Shown here one piece after another: positions 1 to 64,000 of a stretch of DNA of 64,000 bases. The DNA comes from Brachycybe producta. Lineage: Eukaryota; Arthropoda; Diplopoda; Playtdesmida; Andrognathidae. Numbering within the stretch: the stretch's first letter is position 1; each line of letters opens with the position of its first letter. The stretch lies in NCBI GenBank assembly GCA_036925085.1, contig JAUPFP010000011.1:1758797-1822796 (forward strand), in the 5' to 3' direction. Below the pieces are notes generated by a model, which saw nothing but the letters and a program-made list of their open reading frames with translations, had not been told where the DNA came from and made no database searches. Both the position numbers and the translations under genes were made by a program.

Positions 1-59
1 ATTTTACCAGGAAATAATGATTGATGTAAATAAACTGTAATAATGCATAAAAAGTTGCT

Positions 60-680
60 AAGACTTATTTTTATACCATTGAATCGAACGAAGGACTTTA
101 ACATTGTGAAAAGTTTGAGTCAGAAGTTTTTGGCCAACTGGAGCAATCCTTTGATTGGTCAATTTGGGCCCAAAACCTTAAAACAGCCAATAGAAAATGT
201 GCCTTGGGAATCCGACTTTCTATATTTTCTTGGATTCTCAGGGTATGCCCAATTCTGACTACATTTCTTTTGTTATTTTATGTACGTTTTTTTTAAAGTG
301 TTGTGTGTTAAATCGAGTCATGAATTTTCTACTTTTATACGAAAATTAAACAGCGTATTAATTTCAAAACAGTGGTGATTTATTATTTATTTTCGCCCAA
401 ACGACGATCAGGTGCAAACTTGCAACTTTGAGTCAAAAGCAGTTCAACGCCATCTTCAAAAGTAATTTATCGAGCGAAAGTTCGACGAAATACAGCACTT
501 AAAAGATGCTCAAGACTGTAAGTCTTTAACCAGACTAATGAGGACGTAAATAGGGATTACATTGGCCAAGAATAAGTGACCTAGCCAATCACTTGAGATA
601 AGAGTGCGAACTCGTCTCCTATCTAAAATTAAGTAGATTCTATCTAGTAGAAAAGATTCCGTCACAATCGTACATACTAA
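60..680 (+). mobile_element. LTR-like repeat in SETD9 intron 3, copy A
   Basis: Duplicate of about 47250-47870, related to 15620-16310. It includes a TTTGGGCCCAAAA segment, a leader-like GTGGTGATTTATT and the terminus near GTCACA. Non-coding. Confidence 0.5.
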
Positions 681-1418
681 ATTTGCACGATAAAAAACGT
701 TTCTATACGAGTTTCGAATAAATGTGAGTTTTTCAAGATGGCTAACTAGCTGAATATCTCCCATGGTTTTGAGAAAATTTAACGCTTTCAAGCAAACTTT
801 TTTCAGGAGAAACATTACAAAAAAAAAATTCAAAGTGTTTTGGAAACTACAATAGTTGATTCTATTGTTAAAAGTATTTTCATGATGATCATTTAATTAT
901 TTATTTTTGAAAACAACTTGAATTTCTTTTCGTAATGTTGTTTCTTTGCATCCATCATATTTTTATGCATGAACAAAAACATCCCGAGAGTCACCTTATG
1001 GCGGTATAACGAACGCCTCTCGAACTATTATTCTGTCCTTGAGATGCAAAAAAAAAGAGAAACTTGAGAGTTCTTTAAAAACTAGAAGCATAACTCAATC
1101 ATCTTTGATATCTTTCAAAAGTAGCTTTTTATGTGATTTTAAAACACGGGGACATCTTTTAATTTTTGTATTTAAAAAGATTATTTTAAAAGATATAACA
1201 TAAAAATACGACTAAGTGATTGATTTGCCATTCTAGTTTCTAAAACACTTTCCAGTTTATTTTAATTTTGCTAACGAAAGACAGAATAATCGGAGTTCGA
1301 AAATCAGCTGCTTATAAACCATCTGAAAGAAACTTCTTTTTGGCAAAATTTTCAACATGATCAATAATTTTACAACTGTGAAATTGCACCGAATGACCAG
1401 CGACTTAATGAAATATAC

Positions 1419-2057
1419 TTATAAATAGACTTGGATATGTTCCGATCATTTCCATCGACGTAAATTCCGTCATAACACTTGAGAATGAATGGATTCGCAA
1501 TGGATTGGAAGAACAACGGTTCCGAAGAACGATATAACGTTCCGGGATAGAGTGCAACGACCGAACCGGCTTTCACTGTACCCCTGGACACCTTCACACC
1601 CAATCCAGCGGCACCATCCTTTAAACAACTCTGCGCTCGTTTGATGCAAAATCCTGTACGTGTGATGAACCAAATATTAAAATGACAACACCAACTTTAT
1701 CCTTTCTCGTTTCAGATTAACCTAGTTCTCGATACAAGATATCAGAATTACGATCGTGTATAGCACATTGAGCCTGGTGGCCACCACCGACCGACCAATG
1801 GTCACTCCTGTTCTTGTCAAACGCATCGAACAACGAGAGGAGAACTTTAACAACGTCTTCTTTGGCAGTTATGTCCTCAGGTTTGATGCATCGTACCGAT
1901 CTGAAAATAAGTTTTAGACCACAAAGAAAAGTTATTATAAATTTTATGTCGTGCAATAAAAAGTTTCCAAAGTATTCGTAAGCCTATACCTGTTATTAAA
2001 GTTCCATAAGATCCATGGAAGAAACCTGTACTTGTAACTTTTCCACCACTTCAACAT
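1419..2057 (-). CDS. SETD9: SETD9-like SET-domain protein, copy A, first three exons
   Basis: These are the first three coding exons of a SETD9-family gene: 1990-2057 (start ATG at 2057), 1722-1900 and 1419-1653. They match copy B exon for exon in length (68, 179 and 235 nt). The encoded start MLKWWKSYKYRFLPW matches the conserved N-terminus of SETD9. The third exon opens the SET domain with a GLGV...GTVKAG...YPGTLY segment. The final two exons are not in the window; from the copy offset they would sit about 0.7-1.15 kb left of base 1. SETD9 is a poorly characterised putative lysine methyltransferase family, so its substrate cannot be stated. No break is seen in the visible part. Confidence 0.85.
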
Positions 2058-2568
2058 TTATTTATTTACAAGTAGTAGTAGGCCAACCACTATTCTGTTG
2101 TCGTATACCAACACCTAAGTTGTCGTTCATTGGTTGCCCTGGATCTGGAAAACGTCACCTGGATTGCAATTTCATCCCTCCTTCAACTGAAAAAAACGCG
2201 GGTTTTTCAAATAAGTTTCTTAAAAAAAGTATTTGAGTAGTCCTACTCTGTTTCTCGGTGCAGTCCATATGTTACCGCCAATCAGAGATTCTGCAGATTT
2301 CCTAGGCAATCTGTAAAATCAGAGATTCTGCAGATTTTCTAGGCAATCTGCAAAACCACCATTTCGCCAGTAAACATGCAAAATTCAGGACGTTTTAGGT
2401 AATTCCTTGAACAAAAAGATTATCAGCATAATAACTAAACCCATTGTAATCTGTAAATTATAATCTTATTTAGAAGTAATGTGCAGAATGCTCATATTAA
2501 ACAGGTAATATGCAAAACCAACAAACAATCAGACAAAGTGAGAATCTGTATATATAAAAATGGATGTT

Positions 2569-2570
<2 letters not shown>
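2058..2570. other. Short gene-free stretch upstream of SETD9 copy A
   Basis: This holds the presumed 5' flank of SETD9. It includes two tandem copies of a 37-bp unit containing AGATTCTGCAGATTT (2281-2354). No promoter motif stands out. The same sequence is present in copy B at about 49240-49754. Confidence 0.6.
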
Positions 2571-2610
<40 letters not shown>

Positions 2611-5002
2611 ATCGCTAAACTCCAAAACCGTTTGACCGATCACCATGAAAATTACCACATATATGTGTTTTTTCATGGAGAAGGTTTTTATACTATCACC
2701 TTTGTTGTAGGTCGCCACCAGATGGCGCTGCAGTATATCAACTTCTATACCTATTAGGGCGAATGTACCTTTACGGCACATTGTTTTAGTTTCAAACATC
2801 CTTTTAGGGCAAATGGTTTTAGTTTCAAACCATCTTTTAGGGCAAATGTACCTTTAGGCCAAATAGTTTTAATTTCAAACAGCCTTTTATGGCAAATCGT
2901 TTTCGGGTAAATGTCCTTTTATGGCAAATAATTTTAGTTTCAAACATCCTTTTAGGCGAATAGTTTGTTTCAAACATCCTTTTGGGGCAAATGTCTCTTT
3001 AGAACAAATGGTTTTAATTTCAAACATCCTTTTAGGGCAAATGGATTTAGGCCAAATGTAGCACTAGGGCAAATGGTTTCAGTTTCAAAGACCTTTTAGG
3101 ACAAGTGTTTTTAGGGCAAATGTCCCTTTAGGGCAAATGTCCCTTTAGGGCAAATGTCCTTTTAGGGCAAATGTCCCTAGAGAACAAATGGTTTGCTTCA
3201 AATATATTTTTAGGGCAAATGGTTTTTGGTCAAATGTCCCTTAAATATTACAAATGCCTTTAGTTTCAAACATTCTTTTAGGGCAAATGGTTTAGGGCAA
3301 ATGTACCTTTAGGGCAAATGGTTTAGGGCAAATGTACCTTTAGGGCAAATGTACCTTTAGGGCAAATGGTTTAGGGCAAATGTACCTTTAGGGCAAATGG
3401 TTTTAGGGCAAATGTCCATTTAGAGTAAATGGTTTTAGTTTCAAACATCCTTTTAGGGCAAATGGTTTTAGGGCAAATGGTTTTAGTTTCAAACATTTTT
3501 AGGGCAAATCATTTTAGAACAAATTTCTCTTTAAGGCAAATGGTTTATTGCAAATGTACCTTTAGAGCAAATGGTTTTAGGGCAAATTTACCTTTAGATC
3601 AAATGGTTTTAGTTTCAAACATTCTTTTACGGCAAATGGTTTTAGTTTCAAACATTTTTTACGGCAAATGGTTTTAGTTTCAAACATTTTTACGGCAAAT
3701 GATTTTAGTTTCAAACATTCTTTTATGGCAAACGGTTTTAGTTTCAAACATTTTTTACAGGAAATGTACCATTAGGTCAAGTATTTTTAGAGCAAATGTA
3801 CTTTTAGGACAATCGGTTTAAGGGCAAGTGTTTTTAAGACCATCTTTTAGGGCAAATGTACCTTTAGGCCAAATAGTTTTAATTTCAAACAACCTTTTAT
3901 GGCAAATGGTTTTAGGGCAAATGTACCTTTATGGCAAACAGTTTTAGTTTCAAACATTCTTTTAGGGCAAATAGTTTGTTTCAAACATCCTTTTGGGGCA
4001 AATGTCTCTTTAGAACAAATGGTTTTAGTTTCAAACCATCTTTTATTGCAAATAGTTTTAATTTCAAACATCTTTTTAGGGCAAATAGTTTTAGGCGAAA
4101 TGTACCACTAGGGCAAATGGTTTCAGTTTCAAAAACCTTTTTAGGACAAGTGTTTTTAGGGCAAATGTCCCTTTAGGGCAAACATCCCTTGAGAACAAAT
4201 GGTTTGTTTCAAACATATTTTTAAGGCAAATGGTTTTTGGTCAAATGTCCCTTAAATATTACAAATGCTTTTAGTTTCAAACATTGTTTTAGGGCAAATG
4301 GTTTAGGGCAATTGGTTTTAAGGCAAATGTCTGTTTAGAGCAAATGGTTTTAGTTTCAAACATCCTTTTAGGGCAAATGGTTTTAGTTTCAAACATCCTT
4401 TTAGGGCAAATGGTTTTAGTTTCAAACATTTTTAGGGCAAGTCATTTTAGAACAAATTTCCCTTTAAGGCAAATGGTTTATTGCAAATGTACCTTTAGAG
4501 CAAATGGTTTTAGGGCAAATTTACCTTTAGATCAAATGGTTTTAGTTTCAAACATTCTTTTACGGCAAATGGTTTTAGTTTCAAACATTCTTTTAAGGCG
4601 AATGGTTTTAGTTTCAAGCATTCTTTTACAGGAAATGTACCTTTAGGTCAAGTATATTTTTAGAGCAAATGTACTTTTAGGACAATTGGTTTAAGGGCAA
4701 GTGTTTTTAAGACAAATGTCTCTAGGGCAAACAGTTTTAGGGCAAATGTCTTAATTGCAAATGGCTGTGGGGCAAGTGGATTTAGGGCAAGTGTCCATTT
4801 AGAGCAAATGTTTGTTTAGGGCAAATAGTTTCAAGGCTTTAGGACAAATGTCTATATACTGGATGTGACATGTTTTCATATCTGTTATCTAGGTATTCAT
4901 AAAAATAAAAGCTGTATGCATAATTCATATTCAAGCAAGAAGAACGGGGTGGCAGGGGTATCTTCATATTTCGCCCCGGGCAACGCCGGGTAACTCAGCT
5001 AG
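2571..5002 (+). mobile_element. Helitron-like non-autonomous element with internal minisatellite, copy A
   Basis: The module starts with a (TA)n tract (2571-2607) and a block of about 150 bp (2608-2760). A long minisatellite of 33-bp and 17-bp related units follows (about 2760-4840). The 3' end has the stem CCCGG / CCGGG (around 4975-4990) followed about 9 nt later by CTAG (4999-5002) and a T. A hairpin just before CTRR-T is the standard 3' end of Helitrons. The same (TA)n plus 150-bp block restarts directly after it at 5004, so two modules lie head to tail. No Rep/helicase coding is present. The 5' end is ambiguous inside the TA tract. Confidence 0.6.
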
Positions 5003-5005
5003 TAA

Positions 5006-5080
<75 letters not shown>

Positions 5081-6018
5081 ATCGCTAAACTCCAAAACTG
5101 TTTGACCGATCACCATGAAAATTACCACGTATATGTATTTTTTCATGGAGAAGGTTTTTATGCTATCCCCTTTGTTGTAGGTCGCCACAAGATGGCGCTG
5201 CAGTATATCAACTTCTATACCTATTAGGGCGAATGTACCTTTATGGCACATTGTTTTAGTTTCAAACATCCTTTTAGGGCAAATGGTTTTAGTTTCAAAC
5301 ATCCTTTTAGGGCAAATGGTTTTAGTTTCAAACCATCTTTTAGGGCAAATGTACCTTTAGGCCAAATAGTTTTAACTTCAAACAGCCTTTTTATGGCAAA
5401 TCGTTTTCGGGTAAATGTCCCTTTACTGCAAATGATTTTAGTTTCAAACATCCTTTTAGGCAAATAGTTTGTTTCAAACATCCTTTTGGGGCAAATGGAT
5501 TTAGGCCAAATGTAGCACTAGGGCAAATGGTTTCAGTTTCAAAGACCTTTTAAGACAAGTGTTTTTAGGGCAAATGTCCCTTTAGGGCAAATGTCCCTAG
5601 AGAACAAATGGTTTGTTTCAAATATATTTTTAGGGCAAATGGTTTTTGGTCAAATGTCCCTTAAATATTACAAATGCTTTTAGTTTCAAACATTCTTTTA
5701 GGGCAAATGGTTTAGGGCAAATGTACCTTTAGGGCAAATGGTTTTAGGGCAAATTTACTTTTAGAGCAAATGGTTTTAGGGCAAATTTACCTTTAGATCA
5801 AATGGTTTTAGTTTCAAACATTCTTTCACGGCAAATGGTTTTAGTTTCAAACATTTTTTACGGCAAATGGTTTTAGTTTCAAACATTCTTTTACGGCAAA
5901 CGGTTTTAGTTTCAAACATTCTTTTACAGGAAATGTACCATTAGGTCAAGTATTTTTAGAGCAAATGTACTTTTAGGACAAATAGTTTTAATTTCAAACA
6001 ACCTTTTATGGCAAATGG
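5003..6018 (+). repeat. Second Helitron-like module, truncated, copy A
   Basis: This repeats the first module: (TA)n (about 5003-5077), the roughly 150-bp conserved block (5078-5226) and a shorter minisatellite ending near 6018. No CTAG hairpin end is present, so it is 3'-truncated. It ends about 200 bp before the first recognisable galactokinase exon, where the missing 5' half of that gene would be expected. Confidence 0.6.
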
Positions 6019-6219
6019 CCTTTGTATAAGAATCCATAGTTATTCATTAAGAAGATATAAATAAACGAAATAATATTAAATTATTAATAATAAAAAACAG
6101 TGTGACACTAAGGTGACGCTCACAAGGTGATAGTGGTGATCCGGGTTGCAACAATCGCCGGTTTTGTTAGAGAACGGTTCTAATGAACGTCAATGGAGTT
6201 AAAACTAATTTTACCAAAG

Positions 6220-8293
6220 TTGCAAACATGCCGTGTGGAATCATGAATCAATTTGTAGCATGAAAACAACAGGAAATGCGCGTCTCATTGATTGCAATTC
6301 AATGAAATCCAAGTTGGTTCTGTTGAACGCTCCGAATATTGTAGTTGTTATAACCAACTCCAACGTGAGGCACCAACTAGCAGGAAGTGAGTACGTGACT
6401 CGAAGGCGACACTGCGAAGCAGCAGCTAAGATATTAAATAAAGATTGCTTGAGAAACGTTACGACTGAAGAAGTGGAAGATATGATTAATAAAAAAATGA
6501 ACCTTCTTGAAACGAAAACACAAATTTAGTATTGGTTTTTTTTGTCCGCAGAAAACAAGGATAAATTTTCCGATGAAGTTTATCGACAGACGTTACGTTA
6601 CGACGGACGGAACGTTGTTAGTGAAATAAAGAGAACTACTCGAGCTGCTGAAGCTCTTCTACAAGGGAATTATGCAAGTTTTGAAAAGCTTATGGTCGAA
6701 AGCCATAATTCACTTCTGTGATTCATTTCCACGTTTCTTGCAAATAATTTTATTGAAATGAATGTGTTTTATTAATTTTCGACTAATGTAGAATCTCAAT
6801 TATTCCGACTAGATAGGACCGGACCTGGTCCGAATTAAAGAAAGTAAGGGATAATCCTGAAAATCGCCTTTTTTACTTTAATTCTCTCCTTCACTGTCTG
6901 GAAGTTAAAAAGACAAAATAATAAACTAAAAAACCATGATAAAAGCCGTCCAAAATACACGGAAGTTCGGATCCGAATAATCGAGATTCTACTTTATTTT
7001 AAAGGTTTTTTAAAATAGTAAAAAAAATATCATACTACGTGGAAAACAGAAAAGTCGCAGAATTGACGTAAAAACAATTCTGAAAAACTGCTGCACAAGC
7101 CTAATGGCTTGCTTTGTTCCCCGGAATTTATACATATAATAAGGAACTTCTTACTATAAAGAGCAACAATGTTCATAGAAAAAAAATTATGTACACGAAG
7201 CCAAATTAACAAACGTAAAAAAATGAGAACCACTGGTAGGGAATTCTCACCTGATTCATATTCATACGATATATCCCTCATGTGAAGTGGTACTAAAACC
7301 CTTGGATGTACCACCTCAAAAGCGAACTTTGTATCCAGTTTAGACGGGAGCTCGCGAACAGCTCTAGAACTATTAGCGAGCTCCCGTGTAAACCGGGTTC
7401 TGTTTCTGTTCACGAACTGTGTGCGAGCTAGTCCGTACGCGGCTTAAACGTTACAGGAACTCACCAACGTAGAAAACCTGTAATTCTTAGGGAATTTGAA
7501 AATTATTTAAAAACTCGGTAAATTCATGGATTTTTCATAAAAAAAGGATAACCTAGAATACTCGTAGAAAATAAAATTCGTCAAATATTTTTTTCTTATT
7601 TTCACTGCTATGTGTGATATAATATTGTTTTTATGATATGTTAACGATTTTATTGCTTACTTCCCTTGACATAATTTATAAATAAACGATCGCTTTGCTT
7701 TTCATATACGTTTTAAAATATTTGTTCTTGTGTATAAGTTCTAAAATACTTTCAAAACACGTTTTAGAAGTACAGTATTTTCTTTCTGGCTGTGTTCGTT
7801 GACTAGAAAATGAAGTCACGTAATTCAAAAATTTAAACACGGTTCTGAGCTGTTTAATTCGACTGAATTTTATTATATTTTCACCATGAGGAAAAAAAAC
7901 CGCACTTTTAAATTTGGGGGTTGAAGGAAACACTGACATAACCTGAAGTCGTTTTTTTTCTTCACAATCTTCCTAGAGATGACTACGAAGTATCGTGTCC
8001 CGAGTTGGACAGTCTCGTAGCCTTGGTTCTCAAGGTGAAAGGTGTATATGGTACTAGAATGACCGGTGGCGGTTTCGGAGGTTGCACTGTTACATTGCTC
8101 GATAGAGAAGCCGTGGACGACACAATTGCAAACATAAAGGTTTTCAATAACTGCCGACCACGGTCACGTCGATTAATTCTAATCACTAATTTGTATTATT
8201 TTTTTATTTCCTATGTAGTTGAAATACATTGGAACTCCAACATTTTACGCTTGCACGGCAAGTAATGGGTCTCAAACTATTCCCCTTCAGTAA
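6220..8293 (+). pseudogene. Galactokinase, 5'-truncated, copy A
   Basis: Four 3' exons of a GALK1-type galactokinase (GHMP kinase; galactose to galactose-1-phosphate, Leloir pathway). They are approximately 6220-6528, 6552-6717, 7977-8139 and 8219-8293. Recognisable family blocks are [50 protein letters not shown] and [13 protein letters not shown] (GHMP motif 3), ending in [13 protein letters not shown] and a stop. The N-terminal half, with the substrate-binding and Gly-Ser-Ser ATP motifs, is missing; a minisatellite occupies that position. A one-base frameshift lies between the CGIMNQFVA block and the following MKTTGNA (about 6262-6268), and the first exon junction does not keep phase. I call it a pseudogene, though the last three exons are clean. 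Confidence 0.8.
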
Positions 8294-10877
8294 TCGTTAG
8301 CTTGCACATGCGATTTAACCACAACGTTCATTGAAAAAAAGTTAAAATTCAGATGCATTTTTAAAAAAAATCTTATCGACAACGTTAAAAAAAGTATTAC
8401 GATAAAATATTAGAAAAAACTACATTCCATTTTATACAGTATTTCACAGAATCAACGCCCCAAATTATTACCAAAGAATAGAGTAATGCAACTAAATCGT
8501 TTAAAATTAAACTTCAGAAACTTTAAATGTTACACATTTAAACCTTTAGTGGATTTATAAACACACATATATCAAAATGTAATGTAATAAAAAAGATCTA
8601 TACAAGTTTGTTAAGAGTTAAACAGTTGATGGAATTTGAAAATTGTTTTGAATTACAAATTTCTGAAGAAAACAATTTTTTTCAAACCTTGTTTTTAAAC
8701 ATATTATTATTTTAAGTCTATGTCAGTTTATTTAAAAACTAGTGGTGTAACCCGTCATAAATGACGAAAGCAAAATTCTAGTTTAATTTGGCAACTAAAA
8801 CTATTTAACTATTTTATTCAAATACTTCATTATAAATGACATTTTGTGTGAATTTGCATTGACCGCTTGCATTTTTTATTTGCACCTTACTATTGTTTGG
8901 GTTCTTGGATCGGGAGAGCGCAACATAAAGTTGACCATGAGAAAAAAAACCGGTTCATTTAAATTTAGATAAATTCCGACGTGCTTAAACGTTTTTGTCC
9001 TTGTTTTTACAGCGTTATACACAGATAGACAAAGTTTAATATATATAAAATATTTGTTAAGACTCAAATTATGAGTATAACGTTTATAGTTTCTGCGCTA
9101 TTATTCAACTTGAAACAACAGTCTGGGCCAAATATACTTTGATAATAAACACGCTCCTTGTTTCTGGGACATAATGTGTATATATTTGATGATTGGGATT
9201 TAGTGTATTAGTGTTTATGTTTTTTAGTTTTATGTTTTTAGTGTTTTAGTATTTATGTGCCGTTAATTTAATTTTATTCTCCTATGATGAAAACTAAGAA
9301 GTTGTTACTTTTAAATCAATGTTACTAAACAGTTTAATATATGATAAAACTTGAAAACTTACGATTGTCGGTCAGGTCCCTTAGGATAGGTCTCCGCCCC
9401 CGCCCCCGGACCCAAATATTTAATTGAATAATTGAATTGTTTAAGGCAAAAAAAATATTAGTTAACCTTCAAAATCTTTTTGGTCTCAAAATTACAAATC
9501 TAGCTCAAATCTTTTTCACAAAACTGGGTTAAGACAGCCAATTCAGGCTTATCAATCCTGGTTGTGGGAACTGACACATCTGTATAAGACGTAATTGTTC
9601 CAAGCTTAAATCCTGTAACATGTATTTTAGGCTTATCTTATTTTTTTTTCACCAAAATGCAATCTAGCTAGTTATCTGCTATCAAAAATTCCTAATTTTT
9701 ATAAAAAAAATAGGCAAGTTTTAAATAAAAAATGTTTGCATTATATATGTTTGTGTATAACATGTTTTTATAGTGTTCTTTTAACACGAAAAAATGTCCC
9801 TTCCATTTCATGTTAAACGGTTTCCGTTGTATTTTATCTATCGATCTTATGTATGTTAAAGTTGCTTACTAAATTCAAACATGCTGCAATTCCATTCTAC
9901 TGTGGATAATGTAAAATTATGATGTTTTATGAACAGTTTATTTTTGAAATCTCGTTATTCTTCATTTAAGGAGCAATACTAATTAGAAATTGAAAGTGTG
10001 TTAGAAACTAGAATGGTAACTGAATCACTTAAAACTTTTTACAGACTAAATTAAAAAATATATATATTGTCTGCTTAAAAGTTTGATCATTTTTAAATTA
10101 GTCATAAAAAGCTTATTTTAAAAAAATATTAACATGAAAATATCCAAACGGGATATTTGTTTCTAAAACACTTTCACGTTTCTCTTGATTTTTTCTTCTG
10201 AAAGACGGAATAACCAGAGTTCATGGGACGTTTACAACTTAAAACCATCTCCAGTACAATGGTGAAATAAGAACAATTTCCACCAAAATAGTGAATTCCA
10301 CTAGTTTACACTTTTCTGAAATCTTTCAAAATACAATTACATGACCACAACAACTTCTGATGCAATACCAAACATTTAATATGACATATTAATAATAATA
10401 AAAGTATGCAAAGAACTATTTGCATATGACACTATATGGTCATCTAAACATATCTAATTAGCACTAATTATTAAAAATTTCACAGCAACACAAGACAATT
10501 AAAATCAGATAATTCTAAAATGAAATTAAAATTATTCTTCATTTCAGAAATGCGAAAATAAAACAAACGTTTCATACCTTTTGGAGTAGTGATCAGTGAT
10601 CAGGAGAAAAAAGGTTCAAATTTTCTGTTAATTACGATATAAAAAGAATCACAATCAATAATAAATGGTAAGTTGTGACGTCGCTATTTAGAATGGCTAC
10701 AAACCATCAGATCTGTCTGGCAACCGGGAGGAACGGAATCAATTGTACAAGGTCTTTCGATCATTTGATTTGGAAAAATGAATGTAGTTTCAAGCATCTG
10801 ACTACTGGAACCATTTATAAAACTAAACAAAAACAATGTATAAATAAAAGCAAGAAAAGTTAAATCTGATAACGTAT
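8294..10877. other. Gene-free stretch between galactokinase and Dscam-A
   Basis: AT-rich, with no supported gene. It contains an inverted Helitron-like terminus near 8740-8766 (ACTAG, then the hairpin CGTCAT-AA-ATGACG) and a palindromic MITE at about 9919-10250. The part near 10878 should hold the Dscam-A 3' UTR. The short reading frame at 10675-10863 has no recognisable features. The duplicate lies at about 55502-58085. Confidence 0.6.
9919..10250. mobile_element. Palindromic MITE family member
   Basis: Imperfect terminal inverted repeats: left GATGTTTTATGAACAG..., right ...CTTAAAACCATC. Inner halves carry the shared blocks 'GAAACTAGAATGGTAACTGA' and 'GAAAGACGGAATAACCAGAG'. Other members or halves lie at about 990-1325, 19060-19325, 27770-27955, 28435-29068 and 40340-40490. 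No coding capacity. Confidence 0.55.
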
Positions 10878-13800
10878 TTACTTTGAATCATGTGGAAAAA
10901 ACGTCTGATTCATCTGCTGCATTTCATTGTTTGGAAATCCTTCGAATCGTGGTGGAGGCAAAGGAGGAGCTATTACATACCAAATAAATTACGAGTTCTA
11001 ACTTCATGAAGGGGACCAAATTTTCTTATGTAGTGTACAAACTGACCAACGCACTGACGACCCAAAGTACTCATCTGTCCATGCAGGTGAATAAGGGGCA
11101 GTGTGGCATAAGGAGTTATGTCACCTGGAGCCGTAAATAATTGAAAAGAAAATTATGGCTACATTTGTATTTAAAAAAAAACTGTACCAACCATGTTTAA
11201 ATGTACTCGAAGGACGACTCATAGTTCCACTCGGCATGTAGTCATAGTCTTCGATAGAGTCTCCTCTTTTCAATTCATAAGCAGCAGCTGACAACCGCTG
11301 AGTTACTATTTAAAATATCGATAATTATTTCTCATTTCCCAAAAAACTCATTTGCAACAAATAAACCTGCACGGTGTCTTGCATCAGACTGTTTTAGCTT
11401 AACACACATACAAGCGACACCCAGAATGGCAAAGAGAATGACAGTAGTGCAAATGATCGGCACAATGAGGTAAAAGTTCAATTGAGCCATAAGACTATCG
11501 ACCTTGTCAAAAGGAGCATCCCCCTGAAGTTCTGGAGATATCGTAGCTATAAGAAAATAACGAAACATACAATGGTGATGAGTCTATCGCAGTTTGACAA
11601 TTCGGTCAACTGCAACTTTGTTTAGGCAACAATAAGAGTAATTACAAAAATTATATTCTTCTATGTACACCTCCAGACATTGTGAGTGTGGCAAAAAGGT
11701 ATTTGGCCACTGATGATCCCGCACTGTTGTGAGCTGTCATCCGCAGACCGTACCACGTTCCAGACTTCAAATTGGGAATGACCAACCTTCTTTGTTCAGG
11801 TTTTACTGAACTAGACACAAGAGTCCACTCGTTTGAACTTTTCGGAGCATATTCTACGACGTAGTAATGGATTGGACAGCCGTTGTTTTTCCAGGTGTTC
11901 AGATACAGGGAGACGGCCGAAGAAGTTTCTTCGATCAAATCAGATTTGCTCGGTGAAATAGGTACTAGAAATACAGACAGTGCGATAATTTTTCGTATTG
12001 CAAACATGGTAAATGTATGAAATTATATGATCTACCAGATCCATTAGTGAACACAGTCAATATTTCAGACAAGTCGCTGACTCCAATGTTGTTCTTGGCC
12101 AACATACTAATTTCGTACTTAGTGCCACAATCCAAACTGTTTAGTTTGTAATTTCTCATTTCGGGTTCAAGTTGAACTTTTTTCAATTCACCATCCTCCT
12201 GCTTTAGTTTTAACGTGTAACCTAAAAAACATTAATCATGACCGAAAATAAATTGCGTAAAAGAAAATGGGTTGTCTTCTTCATTTAGAAACTATAACCT
12301 TCACAAATTTCTCATTGAAATCATCACAAGACTTATCAAAAAATTGTCAAAATGATGTTTAGAATAACAATAAGTAATTGATAGAATAAAAAAAAGTAAC
12401 TGATAAAATAAAAAGAAGTAATTGATAGAATAAAAAAGAAGTAGCTGATAAAATATAAAGAAGTCATTGATGGAATAAAAAAGAAGTAATGCACCGAATA
12501 AAATGAAGCAATTGATAAAATAAAAAAGAAGTAATTGATAGAATAAAAAGTAATTGATCGAATAAAATGAAGTAATTGATGAAATAAAAAACTTTAAAAG
12601 CGATTTCTACCAAAATAACCAACAACAAAACAGAAATGGGCACAAATAAAAAAATTGTTTTTATGTATTAATAGTTCTATTTCAAACCGTTAACAATTTC
12701 TTATAAACAATTTTTGATTAATTACTAAAAATACACTGCAAGCAGCCGGTTGGCGTATGGAAGAGAGATCTTAAGATCCAAGTGCTGCAAGATTTATTGT
12801 CAATATATAATAACTACAAAAAATATTATGTGCCACTCTTTCCATTTCGTCATGCCGTTGTTTTTACAAAAAAAACAACAACCACTTTATCACTTGATAA
12901 ATACAATCCAGAACTGCAACCGATAGTTATTGTTAGATTTAGCTAAAATTTAGACCATAGAATCCATGCCTAGATAACAATAACAACTCAGCAAAGTAGA
13001 AAGCATTGTTAGCAAAATGAAGAATGTTACCTTTGACTTTTATCAACTTGCTTTTAGGAGCCTTCCACTGAACTTCGATGCTGTTTGGAGTGACGGTTAT
13101 AAGCTCCAAGACGACCACAGAAGGAGGAGCTGAAAAATATGCAGTCCATAAAAAATGTAATACCAATGCAAGAAAAGAAAATATTATGATGTGTGTCGGT
13201 TGTGTATCACTTATTTCTGCATTTTGCTTTCCCTCTTCCCTCAATTACTCAGGCATCGAAAGCATGCATGAATAACATAGTCGAAAAGTGAGACTATTTG
13301 TGCTTGGTGAATTTGAATTTTGTGCTTGGTGAATTTTAATTTTGACGTCACGTTTTAATATTTTCTTTTTAAGCAATGACCTTAGCAATAGATGGTTTTC
13401 CACTTACATAGAACAATTACAGTATATGTGATTTTGTCTTCACCACCATCGTTCTTAACAAGGCAAGTGTAATTGCCTGAATTCTCTTCTTTTATGTCTT
13501 TTATGGCCAAAGTTCCATCAGATAAAATCACAACATTTTCGTTGCTTACTATGTCACTTTCTCTAAAGGAAAACCAAAAAAACACTAATTGACTAACATA
13601 TAGCAAGTATAAATCCATAGCTATTGTAGAGTACAAATTATAATAAAAGTGGATTACACAAAAGTTAATCTGCACCCCTTTTTCCATACTTATAAAAGGA
13701 CAAGTCACATTATCAAAAATTTCAGATATTTTGATAAGTTTTCAAACAATCATGCTTTTATTTTCCCAATCCTGGCTATTAAAATTATTACCTAAATTGC

Positions 13801-16800
13801 CACTTCCTCTGTGGATGTGGATTCCCAATTGCTACACAAGAAAGTTGAATGTCGGACTTCCAAATAGCGATAACTTCTTCGCCAAAAGAAACAATTTTTG
13901 CAGCAACTAGCAACAATTAATATAAAATACCGATTACTTGTTGTTAAGTACTGATTTCAATCTGATTTTTACTTTTAGGACCAGTCGGTGTTTGCACTAC
14001 CGATTTCGAAGCTTGACCCTCTCCTGCTAAAGTGGACCCGGTCACCCAAAATTCATACCGTTGGCCCTTTTCTAATCTCATGATTTCATGGTGTGTTAAA
14101 GACGAAGTCACTTTGATCGTTGATACATCCTGTCATTGAAACAACAGAAATAAACTTGTGAATAATAAACATAATGCTTACGACAAAATAAATCGCCTTA
14201 AACCTCTTGTTTGTTCAGGGTTCTATAATACAAAGAATATGACTTAAGAACACCATTCGGATGTTCAGGTGATTTCCAGGATACAGTGATAGAGCTCTCG
14301 GAAGTTGCGACTACCTTTATATCCAAAGGTTGACTGGGAACTTTAAAAAACAAAATAATTAGAAAATTGTTGAAAACAATTTTAAAGAGATTCTCATCAA
14401 TCAATACCATCATCGAGTGTTTTACAGAAAACAGGAGTGCTTCGCGGTCCGTCACCGGCTTTAGTCGATGCCTGGATTTCGATACTGTAGTTAGTAAACT
14501 TTCCCAAATTTACCAAAGTCATCGAGGTTATTGACGTAACATTGATACTTTCAGGAAAGTCATCTATTAAAATATGACCCAAAATACGTGAATGAAATAA
14601 ATAGTTTCACAATGCATCACACCACGAGTAAACAGCATGGTGCACCTTACCCACCAAACCATTCGGTCGTTGGTTTGTACGCCACTTTGAAACCTCTGAG
14701 TATTCCATTTATAGAATCAGAATGAGGCACTAACCATGTTAAGTGGATAGTCTGAGATGTAAGTGTGGTGCAGTGGACATCGAACGGAGCTAAAGTAGGG
14801 GCTAATAATGGGTTTGAAATTTATTAAACACCTCTGAAAATGCAACTAAAGATATAAATTAGTGTTGGGACGAATTTCTTTACAAATAGTAATTACATTA
14901 GCGAAAAATAATTATAGTTGCAATTACTAACTACTTTCTAATTACACAACAGGTGACAGAAAAAATGTTGCATCATCATATACAAAAACATAAAAAAAAT
15001 TACTGAACTTAATTTAGAAAGTGATGCTCTTTATCCGGTTTCACACGGTCCGGGTTTTGCCCGTCCGGGTGTGATTGCGCGGATGGGCAGCACCCGGATG
15101 CTGTCCTCACATGATAACGAATATGTATCCAAGTGTACTCTGGGTCCGGAGCTTTCCTGGAGAAATCAGACACAACAAATTTGTTGTGCTTGCAACACGA
15201 GAGCACTCGTACATGTGAACTTGTGAAGGCATGCATAAAACACTTGTCCGTTTGAGTGCAGTTTGTAGCAGGGCGATCTGAGTGTTTTCTATCCCCGGAC
15301 CGAGATATGCCCGGGTCCGGATGGTGGGAAAAACAACATGCCATCCCAGGTATATTGAGACGTTTTGGGCCCACCGCTTTCTTTTATTTTTAGCGCTATT
15401 TCGTTTTGGGTTTTTAAACTTGTTCTTCAACCTGTAATCTTGTTGTAGCTTCTGGGCCACTCGGTACTTTTGGGTACGGAGTGACCCAGACTCTATTTTT
15501 GTACTTGACCTTTTAATTTACACCTCACGTAACTTCTACATAAGTGAGTTTTATGTGATTTTAATTGTTTTGTTTTCGTTTTCTTCTCTTATCACTTAAG
15601 TGTGATAAGAGATGATGAGTCATGGTTTTGGCCAGATAGACCAATCCACTGATTGGTCTATTTGGGCCCAAAATTTATTGTAACCAATCAGAATTTTGTG
15701 CCCTGAGAATCCGACTTGTGGAGTCTCAGGGTATATAAAAAGTGATATTTTTCTGTTTGGAACCGATTTCTAAAATACCGAACCTATGCCCGATTTTGGC
15801 TAGGTTCTTTGTATTATTATTTTTAAGTTATAGTTTTATGTGTTGTGTTCTTAAACCAAGTTATCATTTTCATTTATTTGTTCATATTTGAAATAAATTC
15901 CTATTTCGCTATTTAACTTCAACAGTGGTGGTGGTTTTATTTACTTTAAACTTAAATTCCGCGATTGTGAAAACTCATCATTTCGTTGGAGCTCTTCACC
16001 CATTTGGATACTTCGAATCCTCAAACAGGTCAAGCCTGCAACACCCACTTGTAAGTATATTCACACTATTTTCAGGGGCAAATTTACGGACGAAAGTCCG
16101 CGAGATACAGAGACAAAAGATACTCAAGACTGTGAAAATCTTTAGCCAGAGACTAGTGACGACATTAAATAGACGTTATATTGGTCTAGTCCACCCGGGC
16201 CGGTAGAATTAGTGACCTAGCCACTCACTATTAATACGAGCGTAAACTCGCTCGTATCATTTAAAAGAGCAGATTCTACCTGGGAAAAAAGGTTCGTCAC
16301 AATATCTATTTGTCTGGGTAATAGACAAAAAACTCGGACAGGCAAAACCTTGACCGTGTGAAACCAGCCTAACACGCATCAGTCTATCTGACATTTATCA
16401 GGAGTAGTTAATGAAAGTTGAGTGGTTTGGAGAACACAAATTGTTTAAATACAAACAGAAAAGTAATTTAGAAATTAGAAAGTAATTGTATATTGCATTA
16501 GAAAAAGTAATTAATTACAACTACAAATTACTCATTCATTGAAGTAGTAATTGAATTACAGTAAAACATTCCTTTTGGCAAATTACGTCCCAACACTGAA
16601 ACAAATTAATAATTACCTCCTTCTGAGGTCATGACAACAATAGGTTCTGTCTGTGGTCCTTTACCCTTGCTATTGTATGCGAGTACCACAATGGAATACT
16701 TAGTAAATTGTTTTAAACCACCTATTTGCACGTAGAGGTCATTCGCCTTTGGTTCGGCAGTCATAAGTGTCTTAAAGAGGTAACGGTCACCGCTGTCTGT

Positions 16801-19800
16801 TTCTTTGTAACCAATGTAATAGCCTTGAATTTTGCCATTCCACAATTTATCTTCTGGTGCCTTTTGTATGAACAGTTATACTCTTAGAGTTTTACTTCAA
16901 AACTACTAAAAGTGCCTAACTAAACAAACCTTCCAATGTACTTTAAATGTCTCAACATTGACTGGTTCAACCTCAACGTGTAAAGGAGTTCCTGACGGAA
17001 CTACAATCATAAGTGAAGCAGTTGTTTATATTTCAGCTACCGGTACCGAATTATCAATTGATAATGATCAATTCTCACCATCTTCATCAGTAGTGACATG
17101 AATGCTCTGACTGGCTGAGCTACGTCCTTGAGAGTTCTCAGAAAATACACGAAACATGTAATTGGTTGCTGGTTGAAGTGGGCTAATAATGCTATTTGTT
17201 GGTTCTCCATTCACAGTTTCCATCATAATCGATTCCTGCCATGAATCTACAAAAAAAGCTTCAGTGAGAAATGTTGTCTTGCAACACCAATATACTATTT
17301 AAATTACCAGATTCCAACTTGTATTGAATAATGTATTTCTTAATAGCATCATTTCCATCGTACGAAGCCTTCCAAGTTAATTCAATTGTTCGGCTCCCAA
17401 TTATTGTTGCCTTCAACTCTTGTGGCAAGTTTGGAGGCTCTTTATTAAAAAAAAAATATGAAATGCAAATACAATATAACCAACACGAAACCTCCATGCA
17501 CAATCTATGACAACCAAATATTTTTTTATTATGGTGGGTATTCATCTCGGCCAATGAGGACAGTTGTATGTGAAGGATAACTATTAGGAGCGTATATATA
17601 GTTGCCCATTGAAACTTGTGACGCCAGAGGAGTTGACAACAAATTTAGGATTGTGTCATTTCGTCTGCACAAAAGGTTCTCAAGAGTTTAAACATGTCTA
17701 AATTTTGTGTCAATCCCTCTGATTTCAAAAACTTCATCTTATTTTGAGGCAACTATAATAGTGACGGTGCCAGCGTTTTAAGTCATGACCAATTCATTAG
17801 TCACCACCCCAGTTACCATAACTGCAACGGTGCCATTGAAAATGAATGCCTTTGTTGCAATGGTAGAAGTGATGTAGGAGCCTCGGAGGCTAGTTGTTTC
17901 TACCAACATCATAGCCATCCAAAGCATATTAAAGAAGAAAGAGCTAGTACTGATACTTATTTGTGGTCCTTATTTCCAAATGTATTTAGACTATGGAATT
18001 CTATTCCAGCACAAAGTTCTGTTTCAGGATGAATTCATGCTATTTGACGACAATGCCTAGACCTTGTCTAAATAACAAACACTTATGATTGGGAAATCCC
18101 ACCCCCCCCCCCCCGGCCACATAGCTCTCGAGCTGATTGCATGTGTGCTGGGTTGAATTGAATTGAACATCTTTAGAATACACAAGTGACTAGACTACAC
18201 AAAATGGTGACAACATCTCTGCACTGAAACATGCAAGCTACCCATTAACAGATGACATTTCGTTTCTTACGTCTATTTTATCCTGCACATCATTTTCAGC
18301 TGCTACCGGGAACAAATGTCGTTTCCCCCACAAGTGAAGGGAACTTTATAGTTTCGAGTTTGCCGGCACTAGGCGCCTGTGACCAAATTAACATACTTAA
18401 AACACATAAACTCAAAGTTTTGCTGCTTCCACCTTCAACCCTTCTTGTCAATCCATGTGGAATTGGTGGAAATGGAGCACATATTTTATTACTTTCACTG
18501 CTCTATTATTACCCTTCAGTTTACATTCACCCTCATGTTCTATGCTAACCATATGCATTACACTTGCTCCTGATTCCTCAGTCACACGAAACACAATAAT
18601 CTGGATTTAAAAAAAAAACTATACATACCAACAACTTTCAGTATGCCAAAAGATCTGTTCGTCCCGTATGAATTCTCTGCAACACATTCATAACTTGCAC
18701 TGTCTTCTCGATAAACTTTCTGAATTGTCAACAGTGACACAGTCTCAGACACTGAGTTTCTTAATTCTAATTTCAATCTGAAATGTAAGAGCATACAAAG
18801 CCACTTAAAAAATTGAGCAAAAATAAGAACTTTTAATACCATACCTCGACTGTCCCGTTTGTATCAATTTCCCATCTCTGTAAAAGCTTATCTTTATAGG
18901 AGAATCTCCTTGAACGACACAGTGCAATTGAGCTTCTTTTCCAATTAAAACGATTTGCTCCGAAAGACCAATCACAAAAACAGGGGGTGCTAAAACAATA
19001 TATATTTTGTTTATTGTTGGTCCGTTAGGATAGGTTTTTTAATATATTTAAATTAGATTAAGATGGTTTATAAACAGCTGATTATCGAAGTCTGATTATT
19101 CTGTCTTTCATTTAAGGGTATTTTCGTGAAGATATCTGTTTAAAGTTATGACGTTTTCAAACTAATATTAAAAAGCTTATTTTGAAATATATCAACATGA
19201 AAATACCCTTAATGATTGAGCTACCATTCTAGTTTATAAAACACATTCGAGTTTCTCTTTATTTTGCACCTGAAAGATAAAATAATCAGAGTTTGAGAAT
19301 CGTTTACACTTCATAACCACCTTAAGACATAAATCGTAAGACATAAAATCTTTTTTCTACACGAAGTAAAGTCCATGCACAATTTTCCAAATTCTATTTG
19401 AGAAATTAATTTGTAGAATCCTTTTTCAAAACCGAAAAACTAATTCATATCAATGTGTGGCCAAGTTTCCCAAACTCACATTTTTTCTTGATAATAAACT
19501 TATAACGAATACCGTGCAAACATAAATTCGTGAATATCCTAATTCATATTACAGTATTATAAATGGTTTTCATTGTATCTAAATATTTACAAAATAATCA
19601 CCTTGTAATTTTATCTGTACTTGTTTGCTTAAACCGTTACCAATACCGTTAGAAGCTTCGCAATAGTAATATCCTTCATCGCCCACATTTGTGCTTGCAA
19701 TAAATAAAGACCCATTAGGAAACAACTGCATTCCAGATGTGCTACTCAACGGAGTGAATTTCTGATTTGGTAATACCCCTTCAAATAACAAATAAACCTC

Positions 19801-22800
19801 AGTTTAAAAACGCAGCTCTAATAATAGTTTATAACAAAATTACCAGAAACTCTCATCCAAGACACCACTGGTTGTGGAAATCCTCGAACATTACAGTGAA
19901 GGTTCACATTATTTCCTTTCAATACTGAAATATCTTCAGGTTCATCAATCCATTGTGGTGGAACTACATTAAAAATCGAAAATAATGAATTAATGCAGAA
20001 TTATTTAATTCATAATAAAAGTAAAAGTGTTAATAGGATAACCAAACATATTAATTACTAAATCTGAACTAAATCCCAACTAAATACAAAATCTCACATC
20101 ATGAGTTAAATGCATCAGTTACACTGGAACTCCAGCTGTGAATGTGCATCAAATAACAATAGCTGTGCACATTTGTTGATGCATTTAATCACAGTATTAT
20201 CCCTGCTTTGCAGTCAAATTAATTGTATTCAACACAAATAAAATCAAAGTGACATAAGTAATTTGCTTGAAGAAACTACCATACATGTATTTTTCATAAC
20301 TTCATGAAGTAAAATGATATCAATGCAGTGCTTTTTATATTCACAAATAGTTACTTATGAAATTTTAGTGGAAGAAAATTGCATCTTTTGCATCAACACT
20401 TTTAGTCGTGTGAAGCCACAGTTAATGAGATTGAATAACAATATTAGCACAATTGCCATACAGTCGATTACTTCATTTAATTTTGTTTAGAACATAGAAA
20501 ATTATTAAAGTTAAGATAGAAAGGGTCATATTCTTAACGGGTTTTAAGTCAAAGATAGTGCTAAACTTTTCAATGAAACTGGCTATCAAAAGTTCATGCA
20601 TATATCACTATCTTTAACTTAGCAATCATTAAGAATTCTACCCTAAAAATTGTATCCTTAAGTTAGCAATCATTCAGAATACGACGCTTAATCTTAATAA
20701 ATAATGTTAATATTTTATTTTAAATTATTTATTTCCAATCTGGTTTAGATTTGTATGGCTTATTAAGTAATCAGAACGATTAAGCTAGAACACTTTGTGC
20801 AATAGAAAATAAGTGAAAACATAATGCACAGTTAAAGAACAAATTTCTGACATTAAATAAAAATAAATTCAAGTATCAAATAAAATATAAAAAATGCAAG
20901 ACAAACAATTTTATAGTACTTCATATAACGTTAGTATAATGTAGAACGTAATAACACTTAGTATTTTATACATTTACTCGTATTTCAATTCATGAAGTTA
21001 TTTAAATAGAATTATATTGCAAAAAACATGCCAAATGAACAACAACAAAACATTATAACCTCACATCGGGTAGAGCAATTACCATTGACAATCAGCTGGG
21101 CTGAGTGTCTGGCCGCTCCTGCCCCATTACTTGCAACACAAGTGTAAACTCCATTGTGTTCGGGGGTAACACTGGTAATGGACAAAATACTCGAGTGTTC
21201 ATCGAATGACTTGAAATGAACACCTAAAGACTGCGGTGAGATTTCAACGCCATCTTTCTCCCAAAAGAGTTGCAATGGCAAATCTCCACGGCTCACAATG
21301 CAAGACACTCTGGCCAGCTGACCTTCGATTAAGTGCTCGTCTTGGAATGAGAACGGCACCACTTTGGGGGGAACTGAAACACAAGAGAATAACATGGTTC
21401 AAGAGGAAATCCCTACCATTAACAATCAGAACTGCCATGTGGCTTGCAGAAGCAGCCTGGTTCTTGGCCACACAACTATAGTTGCCACCGTGTTCGACTT
21501 TAACTTGGTCGATAGTCAGTATGCTTGTGTAAGTGTCAACGTTTCGAACTTGGATGCCCATAGATGGAAAGGTGGAGGAAATGGGATTGTGATCTTTTAC
21601 CCAGCTGATGGTCAAGGGTAGGTCACCCTGATAAACCACGCAAGTGAGGCGTGCCAGTGCTCCCTCGAACACATGTTCTCCTTGAAACGAGAAGGGCACG
21701 ATCTTCGGCGCTACTGGAACATGCAAACATGATCACTTAGAATTACCATTAACTCTCAAAATGGCGTCGTGCCGGTCGATGCCCGCCCTATTCTTGGCGA
21801 TGCAAGTGTAGGTGCCGGCATGATCGGCTGTGAGGCTCTCAAAAGAGAGAATGCTCGACATGCCATCCACCTCATGGACCGAGATGGTAGAATCGCCACC
21901 GAATAAAGGGACACCATCCCGAAGCCATGAGAACTGGATTGGGGCGTCTCCTTCTTGCAAGCCACACATCACTCTAGCTGCAGACCCTTCATATTGAATT
22001 GCCCCAAATTGGAAAGGAACTATCTTTGGACCGACTGCAATAAAACGATTAAACAAAATAACCCAGATGTAAATGATTACCGCGAACAAGAAGTTCGGCA
22101 GTCCAAGTAGTAATCCCCGCCCGATTGCTAACAACACAACTGTAGTTGCCAGAATGCTGAGAGCTCACATTATCAATGCTCAGAGACTCAGTTTGTTCGT
22201 CATATTTGCGACTTGCCACTCCAAACTCAGACGAGTGGAGCACAAAGCCATCCTTCAGCCACTTAAAAGTGACTGGCAAATCGCCCTGACTGATCGCACA
22301 TGTGACGTGAGCTCGCATTCCTTTGTAAAACTGGTCATCAAGAAACGCAAACGGGATAATCTTTGGAGGAACTGAAAAATAAGTAAAAACATAAAGCACT
22401 TGTTTTACCGTTGACAGACAATTCCGCTGTGTGCATCACTGTGGCCGCCCTGTTAGAGGCCACACAGGTGTATTTGCCGTTGTGGCTGGGGGTTATGCTG
22501 TTAATTGTTAGAATGCTGGAATATTCATCCAGAACACGCACCAGAACCCCCAGCGTTGGAGAGAGGGGTATTCCATCCTTAAGCCAAGAAACTGTTATGG
22601 GTAATTCCCCATCACTAACAACACATTGCAGTCTGGCTCTCATCCCCTCTCGTAAGAGTTCATCTTGAAACTCAAATGGAACAATTTTGGGAGCAACTGC
22701 AATGCAATTGAAAACAGTTGCTCACTTTGGAATTGACAATCAAGACAAATAAAACAAAAATAATGAATTCAAATGACTTCAACTAAGTGTGCTCTCATTG

Positions 22801-25800
22801 AGAAAATTGCAAATATACTCATATAATGGTTTCAGATAATGAAACAATTTAAGTGTGAATTTTGCAGGCATCCGATTTCTATTTATAATAATCAGGGCTG
22901 GGAATTTTATGTTTTTACATATTTCATTTGCAACTGTCAATCTTGATCACAGTTTTCAATGTATGATAGTATTGATCAATGTAAACCATTATTTAAATTT
23001 TAAACCACATATTTTAACCAGAAAGACATATTTTAGAGTAAATTAGATATTTTGTCACTGTTTTCCATATATACTGTATAGCATTTTTTATTTTTCTCCA
23101 CATTTTTTTAAAAATTTAATTTGAGTTTAATTTAGAGATTTGGACAACAGATGACAGTAGACTGAATAACAGCTCAATGCACATGTTTATGAAAATCAGT
23201 AACTGAGTTTTATATTTTCATTTGCCATTTTGTGTCCGTTACAACATATCAACCATATAAAATAGATGAACACAATAGCACAGGGCTATACATTAATTTC
23301 ATGGCATATTTTGTACAGCAGCAGTTATGTAATAGTGTTTAGAATAGCTTACAGACTAGACATAAGCTTACAGTACTGTTTTGGGAAAATGTGGCCATGA
23401 TTTATGAAAAAAATACATCCATAAAAACAATTTAGGATGCTGTATGAAATAAAAATTCTGTACTTTTAGAAATAAATTTAATAAATATATCAGTTTTTAG
23501 CACATATTTTATCACTTTTTAGTACATCAACATAATTTTTCATAGATATTAGCATTTAAAATTCCTAGCCCTGATAATAATTGTGGTTACTTTTAGTGCA
23601 CTTACTGTTTCCTGATTAGGAGAAAGGACTGCAATAGAGACGTTAATGCTTTTCTAGTTAAATTTATAAAATAGGAAGTTATAGAAAAGTGTGATTTAAT
23701 ACTGAAGTACTTTCATATATTGTATATCCTTCGAAATAATTACTGCACACTTTCAAAAACTTTTAGCAATAATTTATAATACTGGTAATGCAAAAAAAAA
23801 ACGTTTGAAAATGCACTGTTTTGCCCCACTAAGCGGTAGCAGAATTAGGTGCTTTATTTCTGCAGTGAAAAACAAATGAATTTCATACAAAACAGAACTG
23901 ATTCCTTATTTTAAACATTTGGCCAATGTAGGTTGCCTGAATCACAACCAACATTGAATGTTGACCTGCTTCGGCCATTAGGCTTTTGTCGAGATTCAAA
24001 AACTTGCTGAGCCAAGCCAAGACATACTTATAATGTTAAAATAAATTGAAATGCTACTTCATTAACAGTTAAACCGATATTTTTTTAAAACTGATTATGT
24101 TTAATGCTTAAAAATATTCTTTTCATACTTTTCAATGTTCTTCCATAATAAATTTTATAACATGTATTCTTCAACTGAACTTTATTGCCTACCCTTAACT
24201 ATGTAAATGAAAGTAATTTTATACTTGTGCATTGATCTATCTTGGAGTAATTATTGCATTAAAGAATGATTCAGATAATTTTTTTTTCTTTGAAATCTCA
24301 GCATACATCATGAAAATTGCAACCTTGATAGGATGAGAGGAATCTCCTGATTAAGTAATAACAACACTTTGCATATGGCAGCAACAGTTCTTAAGAAAAC
24401 ACCCAACCACATTTTTCTCATGTGGGAAAAACTTCTCCTAACTAGAAATTAGATTTCTAAGTGCAGCAGCCAATTTAGGAATTACACCCACCACCCATTC
24501 TGTGTGTCCCTGTGGTTACCATGCTTAAACAATGAGAGCTCACTGAATTCAACAAGAAAAACAACACTATAAAGAAAATCAGTAGTTTTACCCATTATAG
24601 TGACATTCACTTTAGCATCGACTTCTTGTCCGTTATCACTTTTTGCAATGCATTTGTATGTACCAGAATCAGTTTTACGATCAACATTTTCAGCAGTAAG
24701 TGTTCCATTTGGGAAATAGTTGAGTCTCCGACTTGATCGCAGTGGTTTATTGTCTTAAAATAATTTAGTTATAATTACATGTTTCATATTGTTATCATTA
24801 CACCCACATAAAACAGACCTTTTTCCCAAACAATGGATGAAATAGGATAGCCATAAACAGGACAGTTCAAAAGCAACGTATGACCAGAAACTGCTAAAGT
24901 ATCGGAAACAATGCGGCTCCCAAGATTTCCTAAAAGAAATTACTTAATTTTAACTGAAGTACATAATATAATATAAAAAAAACAGCGCACCATAAACATT
25001 GACTCTTGCAGAATGAACCAAACGCCCTGAAGAACTAGACGCAACACAACTGTAGACACCACCATCCTCTACGACAGTCGTAATGAACTTTAAAGTAGTC
25101 ACTGCTTTTCCATTATGATCTACAGCAGATGTAACGAGCACCTTTGAACTATTATACAATGACATTCCATCGATAGTCCAAGAAATAGTAGGAAGAGGAA
25201 TTCCAGTTGCAATACACACGAGAATAACTGAACTGCTTGGTTGAACAACCATCTCATCAAACACTTCAAGAAACTGAGGAGAGATTTCTAAAAACAATCA
25301 AAACAAACATTCCGATATTAGAAAAGCAGATTAACAAAAAGTAAAATATTTTTTTTAAAAAAAAAGAACATTGAGACAAACCAGAAAGCATAAGCTCTGA
25401 AGTAGACTGCATCACATAACCAGACTCATTCTTAACGAAACACTGATACATTCCACGATCGGACATCGTGACACTTTCAATAACTAGACTGTTGTCAGAA
25501 AAATCCTTTATTGGAACTCCGTTGTGCAACCAAGTCAAAAAAGAAATCTTTCCTGTTGCAATGCACTCGAAAACAACTCTCTCGTTGAGTTTAGTTCTTC
25601 TAACAGAAGGTGCAACATTCACCGACAATGGTTCTATTTATTTTATGTAAAATAAATATACTGTAGAAGTCAATTAAACATCCCAATCACAAAAGCATTC
25701 GTTTACCAGTAGTGGTTAGCTTAATATCCAATACATCCTTTCCCAAATCGCTGACAGCTTCACACGTGTAAACTCCCTTATCCAAAGCAACACTGCTTCC

Positions 25801-28800
25801 AATGACCATCGCACTGTCAGTTTTCACAAATCGACCATCGAAAGTGATTTCAGTCATTTCATTGCCTGAATTCTTTTTGTACCACCTATAAAGAAAAGCA
25901 TAAATAACATTTGGGCACTTTACACCCAGTTAAGAGGGTAATATTACTAGTGGAGATTCAAGCAAAAAAATTGGAAGTCAACTTCGGATTGCCTAATGAA
26001 ATAATTTCTCAATGCACTTTCATTTGAAACTAGAAAAGCGAAGGTTCCACAATAACAGTTTAAAAAAAACTTTTTGTGGAAGTTTGAAAATTTGTAATAA
26101 AACCCGCATGGCATGTCTTTTTGATCTAGTTCAATTCCAACAATGATCATATATTAACAAAGGCCATCGATCATCGATTATAACCACTTTTTTGCAGTTT
26201 ACTTTACTGCACAACAACCTCACAGACTACATTTTGCAGTCGAAATCAACCACTCAAATTGGTTTGTGTGAATAGAGCCTCAATGTGCGAAAACAACTGA
26301 ACAGGAAAGAAATGAAAAATCTAGAAGAATTTTTCCTGACTTTTTATTACTATCTTCTGCTTTTTCAGCATGTGGGGCCCAGGTCTTACTGAGTATGCTA
26401 AAAGTATTTTTTTTTCTCTAAAGATATGTTTAAAAATTAATGTGTTTGCTAGAGAAATTTGAAAATCATTTTCAACTAATAGTTCTTCTTCTTCCCCTGG
26501 ACCACGACCCGCGCCCAGCGAAGTTGGTTAAATGATGATGATGAATGATGATAGAAGCGACATACGAATCGGATTTGGTAAAATGTGTTTCACGACTGGC
26601 TACCCTGCCTGACGCCAACTCCGCGATGATGAAGAAAACTATGAAAGACAAACAAGACCCATGCCTCAGCCGGGATTCAAACCCGAGACCCCTAACACCA
26701 CAAGCGGAAGCTATCTCTACAGTGCAACCGAGGCGCCATCTTTCTACTAATACTTGATGATGCCAACAATATTAAAATTTCACAAATGTTCAAACTTCTA
26801 ATCAGCAAAATAATTTTAGACTTTTCACCAACTATTTTAATTACAACCAAATTTAAAAAAAGGCGTTCTACTTCTTTATATATACATGTAGAAATTACTA
26901 CTGATATAATTAAAAAAATTACTGACCTAATAGTTGGCAATGGATTTCCTTGAGTTGCACATGGAAGAACAACAGATTGCCCAACAACAACAGAAACAGA
27001 TTTTCCACTTTCTATTATCTTTGGTGCAATCAAACCACGAGATTCTGCAACAATTACAATAAGTACGATAAACGACATTTACAATTCCATTAAGATGTTC
27101 AAGAGGAACACTTGAGTGACTTGACATTGTATTAGAAACTAGAAAAGCAGCTGAATAACTTAATTATACATTTATTCGTTAATATACTGTGAAAACCCTT
27201 TTACACGACAACGGATAACACAAAAAAATAACAAGAAATATATTTTGGCCCCTTCACTCAGTATAGGGTTTTCCATATATTTTGAATTGTTAAGACCAAC
27301 CTAATAACACGATTATATCCGTTAACAGAGAAATGGTTTGAGCCAATGAATAAAAATCTATTCAAAATCATTTTAAAAACGAAAAAAAAAGACTTCAGAT
27401 TCCATACACTAAAACACAAACCTCTGGAATTACTTCTCAAATTTGCCTTTTATCACAATTATAAATACATATTGTTGCATACACTGTATTATATGTAAAA
27501 AAGGCAATTAAAAATTATGTATTTTTAAATAAAAAAAAAAGTAGACAAGAGCCATAATGCAAGTTTTAAGTTTAAAAAAATTCACATTTTTTGTCTTATT
27601 TGTATTCATGAACGTTTTAAAAATAATTTCTTTTAACACGAAATTCGGTTCACAAGAAATAAATTTTTCTGATGCCTTCAATTTCATGGTAAGCTTTTCC
27701 CACCTTAATAAAAAATAAACTTTTCATACTAACTCTAACTCACTTGCCTACTAAGCATCGTTACCTTATAGTTGGGTTATTTTCAAATTAAATTAAAAAA
27801 ACTTATTTTTAAAAAATATCAACGTTAAAATACTCTTAAGTAACTGAGCTACAATTCTAGTCTCTAAAACACTTTCAAGTTTCTCCCAATTTTGCTTCTG
27901 AAAGACAGAATAACAAGAGCTTGAGACGGGGTCATGAAACTTTAAACCAGCTTAAATGTTAATATCATTTACGTGGCTATTTTACCAGTTACAAATAGCT
28001 GTCCATCGGCCGAACTAATCTGAGTCTCTTCAGTTAAGCGATGGGATGTTTTACATTTGTATCTAGATCCTGATTCTCCTAGCGTGACGTTACGAATGTG
28101 TAATTCTCCAAACGGCATGATGGCAAACTTTCCATTTAAAACTTCCAACAGAAATAGACATGAATGCTAACGACAATTGAAGAGTTTCCTAAGAAATAAA
28201 TAAACCTTCTTCAAAAGATGGACGAATGAGCAAGTTGTCGTTCTTGATCCAAGCAGTGACAGTCACGTAGTCCTTGAGAACGGTCGGAATGTGGCATTTG
28301 AAAACAGCAGTGTTGCCCTCAATGGCATATGAGTCATAGACGAGAACTTCGTGACTCTGGAGAACAACTTTCAAAACAAATGTTAATTAAAGACTCACAC
28401 AGCCATATTCAAAAACGTTATTCGAGTCAAACGCAAACTTAAGACGGTTTGTAAACAGCTGATTTTCGAACCCTGATTATTCAACAAGCTAAATCGAAAG
28501 TGTTTCAGAAACTAGAAAGGTAGCTCAATTACTTAAAGCCTTCTACAGACCAGGCGATAATCGTCGGACACAGCACCATTTATTTGGATGCCCGTGGCCA
28601 ATGATGTTGCAATTTCAAATCGAATTCAGTAAATGTGGTTCAGTTCAGCAATGAATTTGTCGACCACCGGTGATGTTAGTGCTGTATTTGTATACCGATT
28701 GAGCGATGTTTTCCATTTGAAGTGAAAAACAGAGAAACAAGCAACACTCTTTGTTGTCAAGCGGTTGTATATTCATGCAATGTTGCAATTCGATCCGCAA

Positions 28801-29587
28801 ATACGTCACCAGTTGTTGGGAAACATCGCTGGCGACAATGTTCCCAGCAATTACAGCCCGATGCGTACCAGACTTTCACGCGCTATCTTTCAAAATATAG
28901 GCCTACAAATCCTCATAAAAAGCTTATTTTTAAAGATATAAACACGAAAATGCCTTAAGTAACTGAGCTACCTTTCTGTGTTCTAAAACACATTCAAGTT
29001 ACACTTCATTTTACACCTGAAATAATCAAGAGTTCGAGAGGCGTTTACACTATAAAACCACTTTAAACAAAGCTAAACTTTAAAACTCTTTATTTTATTT
29101 CAAGCAACGTTTTTTATTGCGAGGGCAAAAGAAAGCGGTAACGGGATAAAACATACCACCATTCACACTGACGTCTCGGCTATGAATCACGCCGGCAACA
29201 TTCGAAACAACGCAACGGTAAACGGCAGAATGAACGTCGGGACGGTAGTTGTCTGCCCTGAAGGAACGGAACACGAGACTTCCCGATTTCGTAGTATCAC
29301 GTAAACCGTGGACATTCACAACTGTGCTTCCATCAATAAGAGTCCAGTTGACGCTCGGTAAAGGGTTTCCAGTGGCCAAACATTCCACTTGAGTTCCTTT
29401 GGTGTTAATAAATTCAACTTTAGCAGGAGGCTCCTTCACAAACTTAGGTCCAGACTGAACTTCAACACCTAAAGAAAATTATATCATCACTTTAAATTGA
29501 TACATTCTTGTAATATCAACCAATATTTGACAGTTCTTCGCCTTGAGTCATGGAACAAACGGCCAACAGAAATGACAAGATAATCAT
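10878..29587 (-). CDS. Dscam: Dscam-A: complete Down syndrome cell adhesion molecule gene with five alternative Ig7 exons
   Basis: Homophilic Ig-superfamily receptor. Exons, 5' to 3': signal peptide 29521-29587; Ig1 29157-29468; Ig2 28206-28367, 27986-28141; Ig3 26927-27044, 25707-25885; Ig4 25382-25633; Ig5 24991-25287; Ig6 24819-24929, 24592-24753; one of five Ig7 exons; Ig8 19844-19963, 19602-19778; Ig9 18845-18989, 18629-18777; Fn1 17308-17439, 17079-17246; Fn2 16930-17000, 16617-16860; Fn3 14655-14801, 14408-14563; Fn4 14204-14340, 13982-14129; Ig10 13792-13906, 13408-13562; Fn5 13031-13129, 12036-12221; Fn6 11671-11964; TM 11367-11546; tail 11192-11305, 11047-11124, 10878-10969. With Ig7.1 these sum to 5211 nt, 1736 residues plus stop, all phases consistent. 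Ig1 shows the Dscam blocks KFVKEPPAKVEF and ECLATGNPLPSVNW. The TM helix is YLIVPIICTTVILFAILGVA. The tail is short, about 105 residues, with DYDYMPSG, ITPYAT and a PPLPPPR motif. No stop or frameshift was found. Confidence 0.93.
12370..12592. repeat. AT-rich tandem repeat in the Dscam-A Fn5 intron
   Basis: About ten degenerate copies of a 19-23 bp unit of the form AAGTAATTGATAGAATAAAA. Duplicated at 59578-59800. Confidence 0.75.
14862..16600. mobile_element. hAT-like MITE with nested insertions in the Dscam-A Fn2/Fn3 intron
   Basis: The ends are GTGTTGGGACG (left) and CGTCCCAACACTG (right). They are flanked by ATAAATTA (14854-14861) and ACAAATTA (16601-16608); in copy B the right flank is exactly ATAAATTA. 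An 8-bp target duplication with such ends is typical of hAT elements. Inside it sits a second MITE (15034-16369), which itself holds a roughly 1-kb LTR-like insertion in this copy only. Confidence 0.65.
15351..16352 (+). mobile_element. LTR-like insertion present only in copy A
   Basis: This 1-kb block is absent from copy B, where CCCAGG joins directly to ACCATGTG. It contains a TATA-type promoter (GGGTATATAAAAAG near 15728), an AATAAA near 15890 and a segment related to the repeats at 60-680 and 47280-47880, ending in GGTTCGTCACA. No coding sequence was recognised. A solo-LTR or LTR-leader fragment fits best, but the ends are not cleanly defined. Confidence 0.5.
19060..19325. mobile_element. 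Palindromic MITE in the Dscam-A Ig8/Ig9 intron
   Basis: The left arm starts TTAAGATGGTTTATAAACAG and reaches TGATTATTCTGTCTTTCA. The right arm mirrors it (GAAAGATAAAATAATCAGAG ... CATAACCACCTTAAG). Same family as 9919-10250. Confidence 0.65.
20106..20188. promoter_or_regulatory. Two-step hairpin in the intron downstream of the Ig7 array
   Basis: Outer stem: a perfect 12-bp inverted repeat TTAAATGCATCA (20106-20117) and TGATGCATTTAA (20177-20188). Inner stem: AATGTGCA (20141-20148) and TGCACATT (20166-20173). It could form in the pre-mRNA and affect choice of Ig7 exon, or it could be a remnant of a small mobile element. Confidence 0.4.
20530..20636. promoter_or_regulatory. Second large hairpin in the same intron
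   Basis: ATTCTTAA...AAGTCAAAGATAGTG (20530-20560) pairs with CACTATCTTTAACTT...TTAAGAAT (20606-20636), leaving a loop of about 45 nt. It lies roughly 450 nt downstream of the last Ig7 exon in the transcript. Function is inferred only from position. Confidence 0.35.
21083..21373 (-). CDS. Dscam: Dscam-A exon Ig7.5
   Basis: Last variant. It opens PPKVVPFSFQDEHLIEG, with VSCIV, FWEKDG and YTCVASNGAG, and ends LIVNG. It is followed by the 1.1-kb intron that contains two large hairpins. Length 291 nt. Confidence 0.9.
21417..21713 (-). CDS. Dscam: Dscam-A exon Ig7.4
   Basis: Fourth variant and the longest (297 nt). It opens APKIVPFSFQGEHVFEG, with LTCVV, SWVKDH and YSCVAKNQAA, and ends VLIVNG. 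A 43-nt intron follows. Confidence 0.9.
21747..22034 (-). CDS. Dscam: Dscam-A exon Ig7.3
   Basis: Third variant. It opens GPKIVPFQFGAIQYEGS, one residue shorter in the first strand than its neighbours, with VMCGL, SWLRDG and YTCIAKNRAG, and ends ILRVNG. A 33-nt intron follows, the shortest in the gene. Length 288 nt. Confidence 0.9.
22081..22371 (-). CDS. Dscam: Dscam-A exon Ig7.2
   Basis: Second variant. It opens PPKIIPFAFLDDQFYKG, with VTCAI and YSCVVSNRAG cysteines and KWLKDG, and ends LLVRG. It is separated from Ig7.1 by a 37-nt intron and from Ig7.3 by 46 nt. Length 291 nt. Confidence 0.9.
22409..22696 (-). CDS. Dscam: Dscam-A exon Ig7.1
   Basis: First variant in transcript order. It opens with APKIVPFEFQDELLREG and has the cysteine pair LQCVV ... 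YTCVASNRAA with the core tryptophan SWLKDG. It ends AELSVNG at a GTAAAA donor and is preceded by an AG acceptor and the 1.9-kb intron. It is 96 codons with phase carried over. Confidence 0.9.
22697..24591. other. Long intron 5' of the Ig7 array
   Basis: 1.9 kb, non-coding. Apart from the hAT MITE at 22893-23573 I see no exon and no further Ig7-like remnant. Confidence 0.6.
22893..23573. mobile_element. hAT-type MITE upstream of the Ig7 array
   Basis: Terminal inverted repeats CAGGGCTGGGAATTTTA and TAAAATTCCTAGCCCTG (one mismatch). Perfect 8-bp target duplications ATAATAAT occur at 22885-22892 and 23574-23581. It is 681 bp long, AT-rich, with no transposase. It sits in the 1.9-kb intron before Ig7.1. 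Confidence 0.85.
26483..26745 (-). mobile_element. tRNA-derived SINE in the Dscam-A Ig3 intron
   Basis: On the minus strand a 72-nt tRNA-like head lies at 26734-26663. It starts GCCTCGG and closes with GGCTGAGGC, so an acceptor-like stem forms, and it contains the B-box GGTTTGAATCCCG (26683-26671). A body of about 180 nt follows, with ATGATG runs and a GAAGAAGAA tail near 26483. It is not a functional tRNA. Confidence 0.65.
27110..27955. other. Intron between Ig2 and Ig3 exons of Dscam-A
   Basis: Non-coding. It holds half-elements of the palindromic MITE family: an inner-left part near 27120-27170 and a right arm at 27770-27955 ending CATGAAACTTTAAACCAGC. Nothing else was recognised. Confidence 0.5.
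28435..29068. mobile_element. Palindromic MITE with internal insert in the Dscam-A Ig1/Ig2 intron
   Basis: The left arm begins CTTAAGACGGTTTGTAAACAG and the right arm ends GTTTACACTATAAAACCAC. The arms are the same family as 19060-19325, but 350 bp of unrelated sequence (about 28560-28910) separates them. Confidence 0.5.
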
Positions 29588-29725
29588 TCTGATTGCAACC
29601 TAAAATTATAACAAAAGCAATGTATAATGATTTCAAGTGACAGTTAGCAAACCACGCTTGATTCTTGACAAACAAGAGCAAACAGACTTTGCAATTTGCA
29701 AACAATGAGCAATTGAGAAGCACAA

Positions 29726-29859
29726 GCAATTGCGCCCAGCATTAGAATTTCTTTTCTTCCGCCCTTTTATGACGTCAAACAAAATAACAAACCAATTAAA
29801 AATTGATGACGTCTATAAAAGGGCGGTGCAAATTAAATTCTAATGCTGGGCACAATTGC
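29726..29859. promoter_or_regulatory. Palindromic, outward-facing TATA/CRE promoter-like element upstream of Dscam-A
   Basis: Two 52-nt arms (29726-29777 and 29807-29859) form an inverted repeat around a 29-nt centre. Reading outward each arm has a CRE-like TGACGTC, a TATA-like run (TATAAAAGGGCGG on the plus strand, CATAAAAGGGCGG on the minus), then AATTCTAATGCTGGGC about 20-30 nt on. The minus-facing arm points at the Dscam-A start codon 140 nt away. A 12-bp direct repeat AATTGAGAAGCA (29711-29722, 29865-29876) flanks the palindrome, so it could also be an inserted foldback element. Confidence 0.5.
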
Positions 29860-32096
29860 ATGTAAATTGAGAAGCAAATTGTGTCAAAAAGGGAGGGACA
29901 TTGAATGGAACAACCCCCACCCCCCCCAAAAAAAATTCTCAAGCCTCAAAGGCACAAAATAGTGATTCTGTACTGGAGGTAAGAAAATCTGGATATATAG
30001 CCTACGTTGGAAGCGAGTGGACTATTCTTACAAACAAACTTGTCTGCTATACATGATTAACCCCTCCTCTCTTTTTACAAAAAAATATTCAAAATATTAC
30101 ATGTTGCCTCCTTTTTTTTATAAAAAGTTTTATAACAAATAAAGCCTACATGACACAAAATGGGGAGAGAAAAAAACACTGAATATCTAAAATAAATACT
30201 TTAATTTTCATGAAATGGCCGGCATTTATAATGTTAAATGGAAAATTTTAATTTCATTTTCTACACAAATTGACATACATTTAGTGCATACCAGTATCGA
30301 GGAATGGCGTAAAAATATACACTTCTCGATCCAATAATTTCAGTCAGTACTGGCAGTACCGGCCAGGGCATTAGCCCTAGGTATCACTATTGAGAAACAT
30401 CAAGTGTAATGAAACTGTCTAAAAAAATTATAATGTATAAGCCTACAGGAAAAATTATGAAATCTGAAACCTACGTGAGATCAATAATGCCAAGACAAAC
30501 TAAATAGTTTATCACTGTTGTCTACACGTTTATAAACATGATTAATTAGTAAACATTGCATGCAATTAATTACATGCGCGTGCCAATACCATTTTCCGCA
30601 CGTTTGCCACCATATAAGAGAACATATAAAACACATAAAAACAATAAGAAACTCACAAGTCGGGTCGCGGTTCCACATGTCCGGCATCCTGATGTCCAGG
30701 GGCTCCCAGGTAGTTTTAAATAGAAACACAGTAAAAAAAACACACAAAACAAATAAAAACTGATCTCATAGAAGAAACGATTAAATATAAAATATATGGC
30801 CTGTGGGGCCGGGCCCCAGGCTCCTCCATCCATCCATCGATCGATGCGCTCCATCAGTGGGCACGGAATCGTGGTGCCTCGTCTGGTCCCACGACGGGCA
30901 CAGAATTCTGGTGCCTCCTCTGGTCCCACGGCGGGCACGGAATCCTGGTGCCTCCTGCGCCCTCCTCCAGTAATTCCTCCATGGTGGTCCGGTGTTCGAG
31001 GCGTCCATCATAGTCTTGCTGTCATTCATAACTGAAAACACAAACTTAGAAACTGAAATCTTGTTCTTAAAATTAGATTTTGCACAGCACAGGACGATAC
31101 AGTTTGAGGACAGCACTGTCAGCACAGTTTGAGTACAGCATAGGCGCAAGCATAATTGTGACATTTTGGCAATTGGCAATTTGTTTAAGTGGCAATATAT
31201 ATACATGTATGTATTTTAAATTGTTGCACAATTATAAAATAAATTTTTCTCACCATAATTCAATATAGATGATCTTTCTGTAAAATCCTGTTTCTGCAAA
31301 AAAACCTCATTCATAACAAGAAATAAAATAGTTTAAAAACGCAAAAAAGTGTAAAATAAAATATTCCTAGAATAAGAGCTAATTGAGACCAAGACACACA
31401 ACATTTGGCGAAATATATTTTTTTAAAAATTAGCAATTAACCCAAAAAGAAATATCTGTAACTTGAAGACCGTTAAAACACCCCTTGATGACAATGTATG
31501 CAAAAGGTGTAGAGTAGAAAGTCCGACATGTCCATATGACCTGAAGAAATGTTAATAAAAATCTAAAATTAAGAACTTTCATTAATGAAATAAAATAATA
31601 ACTAATTAAATCAATGAAATAAAGCAAATATAATAAAATACTAACTTAAATTGTATCTTACCTTTTTTCATTGCTGATTTTTCAGAAAAATAAAAAAGGG
31701 CAGCAAAAAACGAAATACACAAAAATAATGAAAAGTAGGAATTTTTTTTTTTTTAGATCACCTGACCTTTCACCTGTCTGTGTCATTAATTAGGCACTCA
31801 CTCATTTGTCAACTTACAATTGCAGCCGCCAACTACAAATATGACGTCTTTAATTATAAATTTACACTGTAAATCCCTTTTTAATATATATATATTTTTT
31901 AAATTTTAAGATTTTGTAATTAAGTCATTTTTCATTTCATTTGAATTTTTATTTTATAAATTTACGAATATTTAAATTTAAATTAAACTTTTAATTATTT
32001 TTCTTTTCTTTTTTAAAATTAAATGAACTCAATGATAGATGCATAGAGGTAGCTCAATTCAATATCAAGTAGAGAGCCTCTCTAGCCACTAACTGT
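29860..32096. other. Gene-free stretch upstream of Dscam-A
   Basis: No supported gene. It holds a GC-rich island at about 30790-30985 with 2.9 copies of a 37-bp unit (30859-30965, GGGCACGGAATCCTGGTGCC type). The rest is AT-rich. Reading frames over the island are low-complexity and differ between units. Confidence 0.6.
30859..30965. repeat. 37-bp GC-rich tandem repeat
   Basis: Units start at 30859, 30896 and 30933 with a few substitutions each. Too short to assign a function. Confidence 0.75.
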
Positions 32097-32291
32097 GCCC
32101 ATTAGAATTAGCAGAGCGCATGCGCATTACCATGTTATCATTTTATATAGGAAAACTAACCTACCCAAACCTATAGTGAACGTCTCATCGGCAGTTTCCA
32201 TTGGTGATCAATAGATGGCGCTGCTAACGCAAATCTGCAATCATTTTCTTATATAAAATAATACGCATGCGCTCTGCTAATTCTAATGGGC
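32097..32291. mobile_element. 195-bp MITE with perfect 28-bp inverted repeats
   Basis: The arms are 32097-32124 and 32264-32291 (GCCCATTAGAATTAGCAGAG followed by CGCATGCG), a perfect inverted match. Interior arms continue imperfectly through a TTTTATATA run. No clear target duplication was found. Confidence 0.7.
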
Positions 32292-32405
32292 AAACGCTAG
32301 TCTCTAGCCTCTCTTCAAGGTTCTCGTTAATGACTTCCCATATTTTTTATTTTTATCATTCTAAATGGAAAAGTTAAATCTCTTTTATACGGCCATGCTG
32401 GTCAT

Positions 32406-32692
32406 CAGTGGCGGATTTAGTGGGGGGCAGGGTGGAGAGCGAACTGCCCCCTCGCGTCCTATACAGTATTTTTGGCCCCCCTTTGGTTTAGAACTTCATT
32501 TTTTTTTAATTGTCAAAATTGATTGTTTTACTTTAAGTTTGACAAAGTTTTTTATTTGTAAAACACCATGCAATGCCTTTTAGGGGAACTTCTTAAAAAA
32601 CACATTTGAAATAAAAATAAAAATACAATTTTGTATTGGCGCCCTCTTCTTTATAAATAACCTCCACGCCCAATACCCTCGATCCGCCATTG
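32406..32692. mobile_element. hAT-type MITE with 8-bp target duplication
   Basis: The ends are CAGTGGCGGATTTAG and CTCGATCCGCCATTG. Perfect 8-bp flanks CTGGTCAT lie at 32398-32405 and 32693-32700. It is 287 bp, with no transposase. The plus-strand frame across it is not a gene. Confidence 0.88.
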
Positions 32693-32733
32693 CTGGTCAT
32701 CTGCTGTTTTTGTAGGTTCATTGAATGGTGGTC

Positions 32734-33240
32734 AGGGGCATAGCTAGGGGCATAGCTAGGGGCATAGCTGACTCCCGGCCCCATAGTCTCTCCAGGTGAC
32801 TCCCGGCCCGATAGACTCTCCAGGTGACTCCCGGCCCGATAGTCTCTCCAGGTGACTCCCGGTCCGATAGTCTCTCCAGTCCGATAGTCTCTCCAGGTGA
32901 CTCCTGGTCCCATAGTTTCTCCAGGTGACTCCCGGTTCCATAGTCTCTCCAGGTGACTCCTGGTCCCATAGTCTCTCCAGGTGACTCCCGGTTGCATAGT
33001 CTCTCCAGGTGACTCCCGGTCCCATAGTCTCTCCAGGTGACTCCCGGTCCCATAGTCTCTCCAGGTGACTCCCGGTCCCATAGTCTCTCTAGGTGACTCC
33101 CGGCAACATAGTCTCTCCAAGTGACTCCCGGTCCCATAGTCTCTCCAGGTGACTCCGGTCTTATAGTCTCTCCAGGTGACTCCGGTCTTATAGTCTCTCC
33201 AGGTGACTCCCGGTCCCATAGTCTCTCCAGGTGACTCCTC
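32734..33240. repeat. 28-bp minisatellite preceded by a 12-bp triplet repeat
   Basis: Three copies of AGGGGCATAGCT (32734-32769) run into about 17 copies of a 28-bp unit (TGACTCCCGGTCCCATAGTC then TCTCCAGG; 32769-33240). One unit near 32865-32890 is shortened. Because 28 is not a multiple of 3, all three minus frames stay open and give the same 28-residue pattern. That explains the long reading frames here. Confidence 0.93.
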
Positions 33241-33251
33241 TCACTCATCTC

Positions 33252-33717
33252 ACCTCTCACCATGAAGTCTATGGGTGAGAGGTCAGATGTGACCTCTGTC
33301 CCCTCCAGGTGGAGTTGCCTGGAGGTTTCCTGTGGCCTAGTCAGCCACAGGATCTGGGCAGCTGGTTGTAGGCTGAAAATCTGACTAGACCTGTGAGTGG
33401 AGGTCTGGGTGACCTCCACTGTCCGGCATTGTGGTCTTTTTGTTTGCCTTTTGGCCAGGGGGCCTTTTGTTTTTATGTATAGTGCCTGGCTGGTTGAAGT
33501 AACCAGCCAGTTCTGTAAATATATCATCACTGCCTTGGTGCACATCGTATGTGTAAATTAAACACTTTTTAATTCATCACTTGCTTGTGTCCGTGTCTTT
33601 CTTTGGGAGTACCGCGAGGGGGGTGGGATTTCCGCTTGGGGAACTCCATCGTCCTGCGACCGTCTTTTTTCGGCCGGTACTTGTGTCGGCTCGCGGTAGA
33701 ACCGTTGTTCTACCGCG
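33252..33717. other. Cluster of six perfect stem-loops
   Basis: Stems: 33252-33261/33274-33283 (10 bp); 33302-33309/33318-33325 (8 bp); 33329-33336/33344-33351 (8 bp); 33397-33405/33411-33419 (9 bp); 33486-33495/33501-33510 (10 bp); 33692-33702/33707-33717 (11 bp, CGCGGTAGAAC). A further 9-bp complement links 33610-33618 with 33690-33698. No conserved protein was found across it. Confidence 0.6.
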
Positions 33718-34527
33718 ATATTCTCGGCGTGGCGACATGGTTTTTCGTCATGTTCATCGTGGGTGGCTCCTGGAGCCGGCACATCCCATGAGGAACACAG
33801 TGAGAGCCTTTATATAAAACAGGCTCGAGCCCCTTCACCACAACAAGGTGGAGATACATCGAAGAGGGACTGGACAGGACATCACAGGAAAAAACATGCA
33901 AGCAGGCACACATGCAAACACACCCCCAACAAATACCCCCACTCATGCATCCAAGAACACTGATGCACAAACACAAGCACTCACGAAGAGCTTGAAGAGA
34001 CATAACGTATCGTTTGTACGGAAAACCACGAAAGTGACTATGACAAGCGTCAAAAGTTCTCTTCCGAGATCTCTTCGTTTTGAGGTACAAGAAAGATAAG
34101 GAAGCATGGCAGACACGAGAACACTGAAGCACATGCAGGTTTTTTTACCCACTTCACGAAGAGTCCGAATCGGAATGTATGATCGGAATCCTGCGAAAGC
34201 AACTATGACGACCGTCAAAAGTTCCTTTCCGAGAACTCCTCGCATCGTGGGTAGACAGACTACTACCGTCGTCGCTGCCTGGGTAGACGACGAAAGGCCT
34301 GAACGATCCCTCCCCTCTAGGATGTGTAACGCCTGACGACATGCATGGTTGAGCGTCTGCGTCAATCGTGTTTTGAGCGCTCTTCTCACGGGATGTGGAG
34401 ATAAGTTCGCGAATAAGAGCAGAGTCTTGTGCGGTCTGCTCCACATTCGGTTGGCGGTACGAATGTTCTGCAGTGAGCTCTCAATGTTTCAGAGCTCTGC
34501 AGATCTTCTCTCATTCATTTTTCTACT

Positions 34528-36071
34528 TCAATGCAATGGAAGTCTGGAGAGAGCGCCGTGTACGGGTGACAGTGAACGGCACCCCATACTTTGCTGACAT
34601 CTGCGAAAACTCTCGAGAAGGACTGTCCACGCTGTGCCCACGGTATTGAAGAAGAAATTCTTTGTCTTCAGGACATCAACCATTGGTCTGAGGAGATGGT
34701 AATAGACCTCAAACATCGACGTCTGGTCTGATGTTAGGGAGATGCCCTGAGGACCCGTGGCAGACGTCTTATGGTCTCGCACGAAGAACACATTGTCTCC
34801 TGACACTGCTTCCCTGCGATTCAGCAGGGCCGATTGCCGAATTCCGTAAGATGCTATGACGAGCATTAAATAGCGTGTAACCACGCAATAATCGATAGCA
34901 TTAAACCCGTTGTCAAGAAGGCGTGTAAGTGAGTCGTTCACATCCTCCAGGAGTGCAGGGTCGCTTACTAACGATGTAGATGTGGCCACAGTTTCTTCGG
35001 TGAAGGCATCTTTCACCGCATTTTCGCTCTTTTTCGCACGGCTTTCGGCTTTCTGTTCCTTCTTGGCCCGTGCCATGAATCGCTTAATTACTTCTACAAT
35101 GTGTGCCAAGTCATCGTAGAAGCGCCGATCCTTGACCCTCAAATCGGTTGCAGTCGTCAGGTAATGAAGGTAAATTAGTATGTTGTGGTAAAGACTTACG
35201 ATGGTGCTTGCTTTCGTGCCAACACGTGTGAGCCGTAGTGCGTAATTGTGTACGTGGTGGGTGTGTATTATAAGGCTCGGCACTGGTGTTTGGTGCTTGT
35301 CGCCTGTTGAGATGTTAATATGATACAACACCCTTGCAACCAGTCTTGCGTACGTGAGCCGATGCGCACTTGCTCGATAGATCTTCTCTGTCTCCATTGA
35401 TTAATAAAATCCGTAAAGAAGGACAGGTTGTAGCGCATGGTTACATTTTCCGCTTGCATCTTGGCAAGTACGGATCCCGCACGATAGTTCTTGCGAGGAA
35501 ACACTACCGGCAAAGCACCATCGTCATCGTCTTCCATACCGAATTCTCCTTCGTCAATGGGTTCTTCATCAATGATGTCCGGGTTGTCACCCAACGTGCC
35601 CTGCTCCCACACAGACGGAAGGTTCTCGAAACGTGAACCCACGTGATGTATGCATCTCATAAGTCCTTGGCGCACAATCGAGTTGTTAATAAAAGGCCCA
35701 AACCACTTTTTTACTAGTCCCCAATCTAGTGGTGGTGGACCATTCATAAACTTGTCTTGCATTTCATTGTTAATATCTTGACAATCTTATTCTGTCTTTT
35801 CTTTATGATGGTCACGTAAGTGCCTTATGAGACAGCCATGGGTAGGGACATGGCAGAGCGGACAATTAAAGTTTCTGTCTCTCGTGGTTTTTGTCTTCTG
35901 TGGGTCACAGGACACGTTTGGCAACGCCTTTCCTTCGTCAATTTTTTCATGCACGTCGTCAGGAATATTGTTTTCGCCGTTTGCATTTTTGCCGTTTGCG
36001 TTAGTGTTTTCATTTGTGTGTTCGTTATTATTCAAAGTTGCCTTCCTCGACTTGTTGTTGCGTCTACCCAT
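34528..36071 (-). pseudogene. Zinc-finger / tyrosine-recombinase transposon ORF, broken
   Basis: Reading leftward: a C2H2 finger (FNCPLCHVPTHGCLIRHLRDH; ORF start at 36071) runs to one in-frame stop near 35787. The frame then stays open to about 35268 with an acidic segment. The recombinase part continues in another frame from about 35400 to 34528. That part has a SAM-like N-domain, the box-I-like YGIRQSALLNR and the beta-hairpin lysine context HKTSAT. The HxxR box and the catalytic tyrosine are not visible. This resembles Crypton or related YR-type transposons, now inactive. An intron instead of a frameshift is possible. Sequence further left (33990-34210) has two diverged copies of a GGAACTTTTGACG segment. 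Confidence 0.55.
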
Positions 36072-36429
36072 TTTACTTTACGCTTCGTATTAGTGGGTCA
36101 CTGAAACGACAAAAGCAACACACATTTTAGAAGCGATTCGGTACGTTCGACAGTGACTGCTGAATGCCCAAATGAATCTATTATTATTCACAGAAAGCAA
36201 ACAACCTTATATAGGAAAGGAAAGAATAAGGCCGCGGAAGAAAAAGATTGTATCCACAAGTCTAGGGAAATGTCTCTCTGTGCGATGAAACAATAACATC
36301 TCAATGACAAACGAGAGATTTCTCAACAAGCCCACTCGCCATGTCAAGGCTGGATACACGAGTGGGTGGAAGGAAATAGAAGGTAGGATGAGGGACAGTG
36401 AGCCCAAAGTAGGCCCATAGATCCTCAGA

Positions 36430-36990
36430 TAACGGTACTGATCTTTCCTTTTTTCGCTTACACAGAAACATCGATTGGCCCCAACAATCGGTCCCATCGT
36501 AAGCTGCTCTGTTTCCATAAGTCACACTTTGGAAGAGCATGCATCGAAAGATGACATAAAAGCCCGAAAACTTATATGTTCACAATCGAAGAATCATACA
36601 TGGATACGGCTATTGGTCCCGACAATCGATCCCATCGTAAGCTGCTCCATTTCCATAAGTCACACTTTGGAAGAGCATGCATCGAAAGATGACATAAAAG
36701 CCCGAAAACTTATATGTTCACAATCGAAGAATCATACATGGAAACGGCGATTGGCCCCAACAATCGGTCTTCATGTAACGAGTATTGACCTTTCCTCTTT
36801 GGCTTACACAGAAACATCGATTGGCCCCAACAATCGGTCCCATCGTAAGCTGCTCCGTTTCCATAAGTCACACTTTGGAAGAGCATGCATCGAAAGATGA
36901 CATAAAAGCCCGAAAACTTATATGTTCACAATCGAAAAATCATACATGGAAACAGCGATTGGCCCCAACAATCGGTCTCCATGTAACAAA
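36430..36990. repeat. 138-bp tandem repeat
   Basis: Three copies whose CCCATCGTAAGCTGCTC anchors lie at 36493, 36631 and 36839. The last interval includes about 70 extra bases. It abuts the recombinase ORF start and may be element-terminal sequence. Confidence 0.75.
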
Positions 36991-36997
36991 TATGTTT

Positions 36998-37310
36998 CAG
37001 TTATCCCTGATTGAATTTGCCGCTTATTTTGCAATAAGGCGGAAGAAGCGCCCATAGGCGGCATTTCTTTGCAACATTTTCGTTTAGTTATCCCTGTTTG
37101 ATTTGCTGCTCATTTTAACAAAAAAGCAGAAAATGTGCCCATAGGCATAGCATTAATGCAAAGTTTACATTTAGTTATCTCTGTTTCAATTGCCACTTTT
37201 AATGAAAAAAGGCGGAAAATGCGCCCATAGGCGACAAATATTTGCAACGATTTCATTTAGTTATCCCTGTTTAAATTGCCCGCTCCTTTTTAAAATAAAG
37301 GCGGCAAAGC
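36998..37310. repeat. About 86-bp tandem repeat
   Basis: Three and a half degenerate units, each starting TTAGTTATCCCTGTTT and containing GCGCCCATAGGC. It directly follows the 138-bp repeat. Confidence 0.7.
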
Positions 37311-38316
37311 ACGATGGTGGCTCTTCTCGTGTTGTTGTGTGTAACTACACGACATAAGCTTGGCCAAAACTGGGTCTACGTTCTGTGTTAAACGTAAACC
37401 CCACACGGGACTAAGTCCATAGGCTTTAAGCCTAACATTTTTTGTCAACGAAGTCTTTTCCGACTTGTGCCCCCAAAAATGGGTGAAGTAACTCCGTAAT
37501 ATGACGAGAGTAACTCCATACCAAGATGGCAGCCTGGTCACAGTTGACCAAAGTCGGCCCTCGTTTGACCACGGCTGGTCAAAAGTGGTCCCGCCTTTCG
37601 TACAAATTTGGCCAAAATTGCGACGTAAACATGCGGCATTTGTTTTTTCCGAGGCAATTAAGTGTGTCTTGCGGTTAGTGACACGCCTGAGATGTAGTTT
37701 CGGCATGATGACGTCTGTAACCAGATGACCAGAACCACTGCCCACATGACCGGTGCCATAATGTAGCTCCAAATTCAAATTTTTGGAGAGCAAATAATTT
37801 CACGAGATTAAGAAATTGGTCATTACGTTAGCAGGATTTAATGACACCGTACTCTCCTAAAGGAGAGTGTATGTTAACATTAACAGCCTCCACCCCCGGA
37901 CAATCTAGCAGCTTAATGAAACAGCCAGAAACACTGACAGATGTCGTGGAAAATATAGTGAAAAGAACACATACTTATGAAGCCAAAATGGTAGGGCAAC
38001 ATTTATTTGAAATTTAATTTCATGCCCATTTCAAAAAAATCTCCCTGTTACACACTTTATTAAAAAAATTACAAAAATTATTATAAAACAAAAGTTATTA
38101 AATAAACTTTTTCGTGACTTATGGCCCACCCTCTAGTTAATTATTAACATTTTGCCTTTTACGAATGAATTAACAAATAAGCTTATGAACATACAGAAAT
38201 ACACAAAGTAAAATTATTTATGCATAAAGTATTATTATTTATTTATAATTTTATTAATAATTTTAAAAATTGTTTTGTTTTAAATGTTGTATTTGCAAAA
38301 ACTATCTTTTTTTCAG
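37311..38316. other. Gene-free stretch
   Basis: No supported gene. A small perfect hairpin CTCTCCTAAAGGAGAG lies near 37851-37866. The minus-strand frame at 37290-37793 has no recognisable domain. Confidence 0.5.
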
Positions 38317-38728
38317 ATTTTGAAATCGTGTATCAAAGTAATAGACCAACTATCCGAAAACAAACAGTTTGTTAAATCAAACCAAGGAAAAATGTATCGC
38401 AAAATATATTTGAGAAGAAAAAGTTTAATAATATTTTTTTAAAAAATTATATTCAAAATCTTTAGGCCCTATTGAATCTCATGATAAGCACCACAAGCCT
38501 AAAAGTTAATCCGGTGGAGGCAACCTTTGCGAAAAGTAGAGAGATTGACTATTTGGTTATTGTCGAGGTAAAAACTCACATTTGTTAATTTTGTATCATA
38601 GAATAGTGGTCTTAACCTCCATTTTCTTAAAAAAATAAACTCAAAAATCTCACAATTTCTTCCAGGTACTTTTACTGACTATTGACATCGTTAATTTATT
38701 CTCAACAGAATCGTGTAACTCGATGTGA
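38317..38728 (+). pseudogene. Gustatory-receptor-like gene, 3' exons only
   Basis: Three blocks, 38317-38394, 38466-38567 and 38666-38728, correspond in frame and boundaries to the last three exons of the gene at 40840-44110. Shared peptides include KFVKS/QFVKS, NLMIS.TSLK.NPVE.TFAKS, IDYL.I.E and TID.VNLFS. The donor after the first block reads TATCGC where the paralogue has GTTTAG, so it is probably dead. An LTR begins inside the stop region (38724). No 5' exon was found upstream. Confidence 0.5.
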
Positions 38729-39042
38729 CACCCTGCATTTCTGGGTGCCCCTAGGCTATCATTTCCGTTTAAAAGAGGCCCCATTATTATCCCTCTCTAC
38801 ACCCAATGCCCCTTCATCCCCATTTGTATCAGTGGTTGGATGAACACTCAAGAGTAGGTGTCCGGCCACTTAGGTGTCTGTTTACCTCTCTGAGATATAC
38901 ATGTACCCAAGCATATAAAGTGCCGGACACCAGAAATACAGGCGTATCATAATTATGTAACTCTATGTGTGATTGCTGGAATTTCTAAATAAAGTGTTTT
39001 GCAATTATGTCACATAATTCTTACAATTATTTCCTCGTCACA
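38724..39042 (+). mobile_element. Solo LTR-like element
   Basis: It starts TGTGACACCC and ends CCTCGTCACA, giving the inverted TGTGA/TCACA ends expected of an LTR. Inside are a TATA box (CATATAAAG near 38918) and an AATAAA (near 38989). The following TTCAACTGGTGGATGTGCTC may be leader sequence. No clear target duplication was seen. Confidence 0.55.
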
Positions 39043-40839
39043 TTCAACTGGTGGATGTGCTCTGGAGACACGACCCCGAAGAGGCTACTTCAGATGACAC
39101 AGGGTCCGAATCTAGCTTTTCACGAGCACGTTCGGAGCCAGCACGAGCCTAAGAAAAGCCTCCTGTTACATAAACTATATTATTAAATTGAATAATTGAT
39201 CATCTATGAAAGTAATTAATAAAAATAAACTAAAAATAACAGAATATTTTAAGCACCAATAATCTCAATAAATGTTTACTTTTACTAGTTAAAACACATG
39301 TGTCTGAAAGTATTAGTAGTGTAAATTGGTTATTTTGTGTAATTTCCCTTCGATTTGAAGAGGTGGTATTGTTATAAGCAAGGTGAAACCCGAATTTTTG
39401 CTTAAAAATTTGAACTTGAACCTGCTACCATTAATTTTAGGAAGAAAATTCAAAGTGCATTACAAGTTTTAAAGGTTATTTCTTGACTTCGGATCTATAT
39501 GTATTGTTGTTATATGTTGTTATATTGTTGTTATTGTATATATGCATATGATTAAGAGTTCATAGGTCTGCTGGTTCAGAAAAGTGACATAGATGGCGAT
39601 TATATCAGTAAAGACATATTCGCATAAGATGTGTATAACATGCATAAATGTTTTTAACATATTAACTAATATGTAGGTATAAATTAATTAAAAATACACA
39701 ACAAAATTAACTTTTATATCTTGTATTCCGTTTAAAGGCTCAGGAGACAAGCTACTATGTACCTAGTGTTTATTCTTCAAGTATATATCCGTCATGTAAT
39801 AATTTTGCTATAGATTGCCACGCATAGCAACACAAAGGAATTAATTTTTGAAATAATTTTAGAATTTTGTGGCCTTGCAAAATTAGCATGATGGAGTTAA
39901 AACCTACTGATGAGCCATTTGCCAGTGGTGAAACCGGTATAGGTTGCCTTTCTACTATTTGTATTGTGAATATGACTGTCTTGTGTAGTCTTTTTTAAAA
40001 AATTGTTTGCTCAAGATTTGAGCTGTTTTTACTTCATAATTGAAGGTTTACTTTAACTGTTTTCCCCTATTGGATACTCAGTCTTTTATGGATTTATAAT
40101 CAAGAACTTTTGTTTGTTTGTTAAAAGTAAACTTTTTACTGCAGTTTGAAAAAGGCGAAAAGAATTTTCATAAAATGTTGATGCAAAAAAAAATATTTAA
40201 TTTATTTATTTACTAATTATTTATTTTTGAAAATATTGTCATGAAAAAACTTTTAGAATAATCTTCTACCATTCTAGTTTTGAAAACAACTTGAATTCTT
40301 TTTTCGTAATGTTTTTTTCCCATCCGTCGCGGTTTTTTTTTCTTCAAAAACATCTCGTGAGTCACCTTACAGTGGTATAACAAACTCGTCTTGAACACTG
40401 ATTATTCTGTCCTTCAGATGCAAAAAGAAAATAAAAGTTCAAAGGGCTTTAAAAACTAGAAAGATAACTCAATCAGACACATTTTTAATTTTTGTCTATA
40501 AAAAATTATTACAATAATTCCAGGCGCGATGACCAGGGCCGATGACAGAGAAGTCAGGATTTTTTTTACAAACCACTGTTCAATTTTAGCCTGTTATTTG
40601 TGATTTTGTTGCATAACTTCTTTAATCTCTTTGTTGGTAATCATTGTGAGCTTTTGACGTCGACTCTTTTATTTTACCCAACTTATGATGATGATTTCTA
40701 TAGCTCGTTTCTTCTCTGTATCGCGCGGTGCCCGCACGAAGAAGATCCAAGGTACAGAAAGAGTTGAATGGAGTTGGATTATGAATCCTACAATTGTATT
40801 CTTTATTTTGGTTTTAAAAAGCGTCTATAATTTACAAAG
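39043..40839. other. Gene-free stretch between the two receptor-like loci
   Basis: AT-rich. Holds LTR leader remnant (39043-39160) and a left arm of the palindromic MITE family (about 40340-40490, here with CTGTCCTTCAGATGC). Nothing else was recognised. Confidence 0.5.
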
Positions 40840-43800
40840 ATGAAGCAAAATGAAACTAAATTAGAAAACTTGTTTCAAAAAATGGATTACATTTTCATTA
40901 TACATGGACTGCATGTACCTTCAAACAAAAAAAATGTATTCACATTTTGCAATTCTCAACATGCTGGATATGGAACATACTGCTTGTTTTGTTTCTAATT
41001 TTTACATTTCCGGATATTGAAATACAATTTTCAACTGAAGATATAATTAAATATGGTGTAGTTAGAATCAATACCAAACCTAATATTATGTTATTTGTGT
41101 ATTCTTCTACAGTTTTTTTTACGATTGTTTTTTGCTTCATGAATTACACATTTCGAAATAGCTTTCTATTTCTAAACCAAATCTCCCATTTTACACTAGA
41201 AATTAATTATTATTCCCGCCTAATTAAATATATAAAGGCTGCTGAAGCACATATTATATTATATTCAATTACATTCTTGATAATCATCACATTTTTGACA
41301 TATTATGTATGTCTTTCATATTCTAAAGATTCTTTTGATTGCATGATGGGTTCTATTTATTTAATATTAGCCGTGTACCTATTATCGCTTATGAACATTT
41401 TCGTTGCATTAGGTTTAGTCTACATGGGTATACTTTGTCAAATTCTATTTTATGTTCTCAAATCAGCAAGTACATTTGAATCCAGTTGCCACAGTGTTCA
41501 TGCAACTGCAATTCGTTTGAAAAGATTTCAAACAATTCATTCAAAAGTTTCTGGATTAAATCAGCATCCGAACTAAATGAACAAGTGAGTTTTCGCCTCA
41601 TGAAAAAATTACATTTACAAAAGTAACTAAATGCAATAAACAATAACGAACAGCCAAATTGCTTTATTTATCAATAACTGCCATGTTTATTTTATGAATT
41701 AAAATTTTATATTTTTATAATTAAGAATAAATGTTACAATAAAGTTTAAATACATTTAAAAGTATAATAGCATTACTTGTTTTATTTTTAAATGATGCAT
41801 TTTCTCAATTTTTTTTAAATGTTCTCTATTCTCACCAAGAAAACATCGATTAACGTATCGTTTGTAATTTATCGCCGATACCTTCAACTTTTTTCCTGTT
41901 TATACAATTGTGACAAGAAATAGAAAAGAATTGTCGCATAAATAGAAGAAATACGTTAATTAATGTTTGCAGATCAGTTTCTCATCGATATCAGCAATGC
42001 CTTGACGAAAATGGAAGACATTTTTAAAAATTGAGACAATACCTAATTTTAACATAAAACATGCGAGGCTGTTATGCTTAATCTTTATTGTAACATTTAC
42101 TCTTAATTATAAAATTAAACTTAATAAAATAAATACAGAAGTTATTAACAACAAAATTACATATACTTTTTTGTGACACTTGCAAAATTAAAAATTTAAT
42201 GCACAGCATGAAAACAAAGTATAATTAGGCATTAAGCCCGTTTGGCAAAGTGTGCCATTATGAGATTAGATTGCTGTAAGAATAACGTCAAAAAGTTATG
42301 ACATTTTATTGAAACGATCAGTCCAGGAGCGCTCCTGGCTCACTTAGTTTTTTGTGGATCGTTTGTTTTTGTTTTAGATTGGCATGGAACTTTGTCAACC
42401 CTCTGTACTGATGTACATAGGATTGACCTAGTTCTCTCAGCTGACAATGCCAATATCCTGTTTTGGGTCACCTCTTGGGTCTTGGGTCTCTTTCTCTCCC
42501 AGTCCCACCCCTTAATACAAAAAGATCATACTGATAACCAGTAGCATTAGGTCAATGGGGTTGTATTTTTCTTGGAAAATTGTCTTTTTTATAGAACTGT
42601 AAATAAACGAATGTTATGCTTTAAAATTGCCAAGTCATATTTTTATACTTAATGGAGAGAACGAAAGTTCTAAAATCATCTTCATCTCGAATTACCAATC
42701 CGGGTGAAAACCCGGATCAACACTTCTAGATGCAACTTCAAGGGACAGCACGATCAACTAGCTTTTAACGGGCGAAAGCCCGAGGGGTAGCAGACAGCTA
42801 AAAGATCCATTTTACTGTAAAAGTTCAACAAGAAAGAACTTGTGAGGAATAGGAAAAGGGATTACTTTGTTCCCTTCCTCCTGAACCAAGATAAAATAAG
42901 CGGCTTAGCCAAAAGCTTTTTGGTATATTTTATCCACCACAAGGTGGTTCGTTACATTATACTGTGCGCCAACATTTTATATGTATATTATTGTTCACTT
43001 TTTGGACAAGACGCTATATTCGATAAATTGATAATAATGTGCCACTGTATTTCTAACATGGAAGTTAGCTAAAAGTACATTTTAAAGATATCATTACCTC
43101 CAGAAATTTCTTGGCAAAATAATGTCAAGAATTATTCAATGATTACCAAAACGATTTTTAAAATTTAAAATAAGTCATTAATATAAATTAAAAAATTAAA
43201 AATCAGTTGACTTCATATAAATGAACTTTATCGGAGAGATGCGCCACTAAACAACAGACATTGGCAACAAAACCTCTCAAAGTATACTCCTCTACTCAAA
43301 CCTCACATTACTTTCATTTCAAAGTACTATGGATTTAATATTTGAATTCTTCCACATGGAACGTTGTATTGAGTTGAATATGAATAGGAAATACCTATAT
43401 TTATTTAAGGAATTTTGGAAATGTGAGGTGACAACCTTTGTCACAAAAATGAGGGGAAGGAGATTAGGGGTTTTTCTAAATTTAAAATGGCGTCATTTGG
43501 TGAATCAGGAAAAGTCACTTCATTTTCAAGTTTTTTATAGTTCTAATGATTTATTTTAAATTTTAATTTTGGCAATCTTTGGGTAAGTTTTGACAATATT
43601 TTGAAAATAAATTTCTGGAGAAAATGGTCACAAACTTGCTAATGCATTTTCTTAATTTTGTTTTTAGATTTTAATTTCATCCGTGAACGTATTAAATGAA
43701 CTTTCCAATAACAAAAAGTTTGTTAAATCCAGCCGAGGGAAAATGGTTTAGACAACATTTGAACAAACATTAATTATAACATTTTGTTAAGTATATTCAT

Positions 43801-44110
43801 ACTGCATTAATCTAGGCCCTATTGAATCTCATGATAAGTAGTACAAGCCTTAAATGTAATCCGGTGGAGGTGACATTTGCAAAATCTAAAGGAATTGACT
43901 ATTTGATTATCATCGAGGTGAGAAATTGTTTGTGTAAACATCTATTGTAAAACTAAATGTGAATTTGAGATGCTTGTATGTATTTAAAATTGTTAATTGA
44001 TGATAAATTATACACTCATTAAGTAACCTATTGTTTCAATTGATTTTTTTCAGTTAATTTTCTTCACTATTGACATGGTTAACTTATTCTCGGCCGGAGC
44101 AAAACAATAA
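40840..44110 (+). CDS. Multi-pass membrane protein, gustatory-receptor-like
   Basis: Proposed start ATG at 40840 (MKQNETKLENLFQKMDYIF), then a long exon to about 41576. Small 3' exons follow at 43668-43745, 43816-43917 and 44054-44110 (stop). The long exon has at least four hydrophobic helices (for example ILLVLFLIFTFP, FFTIVFCFMN, FLIIITFLTYYV and LMNIFVALGLVYMGIL). The C-terminal helix ends TIDMVNLFSAGAKQ, loosely like the TYhhhhhQF end of insect gustatory receptors. The N-terminal frame and the helix-rich frame are offset at an A-run near 40926-40934, and the long frame stops 7 nt before a good GTGAGT donor. It is therefore either slightly broken or affected by sequence error. Similarity of the 3' exons to 38317-38728 supports coding. 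Family assignment is tentative. Confidence 0.45.
42300..42965 (+). mobile_element. LTR-like dispersed repeat
   Basis: It starts near a palindromic GTCCAGGAGCGCTCCTGG and aligns with 46725-46970 through TTTGTCAACCCTCTGTACT and CAATATCCTGTTTTGGGT. The second part has AATAAACG (about 42602) and ends in TGGTTCGTTACA, like the other members. It lies within the large intron proposed for the gene at 40840-44110. Confidence 0.5.
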
Positions 44111-44492
44111 AAAATCATTTATAACTAGCTGTTGTGCCTGTCGTTGATAGGTTAATTTGGTGTTATGTTTGCAATTTTAATGTATTTTGTAACCCGTCAA
44201 AATGACAGAAGAATGACAACATTAATAAGAATGAGTGGTATTACCAAGATAAATTTTTACGTCCATTGAACCCTATTGTAACTGACAGACAAAGACTGCA
44301 CAATCTATTGGCCACATTCAGTTTTGGCACGATATGCTCCATAGGAAGAGCTCTTAGTTGAGTTATACCTTTGTATAAGTATCTTGGGCATTTTCTTTGT
44401 GAAGGTGTTGTGTATAACAATGTTGATGTACATTTGTGACATTGTTGACATAGGTAAATGCATGCTCACATTTCCTAAGAGACTACACGGAA

Positions 44493-45194
44493 CAGTGGCA
44501 TAGCCAGGATTTTTTTGGATGAGAATCCAAAATTGTTTCTTGAGAAGAAGGCTAGTTGCCCACTATGGCGCGCAGCACAGTGCAGCACAGCGCCGCCTTT
44601 GCATGATATGAAATAAAATGGTGCAACGTCCACTATAAGGCAGCACGCTGCAACGTGCAAAACTCGCTTGCAGAATTTCCATGCCAAAAGTGTCGAGGAG
44701 AACCAAGAACTTCTTCCTTTCACAGTGGCGAACACACAGCACACAGCGGCGCACCTGTGTGCGCATAGACAAAAACAGGAGGAAAACGCGCTCACATGAC
44801 ATTCAAACACCACTCAGGTGTCTTCGTTTCTCAAAGCATGTAGCTTGTTATAAACAACTACACGTGTTCATTCGTATTGTTAAGTGTGACCATTTAAGTT
44901 GTCGTCAACAAGTGGCAGAGTCATGGTGGAGTCTCAGATGGCACGTTACACACGGTGGTTTGGGGTTGTGTGGCACTGCACATTATAGTGGGCTACAAGC
45001 TTAAAAATCGCTTAGTGAGCACCTATATTGGTGGAGGCACAGAAAATGAGTTCTGTACGTACAGGTTCATGGGGAAAAAAAAGATAAGAGAAAAAATCTA
45101 TCACATGTAAACAAAGCTCTTTTTGGTATGTAAATAGAATTTTGGGAGGGGGTCCGGGCCCATGAACCCACTCTTGGCTAAGCCATTGCCCCTG
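44493..45194. mobile_element. MITE with nested MITE
   Basis: The outer ends are CAGTGGCATAGCCAGGA and TTGGCTAAGCCATTGCCCCTG, a common hAT-type end, with no clear target duplication. An inner GC-rich element at 44551-45000 has inverted ends GCTAGTTGCCCACTAT and ATAGTGGGCTACAAGC. Apparent frames in it are not genes. Confidence 0.55.
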
Positions 45195-46046
45195 GTCTGA
45201 GTTGCGCATTAATAAATGTCATGTTATTTCTCAGTTTTTATTGGGTTCTAAATAAATATCAGTTTTCTATATAATTAGATCATACAGTAGAATCTTAATT
45301 AACCGGGTAATCAAGCTATGCATTTATTATAAATTGGGCTCTCCTGAGTTCATTACAATGCTTTTCAGGGCATCTAGAAGACTTTTATTTTTTGAAATTT
45401 TTCATGGACTGTAGGTCTTGGAATATTTTTATTTTTGGACAATTTTTACTGTTTTGAATTTTTGGGTTTTTGAGGATTTCGTCTGTTATTAGGTCCGAGC
45501 ATCAAACGGGTTGCTTCCAAAAACCGCCACAACTGCAAAACGTACAAGGGCTTCTTTGAGGTGTTCTTCATGTAGAACATCTTTTTCCAATGGCCAGTTG
45601 GTATCCATTACTCGTGATGATCCTGGCCAGTGCAAGTGTTGCTATGACAATATTTGCCATTCCACAGTCATACAGGATATGATCTAATGTTTCTCTACCA
45701 ACTCCACCAAAGGCACACTCCAATTCATGTGAGATTTGGAATCGACAGCGGTTACCTACCATTAGTCTGTCCCATAAAAAAAGTATTTTTATGTTAATTA
45801 GGAAACTAAATGATTGCTTCTACCTTTGCTGCTAATCTGCTAAAGTTATACTCTCTCTCCGCTATAAAAGTATGACTTAAAAATATCCTTTGGGTGTTGT
45901 GAACAATTCCAAAATACTGTGAGTAAACTCTTGGATGTTGCAACTGTGGAGCCTGAAGGACTGCATTATTTGATACTGTACTTCCACTTAATTTAAGTTT
46001 ATAATTGTAGGCCTGTTTTTTTTAAATATAAATTTAAACTTTATTA
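45195..46046. other. Stretch between the MITE and SETD9 copy B
   Basis: Apart from the retrotransposon remnant (45540-45790), nothing is recognised. The right end should contain the SETD9 3' UTR. Confidence 0.5.
45540..45790 (-). pseudogene. Non-LTR retrotransposon remnant (C-terminal zinc knuckle)
   Basis: The minus frame contains RLMVGNRCRFQISHELECAF and RETLDHILYDC. This is the C...ET..H.L..C pattern found after the reverse transcriptase in R1/Jockey-type elements. Only about 65-70 residues remain, with no reverse-transcriptase core nearby. Confidence 0.45.
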
Positions 46047-49000
46047 TCATTTGACAATTGTAAAATACGAGCTAAACAGTTCCTCATTTATGTTTATCTC
46101 TTGTATCGCAATCAATGCAACTATTCTCAAAGGTAACTTTATTATGTCACAGTCGGGATCGTGCTTAAAGTAAATATTTGGTAAATACGACCTAAGGTGA
46201 AGCGGAAACGATTCGGTAACATCATATTCCTGATAAACAACATTGCAGGAATACTCTGAAAACGTAAGTAACAAATGAGAAAAATAATCATGTCACGCCA
46301 TTAGCTTACTTTGATCCGATCAGTACCTTTTGAATGATTGTTCACATACTGACCGATGGCTAGTGGATTCGACGGAGTGGAGGTCAACCAACTTAAATCG
46401 GCAACTGAGTACAGACCGATGCGATCCCGATTCACACAAGATCTTAAAAGAGAACATACGAGTAGAAGTCATTTCAAGTTGAAAGAAAAAACAAAACTAG
46501 AAGAACAGCCGAATAAATTAAGGCTATTTAAAATGGCTATTACTAAGGTGTAAACACGTCTCTTACTTTAATTATTGTCTTTTAGTAGTAACACGAAGCG
46601 AAACTAAAGTGTTTTACAAACTAAGGATGTGTTTATAACAAGATTTTTTATAGCAGTATGAAAATTACCCAACATTAAGCAGGCGATGCTTAGCAATTAA
46701 TATTTTGAAATTTATTTTATATTGAAACGATACGTCCAGGAGTGATCCCGGCTCGTTTATTTTTTTGCGGATTGGCATAGAACTTTGTCAACCCTCTGTA
46801 CTATTGTGCAGAGGTTTAACCTAGTTCTATCATCTGATGATGCCAATATCCTGTTTTGGGTGACACCAAGGGGCTTGGGCCCTTTTTCCTCCCAGTCCTA
46901 CCCCTTAATACAAAGAGATCGTCCTGATAAGCCTCAGCATTAAGTCAATGGTGTTGTATTTTTCTTTTGTATGTTTGTTTTGATTATAAGTGAGTCATTT
47001 CTAATATTTTTGTTGACCACTGGTCAATCATATTGATTGGCCAGTTTGGTTTTTACTTTTGTTTATAGCCAATCAGAGGATTCTGAGAAAGTGTTCTCAA
47101 TATCCTCTTTTTGGGTATAAAAAGCCGTGTGTTTGTATGTTGAGAGATCAGAGAATCCTTGGAACTCTTGAGACTGAACTTATGCTCAAATTTTACCAGG
47201 AAATAATGATTGATGTAAATAAACTGTAATAATGCATAAAAAGTTGCTAAGACTTATTTTTATACCATTGAATCGAACGAAGGACTTTAACATTGTGAAA
47301 AGTTTGAGTCAGAAGTTTTTGGCCAACTGGAGCAATCCTTTGATTGGTCAATTTGGGCCCAAAACCTTAAAACAGCCAATAGAAAATGTGCCTTGGGAAT
47401 CCGACTTTCTATATTTTCTTGGATTCTCAGGGTATGCCCAATTCTGACTACATTTCTTTTGTTATTTTATGTACGTTTTTTTTAAAGTGTTGTGTGTTAA
47501 ATCGAGTCATGAATTTTCTACTTTTATACGAAAATTAAACAGCGTATTAATTTCAAAACAGTGGTGATTTATTATTTATTTTCGCCCAAACGACGATCAG
47601 GTGCAAACTTGCAACTTTGAGTCAAAAGCAGTTCAACGCCATCTTCAAAAGTAATTTATCGAGCGAAAGTTCGACGAAATACAGCACTTAAAAGATGCTC
47701 AAGACTGTAAGTCTTTAACCAGACTAATGAGGACGTAAATAGGGATTACATTGGCCAAGAATAAGTGACCTAGCCAATCACTTGAGATAAGAGTGCGAAC
47801 TCGTCTCCTATCTAAAATTAAGTAGATTCTATCTAGTAGAAAAGATTCCGTCACAATCGTACATACTAAATTTGCACGATAAAAAACGTTTCTATACGAG
47901 TTTCGAATAAATGTGAGTTTTTCAAGATGGCTAACTAGCTGAATATCTCCCATGGTTTTGAGAAAATTTAACGCTTTCAAGCAAACTTTTTTCAGGAGAA
48001 ACATTACAAAAAAAAAATTCAAAGTGTTTTGGAAACTACAATAGTTGATTCTATTGTTAAAAGTATTTTCATGATGATCATTTAATTATTTATTTTTGAA
48101 AACAACTTGAATTTCTTTTCGTAATGTTGTTTCTTTGCATCCATCATATTTTTATGCATGAACAAAAACATCCCGAGAGTCACCTTATGGCGGTATAACG
48201 AACGCCTCTCGAACTATTATTCTGTCCTTGAGATGCAAAAAAAAAGAGAAACTTGAGAGTTCTTTAAAAACTAGAAGCATAACTCAATCATCTTTGATAT
48301 CTTTCAAAATAAGCTTTTTATGTGATTTTAAAACACGGGGACATCTTTTAATTTTTGTATTTAAAAAGATTATTTTAAAAGATATAACATAAAGATACGA
48401 CTAAGTGATTGATTTGCCATTCTAGTTTCTAAAACACTTTCCAGTTTATTTTAATTTTGCTAACGAAAGACAGAATAATCGGAGTTCGAAAATCAGCTGC
48501 TTATAAACCATCTGAAAGAAACTTCTTTTTGGCAAAATTTTCAACATAATTTTACAACTGTGAAATTGCACCGAATGACCAGCGACTTAATGAAATATAC
48601 TTATAAATAGACTTGGATATGTTCCGATCATTTCCATCGACGTAAATTCCATCATAACACTTGAGAATGAATGGATTCGCAATGGATTGGAAGAACAACG
48701 GTTCCGAAGAACGATATAACGTTCCGGGATAGAGTGCAACGACCGAACCGGCTTTCACTGTACCCCTGGACACCTTCACACCCAATCCAGCGGCACCATC
48801 CTTTAAACAACTCTGCGCTCGTTTGATGCAAAATCCTGTACGTGTGATGAACCAAATATTAAAATGACAACACCAACTTTATCCTTTCTCGTTTCAGATT
48901 AACCTAGTTCTCGATACAAGATATCAGAATTACGATCGTGTATAGCACATTGAGCCTGGTGGCCACCACCGACCGACCAATGGTCACTCCTGTTCTTGTC

Positions 49001-49239
49001 AAACGCATCGAACAACGAGAGGAGAACTTTAACAACGTCTTCTTTGGCAGTTATGTCCTCAGGTTTGATGCATCGTACCGATCTGAAAATAAGTTTTAGA
49101 CCACAAAGAAAAGTTATTATAAATTTTATGTCGTGCAATAAAAAGTTTGCAAAGTATTCGTAAGCCTATACCTGTTATTAAAGTTCCATAAGATCCATGG
49201 AAGAAACCTGTACTTGTAACTTTTCCACCACTTCAACAT
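46047..49239 (-). CDS. SETD9: SETD9-like SET-domain protein, copy B, complete
   Basis: Five exons: 49172-49239, 48904-49082, 48601-48835, 46327-46442 and 46047-46255. They total 807 nt, or 268 residues plus a stop, close to the roughly 300 residues of vertebrate SETD9. All junctions are GT/AG and in phase. The protein opens with a basic, aromatic N-terminus (KYRFLPW). The SET domain carries YPGTLY, the family block FFQSI.NPF, IDGND-like VDGND, LAIGQYVNNHS (the cofactor-site N-H-type motif) and a C-terminal EELFSSYFTI with the conserved tyrosine. Intron 3 is 2.2 kb and holds LTR-like repeats; the other introns are short. The family belongs to the SET methyltransferase fold; activity and target are unproven. 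The gene looks intact. Confidence 0.88.
46725..47880 (+). mobile_element. LTR-like repeat in SETD9 intron 3
   Basis: The first part (46725-46970) matches 42300-42585. The middle has a TATA box (GGGTATAAAAAGCC near 47115) and an AATAAAC near 47218. The last part (about 47280-47880) matches 15620-16310 and bases 60-680. It shares the CCAATC-rich segment and the terminus ending TCCGTCACA. No protein domain was seen. Likely an LTR fragment; family not identified. Confidence 0.5.
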
Positions 49240-49750
49240 TTATTTATTTACAAGTAGTAGTAGGCCAACCACTATTCTGTTGTCGTATACCAACACCTAA
49301 GTTGTCGTTCATTGGTTGCCCTGGATCTGGAAAACGTCACCTGGATTGCAATTTCATCCCTCCTTCAACTGAAAAAAACGCGGGTTTTTCAAATAAGTTT
49401 CATAAAAAAAGTATTTGAGTAGTCCTACTCTGTTTCTCGGTGCAGTCCATATGTTACCGCCAATCAGAGATTCTGCAGATTTCCTAGGCAATCTGTAAAA
49501 TCAGAGATTCTGCAGATTTTCTAGGCAATCTGCAAAACCACCATTTCGCCAGTAAACATGCAAAATTCAGGACGTTTTAGGTAATTCCTTGAACAAAAAG
49601 ATTATCAGCATAATAACTAAACCCATTGTAATCTGTAAATTATAATCTTATTTAGAAGTAATGTGCAGAATGCTCATATTAAACAGGTAATATGCAAAAC
49701 CAACAAACAATCAGACAAAGTGAGAATCTGTATATATAAAAATGGATGTT

Positions 49751-49754
<4 letters not shown>

Positions 49755-49812
<58 letters not shown>

Positions 49813-52204
49813 ATCGCTAAACTCCAAAACCGTTTGACCGATCACCATGAAAATTACCACATATATGTGTTTTTTCATGGAGAAGGTTTTTATACTATCA
49901 CCTTTGTTGTAGGTCGCCACCAGATGGCGCTGCAGTATATCAACTTCTATACCTATTAGGGCGAATGTACCTTTACGGCACATTGTTTTAGTTTCAAACA
50001 TCCTTTTAGGGCAAATGGTTTTAGTTTCAAACCATCTTTTAGGGCAAATGTACCTTTAGGCCAAATAGTTTTAATTTCAAACAGCCTTTTATGGCAAATC
50101 GTTTTCGGGTAAATGTCCTTTTATGGCAAATAATTTTAGTTTCAAACATCCTTTTAGGCGAATAGTTTGTTTCAAACATCCTTTTGGGGCAAATGTCTCT
50201 TTAGAACAAATGGTTTTAATTTCAAACATCCTTTTAGGGCAAATGGATTTAGGCCAAATGTAGCACTAGGGCAAATGGTTTCAGTTTCAAAGACCTTTTA
50301 GGACAAGTGTTTTTAGGGCAAATGTCCCTTTAGGGCAAATGTCCCTTTAGGGCAAATGTCCTTTTAGGGCAAATGTCCCTAGAGAACAAATGGTTTGCTT
50401 CAAATATATTTTTAGGGCAAATGGTTTTTGGTCAAATGTCCCTTAAATATTACAAATGCCTTTAGTTTCAAACATTCTTTTAGGGCAAATGGTTTAGGGC
50501 AAATGTACCTTTAGGGCAAATGGTTTAGGGCAAATGTACCTTTAGGGCAAATGTACCTTTAGGGCAAATGGTTTAGGGCAAATGTACCTTTAGGGCAAAT
50601 GGTTTTAGGGCAAATGTCCATTTAGAGTAAATGGTTTTAGTTTCAAACATCCTTTTAGGGCAAATGGTTTTAGGGCAAATGGTTTTAGTTTCAAACATTT
50701 TTAGGGCAAATCATTTTAGAACAAATTTCTCTTTAAGGCAAATGGTTTATTGCAAATGTACCTTTAGAGCAAATGGTTTTAGGGCAAATTTACCTTTAGA
50801 TCAAATGGTTTTAGTTTCAAACATTCTTTTACGGCAAATGGTTTTAGTTTCAAACATTTTTTACGGCAAATGGTTTTAGTTTCAAACATTTTTACGGCAA
50901 ATGATTTTAGTTTCAAACATTCTTTTATGGCAAACGGTTTTAGTTTCAAACATTTTTTACAGGAAATGTACCATTAGGTCAAGTATTTTTAGAGCAAATG
51001 TACTTTTAGGACAATCGGTTTAAGGGCAAGTGTTTTTAAGACCATCTTTTAGGGCAAATGTACCTTTAGGCCAAATAGTTTTAATTTCAAACAACCTTTT
51101 ATGGCAAATGGTTTTAGGGCAAATGTACCTTTATGGCAAACAGTTTTAGTTTCAAACATTCTTTTAGGGCAAATAGTTTGTTTCAAACATCCTTTTGGGG
51201 CAAATGTCTCTTTAGAACAAATGGTTTTAGTTTCAAACCATCTTTTATTGCAAATAGTTTTAATTTCAAACATCTTTTTAGGGCAAATAGTTTTAGGCGA
51301 AATGTACCACTAGGGCAAATGGTTTCAGTTTCAAAAACCTTTTTAGGACAAGTGTTTTTAGGGCAAATGTCCCTTTAGGGCAAACATCCCTTGAGAACAA
51401 ATGGTTTGTTTCAAACATATTTTTAAGGCAAATGGTTTTTGGTCAAATGTCCCTTAAATATTACAAATGCTTTTAGTTTCAAACATTGTTTTAGGGCAAA
51501 TGGTTTAGGGCAATTGGTTTTAAGGCAAATGTCTGTTTAGAGCAAATGGTTTTAGTTTCAAACATCCTTTTAGGGCAAATGGTTTTAGTTTCAAACATCC
51601 TTTTAGGGCAAATGGTTTTAGTTTCAAACATTTTTAGGGCAAGTCATTTTAGAACAAATTTCCCTTTAAGGCAAATGGTTTATTGCAAATGTACCTTTAG
51701 AGCAAATGGTTTTAGGGCAAATTTACCTTTAGATCAAATGGTTTTAGTTTCAAACATTCTTTTACGGCAAATGGTTTTAGTTTCAAACATTCTTTTAAGG
51801 CGAATGGTTTTAGTTTCAAGCATTCTTTTACAGGAAATGTACCTTTAGGTCAAGTATATTTTTAGAGCAAATGTACTTTTAGGACAATTGGTTTAAGGGC
51901 AAGTGTTTTTAAGACAAATGTCTCTAGGGCAAACAGTTTTAGGGCAAATGTCTTAATTGCAAATGGCTGTGGGGCAAGTGGATTTAGGGCAAGTGTCCAT
52001 TTAGAGCAAATGTTTGTTTAGGGCAAATAGTTTCAAGGCTTTAGGACAAATGTCTATATACTGGATGTGACATGTTTTCATATCTGTTATCTAGGTATTC
52101 ATAAAAATAAAAGCTGTATGCATAATTCATATTCAAGCAAGAAGAACGGGGTGGCAGGGGTATCTTCATATTTCGCCCCGGGCAACGCCGGGTAACTCAG
52201 CTAG
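49755..52204 (+). mobile_element. Helitron-like non-autonomous element with minisatellite, copy B
   Basis: Duplicate of 2571-5002, including the terminal hairpin and CTAG at 52201-52204. The leading TA tract (49755-49808) is longer than in copy A, which accounts for most of the offset change between the two duplicates. The minisatellite sequence is otherwise the same, including irregular unit variants. Confidence 0.6.
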
Positions 52205-52207
52205 TAA

Positions 52208-52288
<81 letters not shown>

Positions 52289-53226
52289 ATCGCTAAACTC
52301 CAAAACTGTTTGACCGATCACCATGAAAATTACCACGTATATGTATTTTTTCATGGAGAAGGTTTTTATGCTATCCCCTTTGTTGTAGGTCGCCACAAGA
52401 TGGCGCTGCAGTATATCAACTTCTATACCTATTAGGGCGAATGTACCTTTATGGCACATTGTTTTAGTTTCAAACATCCTTTTAGGGCAAATGGTTTTAG
52501 TTTCAAACATCCTTTTAGGGCAAATGGTTTTAGTTTCAAACCATCTTTTAGGGCAAATGTACCTTTAGGCCAAATAGTTTTAACTTCAAACAGCCTTTTT
52601 ATGGCAAATCGTTTTCGGGTAAATGTCCCTTTACTGCAAATGATTTTAGTTTCAAACATCCTTTTAGGCAAATAGTTTGTTTCAAACATCCTTTTGGGGC
52701 AAATGGATTTAGGCCAAATGTAGCACTAGGGCAAATGGTTTCAGTTTCAAAGACCTTTTAAGACAAGTGTTTTTAGGGCAAATGTCCCTTTAGGGCAAAT
52801 GTCCCTAGAGAACAAATGGTTTGTTTCAAATATATTTTTAGGGCAAATGGTTTTTGGTCAAATGTCCCTTAAATATTACAAATGCTTTTAGTTTCAAACA
52901 TTCTTTTAGGGCAAATGGTTTAGGGCAAATGTACCTTTAGGGCAAATGGTTTTAGGGCAAATTTACTTTTAGAGCAAATGGTTTTAGGGCAAATTTACCT
53001 TTAGATCAAATGGTTTTAGTTTCAAACATTCTTTCACGGCAAATGGTTTTAGTTTCAAACATTTTTTACGGCAAATGGTTTTAGTTTCAAACATTCTTTT
53101 ACGGCAAACGGTTTTAGTTTCAAACATTCTTTTACAGGAAATGTACCATTAGGTCAAGTATTTTTAGAGCAAATGTACTTTTAGGACAAATAGTTTTAAT
53201 TTCAAACAACCTTTTATGGCAAATGG
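52205..53226 (+). repeat. Second Helitron-like module, truncated, copy B
   Basis: Duplicate of 5003-6018, with a slightly longer TA tract (about 52207-52285) and the same truncated minisatellite. Confidence 0.6.
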
Positions 53227-53427
53227 CCTTTGTATAAGAATCCATAGTTATTCATTAAGAAGATATAAATAAACGAAATAATATTAAATTATTAATAATA
53301 AAAAACAGTGTGACACTAAGGTGACGCTCACAAGGTGATAGTGGTGATCCGGGTTGCAACAATCGCCGGTTTTGTTAGAGAACGGTTCTAATGAACGTCA
53401 ATGGAGTTAAAACTAATTTTACCAAAG

Positions 53428-55501
53428 TTGCAAACATGCCGTGTGGAATCATGAATCAATTTGTAGCATGAAAACAACAGGAAATGCGCGTCTCATTGAT
53501 TGCAATTCAATGAAATCCAAGTTGGTTCTGTTGAACGCTCCGAATATTGTAGTTGTTATAACCAACTCCAACGTGAGGCACCAACTAGCAGGAAGTGAGT
53601 ACGTGACTCGAAGGCGACACTGCGAAGCAGCAGCTAAGATATTAAATAAAGATTGCTTGAGAAACGTTACGACTGAAGAAGTGGAAGATATGATTAATAA
53701 AAAAATGAACCTTCTTGAAACGAAAACACAAATTTAGTATTGGTTTTTTTTGTCCGCAGAAAACAAGGATAAATTTTCCGATGAAGTTTATCGACAGACG
53801 TTACGTTACGACGGACGGAACGTTGTTAGTGAAATAAAGAGAACTACTCGAGCTGCTGAAGCTCTTCTACAAGGGAATTATGCAAGTTTTGAAAAGCTTA
53901 TGGTCGAAAGCCATAATTCACTTCTGTGATTCATTTCCACGTTTCTTGCAAATAATTTTATTGAAATGAATGTGTTTTATTAATTTTCGACTAATGTAGA
54001 ATCTCAATTATTCCGACTAGATAGGACCGGACCTGGTCCGAATTAAAGAAAGTAAGGGATAATCCTGAAAATCGCCTTTTTTACTTTAATTCTCTCCTTC
54101 ACTGTCTGGAAGTTAAAAAGACAAAATAATAAACTAAAAAACCATGATAAAAGCCGTCCAAAATACACGGAAGTTCGGATCCGAATAATCGAGATTCTAC
54201 TTTATTTTAAAGGTTTTTTAAAATAGTAAAAAAAATATCATACTACGTGGAAAACAGAAAAGTCGCAGAATTGACGTAAAAACAATTCTGAAAAACTGCT
54301 GCACAAGCCTAATGGCTTGCTTTGTTCCCCGGAATTTATACATATAATAAGGAACTTCTTACTATAAAGAGCAACAATGTTCATAGAAAAAAAATTATGT
54401 ACACGAAGCCAAATTAACAAACGTAAAAAAATGAGAACCACTGGTAGGGAATTCTCACCTGATTCATATTCATACGATATATCCCTCATGTGAAGTGGTA
54501 CTAAAACCCTTGGATGTACCACCTCAAAAGCGAACTTTGTATCCAGTTTAGACGGGAGCTCGCGAACAGCTCTAGAACTATTAGCGAGCTCCCGTGTAAA
54601 CCGGGTTCTGTTTCTGTTCACGAACTGTGTGCGAGCTAGTCCGTACGCGGCTTAAACGTTACAGGAACTCACCAACGTAGAAAACCTGTAATTCTTAGGG
54701 AATTTGAAAATTATTTAAAAACTCGGTAAATTCATGGATTTTTCATAAAAAAAGGATAACCTAGAATACTCGTAGAAAATAAAATTCGTCAAATATTTTT
54801 TTCTTATTTTCACTGCTATGTGTGATATAATATTGTTTTTATGATATGTTAACGATTTTATTGCTTACTTCCCTTGACATAATCTATAAATAAACGATCG
54901 CTTTGCTTTTCATATACGTTTTAAAATATTTGTTCTTGTGTATAAGTTCTAAAATACTTTCAAAACACGTTTTAGAAGTACAGTATTTTCTTTCTGGCTG
55001 TGTTCGTTGACTAGAAAATGAAGTCACGTAATTCAAAAATTTAAACACGGTTCTGAGCTGTTTAATTCGACTGAATTTTATTATATTTTCACCATGAGGA
55101 AAAAAAACCGCACTTTTAAATTTGGGGGTTGAAGGAAACACTGACATAACCTGAAGTCGTTTTTTTTCTTCACAATCTTCCTAGAGATGACTACGAAGTA
55201 TCGTGTCCCGAGTTGGACAGTCTCGTAGCCTTGGTTCTCAAGGTGAAAGGTGTATATGGTACTAGAATGACCGGTGGCGGTTTCGGAGGTTGCACTGTTA
55301 CATTGCTCGATAGAGAAGCCGTGGACGACACAATTGCAAACATAAAGGTTTTCAATAACTGCCGACCACGGTCACGTCGATTAATTCTAATCACTAATTT
55401 GTATTATTTTTTTATTTCCTATGTAGTTGAAATACATTGGAACTCCAACATTTTACGCTTGCACGGCAAGTAATGGGTCTCAAACTATTCCCCTTCAGTA
55501 A
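53428..55501 (+). pseudogene. Galactokinase, 5'-truncated, copy B
   Basis: Duplicate of 6220-8293 with exons at about 53428-53736, 53760-53925, 55185-55347 and 55427-55501. It has the same truncation and the same frameshift near 53470-53476, so both lesions predate the duplication or were copied by conversion. The terminal GGGFGG motif and the stop are intact. Confidence 0.8.
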
Positions 55502-58085
55502 TCGTTAGCTTGCACATGCGATTTAACCACAACGTTCATTGAAAAAAAGTTAAAATTCAGATGCATTTTTAAAAAAAATCTTATCGACAACGTTAAAAAA
55601 AGTATTACGATAAAATATTAGAAAAAACTACATTCCATTTTATACAGTATTTCACAGAATCAACGCCCCAAATTATTACCAAAGAATAGAGTAATGCAAC
55701 TAAATCGTTTAAAATTAAACTTCAGAAACTTTAAATGTTACACATTTAAACCTTTAGTGGATTTATAAACACACATATATCAAAATGTAATGTAATAAAA
55801 AAGATCTATACAAGTTTGTTAAGAGTTAAACAGTTGATGGAATTTGAAAATTGTTTTGAATTACAAATTTCTGAAGAAAACAATTTTTTTCAAACCTTGT
55901 TTTTAAACATATTATTATTTTAAGTCTATGTCAGTTTATTTAAAAACTAGTGGTGTAACCCGTCATAAATGACGAAAGCAAAATTCTAGTTTAATTTGGC
56001 AACTAAAACTATTTAACTATTTTATTCAAATACTTCATTATAAATGACATTTTGTGTGAATTTGCATTGACCGCTTGCATTTTTTATTTGCACCTTACTA
56101 TTGTTTGGGTTCTTGGATCGGGAGAGCGCAACATAAAGTTGACCATGAGAAAAAAAACCGGTTCATTTAAATTTAGATAAATTCCGACGTGCTTAAACGT
56201 TTTTGTCCTTGTTTTTACAGCGTTATACACAGATAGACAAAGTTTAATATATATAAAATATTTGTTAAGACTCAAATTATGAGTATAACGTTTATAGTTT
56301 CTGCGCTATTATTCAACTTGAAACAACAGTCTGGGCCAAATATACTTTGATAATAAACACGCTCCTTGTTTCTGGGACATAATGTGTATATATTTGATGA
56401 TTGGGATTTAGTGTATTAGTGTTTATGTTTTTTAGTTTTATGTTTTTAGTGTTTTAGTATTTATGTGCCGTTAATTTAATTTTATTCTCCTATGATGAAA
56501 ACTAAGAAGTTGTTACTTTTAAATCAATGTTACTAAACAGTTTAATATATGATAAAACTTGAAAACTTACGATTGTCGGTCAGGTCCCTTAGGATAGGTC
56601 TCCGCCCCCGCCCCCGGACCCAAATATTTAATTGAATAATTGAATTGTTTAAGGCAAAAAAAATATTAGTTAACCTTCAAAATCTTTTTGGTCTCAAAAT
56701 TACAAATCTAGCTCAAATCTTTTTCACAAAACTGGGTTAAGACAGCCAATTCAGGCTTATCAATCCTGGTTGTGGGAACTGACACATCTGTATAAGACGT
56801 AATTGTTCCAAGCTTAAATCCTGTAACATGTATTTTAGGCTTATCTTATTTTTTTTTCACCAAAATGCAATCTAGCTAGTTATCTGCTATCAAAAATTCC
56901 TAATTTTTATAAAAAAAATAGGCAAGTTTTAAATAAAAAATGTTTGCATTATATATGTTTGTGTATAACATGTTTTTATAGTGTTCTTTTAACACGAAAA
57001 AATGTCCCTTCCATTTCATGTTAAACGGTTTCCGTTGTATTTTATCTATCGATCTTATGTATGTTAAAGTTGCTTACTAAATTCAAACATGCTGCAATTC
57101 CATTCTACTGTGGATAATGTAAAATTATGATGTTTTATGAACAGTTTATTTTTGAAATCTCGTTATTCTTCATTTAAGGAGCAATACTAATTAGAAATTG
57201 AAAGTGTGTTAGAAACTAGAATGGTAACTGAATCACTTAAAACTTTTTACAGACTAAATTAAAAAATATATATATTGTCTGCTTAAAAGTTTGATCATTT
57301 TTAAATTAGTCATAAAAAGCTTATTTTAAAAAAATATTAACATGAAAATATCCAAACGGGATATTTGTTTCTAAAACACTTTCACGTTTCTCTTGATTTT
57401 TTCTTCTGAAAGACGGAATAACCAGAGTTCATGGGACGTTTACAACTTAAAACCATCTCCAGTACAATGGTGAAATAAGAACAATTTCCACCAAAATAGT
57501 GAATTCCACTAGTTTACACTTTTCTGAAATCTTTCAAAATACAATTACATGACCACAACAACTTCTGATGCAATACCAAACATTTAATATGACATATTAA
57601 TAATAATAAAAGTATGCAAAGAACTATTTGCATATGACACTATATGGTCATCTAAACATATCTAATTAGCACTAATTATTAAAAATTTCACAGCAACACA
57701 AGACAATTAAAATCAGATAATTCTAAAATGAAATTAAAATTATTCTTCATTTCAGAAATGCGAAAATAAAACAAACGTTTCATACCTTTTGGAGTAGTGA
57801 TCAGTGATCAGGAGAAAAAAGGTTCAAATTTTCTGTTAATTACGATATAAAAAGAATCACAATCAATAATAAATGGTAAGTTGTGACGTCGCTATTTAGA
57901 ATGGCTACAAACCATCAGATCTGTCTGGCAACCGGGAGGAACGGAATCAATTGTACAAGGTCTTTCGATCATTTGATTTGGAAAAATGAATGTAGTTTCA
58001 AGCATCTGACTACTGGAACCATTTATAAAACTAAACAAAAACAATGTATAAATAAAAGCAAGAAAAGTTAAATCTGATAACGTAT
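55502..58085. other. Gene-free stretch between galactokinase and Dscam-B
   Basis: Near-identical duplicate of 8294-10877, with the same MITE (about 57127-57458) and inverted Helitron-like terminus (about 55948-55974). Confidence 0.6.
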
Positions 58086-61000
58086 TTACTTTGAATCATG
58101 TGGAAAAAACGTCTGATTCATCTGCTGCATTTCATTGTTTGGAAATCCTTCGAATCGTGGTGGAGGCAAAGGAGGAGCTATTACATACCAAATAAATTAC
58201 GAGTTCTAACTTCATGAAGGGGACCAAATTTTCTTATGTAGTGTACAAACTGACCAACGCACTGACGACCCAAAGTACTCATCTGTCCATGCAGGTGAAT
58301 AAGGGGCAGTGTGGCATAAGGAGTTATGTCACCTGGAGCCGTAAATAATTGAAAAGAAAATTATGGCTACATTTGTATTTAAAAAAAAACTGTACCAACC
58401 ATGTTTAAATGTACTCGAAGGACGACTCATAGTTCCACTCGGCATGTAGTCATAGTCTTCGATAGAGTCTCCTCTTTTCAATTCATAAGCAGCAGCTGAC
58501 AACCGCTGAGTTACTATTTAAAATATCGATAATTATTTCTCATTTCCCAAAAAACTCATTTGCAACAAATAAACCTGCACGGTGTCTTGCATCAGACTGT
58601 TTTAGCTTAACACACATACAAGCGACACCCAGAATGGCAAAGAGAATGACAGTAGTGCAAATGATCGGCACAATGAGGTAAAAGTTCAATTGAGCCATAA
58701 GACTATCGACCTTGTCAAAAGGAGCATCCCCCTGAAGTTCTGGAGATATCGTAGCTATAAGAAAATAACGAAACATACAATGGTGATGAGTCTATCGCAG
58801 TTTGACAATTCGGTCAACTGCAACTTTGTTTAGGCAACAATAAGAGTAATTACAAAAATTATATTCTTCTATGTACACCTCCAGACATTGTGAGTGTGGC
58901 AAAAAGGTATTTGGCCACTGATGATCCCGCACTGTTGTGAGCTGTCATCCGCAGACCGTACCACGTTCCAGACTTCAAATTGGGAATGACCAACCTTCTT
59001 TGTTCAGGTTTTACTGAACTAGACACAAGAGTCCACTCGTTTGAACTTTTCGGAGCATATTCTACGACGTAGTAATGGATTGGACAGCCGTTGTTTTTCC
59101 AGGTGTTCAGATACAGGGAGACGGCCGAAGAAGTTTCTTCGATCAAATCAGATTTGCTCGGTGAAATAGGTACTAGAAATACAGACAGTGCGATAATTTT
59201 TCGTATTGCAAACATGGTAAATGTATGAAATTATATGATCTACCAGATCCATTAGTGAACACAGTCAATATTTCAGACAAGTCGCTGACTCCAATGTTGT
59301 TCTTGGCCAACATACTAATTTCGTACTTAGTGCCACAATCCAAACTGTTTAGTTTGTAATTTCTCATTTCGGGTTCAAGTTGAACTTTTTTCAATTCACC
59401 ATCCTCCTGCTTTAGTTTTAACGTGTAACCTAAAAAACATTAATCATGACCGAAAATAAATTGCGTAAAAGAAAATGGGTTGTCTTCTTCATTTAGAAAC
59501 TATAACCTTCACAAATTTCTCATTGAAATCATCACAAGACTTATCAAAAAATTGTCAAAATGATGTTTAGAATAACAATAAGTAATTGATAGAATAAAAA
59601 AAAGTAACTGATAAAATAAAAAGAAGTAATTGATAGAATAAAAAAGAAGTAGCTGATAAAATATAAAGAAGTCATTGATGGAATAAAAAAGAAGTAATGC
59701 ACCGAATAAAATGAAGCAATTGATAAAATAAAAAAGAAGTAATTGATAGAATAAAAAGTAATTGATCGAATAAAATGAAGTAATTGATGAAATAAAAAAC
59801 TTTAAAAGCGATTTCTACCAAAATAACCAACAACAAAACAGAAATGGGCACAAATAAAAAAATTGTTTTTATGTATTAATAGTTCTATTTCAAACCGTTA
59901 ACAATTTCTTATAAACAATTTTTGATTAATTACTAAAAATACACTGCAAGCAGCCGGTTGGCGTATGGAAGAGAGATCTTAAGATCCAAGTGCTGCAAGA
60001 TTTATTGTCAATATATAATAACTACAAAAAATATTATGTGCCACTCTTTCCATTTCGTCATGCCGTTGTTTTTACAAAAAAAACAACAACCACTTTATCA
60101 CTTGATAAATACAATCCAGAACTGCAACCGATAGTTATTGTTAGATTTAGCTAAAATTTAGACCATAGAATCCATGCCTAGATAACAATAACAACTCAGC
60201 AAAGTAGAAAGCATTGTTAGCAAAATGAAGAATGTTACCTTTGACTTTTATCAACTTGCTTTTAGGAGCCTTCCACTGAACTTCGATGCTGTTTGGAGTG
60301 ACGGTTATAAGCTCCAAGACGACCACAGAAGGAGGAGCTGAAAAATATGCAGTCCATAAAAAATGTAATACCAATGCAAGAAAAGAAAATATTATGATGT
60401 GTGTCGGTTGTGTATCACTTATTTCTGCATTTTGCTTTCCCTCTTCCCTCAATTACTCAGGCATCGAAAGCATGCATGAATAACATAGTCGAAAAGTGAG
60501 ACTATTTGTGCTTGGTGAATTTGAATTTTGTGCTTGGTGAATTTTAATTTTGACGTCACGTTTTAATATTTTCTTTTTAAGCAATGACCTTAGCAATAGA
60601 TGGTTTTCCACTTACATAGAACAATTACAGTATATGTGATTTTGTCTTCACCACCATCGTTCTTAACAAGGCAAGTGTAATTGCCTGAATTCTCTTCTTT
60701 TATGTCTTTTATGGCCAAAGTTCCATCAGATAAAATCACAACATTTTCGTTGCTTACTATGTCACTTTCTCTAAAGGAAAACCAAAAAAACACTAATTGA
60801 CTAACATATAGCAAGTATAAATCCATAGCTATTGTAGAGTACAAATTATAATAAAAGTGGATTACACAAAAGTTAATCTGCACCCCTTTTTCCATACTTA
60901 TAAAAGGACAAGTCACATTATCAAAAATTTCAGATATTTTGATAAGTTTTCAAACAATCATGCTTTTATTTTCCCAATCCTGGCTATTAAAATTATTACC

Positions 61001-63615
61001 TAAATTGCCACTTCCTCTGTGGATGTGGATTCCCAATTGCTACACAAGAAAGTTGAATGTCGGACTTCCAAATAGCGATAACTTCTTCGCCAAAAGAAAC
61101 AATTTTTGCAGCAACTAGCAACAATTAATATAAAATACCGATTACTTGTTGTTAAGTACTGATTTCAATCTGATTTTTACTTTTAGGACCAGTCGGTGTT
61201 TGCACTACCGATTTCGAAGCTTGACCCTCTCCTGCTAAAGTGGACCCGGTCACCCAAAATTCATACCGTTGGCCCTTTTCTAATCTCATGATTTCATGGT
61301 GTGTTAAAGACGAAGTCACTTTGATCGTTGATACATCCTGTCATTGAAACAACAGAAATAAACTTGTGAATAATAAACATAATGCTTACGACAAAATAAA
61401 TCGCCTTAAACCTCTTGTTTGTTCAGGGTTCTATAATACAAAGAATATGACTTAAGAACACCATTCGGATGTTCAGGTGATTTCCAGGATACAGTGATAG
61501 AGCTCTCGGAAGTTGCGACTACCTTTATATCCAAAGGTTGACTGGGAACTTTAAAAAACAAAATAATTAGAAAATTGTTGAAAACAATTTTAAAGAGATT
61601 CTCATCAATCAATACCATCATCGAGTGTTTTACAGAAAACAGGAGTGCTTCGCGGTCCGTCACCGGCTTTAGTCGATGCCTGGATTTCGATACTGTAGTT
61701 AGTAAACTTTCCCAAATTTACCAAAGTCATCGAGGTTATTGACGTAACATTGATACTTTCAGGAAAGTCATCTATTAAAATATGACCCAAAATACGTGAA
61801 TGAAATAAATAGTTTCACAATGCATCACACCACGAGTAAACAGCATGGTGCACCTTACCCACCAAACCATTCGGTCGTTGGTTTGTACGCCACTTTGAAA
61901 CCTCTGAGTATTCCATTTATAGAATCAGAATGAGGCACTAACCATGTTAAGTGGATAGTCTGAGATGTAAGTGTGGTGCAGTGGACATCGAACGGAGCTA
62001 AAGTAGGGGCTAATAATGGTTTTGAAATCAATAAAACACCTCTGAAAATGCAACTAAAGATATAAATTAGTGTTGGGACGAATTTCTTTACAAATTGTAA
62101 TTACATTAGCGCAAAATAATTATAGTTGCAATTACTAATTACTTTCTAATTACATAACAGGTGACAGAAAAAGTTTTGAATCATCATATGCAAAAACATA
62201 AAAAAAATTACTGAACTTAATTTAGAAAGTGATGCTCTTAACCCGGTTTCAAACGGTAAGGGTTTTTCCCGTCCGGGTGTGATTGTGCGGACGAGCAGCA
62301 CACGGATGCTGACGAAAGGAAACACAAAAAACTTGTTGTGCTTGCACCAGAGAGCACTCGGACATGTGAAGGCATGCATTAAACACTTGTCCGCTTGAGT
62401 GCAGTCCGGGTGAACGCCTGTCTGAGATCCGGAGATTTGTAGCAGAGCAATCCGAGTGTTTTTTACACCCGGACAGAGATATGCTCGTGTCCGGATGGTG
62501 TGAAAAACTCCATGCCTTCCCAGGACCATGTGAAACCAGCCTAACACACATCTGTCTATCTGACAATTATCAGGAATAATTAACGCAAGTTCCGAGTGGT
62601 TTGAGAACACAAATTGTTTAAATACAAACACAAAAGTAATTTAGAAATTAGAAAGTGATTGTATATTGCATTAGAAAAAGTAATTAATTACAACAACAAA
62701 TTACTCATTCATTGAAGTAGTAATTGAATTACAGTAATTCATTACTTTTGGCAAATTACTTCCCAACAGTGAAATAAATTAATAATTACCTCCTTCTGAG
62801 GTCATGACAACAATAGGTTCTGTCTGTGGTCCTTTGCCCTTGCTATTGTATGCGAGCACCACAATGGAATACTTTGTAAATTGTTTTAAACCACCAATTT
62901 GCACGTAGAGGTCATTCGCCTTTGGTTCGGCAGTCATAAGTGTCTTAAAGAGGTAACGGTCACCGCTGTCTGTTTCTTTGTAACCAATGTAATAGCCTTG
63001 AATTTTGCCATTCCACAATTTATCTTCTGGTGCCTTTTGTATGAACAGTTATACTCTTAGAGTTTTACTTCAAAACTACTAAAAGTGCCTAACTAAACAA
63101 ACCTTCCAATGTACTTTAAATGTCTCAACATTGACTGGTTCAACCTCAACTTGTAAAGGAGTTCCTGACGGAACTACAATCATAAGTGAAGCAGTTGTTT
63201 ATATTTCAGCTACCGGTACCAAATTATCAATTGATAATGATCAATTCTCACCATCTTCATCAGTGGCAACATGAATACTCTGACTGGCTGAGCTACGTCC
63301 TTGAGAGTTCTCGGAGAATACACGGAACATGTAATTGGTCGCTGGTTGAAGTTGGCTAATAATGCTATTTGTTGGTTCTCCATTCACAGTTTCCATCATA
63401 ATCGATTCTTGCCATGAATCTACAAAAGAAAGCTTCAATGAGAAATGTTGTCCTGCAACACCGATATATACTATTCAAAATACCAGATTCCAACTTGTAT
63501 TGAATAATGTACTTCGTAATAGCATCATTTCCATCGTATGAAGCCTTCCAAGTCAATTCGATTGTTTGACTCCCAATTATGGGTGCCTTTAACTCTTGAG
63601 GTGAATTTGGAGGCT
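58086..63615 (-). CDS. Dscam: Dscam-B, 3' part (cut by the window edge)
   Basis: Exons from Fn1 to the stop: Fn1 63484-63615, 63252-63419; Fn2 63103-63173, 62790-63033; Fn3 61863-62009, 61616-61771; Fn4 61412-61548, 61190-61337; Ig10 61000-61114, 60616-60770; Fn5 60239-60337, 59244-59429; Fn6 58879-59172; TM 58575-58754; tail 58400-58513, 58255-58332, 58086-58177. From Fn3 to the stop the coding sequence appears identical to Dscam-A. Fn2 differs at about 4 of 244 sites and the Fn1 exons at about 5-6 percent. All visible splice sites and frames are intact. The Ig domains lie beyond base 64000. It is a distinct paralogue whose 3' half has been homogenised. Confidence 0.9.
59578..59800. repeat. 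AT-rich tandem repeat in the Dscam-B Fn5 intron
   Basis: Identical counterpart of 12370-12592, with the same irregular units. Confidence 0.75.
62070..62773. mobile_element. hAT-like MITE with nested MITE in the Dscam-B intron
   Basis: Same insertion as 14862-16600, with perfect 8-bp flanks ATAAATTA (62062-62069 and 62774-62781). It has only the inner MITE and no LTR-like insert, so it is 1035 bp shorter. It is clearly diverged from copy A, unlike the sequence to its left. Confidence 0.7.
62242..62541. mobile_element. Inner MITE with TAA flanks (copy B)
   Basis: About 300 bp and GC-rich. The ends are CCCGGTTTCA and TGAAACCAGCC, flanked by TAA on both sides. Three-base TAA duplications suggest a PIF/Harbinger-type element. 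The counterpart is 15034-16369, whose left flank has mutated. Confidence 0.5.
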
Positions 63616-64000
63616 CTTCAATAAAAAAAATACATATATACAAAGTGATTATAACCAACGCATAGTCTCAATGTTCACTTTAGCACAACACCATATATAT
63701 AGCTATTGGGAGCTTATATTACAGTACTGAAGGTGCTGGCATTTCATGTCGTGATCAACTTATTATCCTCCACGTCAGTTAACTCCAAACGTGCCTTCAA
63801 GAATGCCTACGTTTGGTGCACAGATAGAAGCCCGTGTAGAAATTTAGTGGCTTCTATCAACATCAACATCTCTAGAATATAAGGGGCTACACAAAATTGT
63901 GACACCATACATAGAAATCCCATTTTACAAAACGAAAAACAGAAACACTCATTAAAATTTGGTGGAGTCGTTAGAAAAAAATGTGCCATAATCGCAGTGT
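63616..64000. other. Dscam-B intron at the window edge
   Basis: Non-coding. It corresponds in position to the long Fn1/Ig9 intron of Dscam-A (17440-18628) but aligns only in patches, so the paralogues are well diverged here. No exon is visible. Confidence 0.6.

Follow-up and report, generated by a model that had tools for sequence, protein, structure and literature searches.

We report that the stretch of Brachycybe producta DNA analysed here (64,000 nucleotides, C11:1758797-1822796, hereafter the window; the assembly comprises 295.3 Mb in 442 contigs) holds a Dscam gene, B, that is a mosaic, its 3' half like that of its neighbour C and its 5' half like that of its neighbour A. The mosaic, its exchange interval, a duplicated 47.2-kb unit and a set of open exon cores are all seen in the assembly, and B probably arose by unequal crossing-over between A and C. 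The original prediction had described a sharp identity switch between two Dscam paralogues. The switch is real, but a third gene, A, which lies outside the window, was needed for the comparison.

Joining 200 kb of flanking sequence to the window gave a 260-kb stretch with an N count of zero, and self-comparison of this stretch revealed three Dscam copies: A on the left, B in the window and C on the right. All three genes are on the minus strand, in the order A-B-C, and the putative parents A and C therefore flank B in the same orientation. The window shows two of the three genes: A is found 47,193 bp leftward of copy B, and the 5' exons of gene C extend beyond the window to C11:1835.2 kb. A and C are older tandem relatives; in a block listing that took in syntenic-offset rows, they align at 68-94% identity over about 58.4-93.2 kb of the joined stretch.

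Gene B encodes, in order, a signal peptide, Ig1-Ig6, five Ig7-type exons, Ig8-9, Fn1-4, Ig10, Fn5-6, a transmembrane segment (TM) and a tail. This is the canonical arthropod Dscam layout: 10 Ig domains, the last of them placed between Fn4 and Fn5, 6 Fn3 domains and one TM; the domain names were assigned by order and by eye, and Pfam confirms only some of them. The best PDB match of the Ig1 exon is the Dscam structure 3dmk (E 2.3e-40), which we take to be Drosophila Dscam1. Fn6 of A matches PF25059 (FN3_DSCAM-DSCAML_C, E 2.1e-29), and Fn6 of B is 98% identical to it. Both the Dscam-type Ig1 and the C-terminal Fn3 of a canonical arthropod Dscam are thus recognizable by sequence. We modelled 32 exon cores, with the first Fn2 exon and the tail exons outside the model, and none of the 32 cores of B contains a stop codon. 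All 32 are also present without a stop in C, where the signal peptide has a 3-residue gap and Fn4a is covered over 40 of its 41 residues. By the precedent described for a centipede (PMC4244043), the Ig7-type exons of B would be spliced in a mutually exclusive manner. The features are collected in the following table.

Table. Features of the Dscam locus, in window coordinates (position 1 is the first nucleotide of the window).
Feature	Position	Strand	Basis
Left-hand unit u1, right end; holds the C-type 3' half of B	1..14800	.	self-comparison
Right-hand unit u2: A-type 5' half of B, spacer, C-type 3' half of C	14801..62009	.	u1/u2 comparison
Hybrid Dscam gene B	10690..29590	-	exon cores, Pfam PF25059, PDB 3dmk
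Gene B, tail exons	about 10.7-11.3 kb (approximate)	-	exon cores
Gene B, TM core	11389-11511	-	exon core
Gene B, Fn3a exon	14651..14801	-	splice-site scan on A, shifted 47,193 bp; reading frame
Exchange interval of gene B (138 bp shared without difference by all three genes)	14674..14811	.	three-way alignment
Same 138-bp tract in gene C	61882..62019	.	three-way alignment, tract list
1,001-bp dispersed repeat of A and B, in the Fn2b-Fn3a intron	15351..16351	.	genome matches; uninterrupted site in C
Gene B, five tandem Ig7-type exons	21087..22691	-	exon cores
Ig7-type core v5	21087-21368	-	exon core
Ig7-type core v4	21421-21708	-	exon core
Ig7-type core v3	21751-22029	-	exon core
Ig7-type core v2	22085-22366	-	exon core
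Ig7-type core v1	22413-22691	-	exon core
Gene B, Ig1-Ig6 cores	24602-29451	-	exon cores
Gene B, signal peptide core	29540-29587	-	exon core
Gene C, 3' half, as far as Fn1a	57900..64000 (3' limit approximate)	-	exon cores
Gene C, TM core	from 58597	-	exon core
Gene C, Fn3a core	from 61873	-	exon core
Gene C, Fn1a core	from 63494	-	exon core

When window 1-14.8 kb is compared with 47.19-62.0 kb, the two segments differ by 7 substitutions and 3 indels in all, in agreement with the original expectation of a handful of differing sites left of about 14.81 kb. Between 2.75 and 14.75 kb all 250-bp bins are identical save for one substitution (7501-7750) and a 6-bp gap (5001-5250), the remaining differences lying at 1.0-2.75 kb. 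From 14751 rightwards the identity between B and C falls at once to 95.2, 89.7 and 85.9%, an abrupt drop that bears out the predicted sharp switch. It comes back up to 93.2-99.6% at 16.25-17.25 kb and disappears beyond about 17.5 kb. A gradual decay of identity is excluded by the 250-bp bins.

Adding gene A resolves the switch into a change of partner. From 6.1 kb to the switch, B and C are 100% identical in all 250-bp bins with a single exception of 99.6%, while A shows differences in each bin to which it aligns, its identity nowhere exceeding 98.4%. To the right of the switch, as far as the end of the comparison at 19.1 kb, A and B are 100% identical in each bin, and C differs or fails to align. 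No bin throughout joins A and C against B. Counted by alignment column, 1,633 sites join B with C, 3,932 join A with B, 1 joins A with C and 11 differ in all three genes, with the proviso that gaps are counted per column and that many of the A=B columns sit where C barely aligns; the single A=C column and the 11 all-different ones are confined to two alignment edges. The last site at which B and C agree against A is 14673, inside the Fn3a exon, and the first at which A and B agree against C is 14812, 11 bp into the intron. The interval between them, identical in all three genes, consists of 128 bp of the Fn3a exon and 10 bp of intron, given the predicted exon ends (AG/GT signals and an open frame, with a second donor 4 bp off scoring slightly lower). 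The switch had been placed in the intron, and B and C do first differ there; against A, however, the exchange interval is mostly Fn3a exon. A single identity switch at the junction of the tandem unit, with the 5' part belonging to one parent and the 3' part to the other, marks B as a hybrid gene in the assembly.

In the 250-bp bins nearest the switch A and C are about 3-14% apart, and the 138-bp tract ranks third among the A/C identical tracts of the aligned stretch, after tracts of 254 and 190 bp. Earlier figures were about 1.6% divergence for Fn2 and 5-6% for Fn1; between A (here equal to B) and C, the exon cores differ by 1.8% in Fn2b, 6.5% in Fn1b and 11.7% in Fn1a.

The unit on either side of the junction is 47.2 kb long. 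Its left-hand copy, u1, occupies C11:1726404-1773596, all but its right end lying left of the window, and the right-hand copy, u2, runs from C11:1773597 to about 1820805; the exact ends of u2 float within the 138-bp tract. Over 47.2 kb the two copies differ by 12 substitutions (0.025%) and 4 indels (of 4, 7, 20 and 6 bases), a fifth gap in the list being an overhang of the longer query and left out of the count. A genome search with a 1.8-kb probe (window 14801-16617) returned a second 100% match at C11:1726404-1728220, 47,193 bp leftward, followed by a match of 83% to a dispersed repeat inside that stretch, and brought up no near-identical third copy. Half of the 12 substitutions fall within about 1.1 kb, a tightness reached in none of 20,000 random placements. 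Together with the 7-bp indel they are clustered at window 48310-49402 (window 1121-2220 in u1), possibly as a conversion or haplotype patch. The insect mutation rate is about 3e-9 per site and generation, which would place the duplication on the order of tens of thousands of generations ago.

These features can be accommodated in a simple sequence of events. The same-strand neighbours A and C would have mispaired, and a crossover would have taken place inside the 138-bp tract that is identical in both and covers most of the Fn3a exon. The resulting chromosome would have gained one 47.2-kb unit, composed of the 5' half of A, the spacer and the 3' half of C, and a third gene would have arisen at the unit junction, combining the upstream region, signal peptide, Ig1-9 and Fn1-2 of A with the Fn3-6, Ig10, TM, tail and 3' flank of C. 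The exons of such a hybrid stay open because A and C share their exon layout, and B is presumably expressed like A. Two observations fit this scheme less well. The cluster of six substitutions and a 7-bp indel is not what one simple duplication followed by random mutation would produce, and the longer A/C identical tracts of 254 and 190 bp were bypassed, showing that tract length alone does not set the exchange site. That the duplication itself is real, whether produced by crossing-over or by repair, we regard as likely.

Misassembly had been named as the main alternative. Under it, only A and C would exist, and two haplotypes of the A 5' half, spacer and C 3' half would have been falsely joined in tandem. 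The two units are indeed as nearly identical as misjoined haplotypes of low heterozygosity would be, the join falls where A and C share an identical tract, and the cluster of substitutions might represent a haplotype patch. However, this tract is just 138 bp long and A and C are several percent apart on either side of it, so that accurate long reads should not falsely overlap there; the lack of any N in 260 kb and the reach of contig C1, which has a match past 21.8 Mb, suggest that the assembly was built from long reads. Furthermore, none of the 4 indels between the units is a single-base one, and the differences are unlike sequencing error, nor did the 1.8-kb probe, which represents only that part of the unit, detect a further near-identical copy. 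These observations lower the likelihood of a false join, which we consider unlikely, if still worth keeping in mind, and we infer that the assembly is correct here.

The same duplication may also have been formed by replication-based repair involving template switching. The end product would be the same, and a precedent is provided by the replication-based formation of segmental duplications outlined for yeast (PMC2518615). Nevertheless, crossing-over straightforwardly predicts a junction that lies in an identical tract and is clean, in register and free of further rearrangement; the point is not decisive, and we favour homologous crossing-over, with repair being distinctly improbable. Of the two processes originally proposed to end at the switch, unequal crossing-over agrees with the mosaic and the duplicated unit, whereas conversion alone, by which a long tract would have brought the 3' half of C or the 5' half of A into an older, separate gene B, is ruled out by the near identity of the entire 47.2-kb unit, spacer included, and is scarcely credible given that B agrees with A to one side of the switch and with C to the other and retains no sequence private to itself, an outcome that one tract cannot yield, even if the uneven, 3'-reduced synonymous divergence of A and C makes older conversion plausible.

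That divergence was analysed over 31 exon cores (1,801 codons, signal peptide left out). Between A and C, dS is 0.166 and dN 0.028 in the 5' half (dN/dS 0.17), and dS is 0.071 and dN 0.013 in the 3' half (dN/dS 0.18). Synonymous divergence in the 3' half is thus about half that in the 5' half (Fisher P 7e-5), and it is heterogeneous across exons (chi-square 117.8, 30 df, a value matched in none of 20,000 simulations; per-exon synonymous sites were approximated from codon counts). Older conversion patches between A and C are a plausible source of this pattern. Both halves display constraint and no sign of diversifying selection.

The original prediction had also likened the outcome to a constant C-terminal half joined to variable N-terminal halves, and this did not hold up. 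In all 22 compared 5' cores, from the signal peptide to Fn2b, the B protein equals the A protein, and hence no new N-terminal variant was made. It is the other half that differs: of the 10 cores that run from Fn3a through TM, TM alone is equal in the two proteins, and about 14 nonsynonymous changes over 480 3' codons distinguish B from A (as taken from the comparison of A with C, to which B is equal there). For this trio, a constant/variable gene system is excluded by the A-B identity and the dN/dS values.

Several repeats and reading frames surround the genes. The 1,001-bp dispersed repeat is absent from C, which has an uninterrupted site, and the large intron gap between B and C is due to its presence in A and B. 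At least 57 further matches to it, at 70-92% identity, were found among 40 scored of 1,348 candidates, some of them being pieces of one copy; inspection of the ends of the insertion by eye revealed neither inverted ends nor a target-site duplication. Downstream of B, a plus-strand frame at 7942-8265 matches GHMP kinases in their C-terminal part (PF08544, E 5e-8) and is presumably galactokinase-like; homologous DNA is also present beside gene A. Two regions downstream of B and C, at window 2549-6018 and about 49.7-53.2 kb, hold minisatellite-like arrays; to the left of gene A there is related sequence, in inverted orientation. Two minus-strand frames without a Pfam match (34528-35400 and 35787-36077) look, by eye, like mobile-element parts. 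Outside the window, identical 899-bp direct repeats at C11:1886562-1887460 and 1891312-1892210, 4,750 bp apart, are what one would expect from a young element with long terminal repeats.

The trio belongs to a large family. At E 0.001 or better, the genome contains at least 42 Ig1-type and at least 41 Fn6-type matches, the weakest of which may be other Ig or Fn3 proteins. Several tandem groups of these matches are located on C11 and C37, and this abundance provides ample substrate for unequal exchange. One cluster, at C11:0.29-0.43 Mb, has 10 Ig1 and 9 Fn6 matches. Its Fn6 matches fall into two sets by protein identity to A, five on the left at 90-92% and four on the right at 95-97%, and its Ig1 matches are at 80-85% throughout. 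On C37, three equal-score Fn6 matches are spaced 11.4 and 11.5 kb apart. The step in Fn6 identity, the flat Ig1 identity and the equal-score Fn6 matches are hints that exchange may be recurrent in Dscam clusters, often joining an N-terminal half to the stalk-and-tail half of another gene, an idea that we hold to be speculative and rather doubtful. If the pattern does recur, germline recombination would shuffle entire ectodomain halves between dozens of Dscam genes. Within the same C11 cluster, two equal-score Ig1 matches (386690 and 391073) lie 4.4 kb apart and are followed by one Fn6 match at 402226, which has an internal stop, an arrangement that suggests a partial gene duplicate.

Collectively, the birth of B by unequal crossing-over seems to be an ordinary gene-family event caught unusually fresh. 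It would represent a clean, very young case of Dscam repertoire growth by whole-gene duplication, with the crossover mapped to 138 bp, and the duplication would serve as a marker for copy-number variation in the species. Among the open-licence papers listed for Dscam in connection with unequal crossing, gene conversion or myriapods, none was seen to describe such an event.

A close known parallel is the centipede Strigamia maritima, in which Dscam has many whole-gene paralogues and 40 genes have an Ig7 exon duplicated two to five times (PMC4244043). The Ig1-type matches and the five Ig7-type exons of gene B point to a similar expansion; the account of the centipede genes, however, describes gene and exon duplication and, in the parts dealing with these, no hybrid with a mapped crossover point (PMC4244043). 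Protocadherin paralogues of Fugu likewise combine 3' regions that are over 99% identical with divergent 5' regions, but there, as reported, it is the 3' part of the variable exons that has been homogenised among several paralogues by conversion (PMC1852091). In the Dscam trio, by contrast, identity covers introns and spacer, a single duplication is involved, and the 5' half of B is that of A. In the chelicerate sDscam genes, which are also Dscam-type adhesion genes with diversity on the N-terminal side, 5' cassettes with their own promoters are described as being spliced onward within one gene (PMC5775551), whereas A, B and C each possess a full 3' half of their own. In mechanism, the proposed origin of B resembles that described for CYP11B1 and CYP11B2, members of a different gene family, where a hybrid gene results from out-of-register crossing-over between similar neighbours (PMC8750845).
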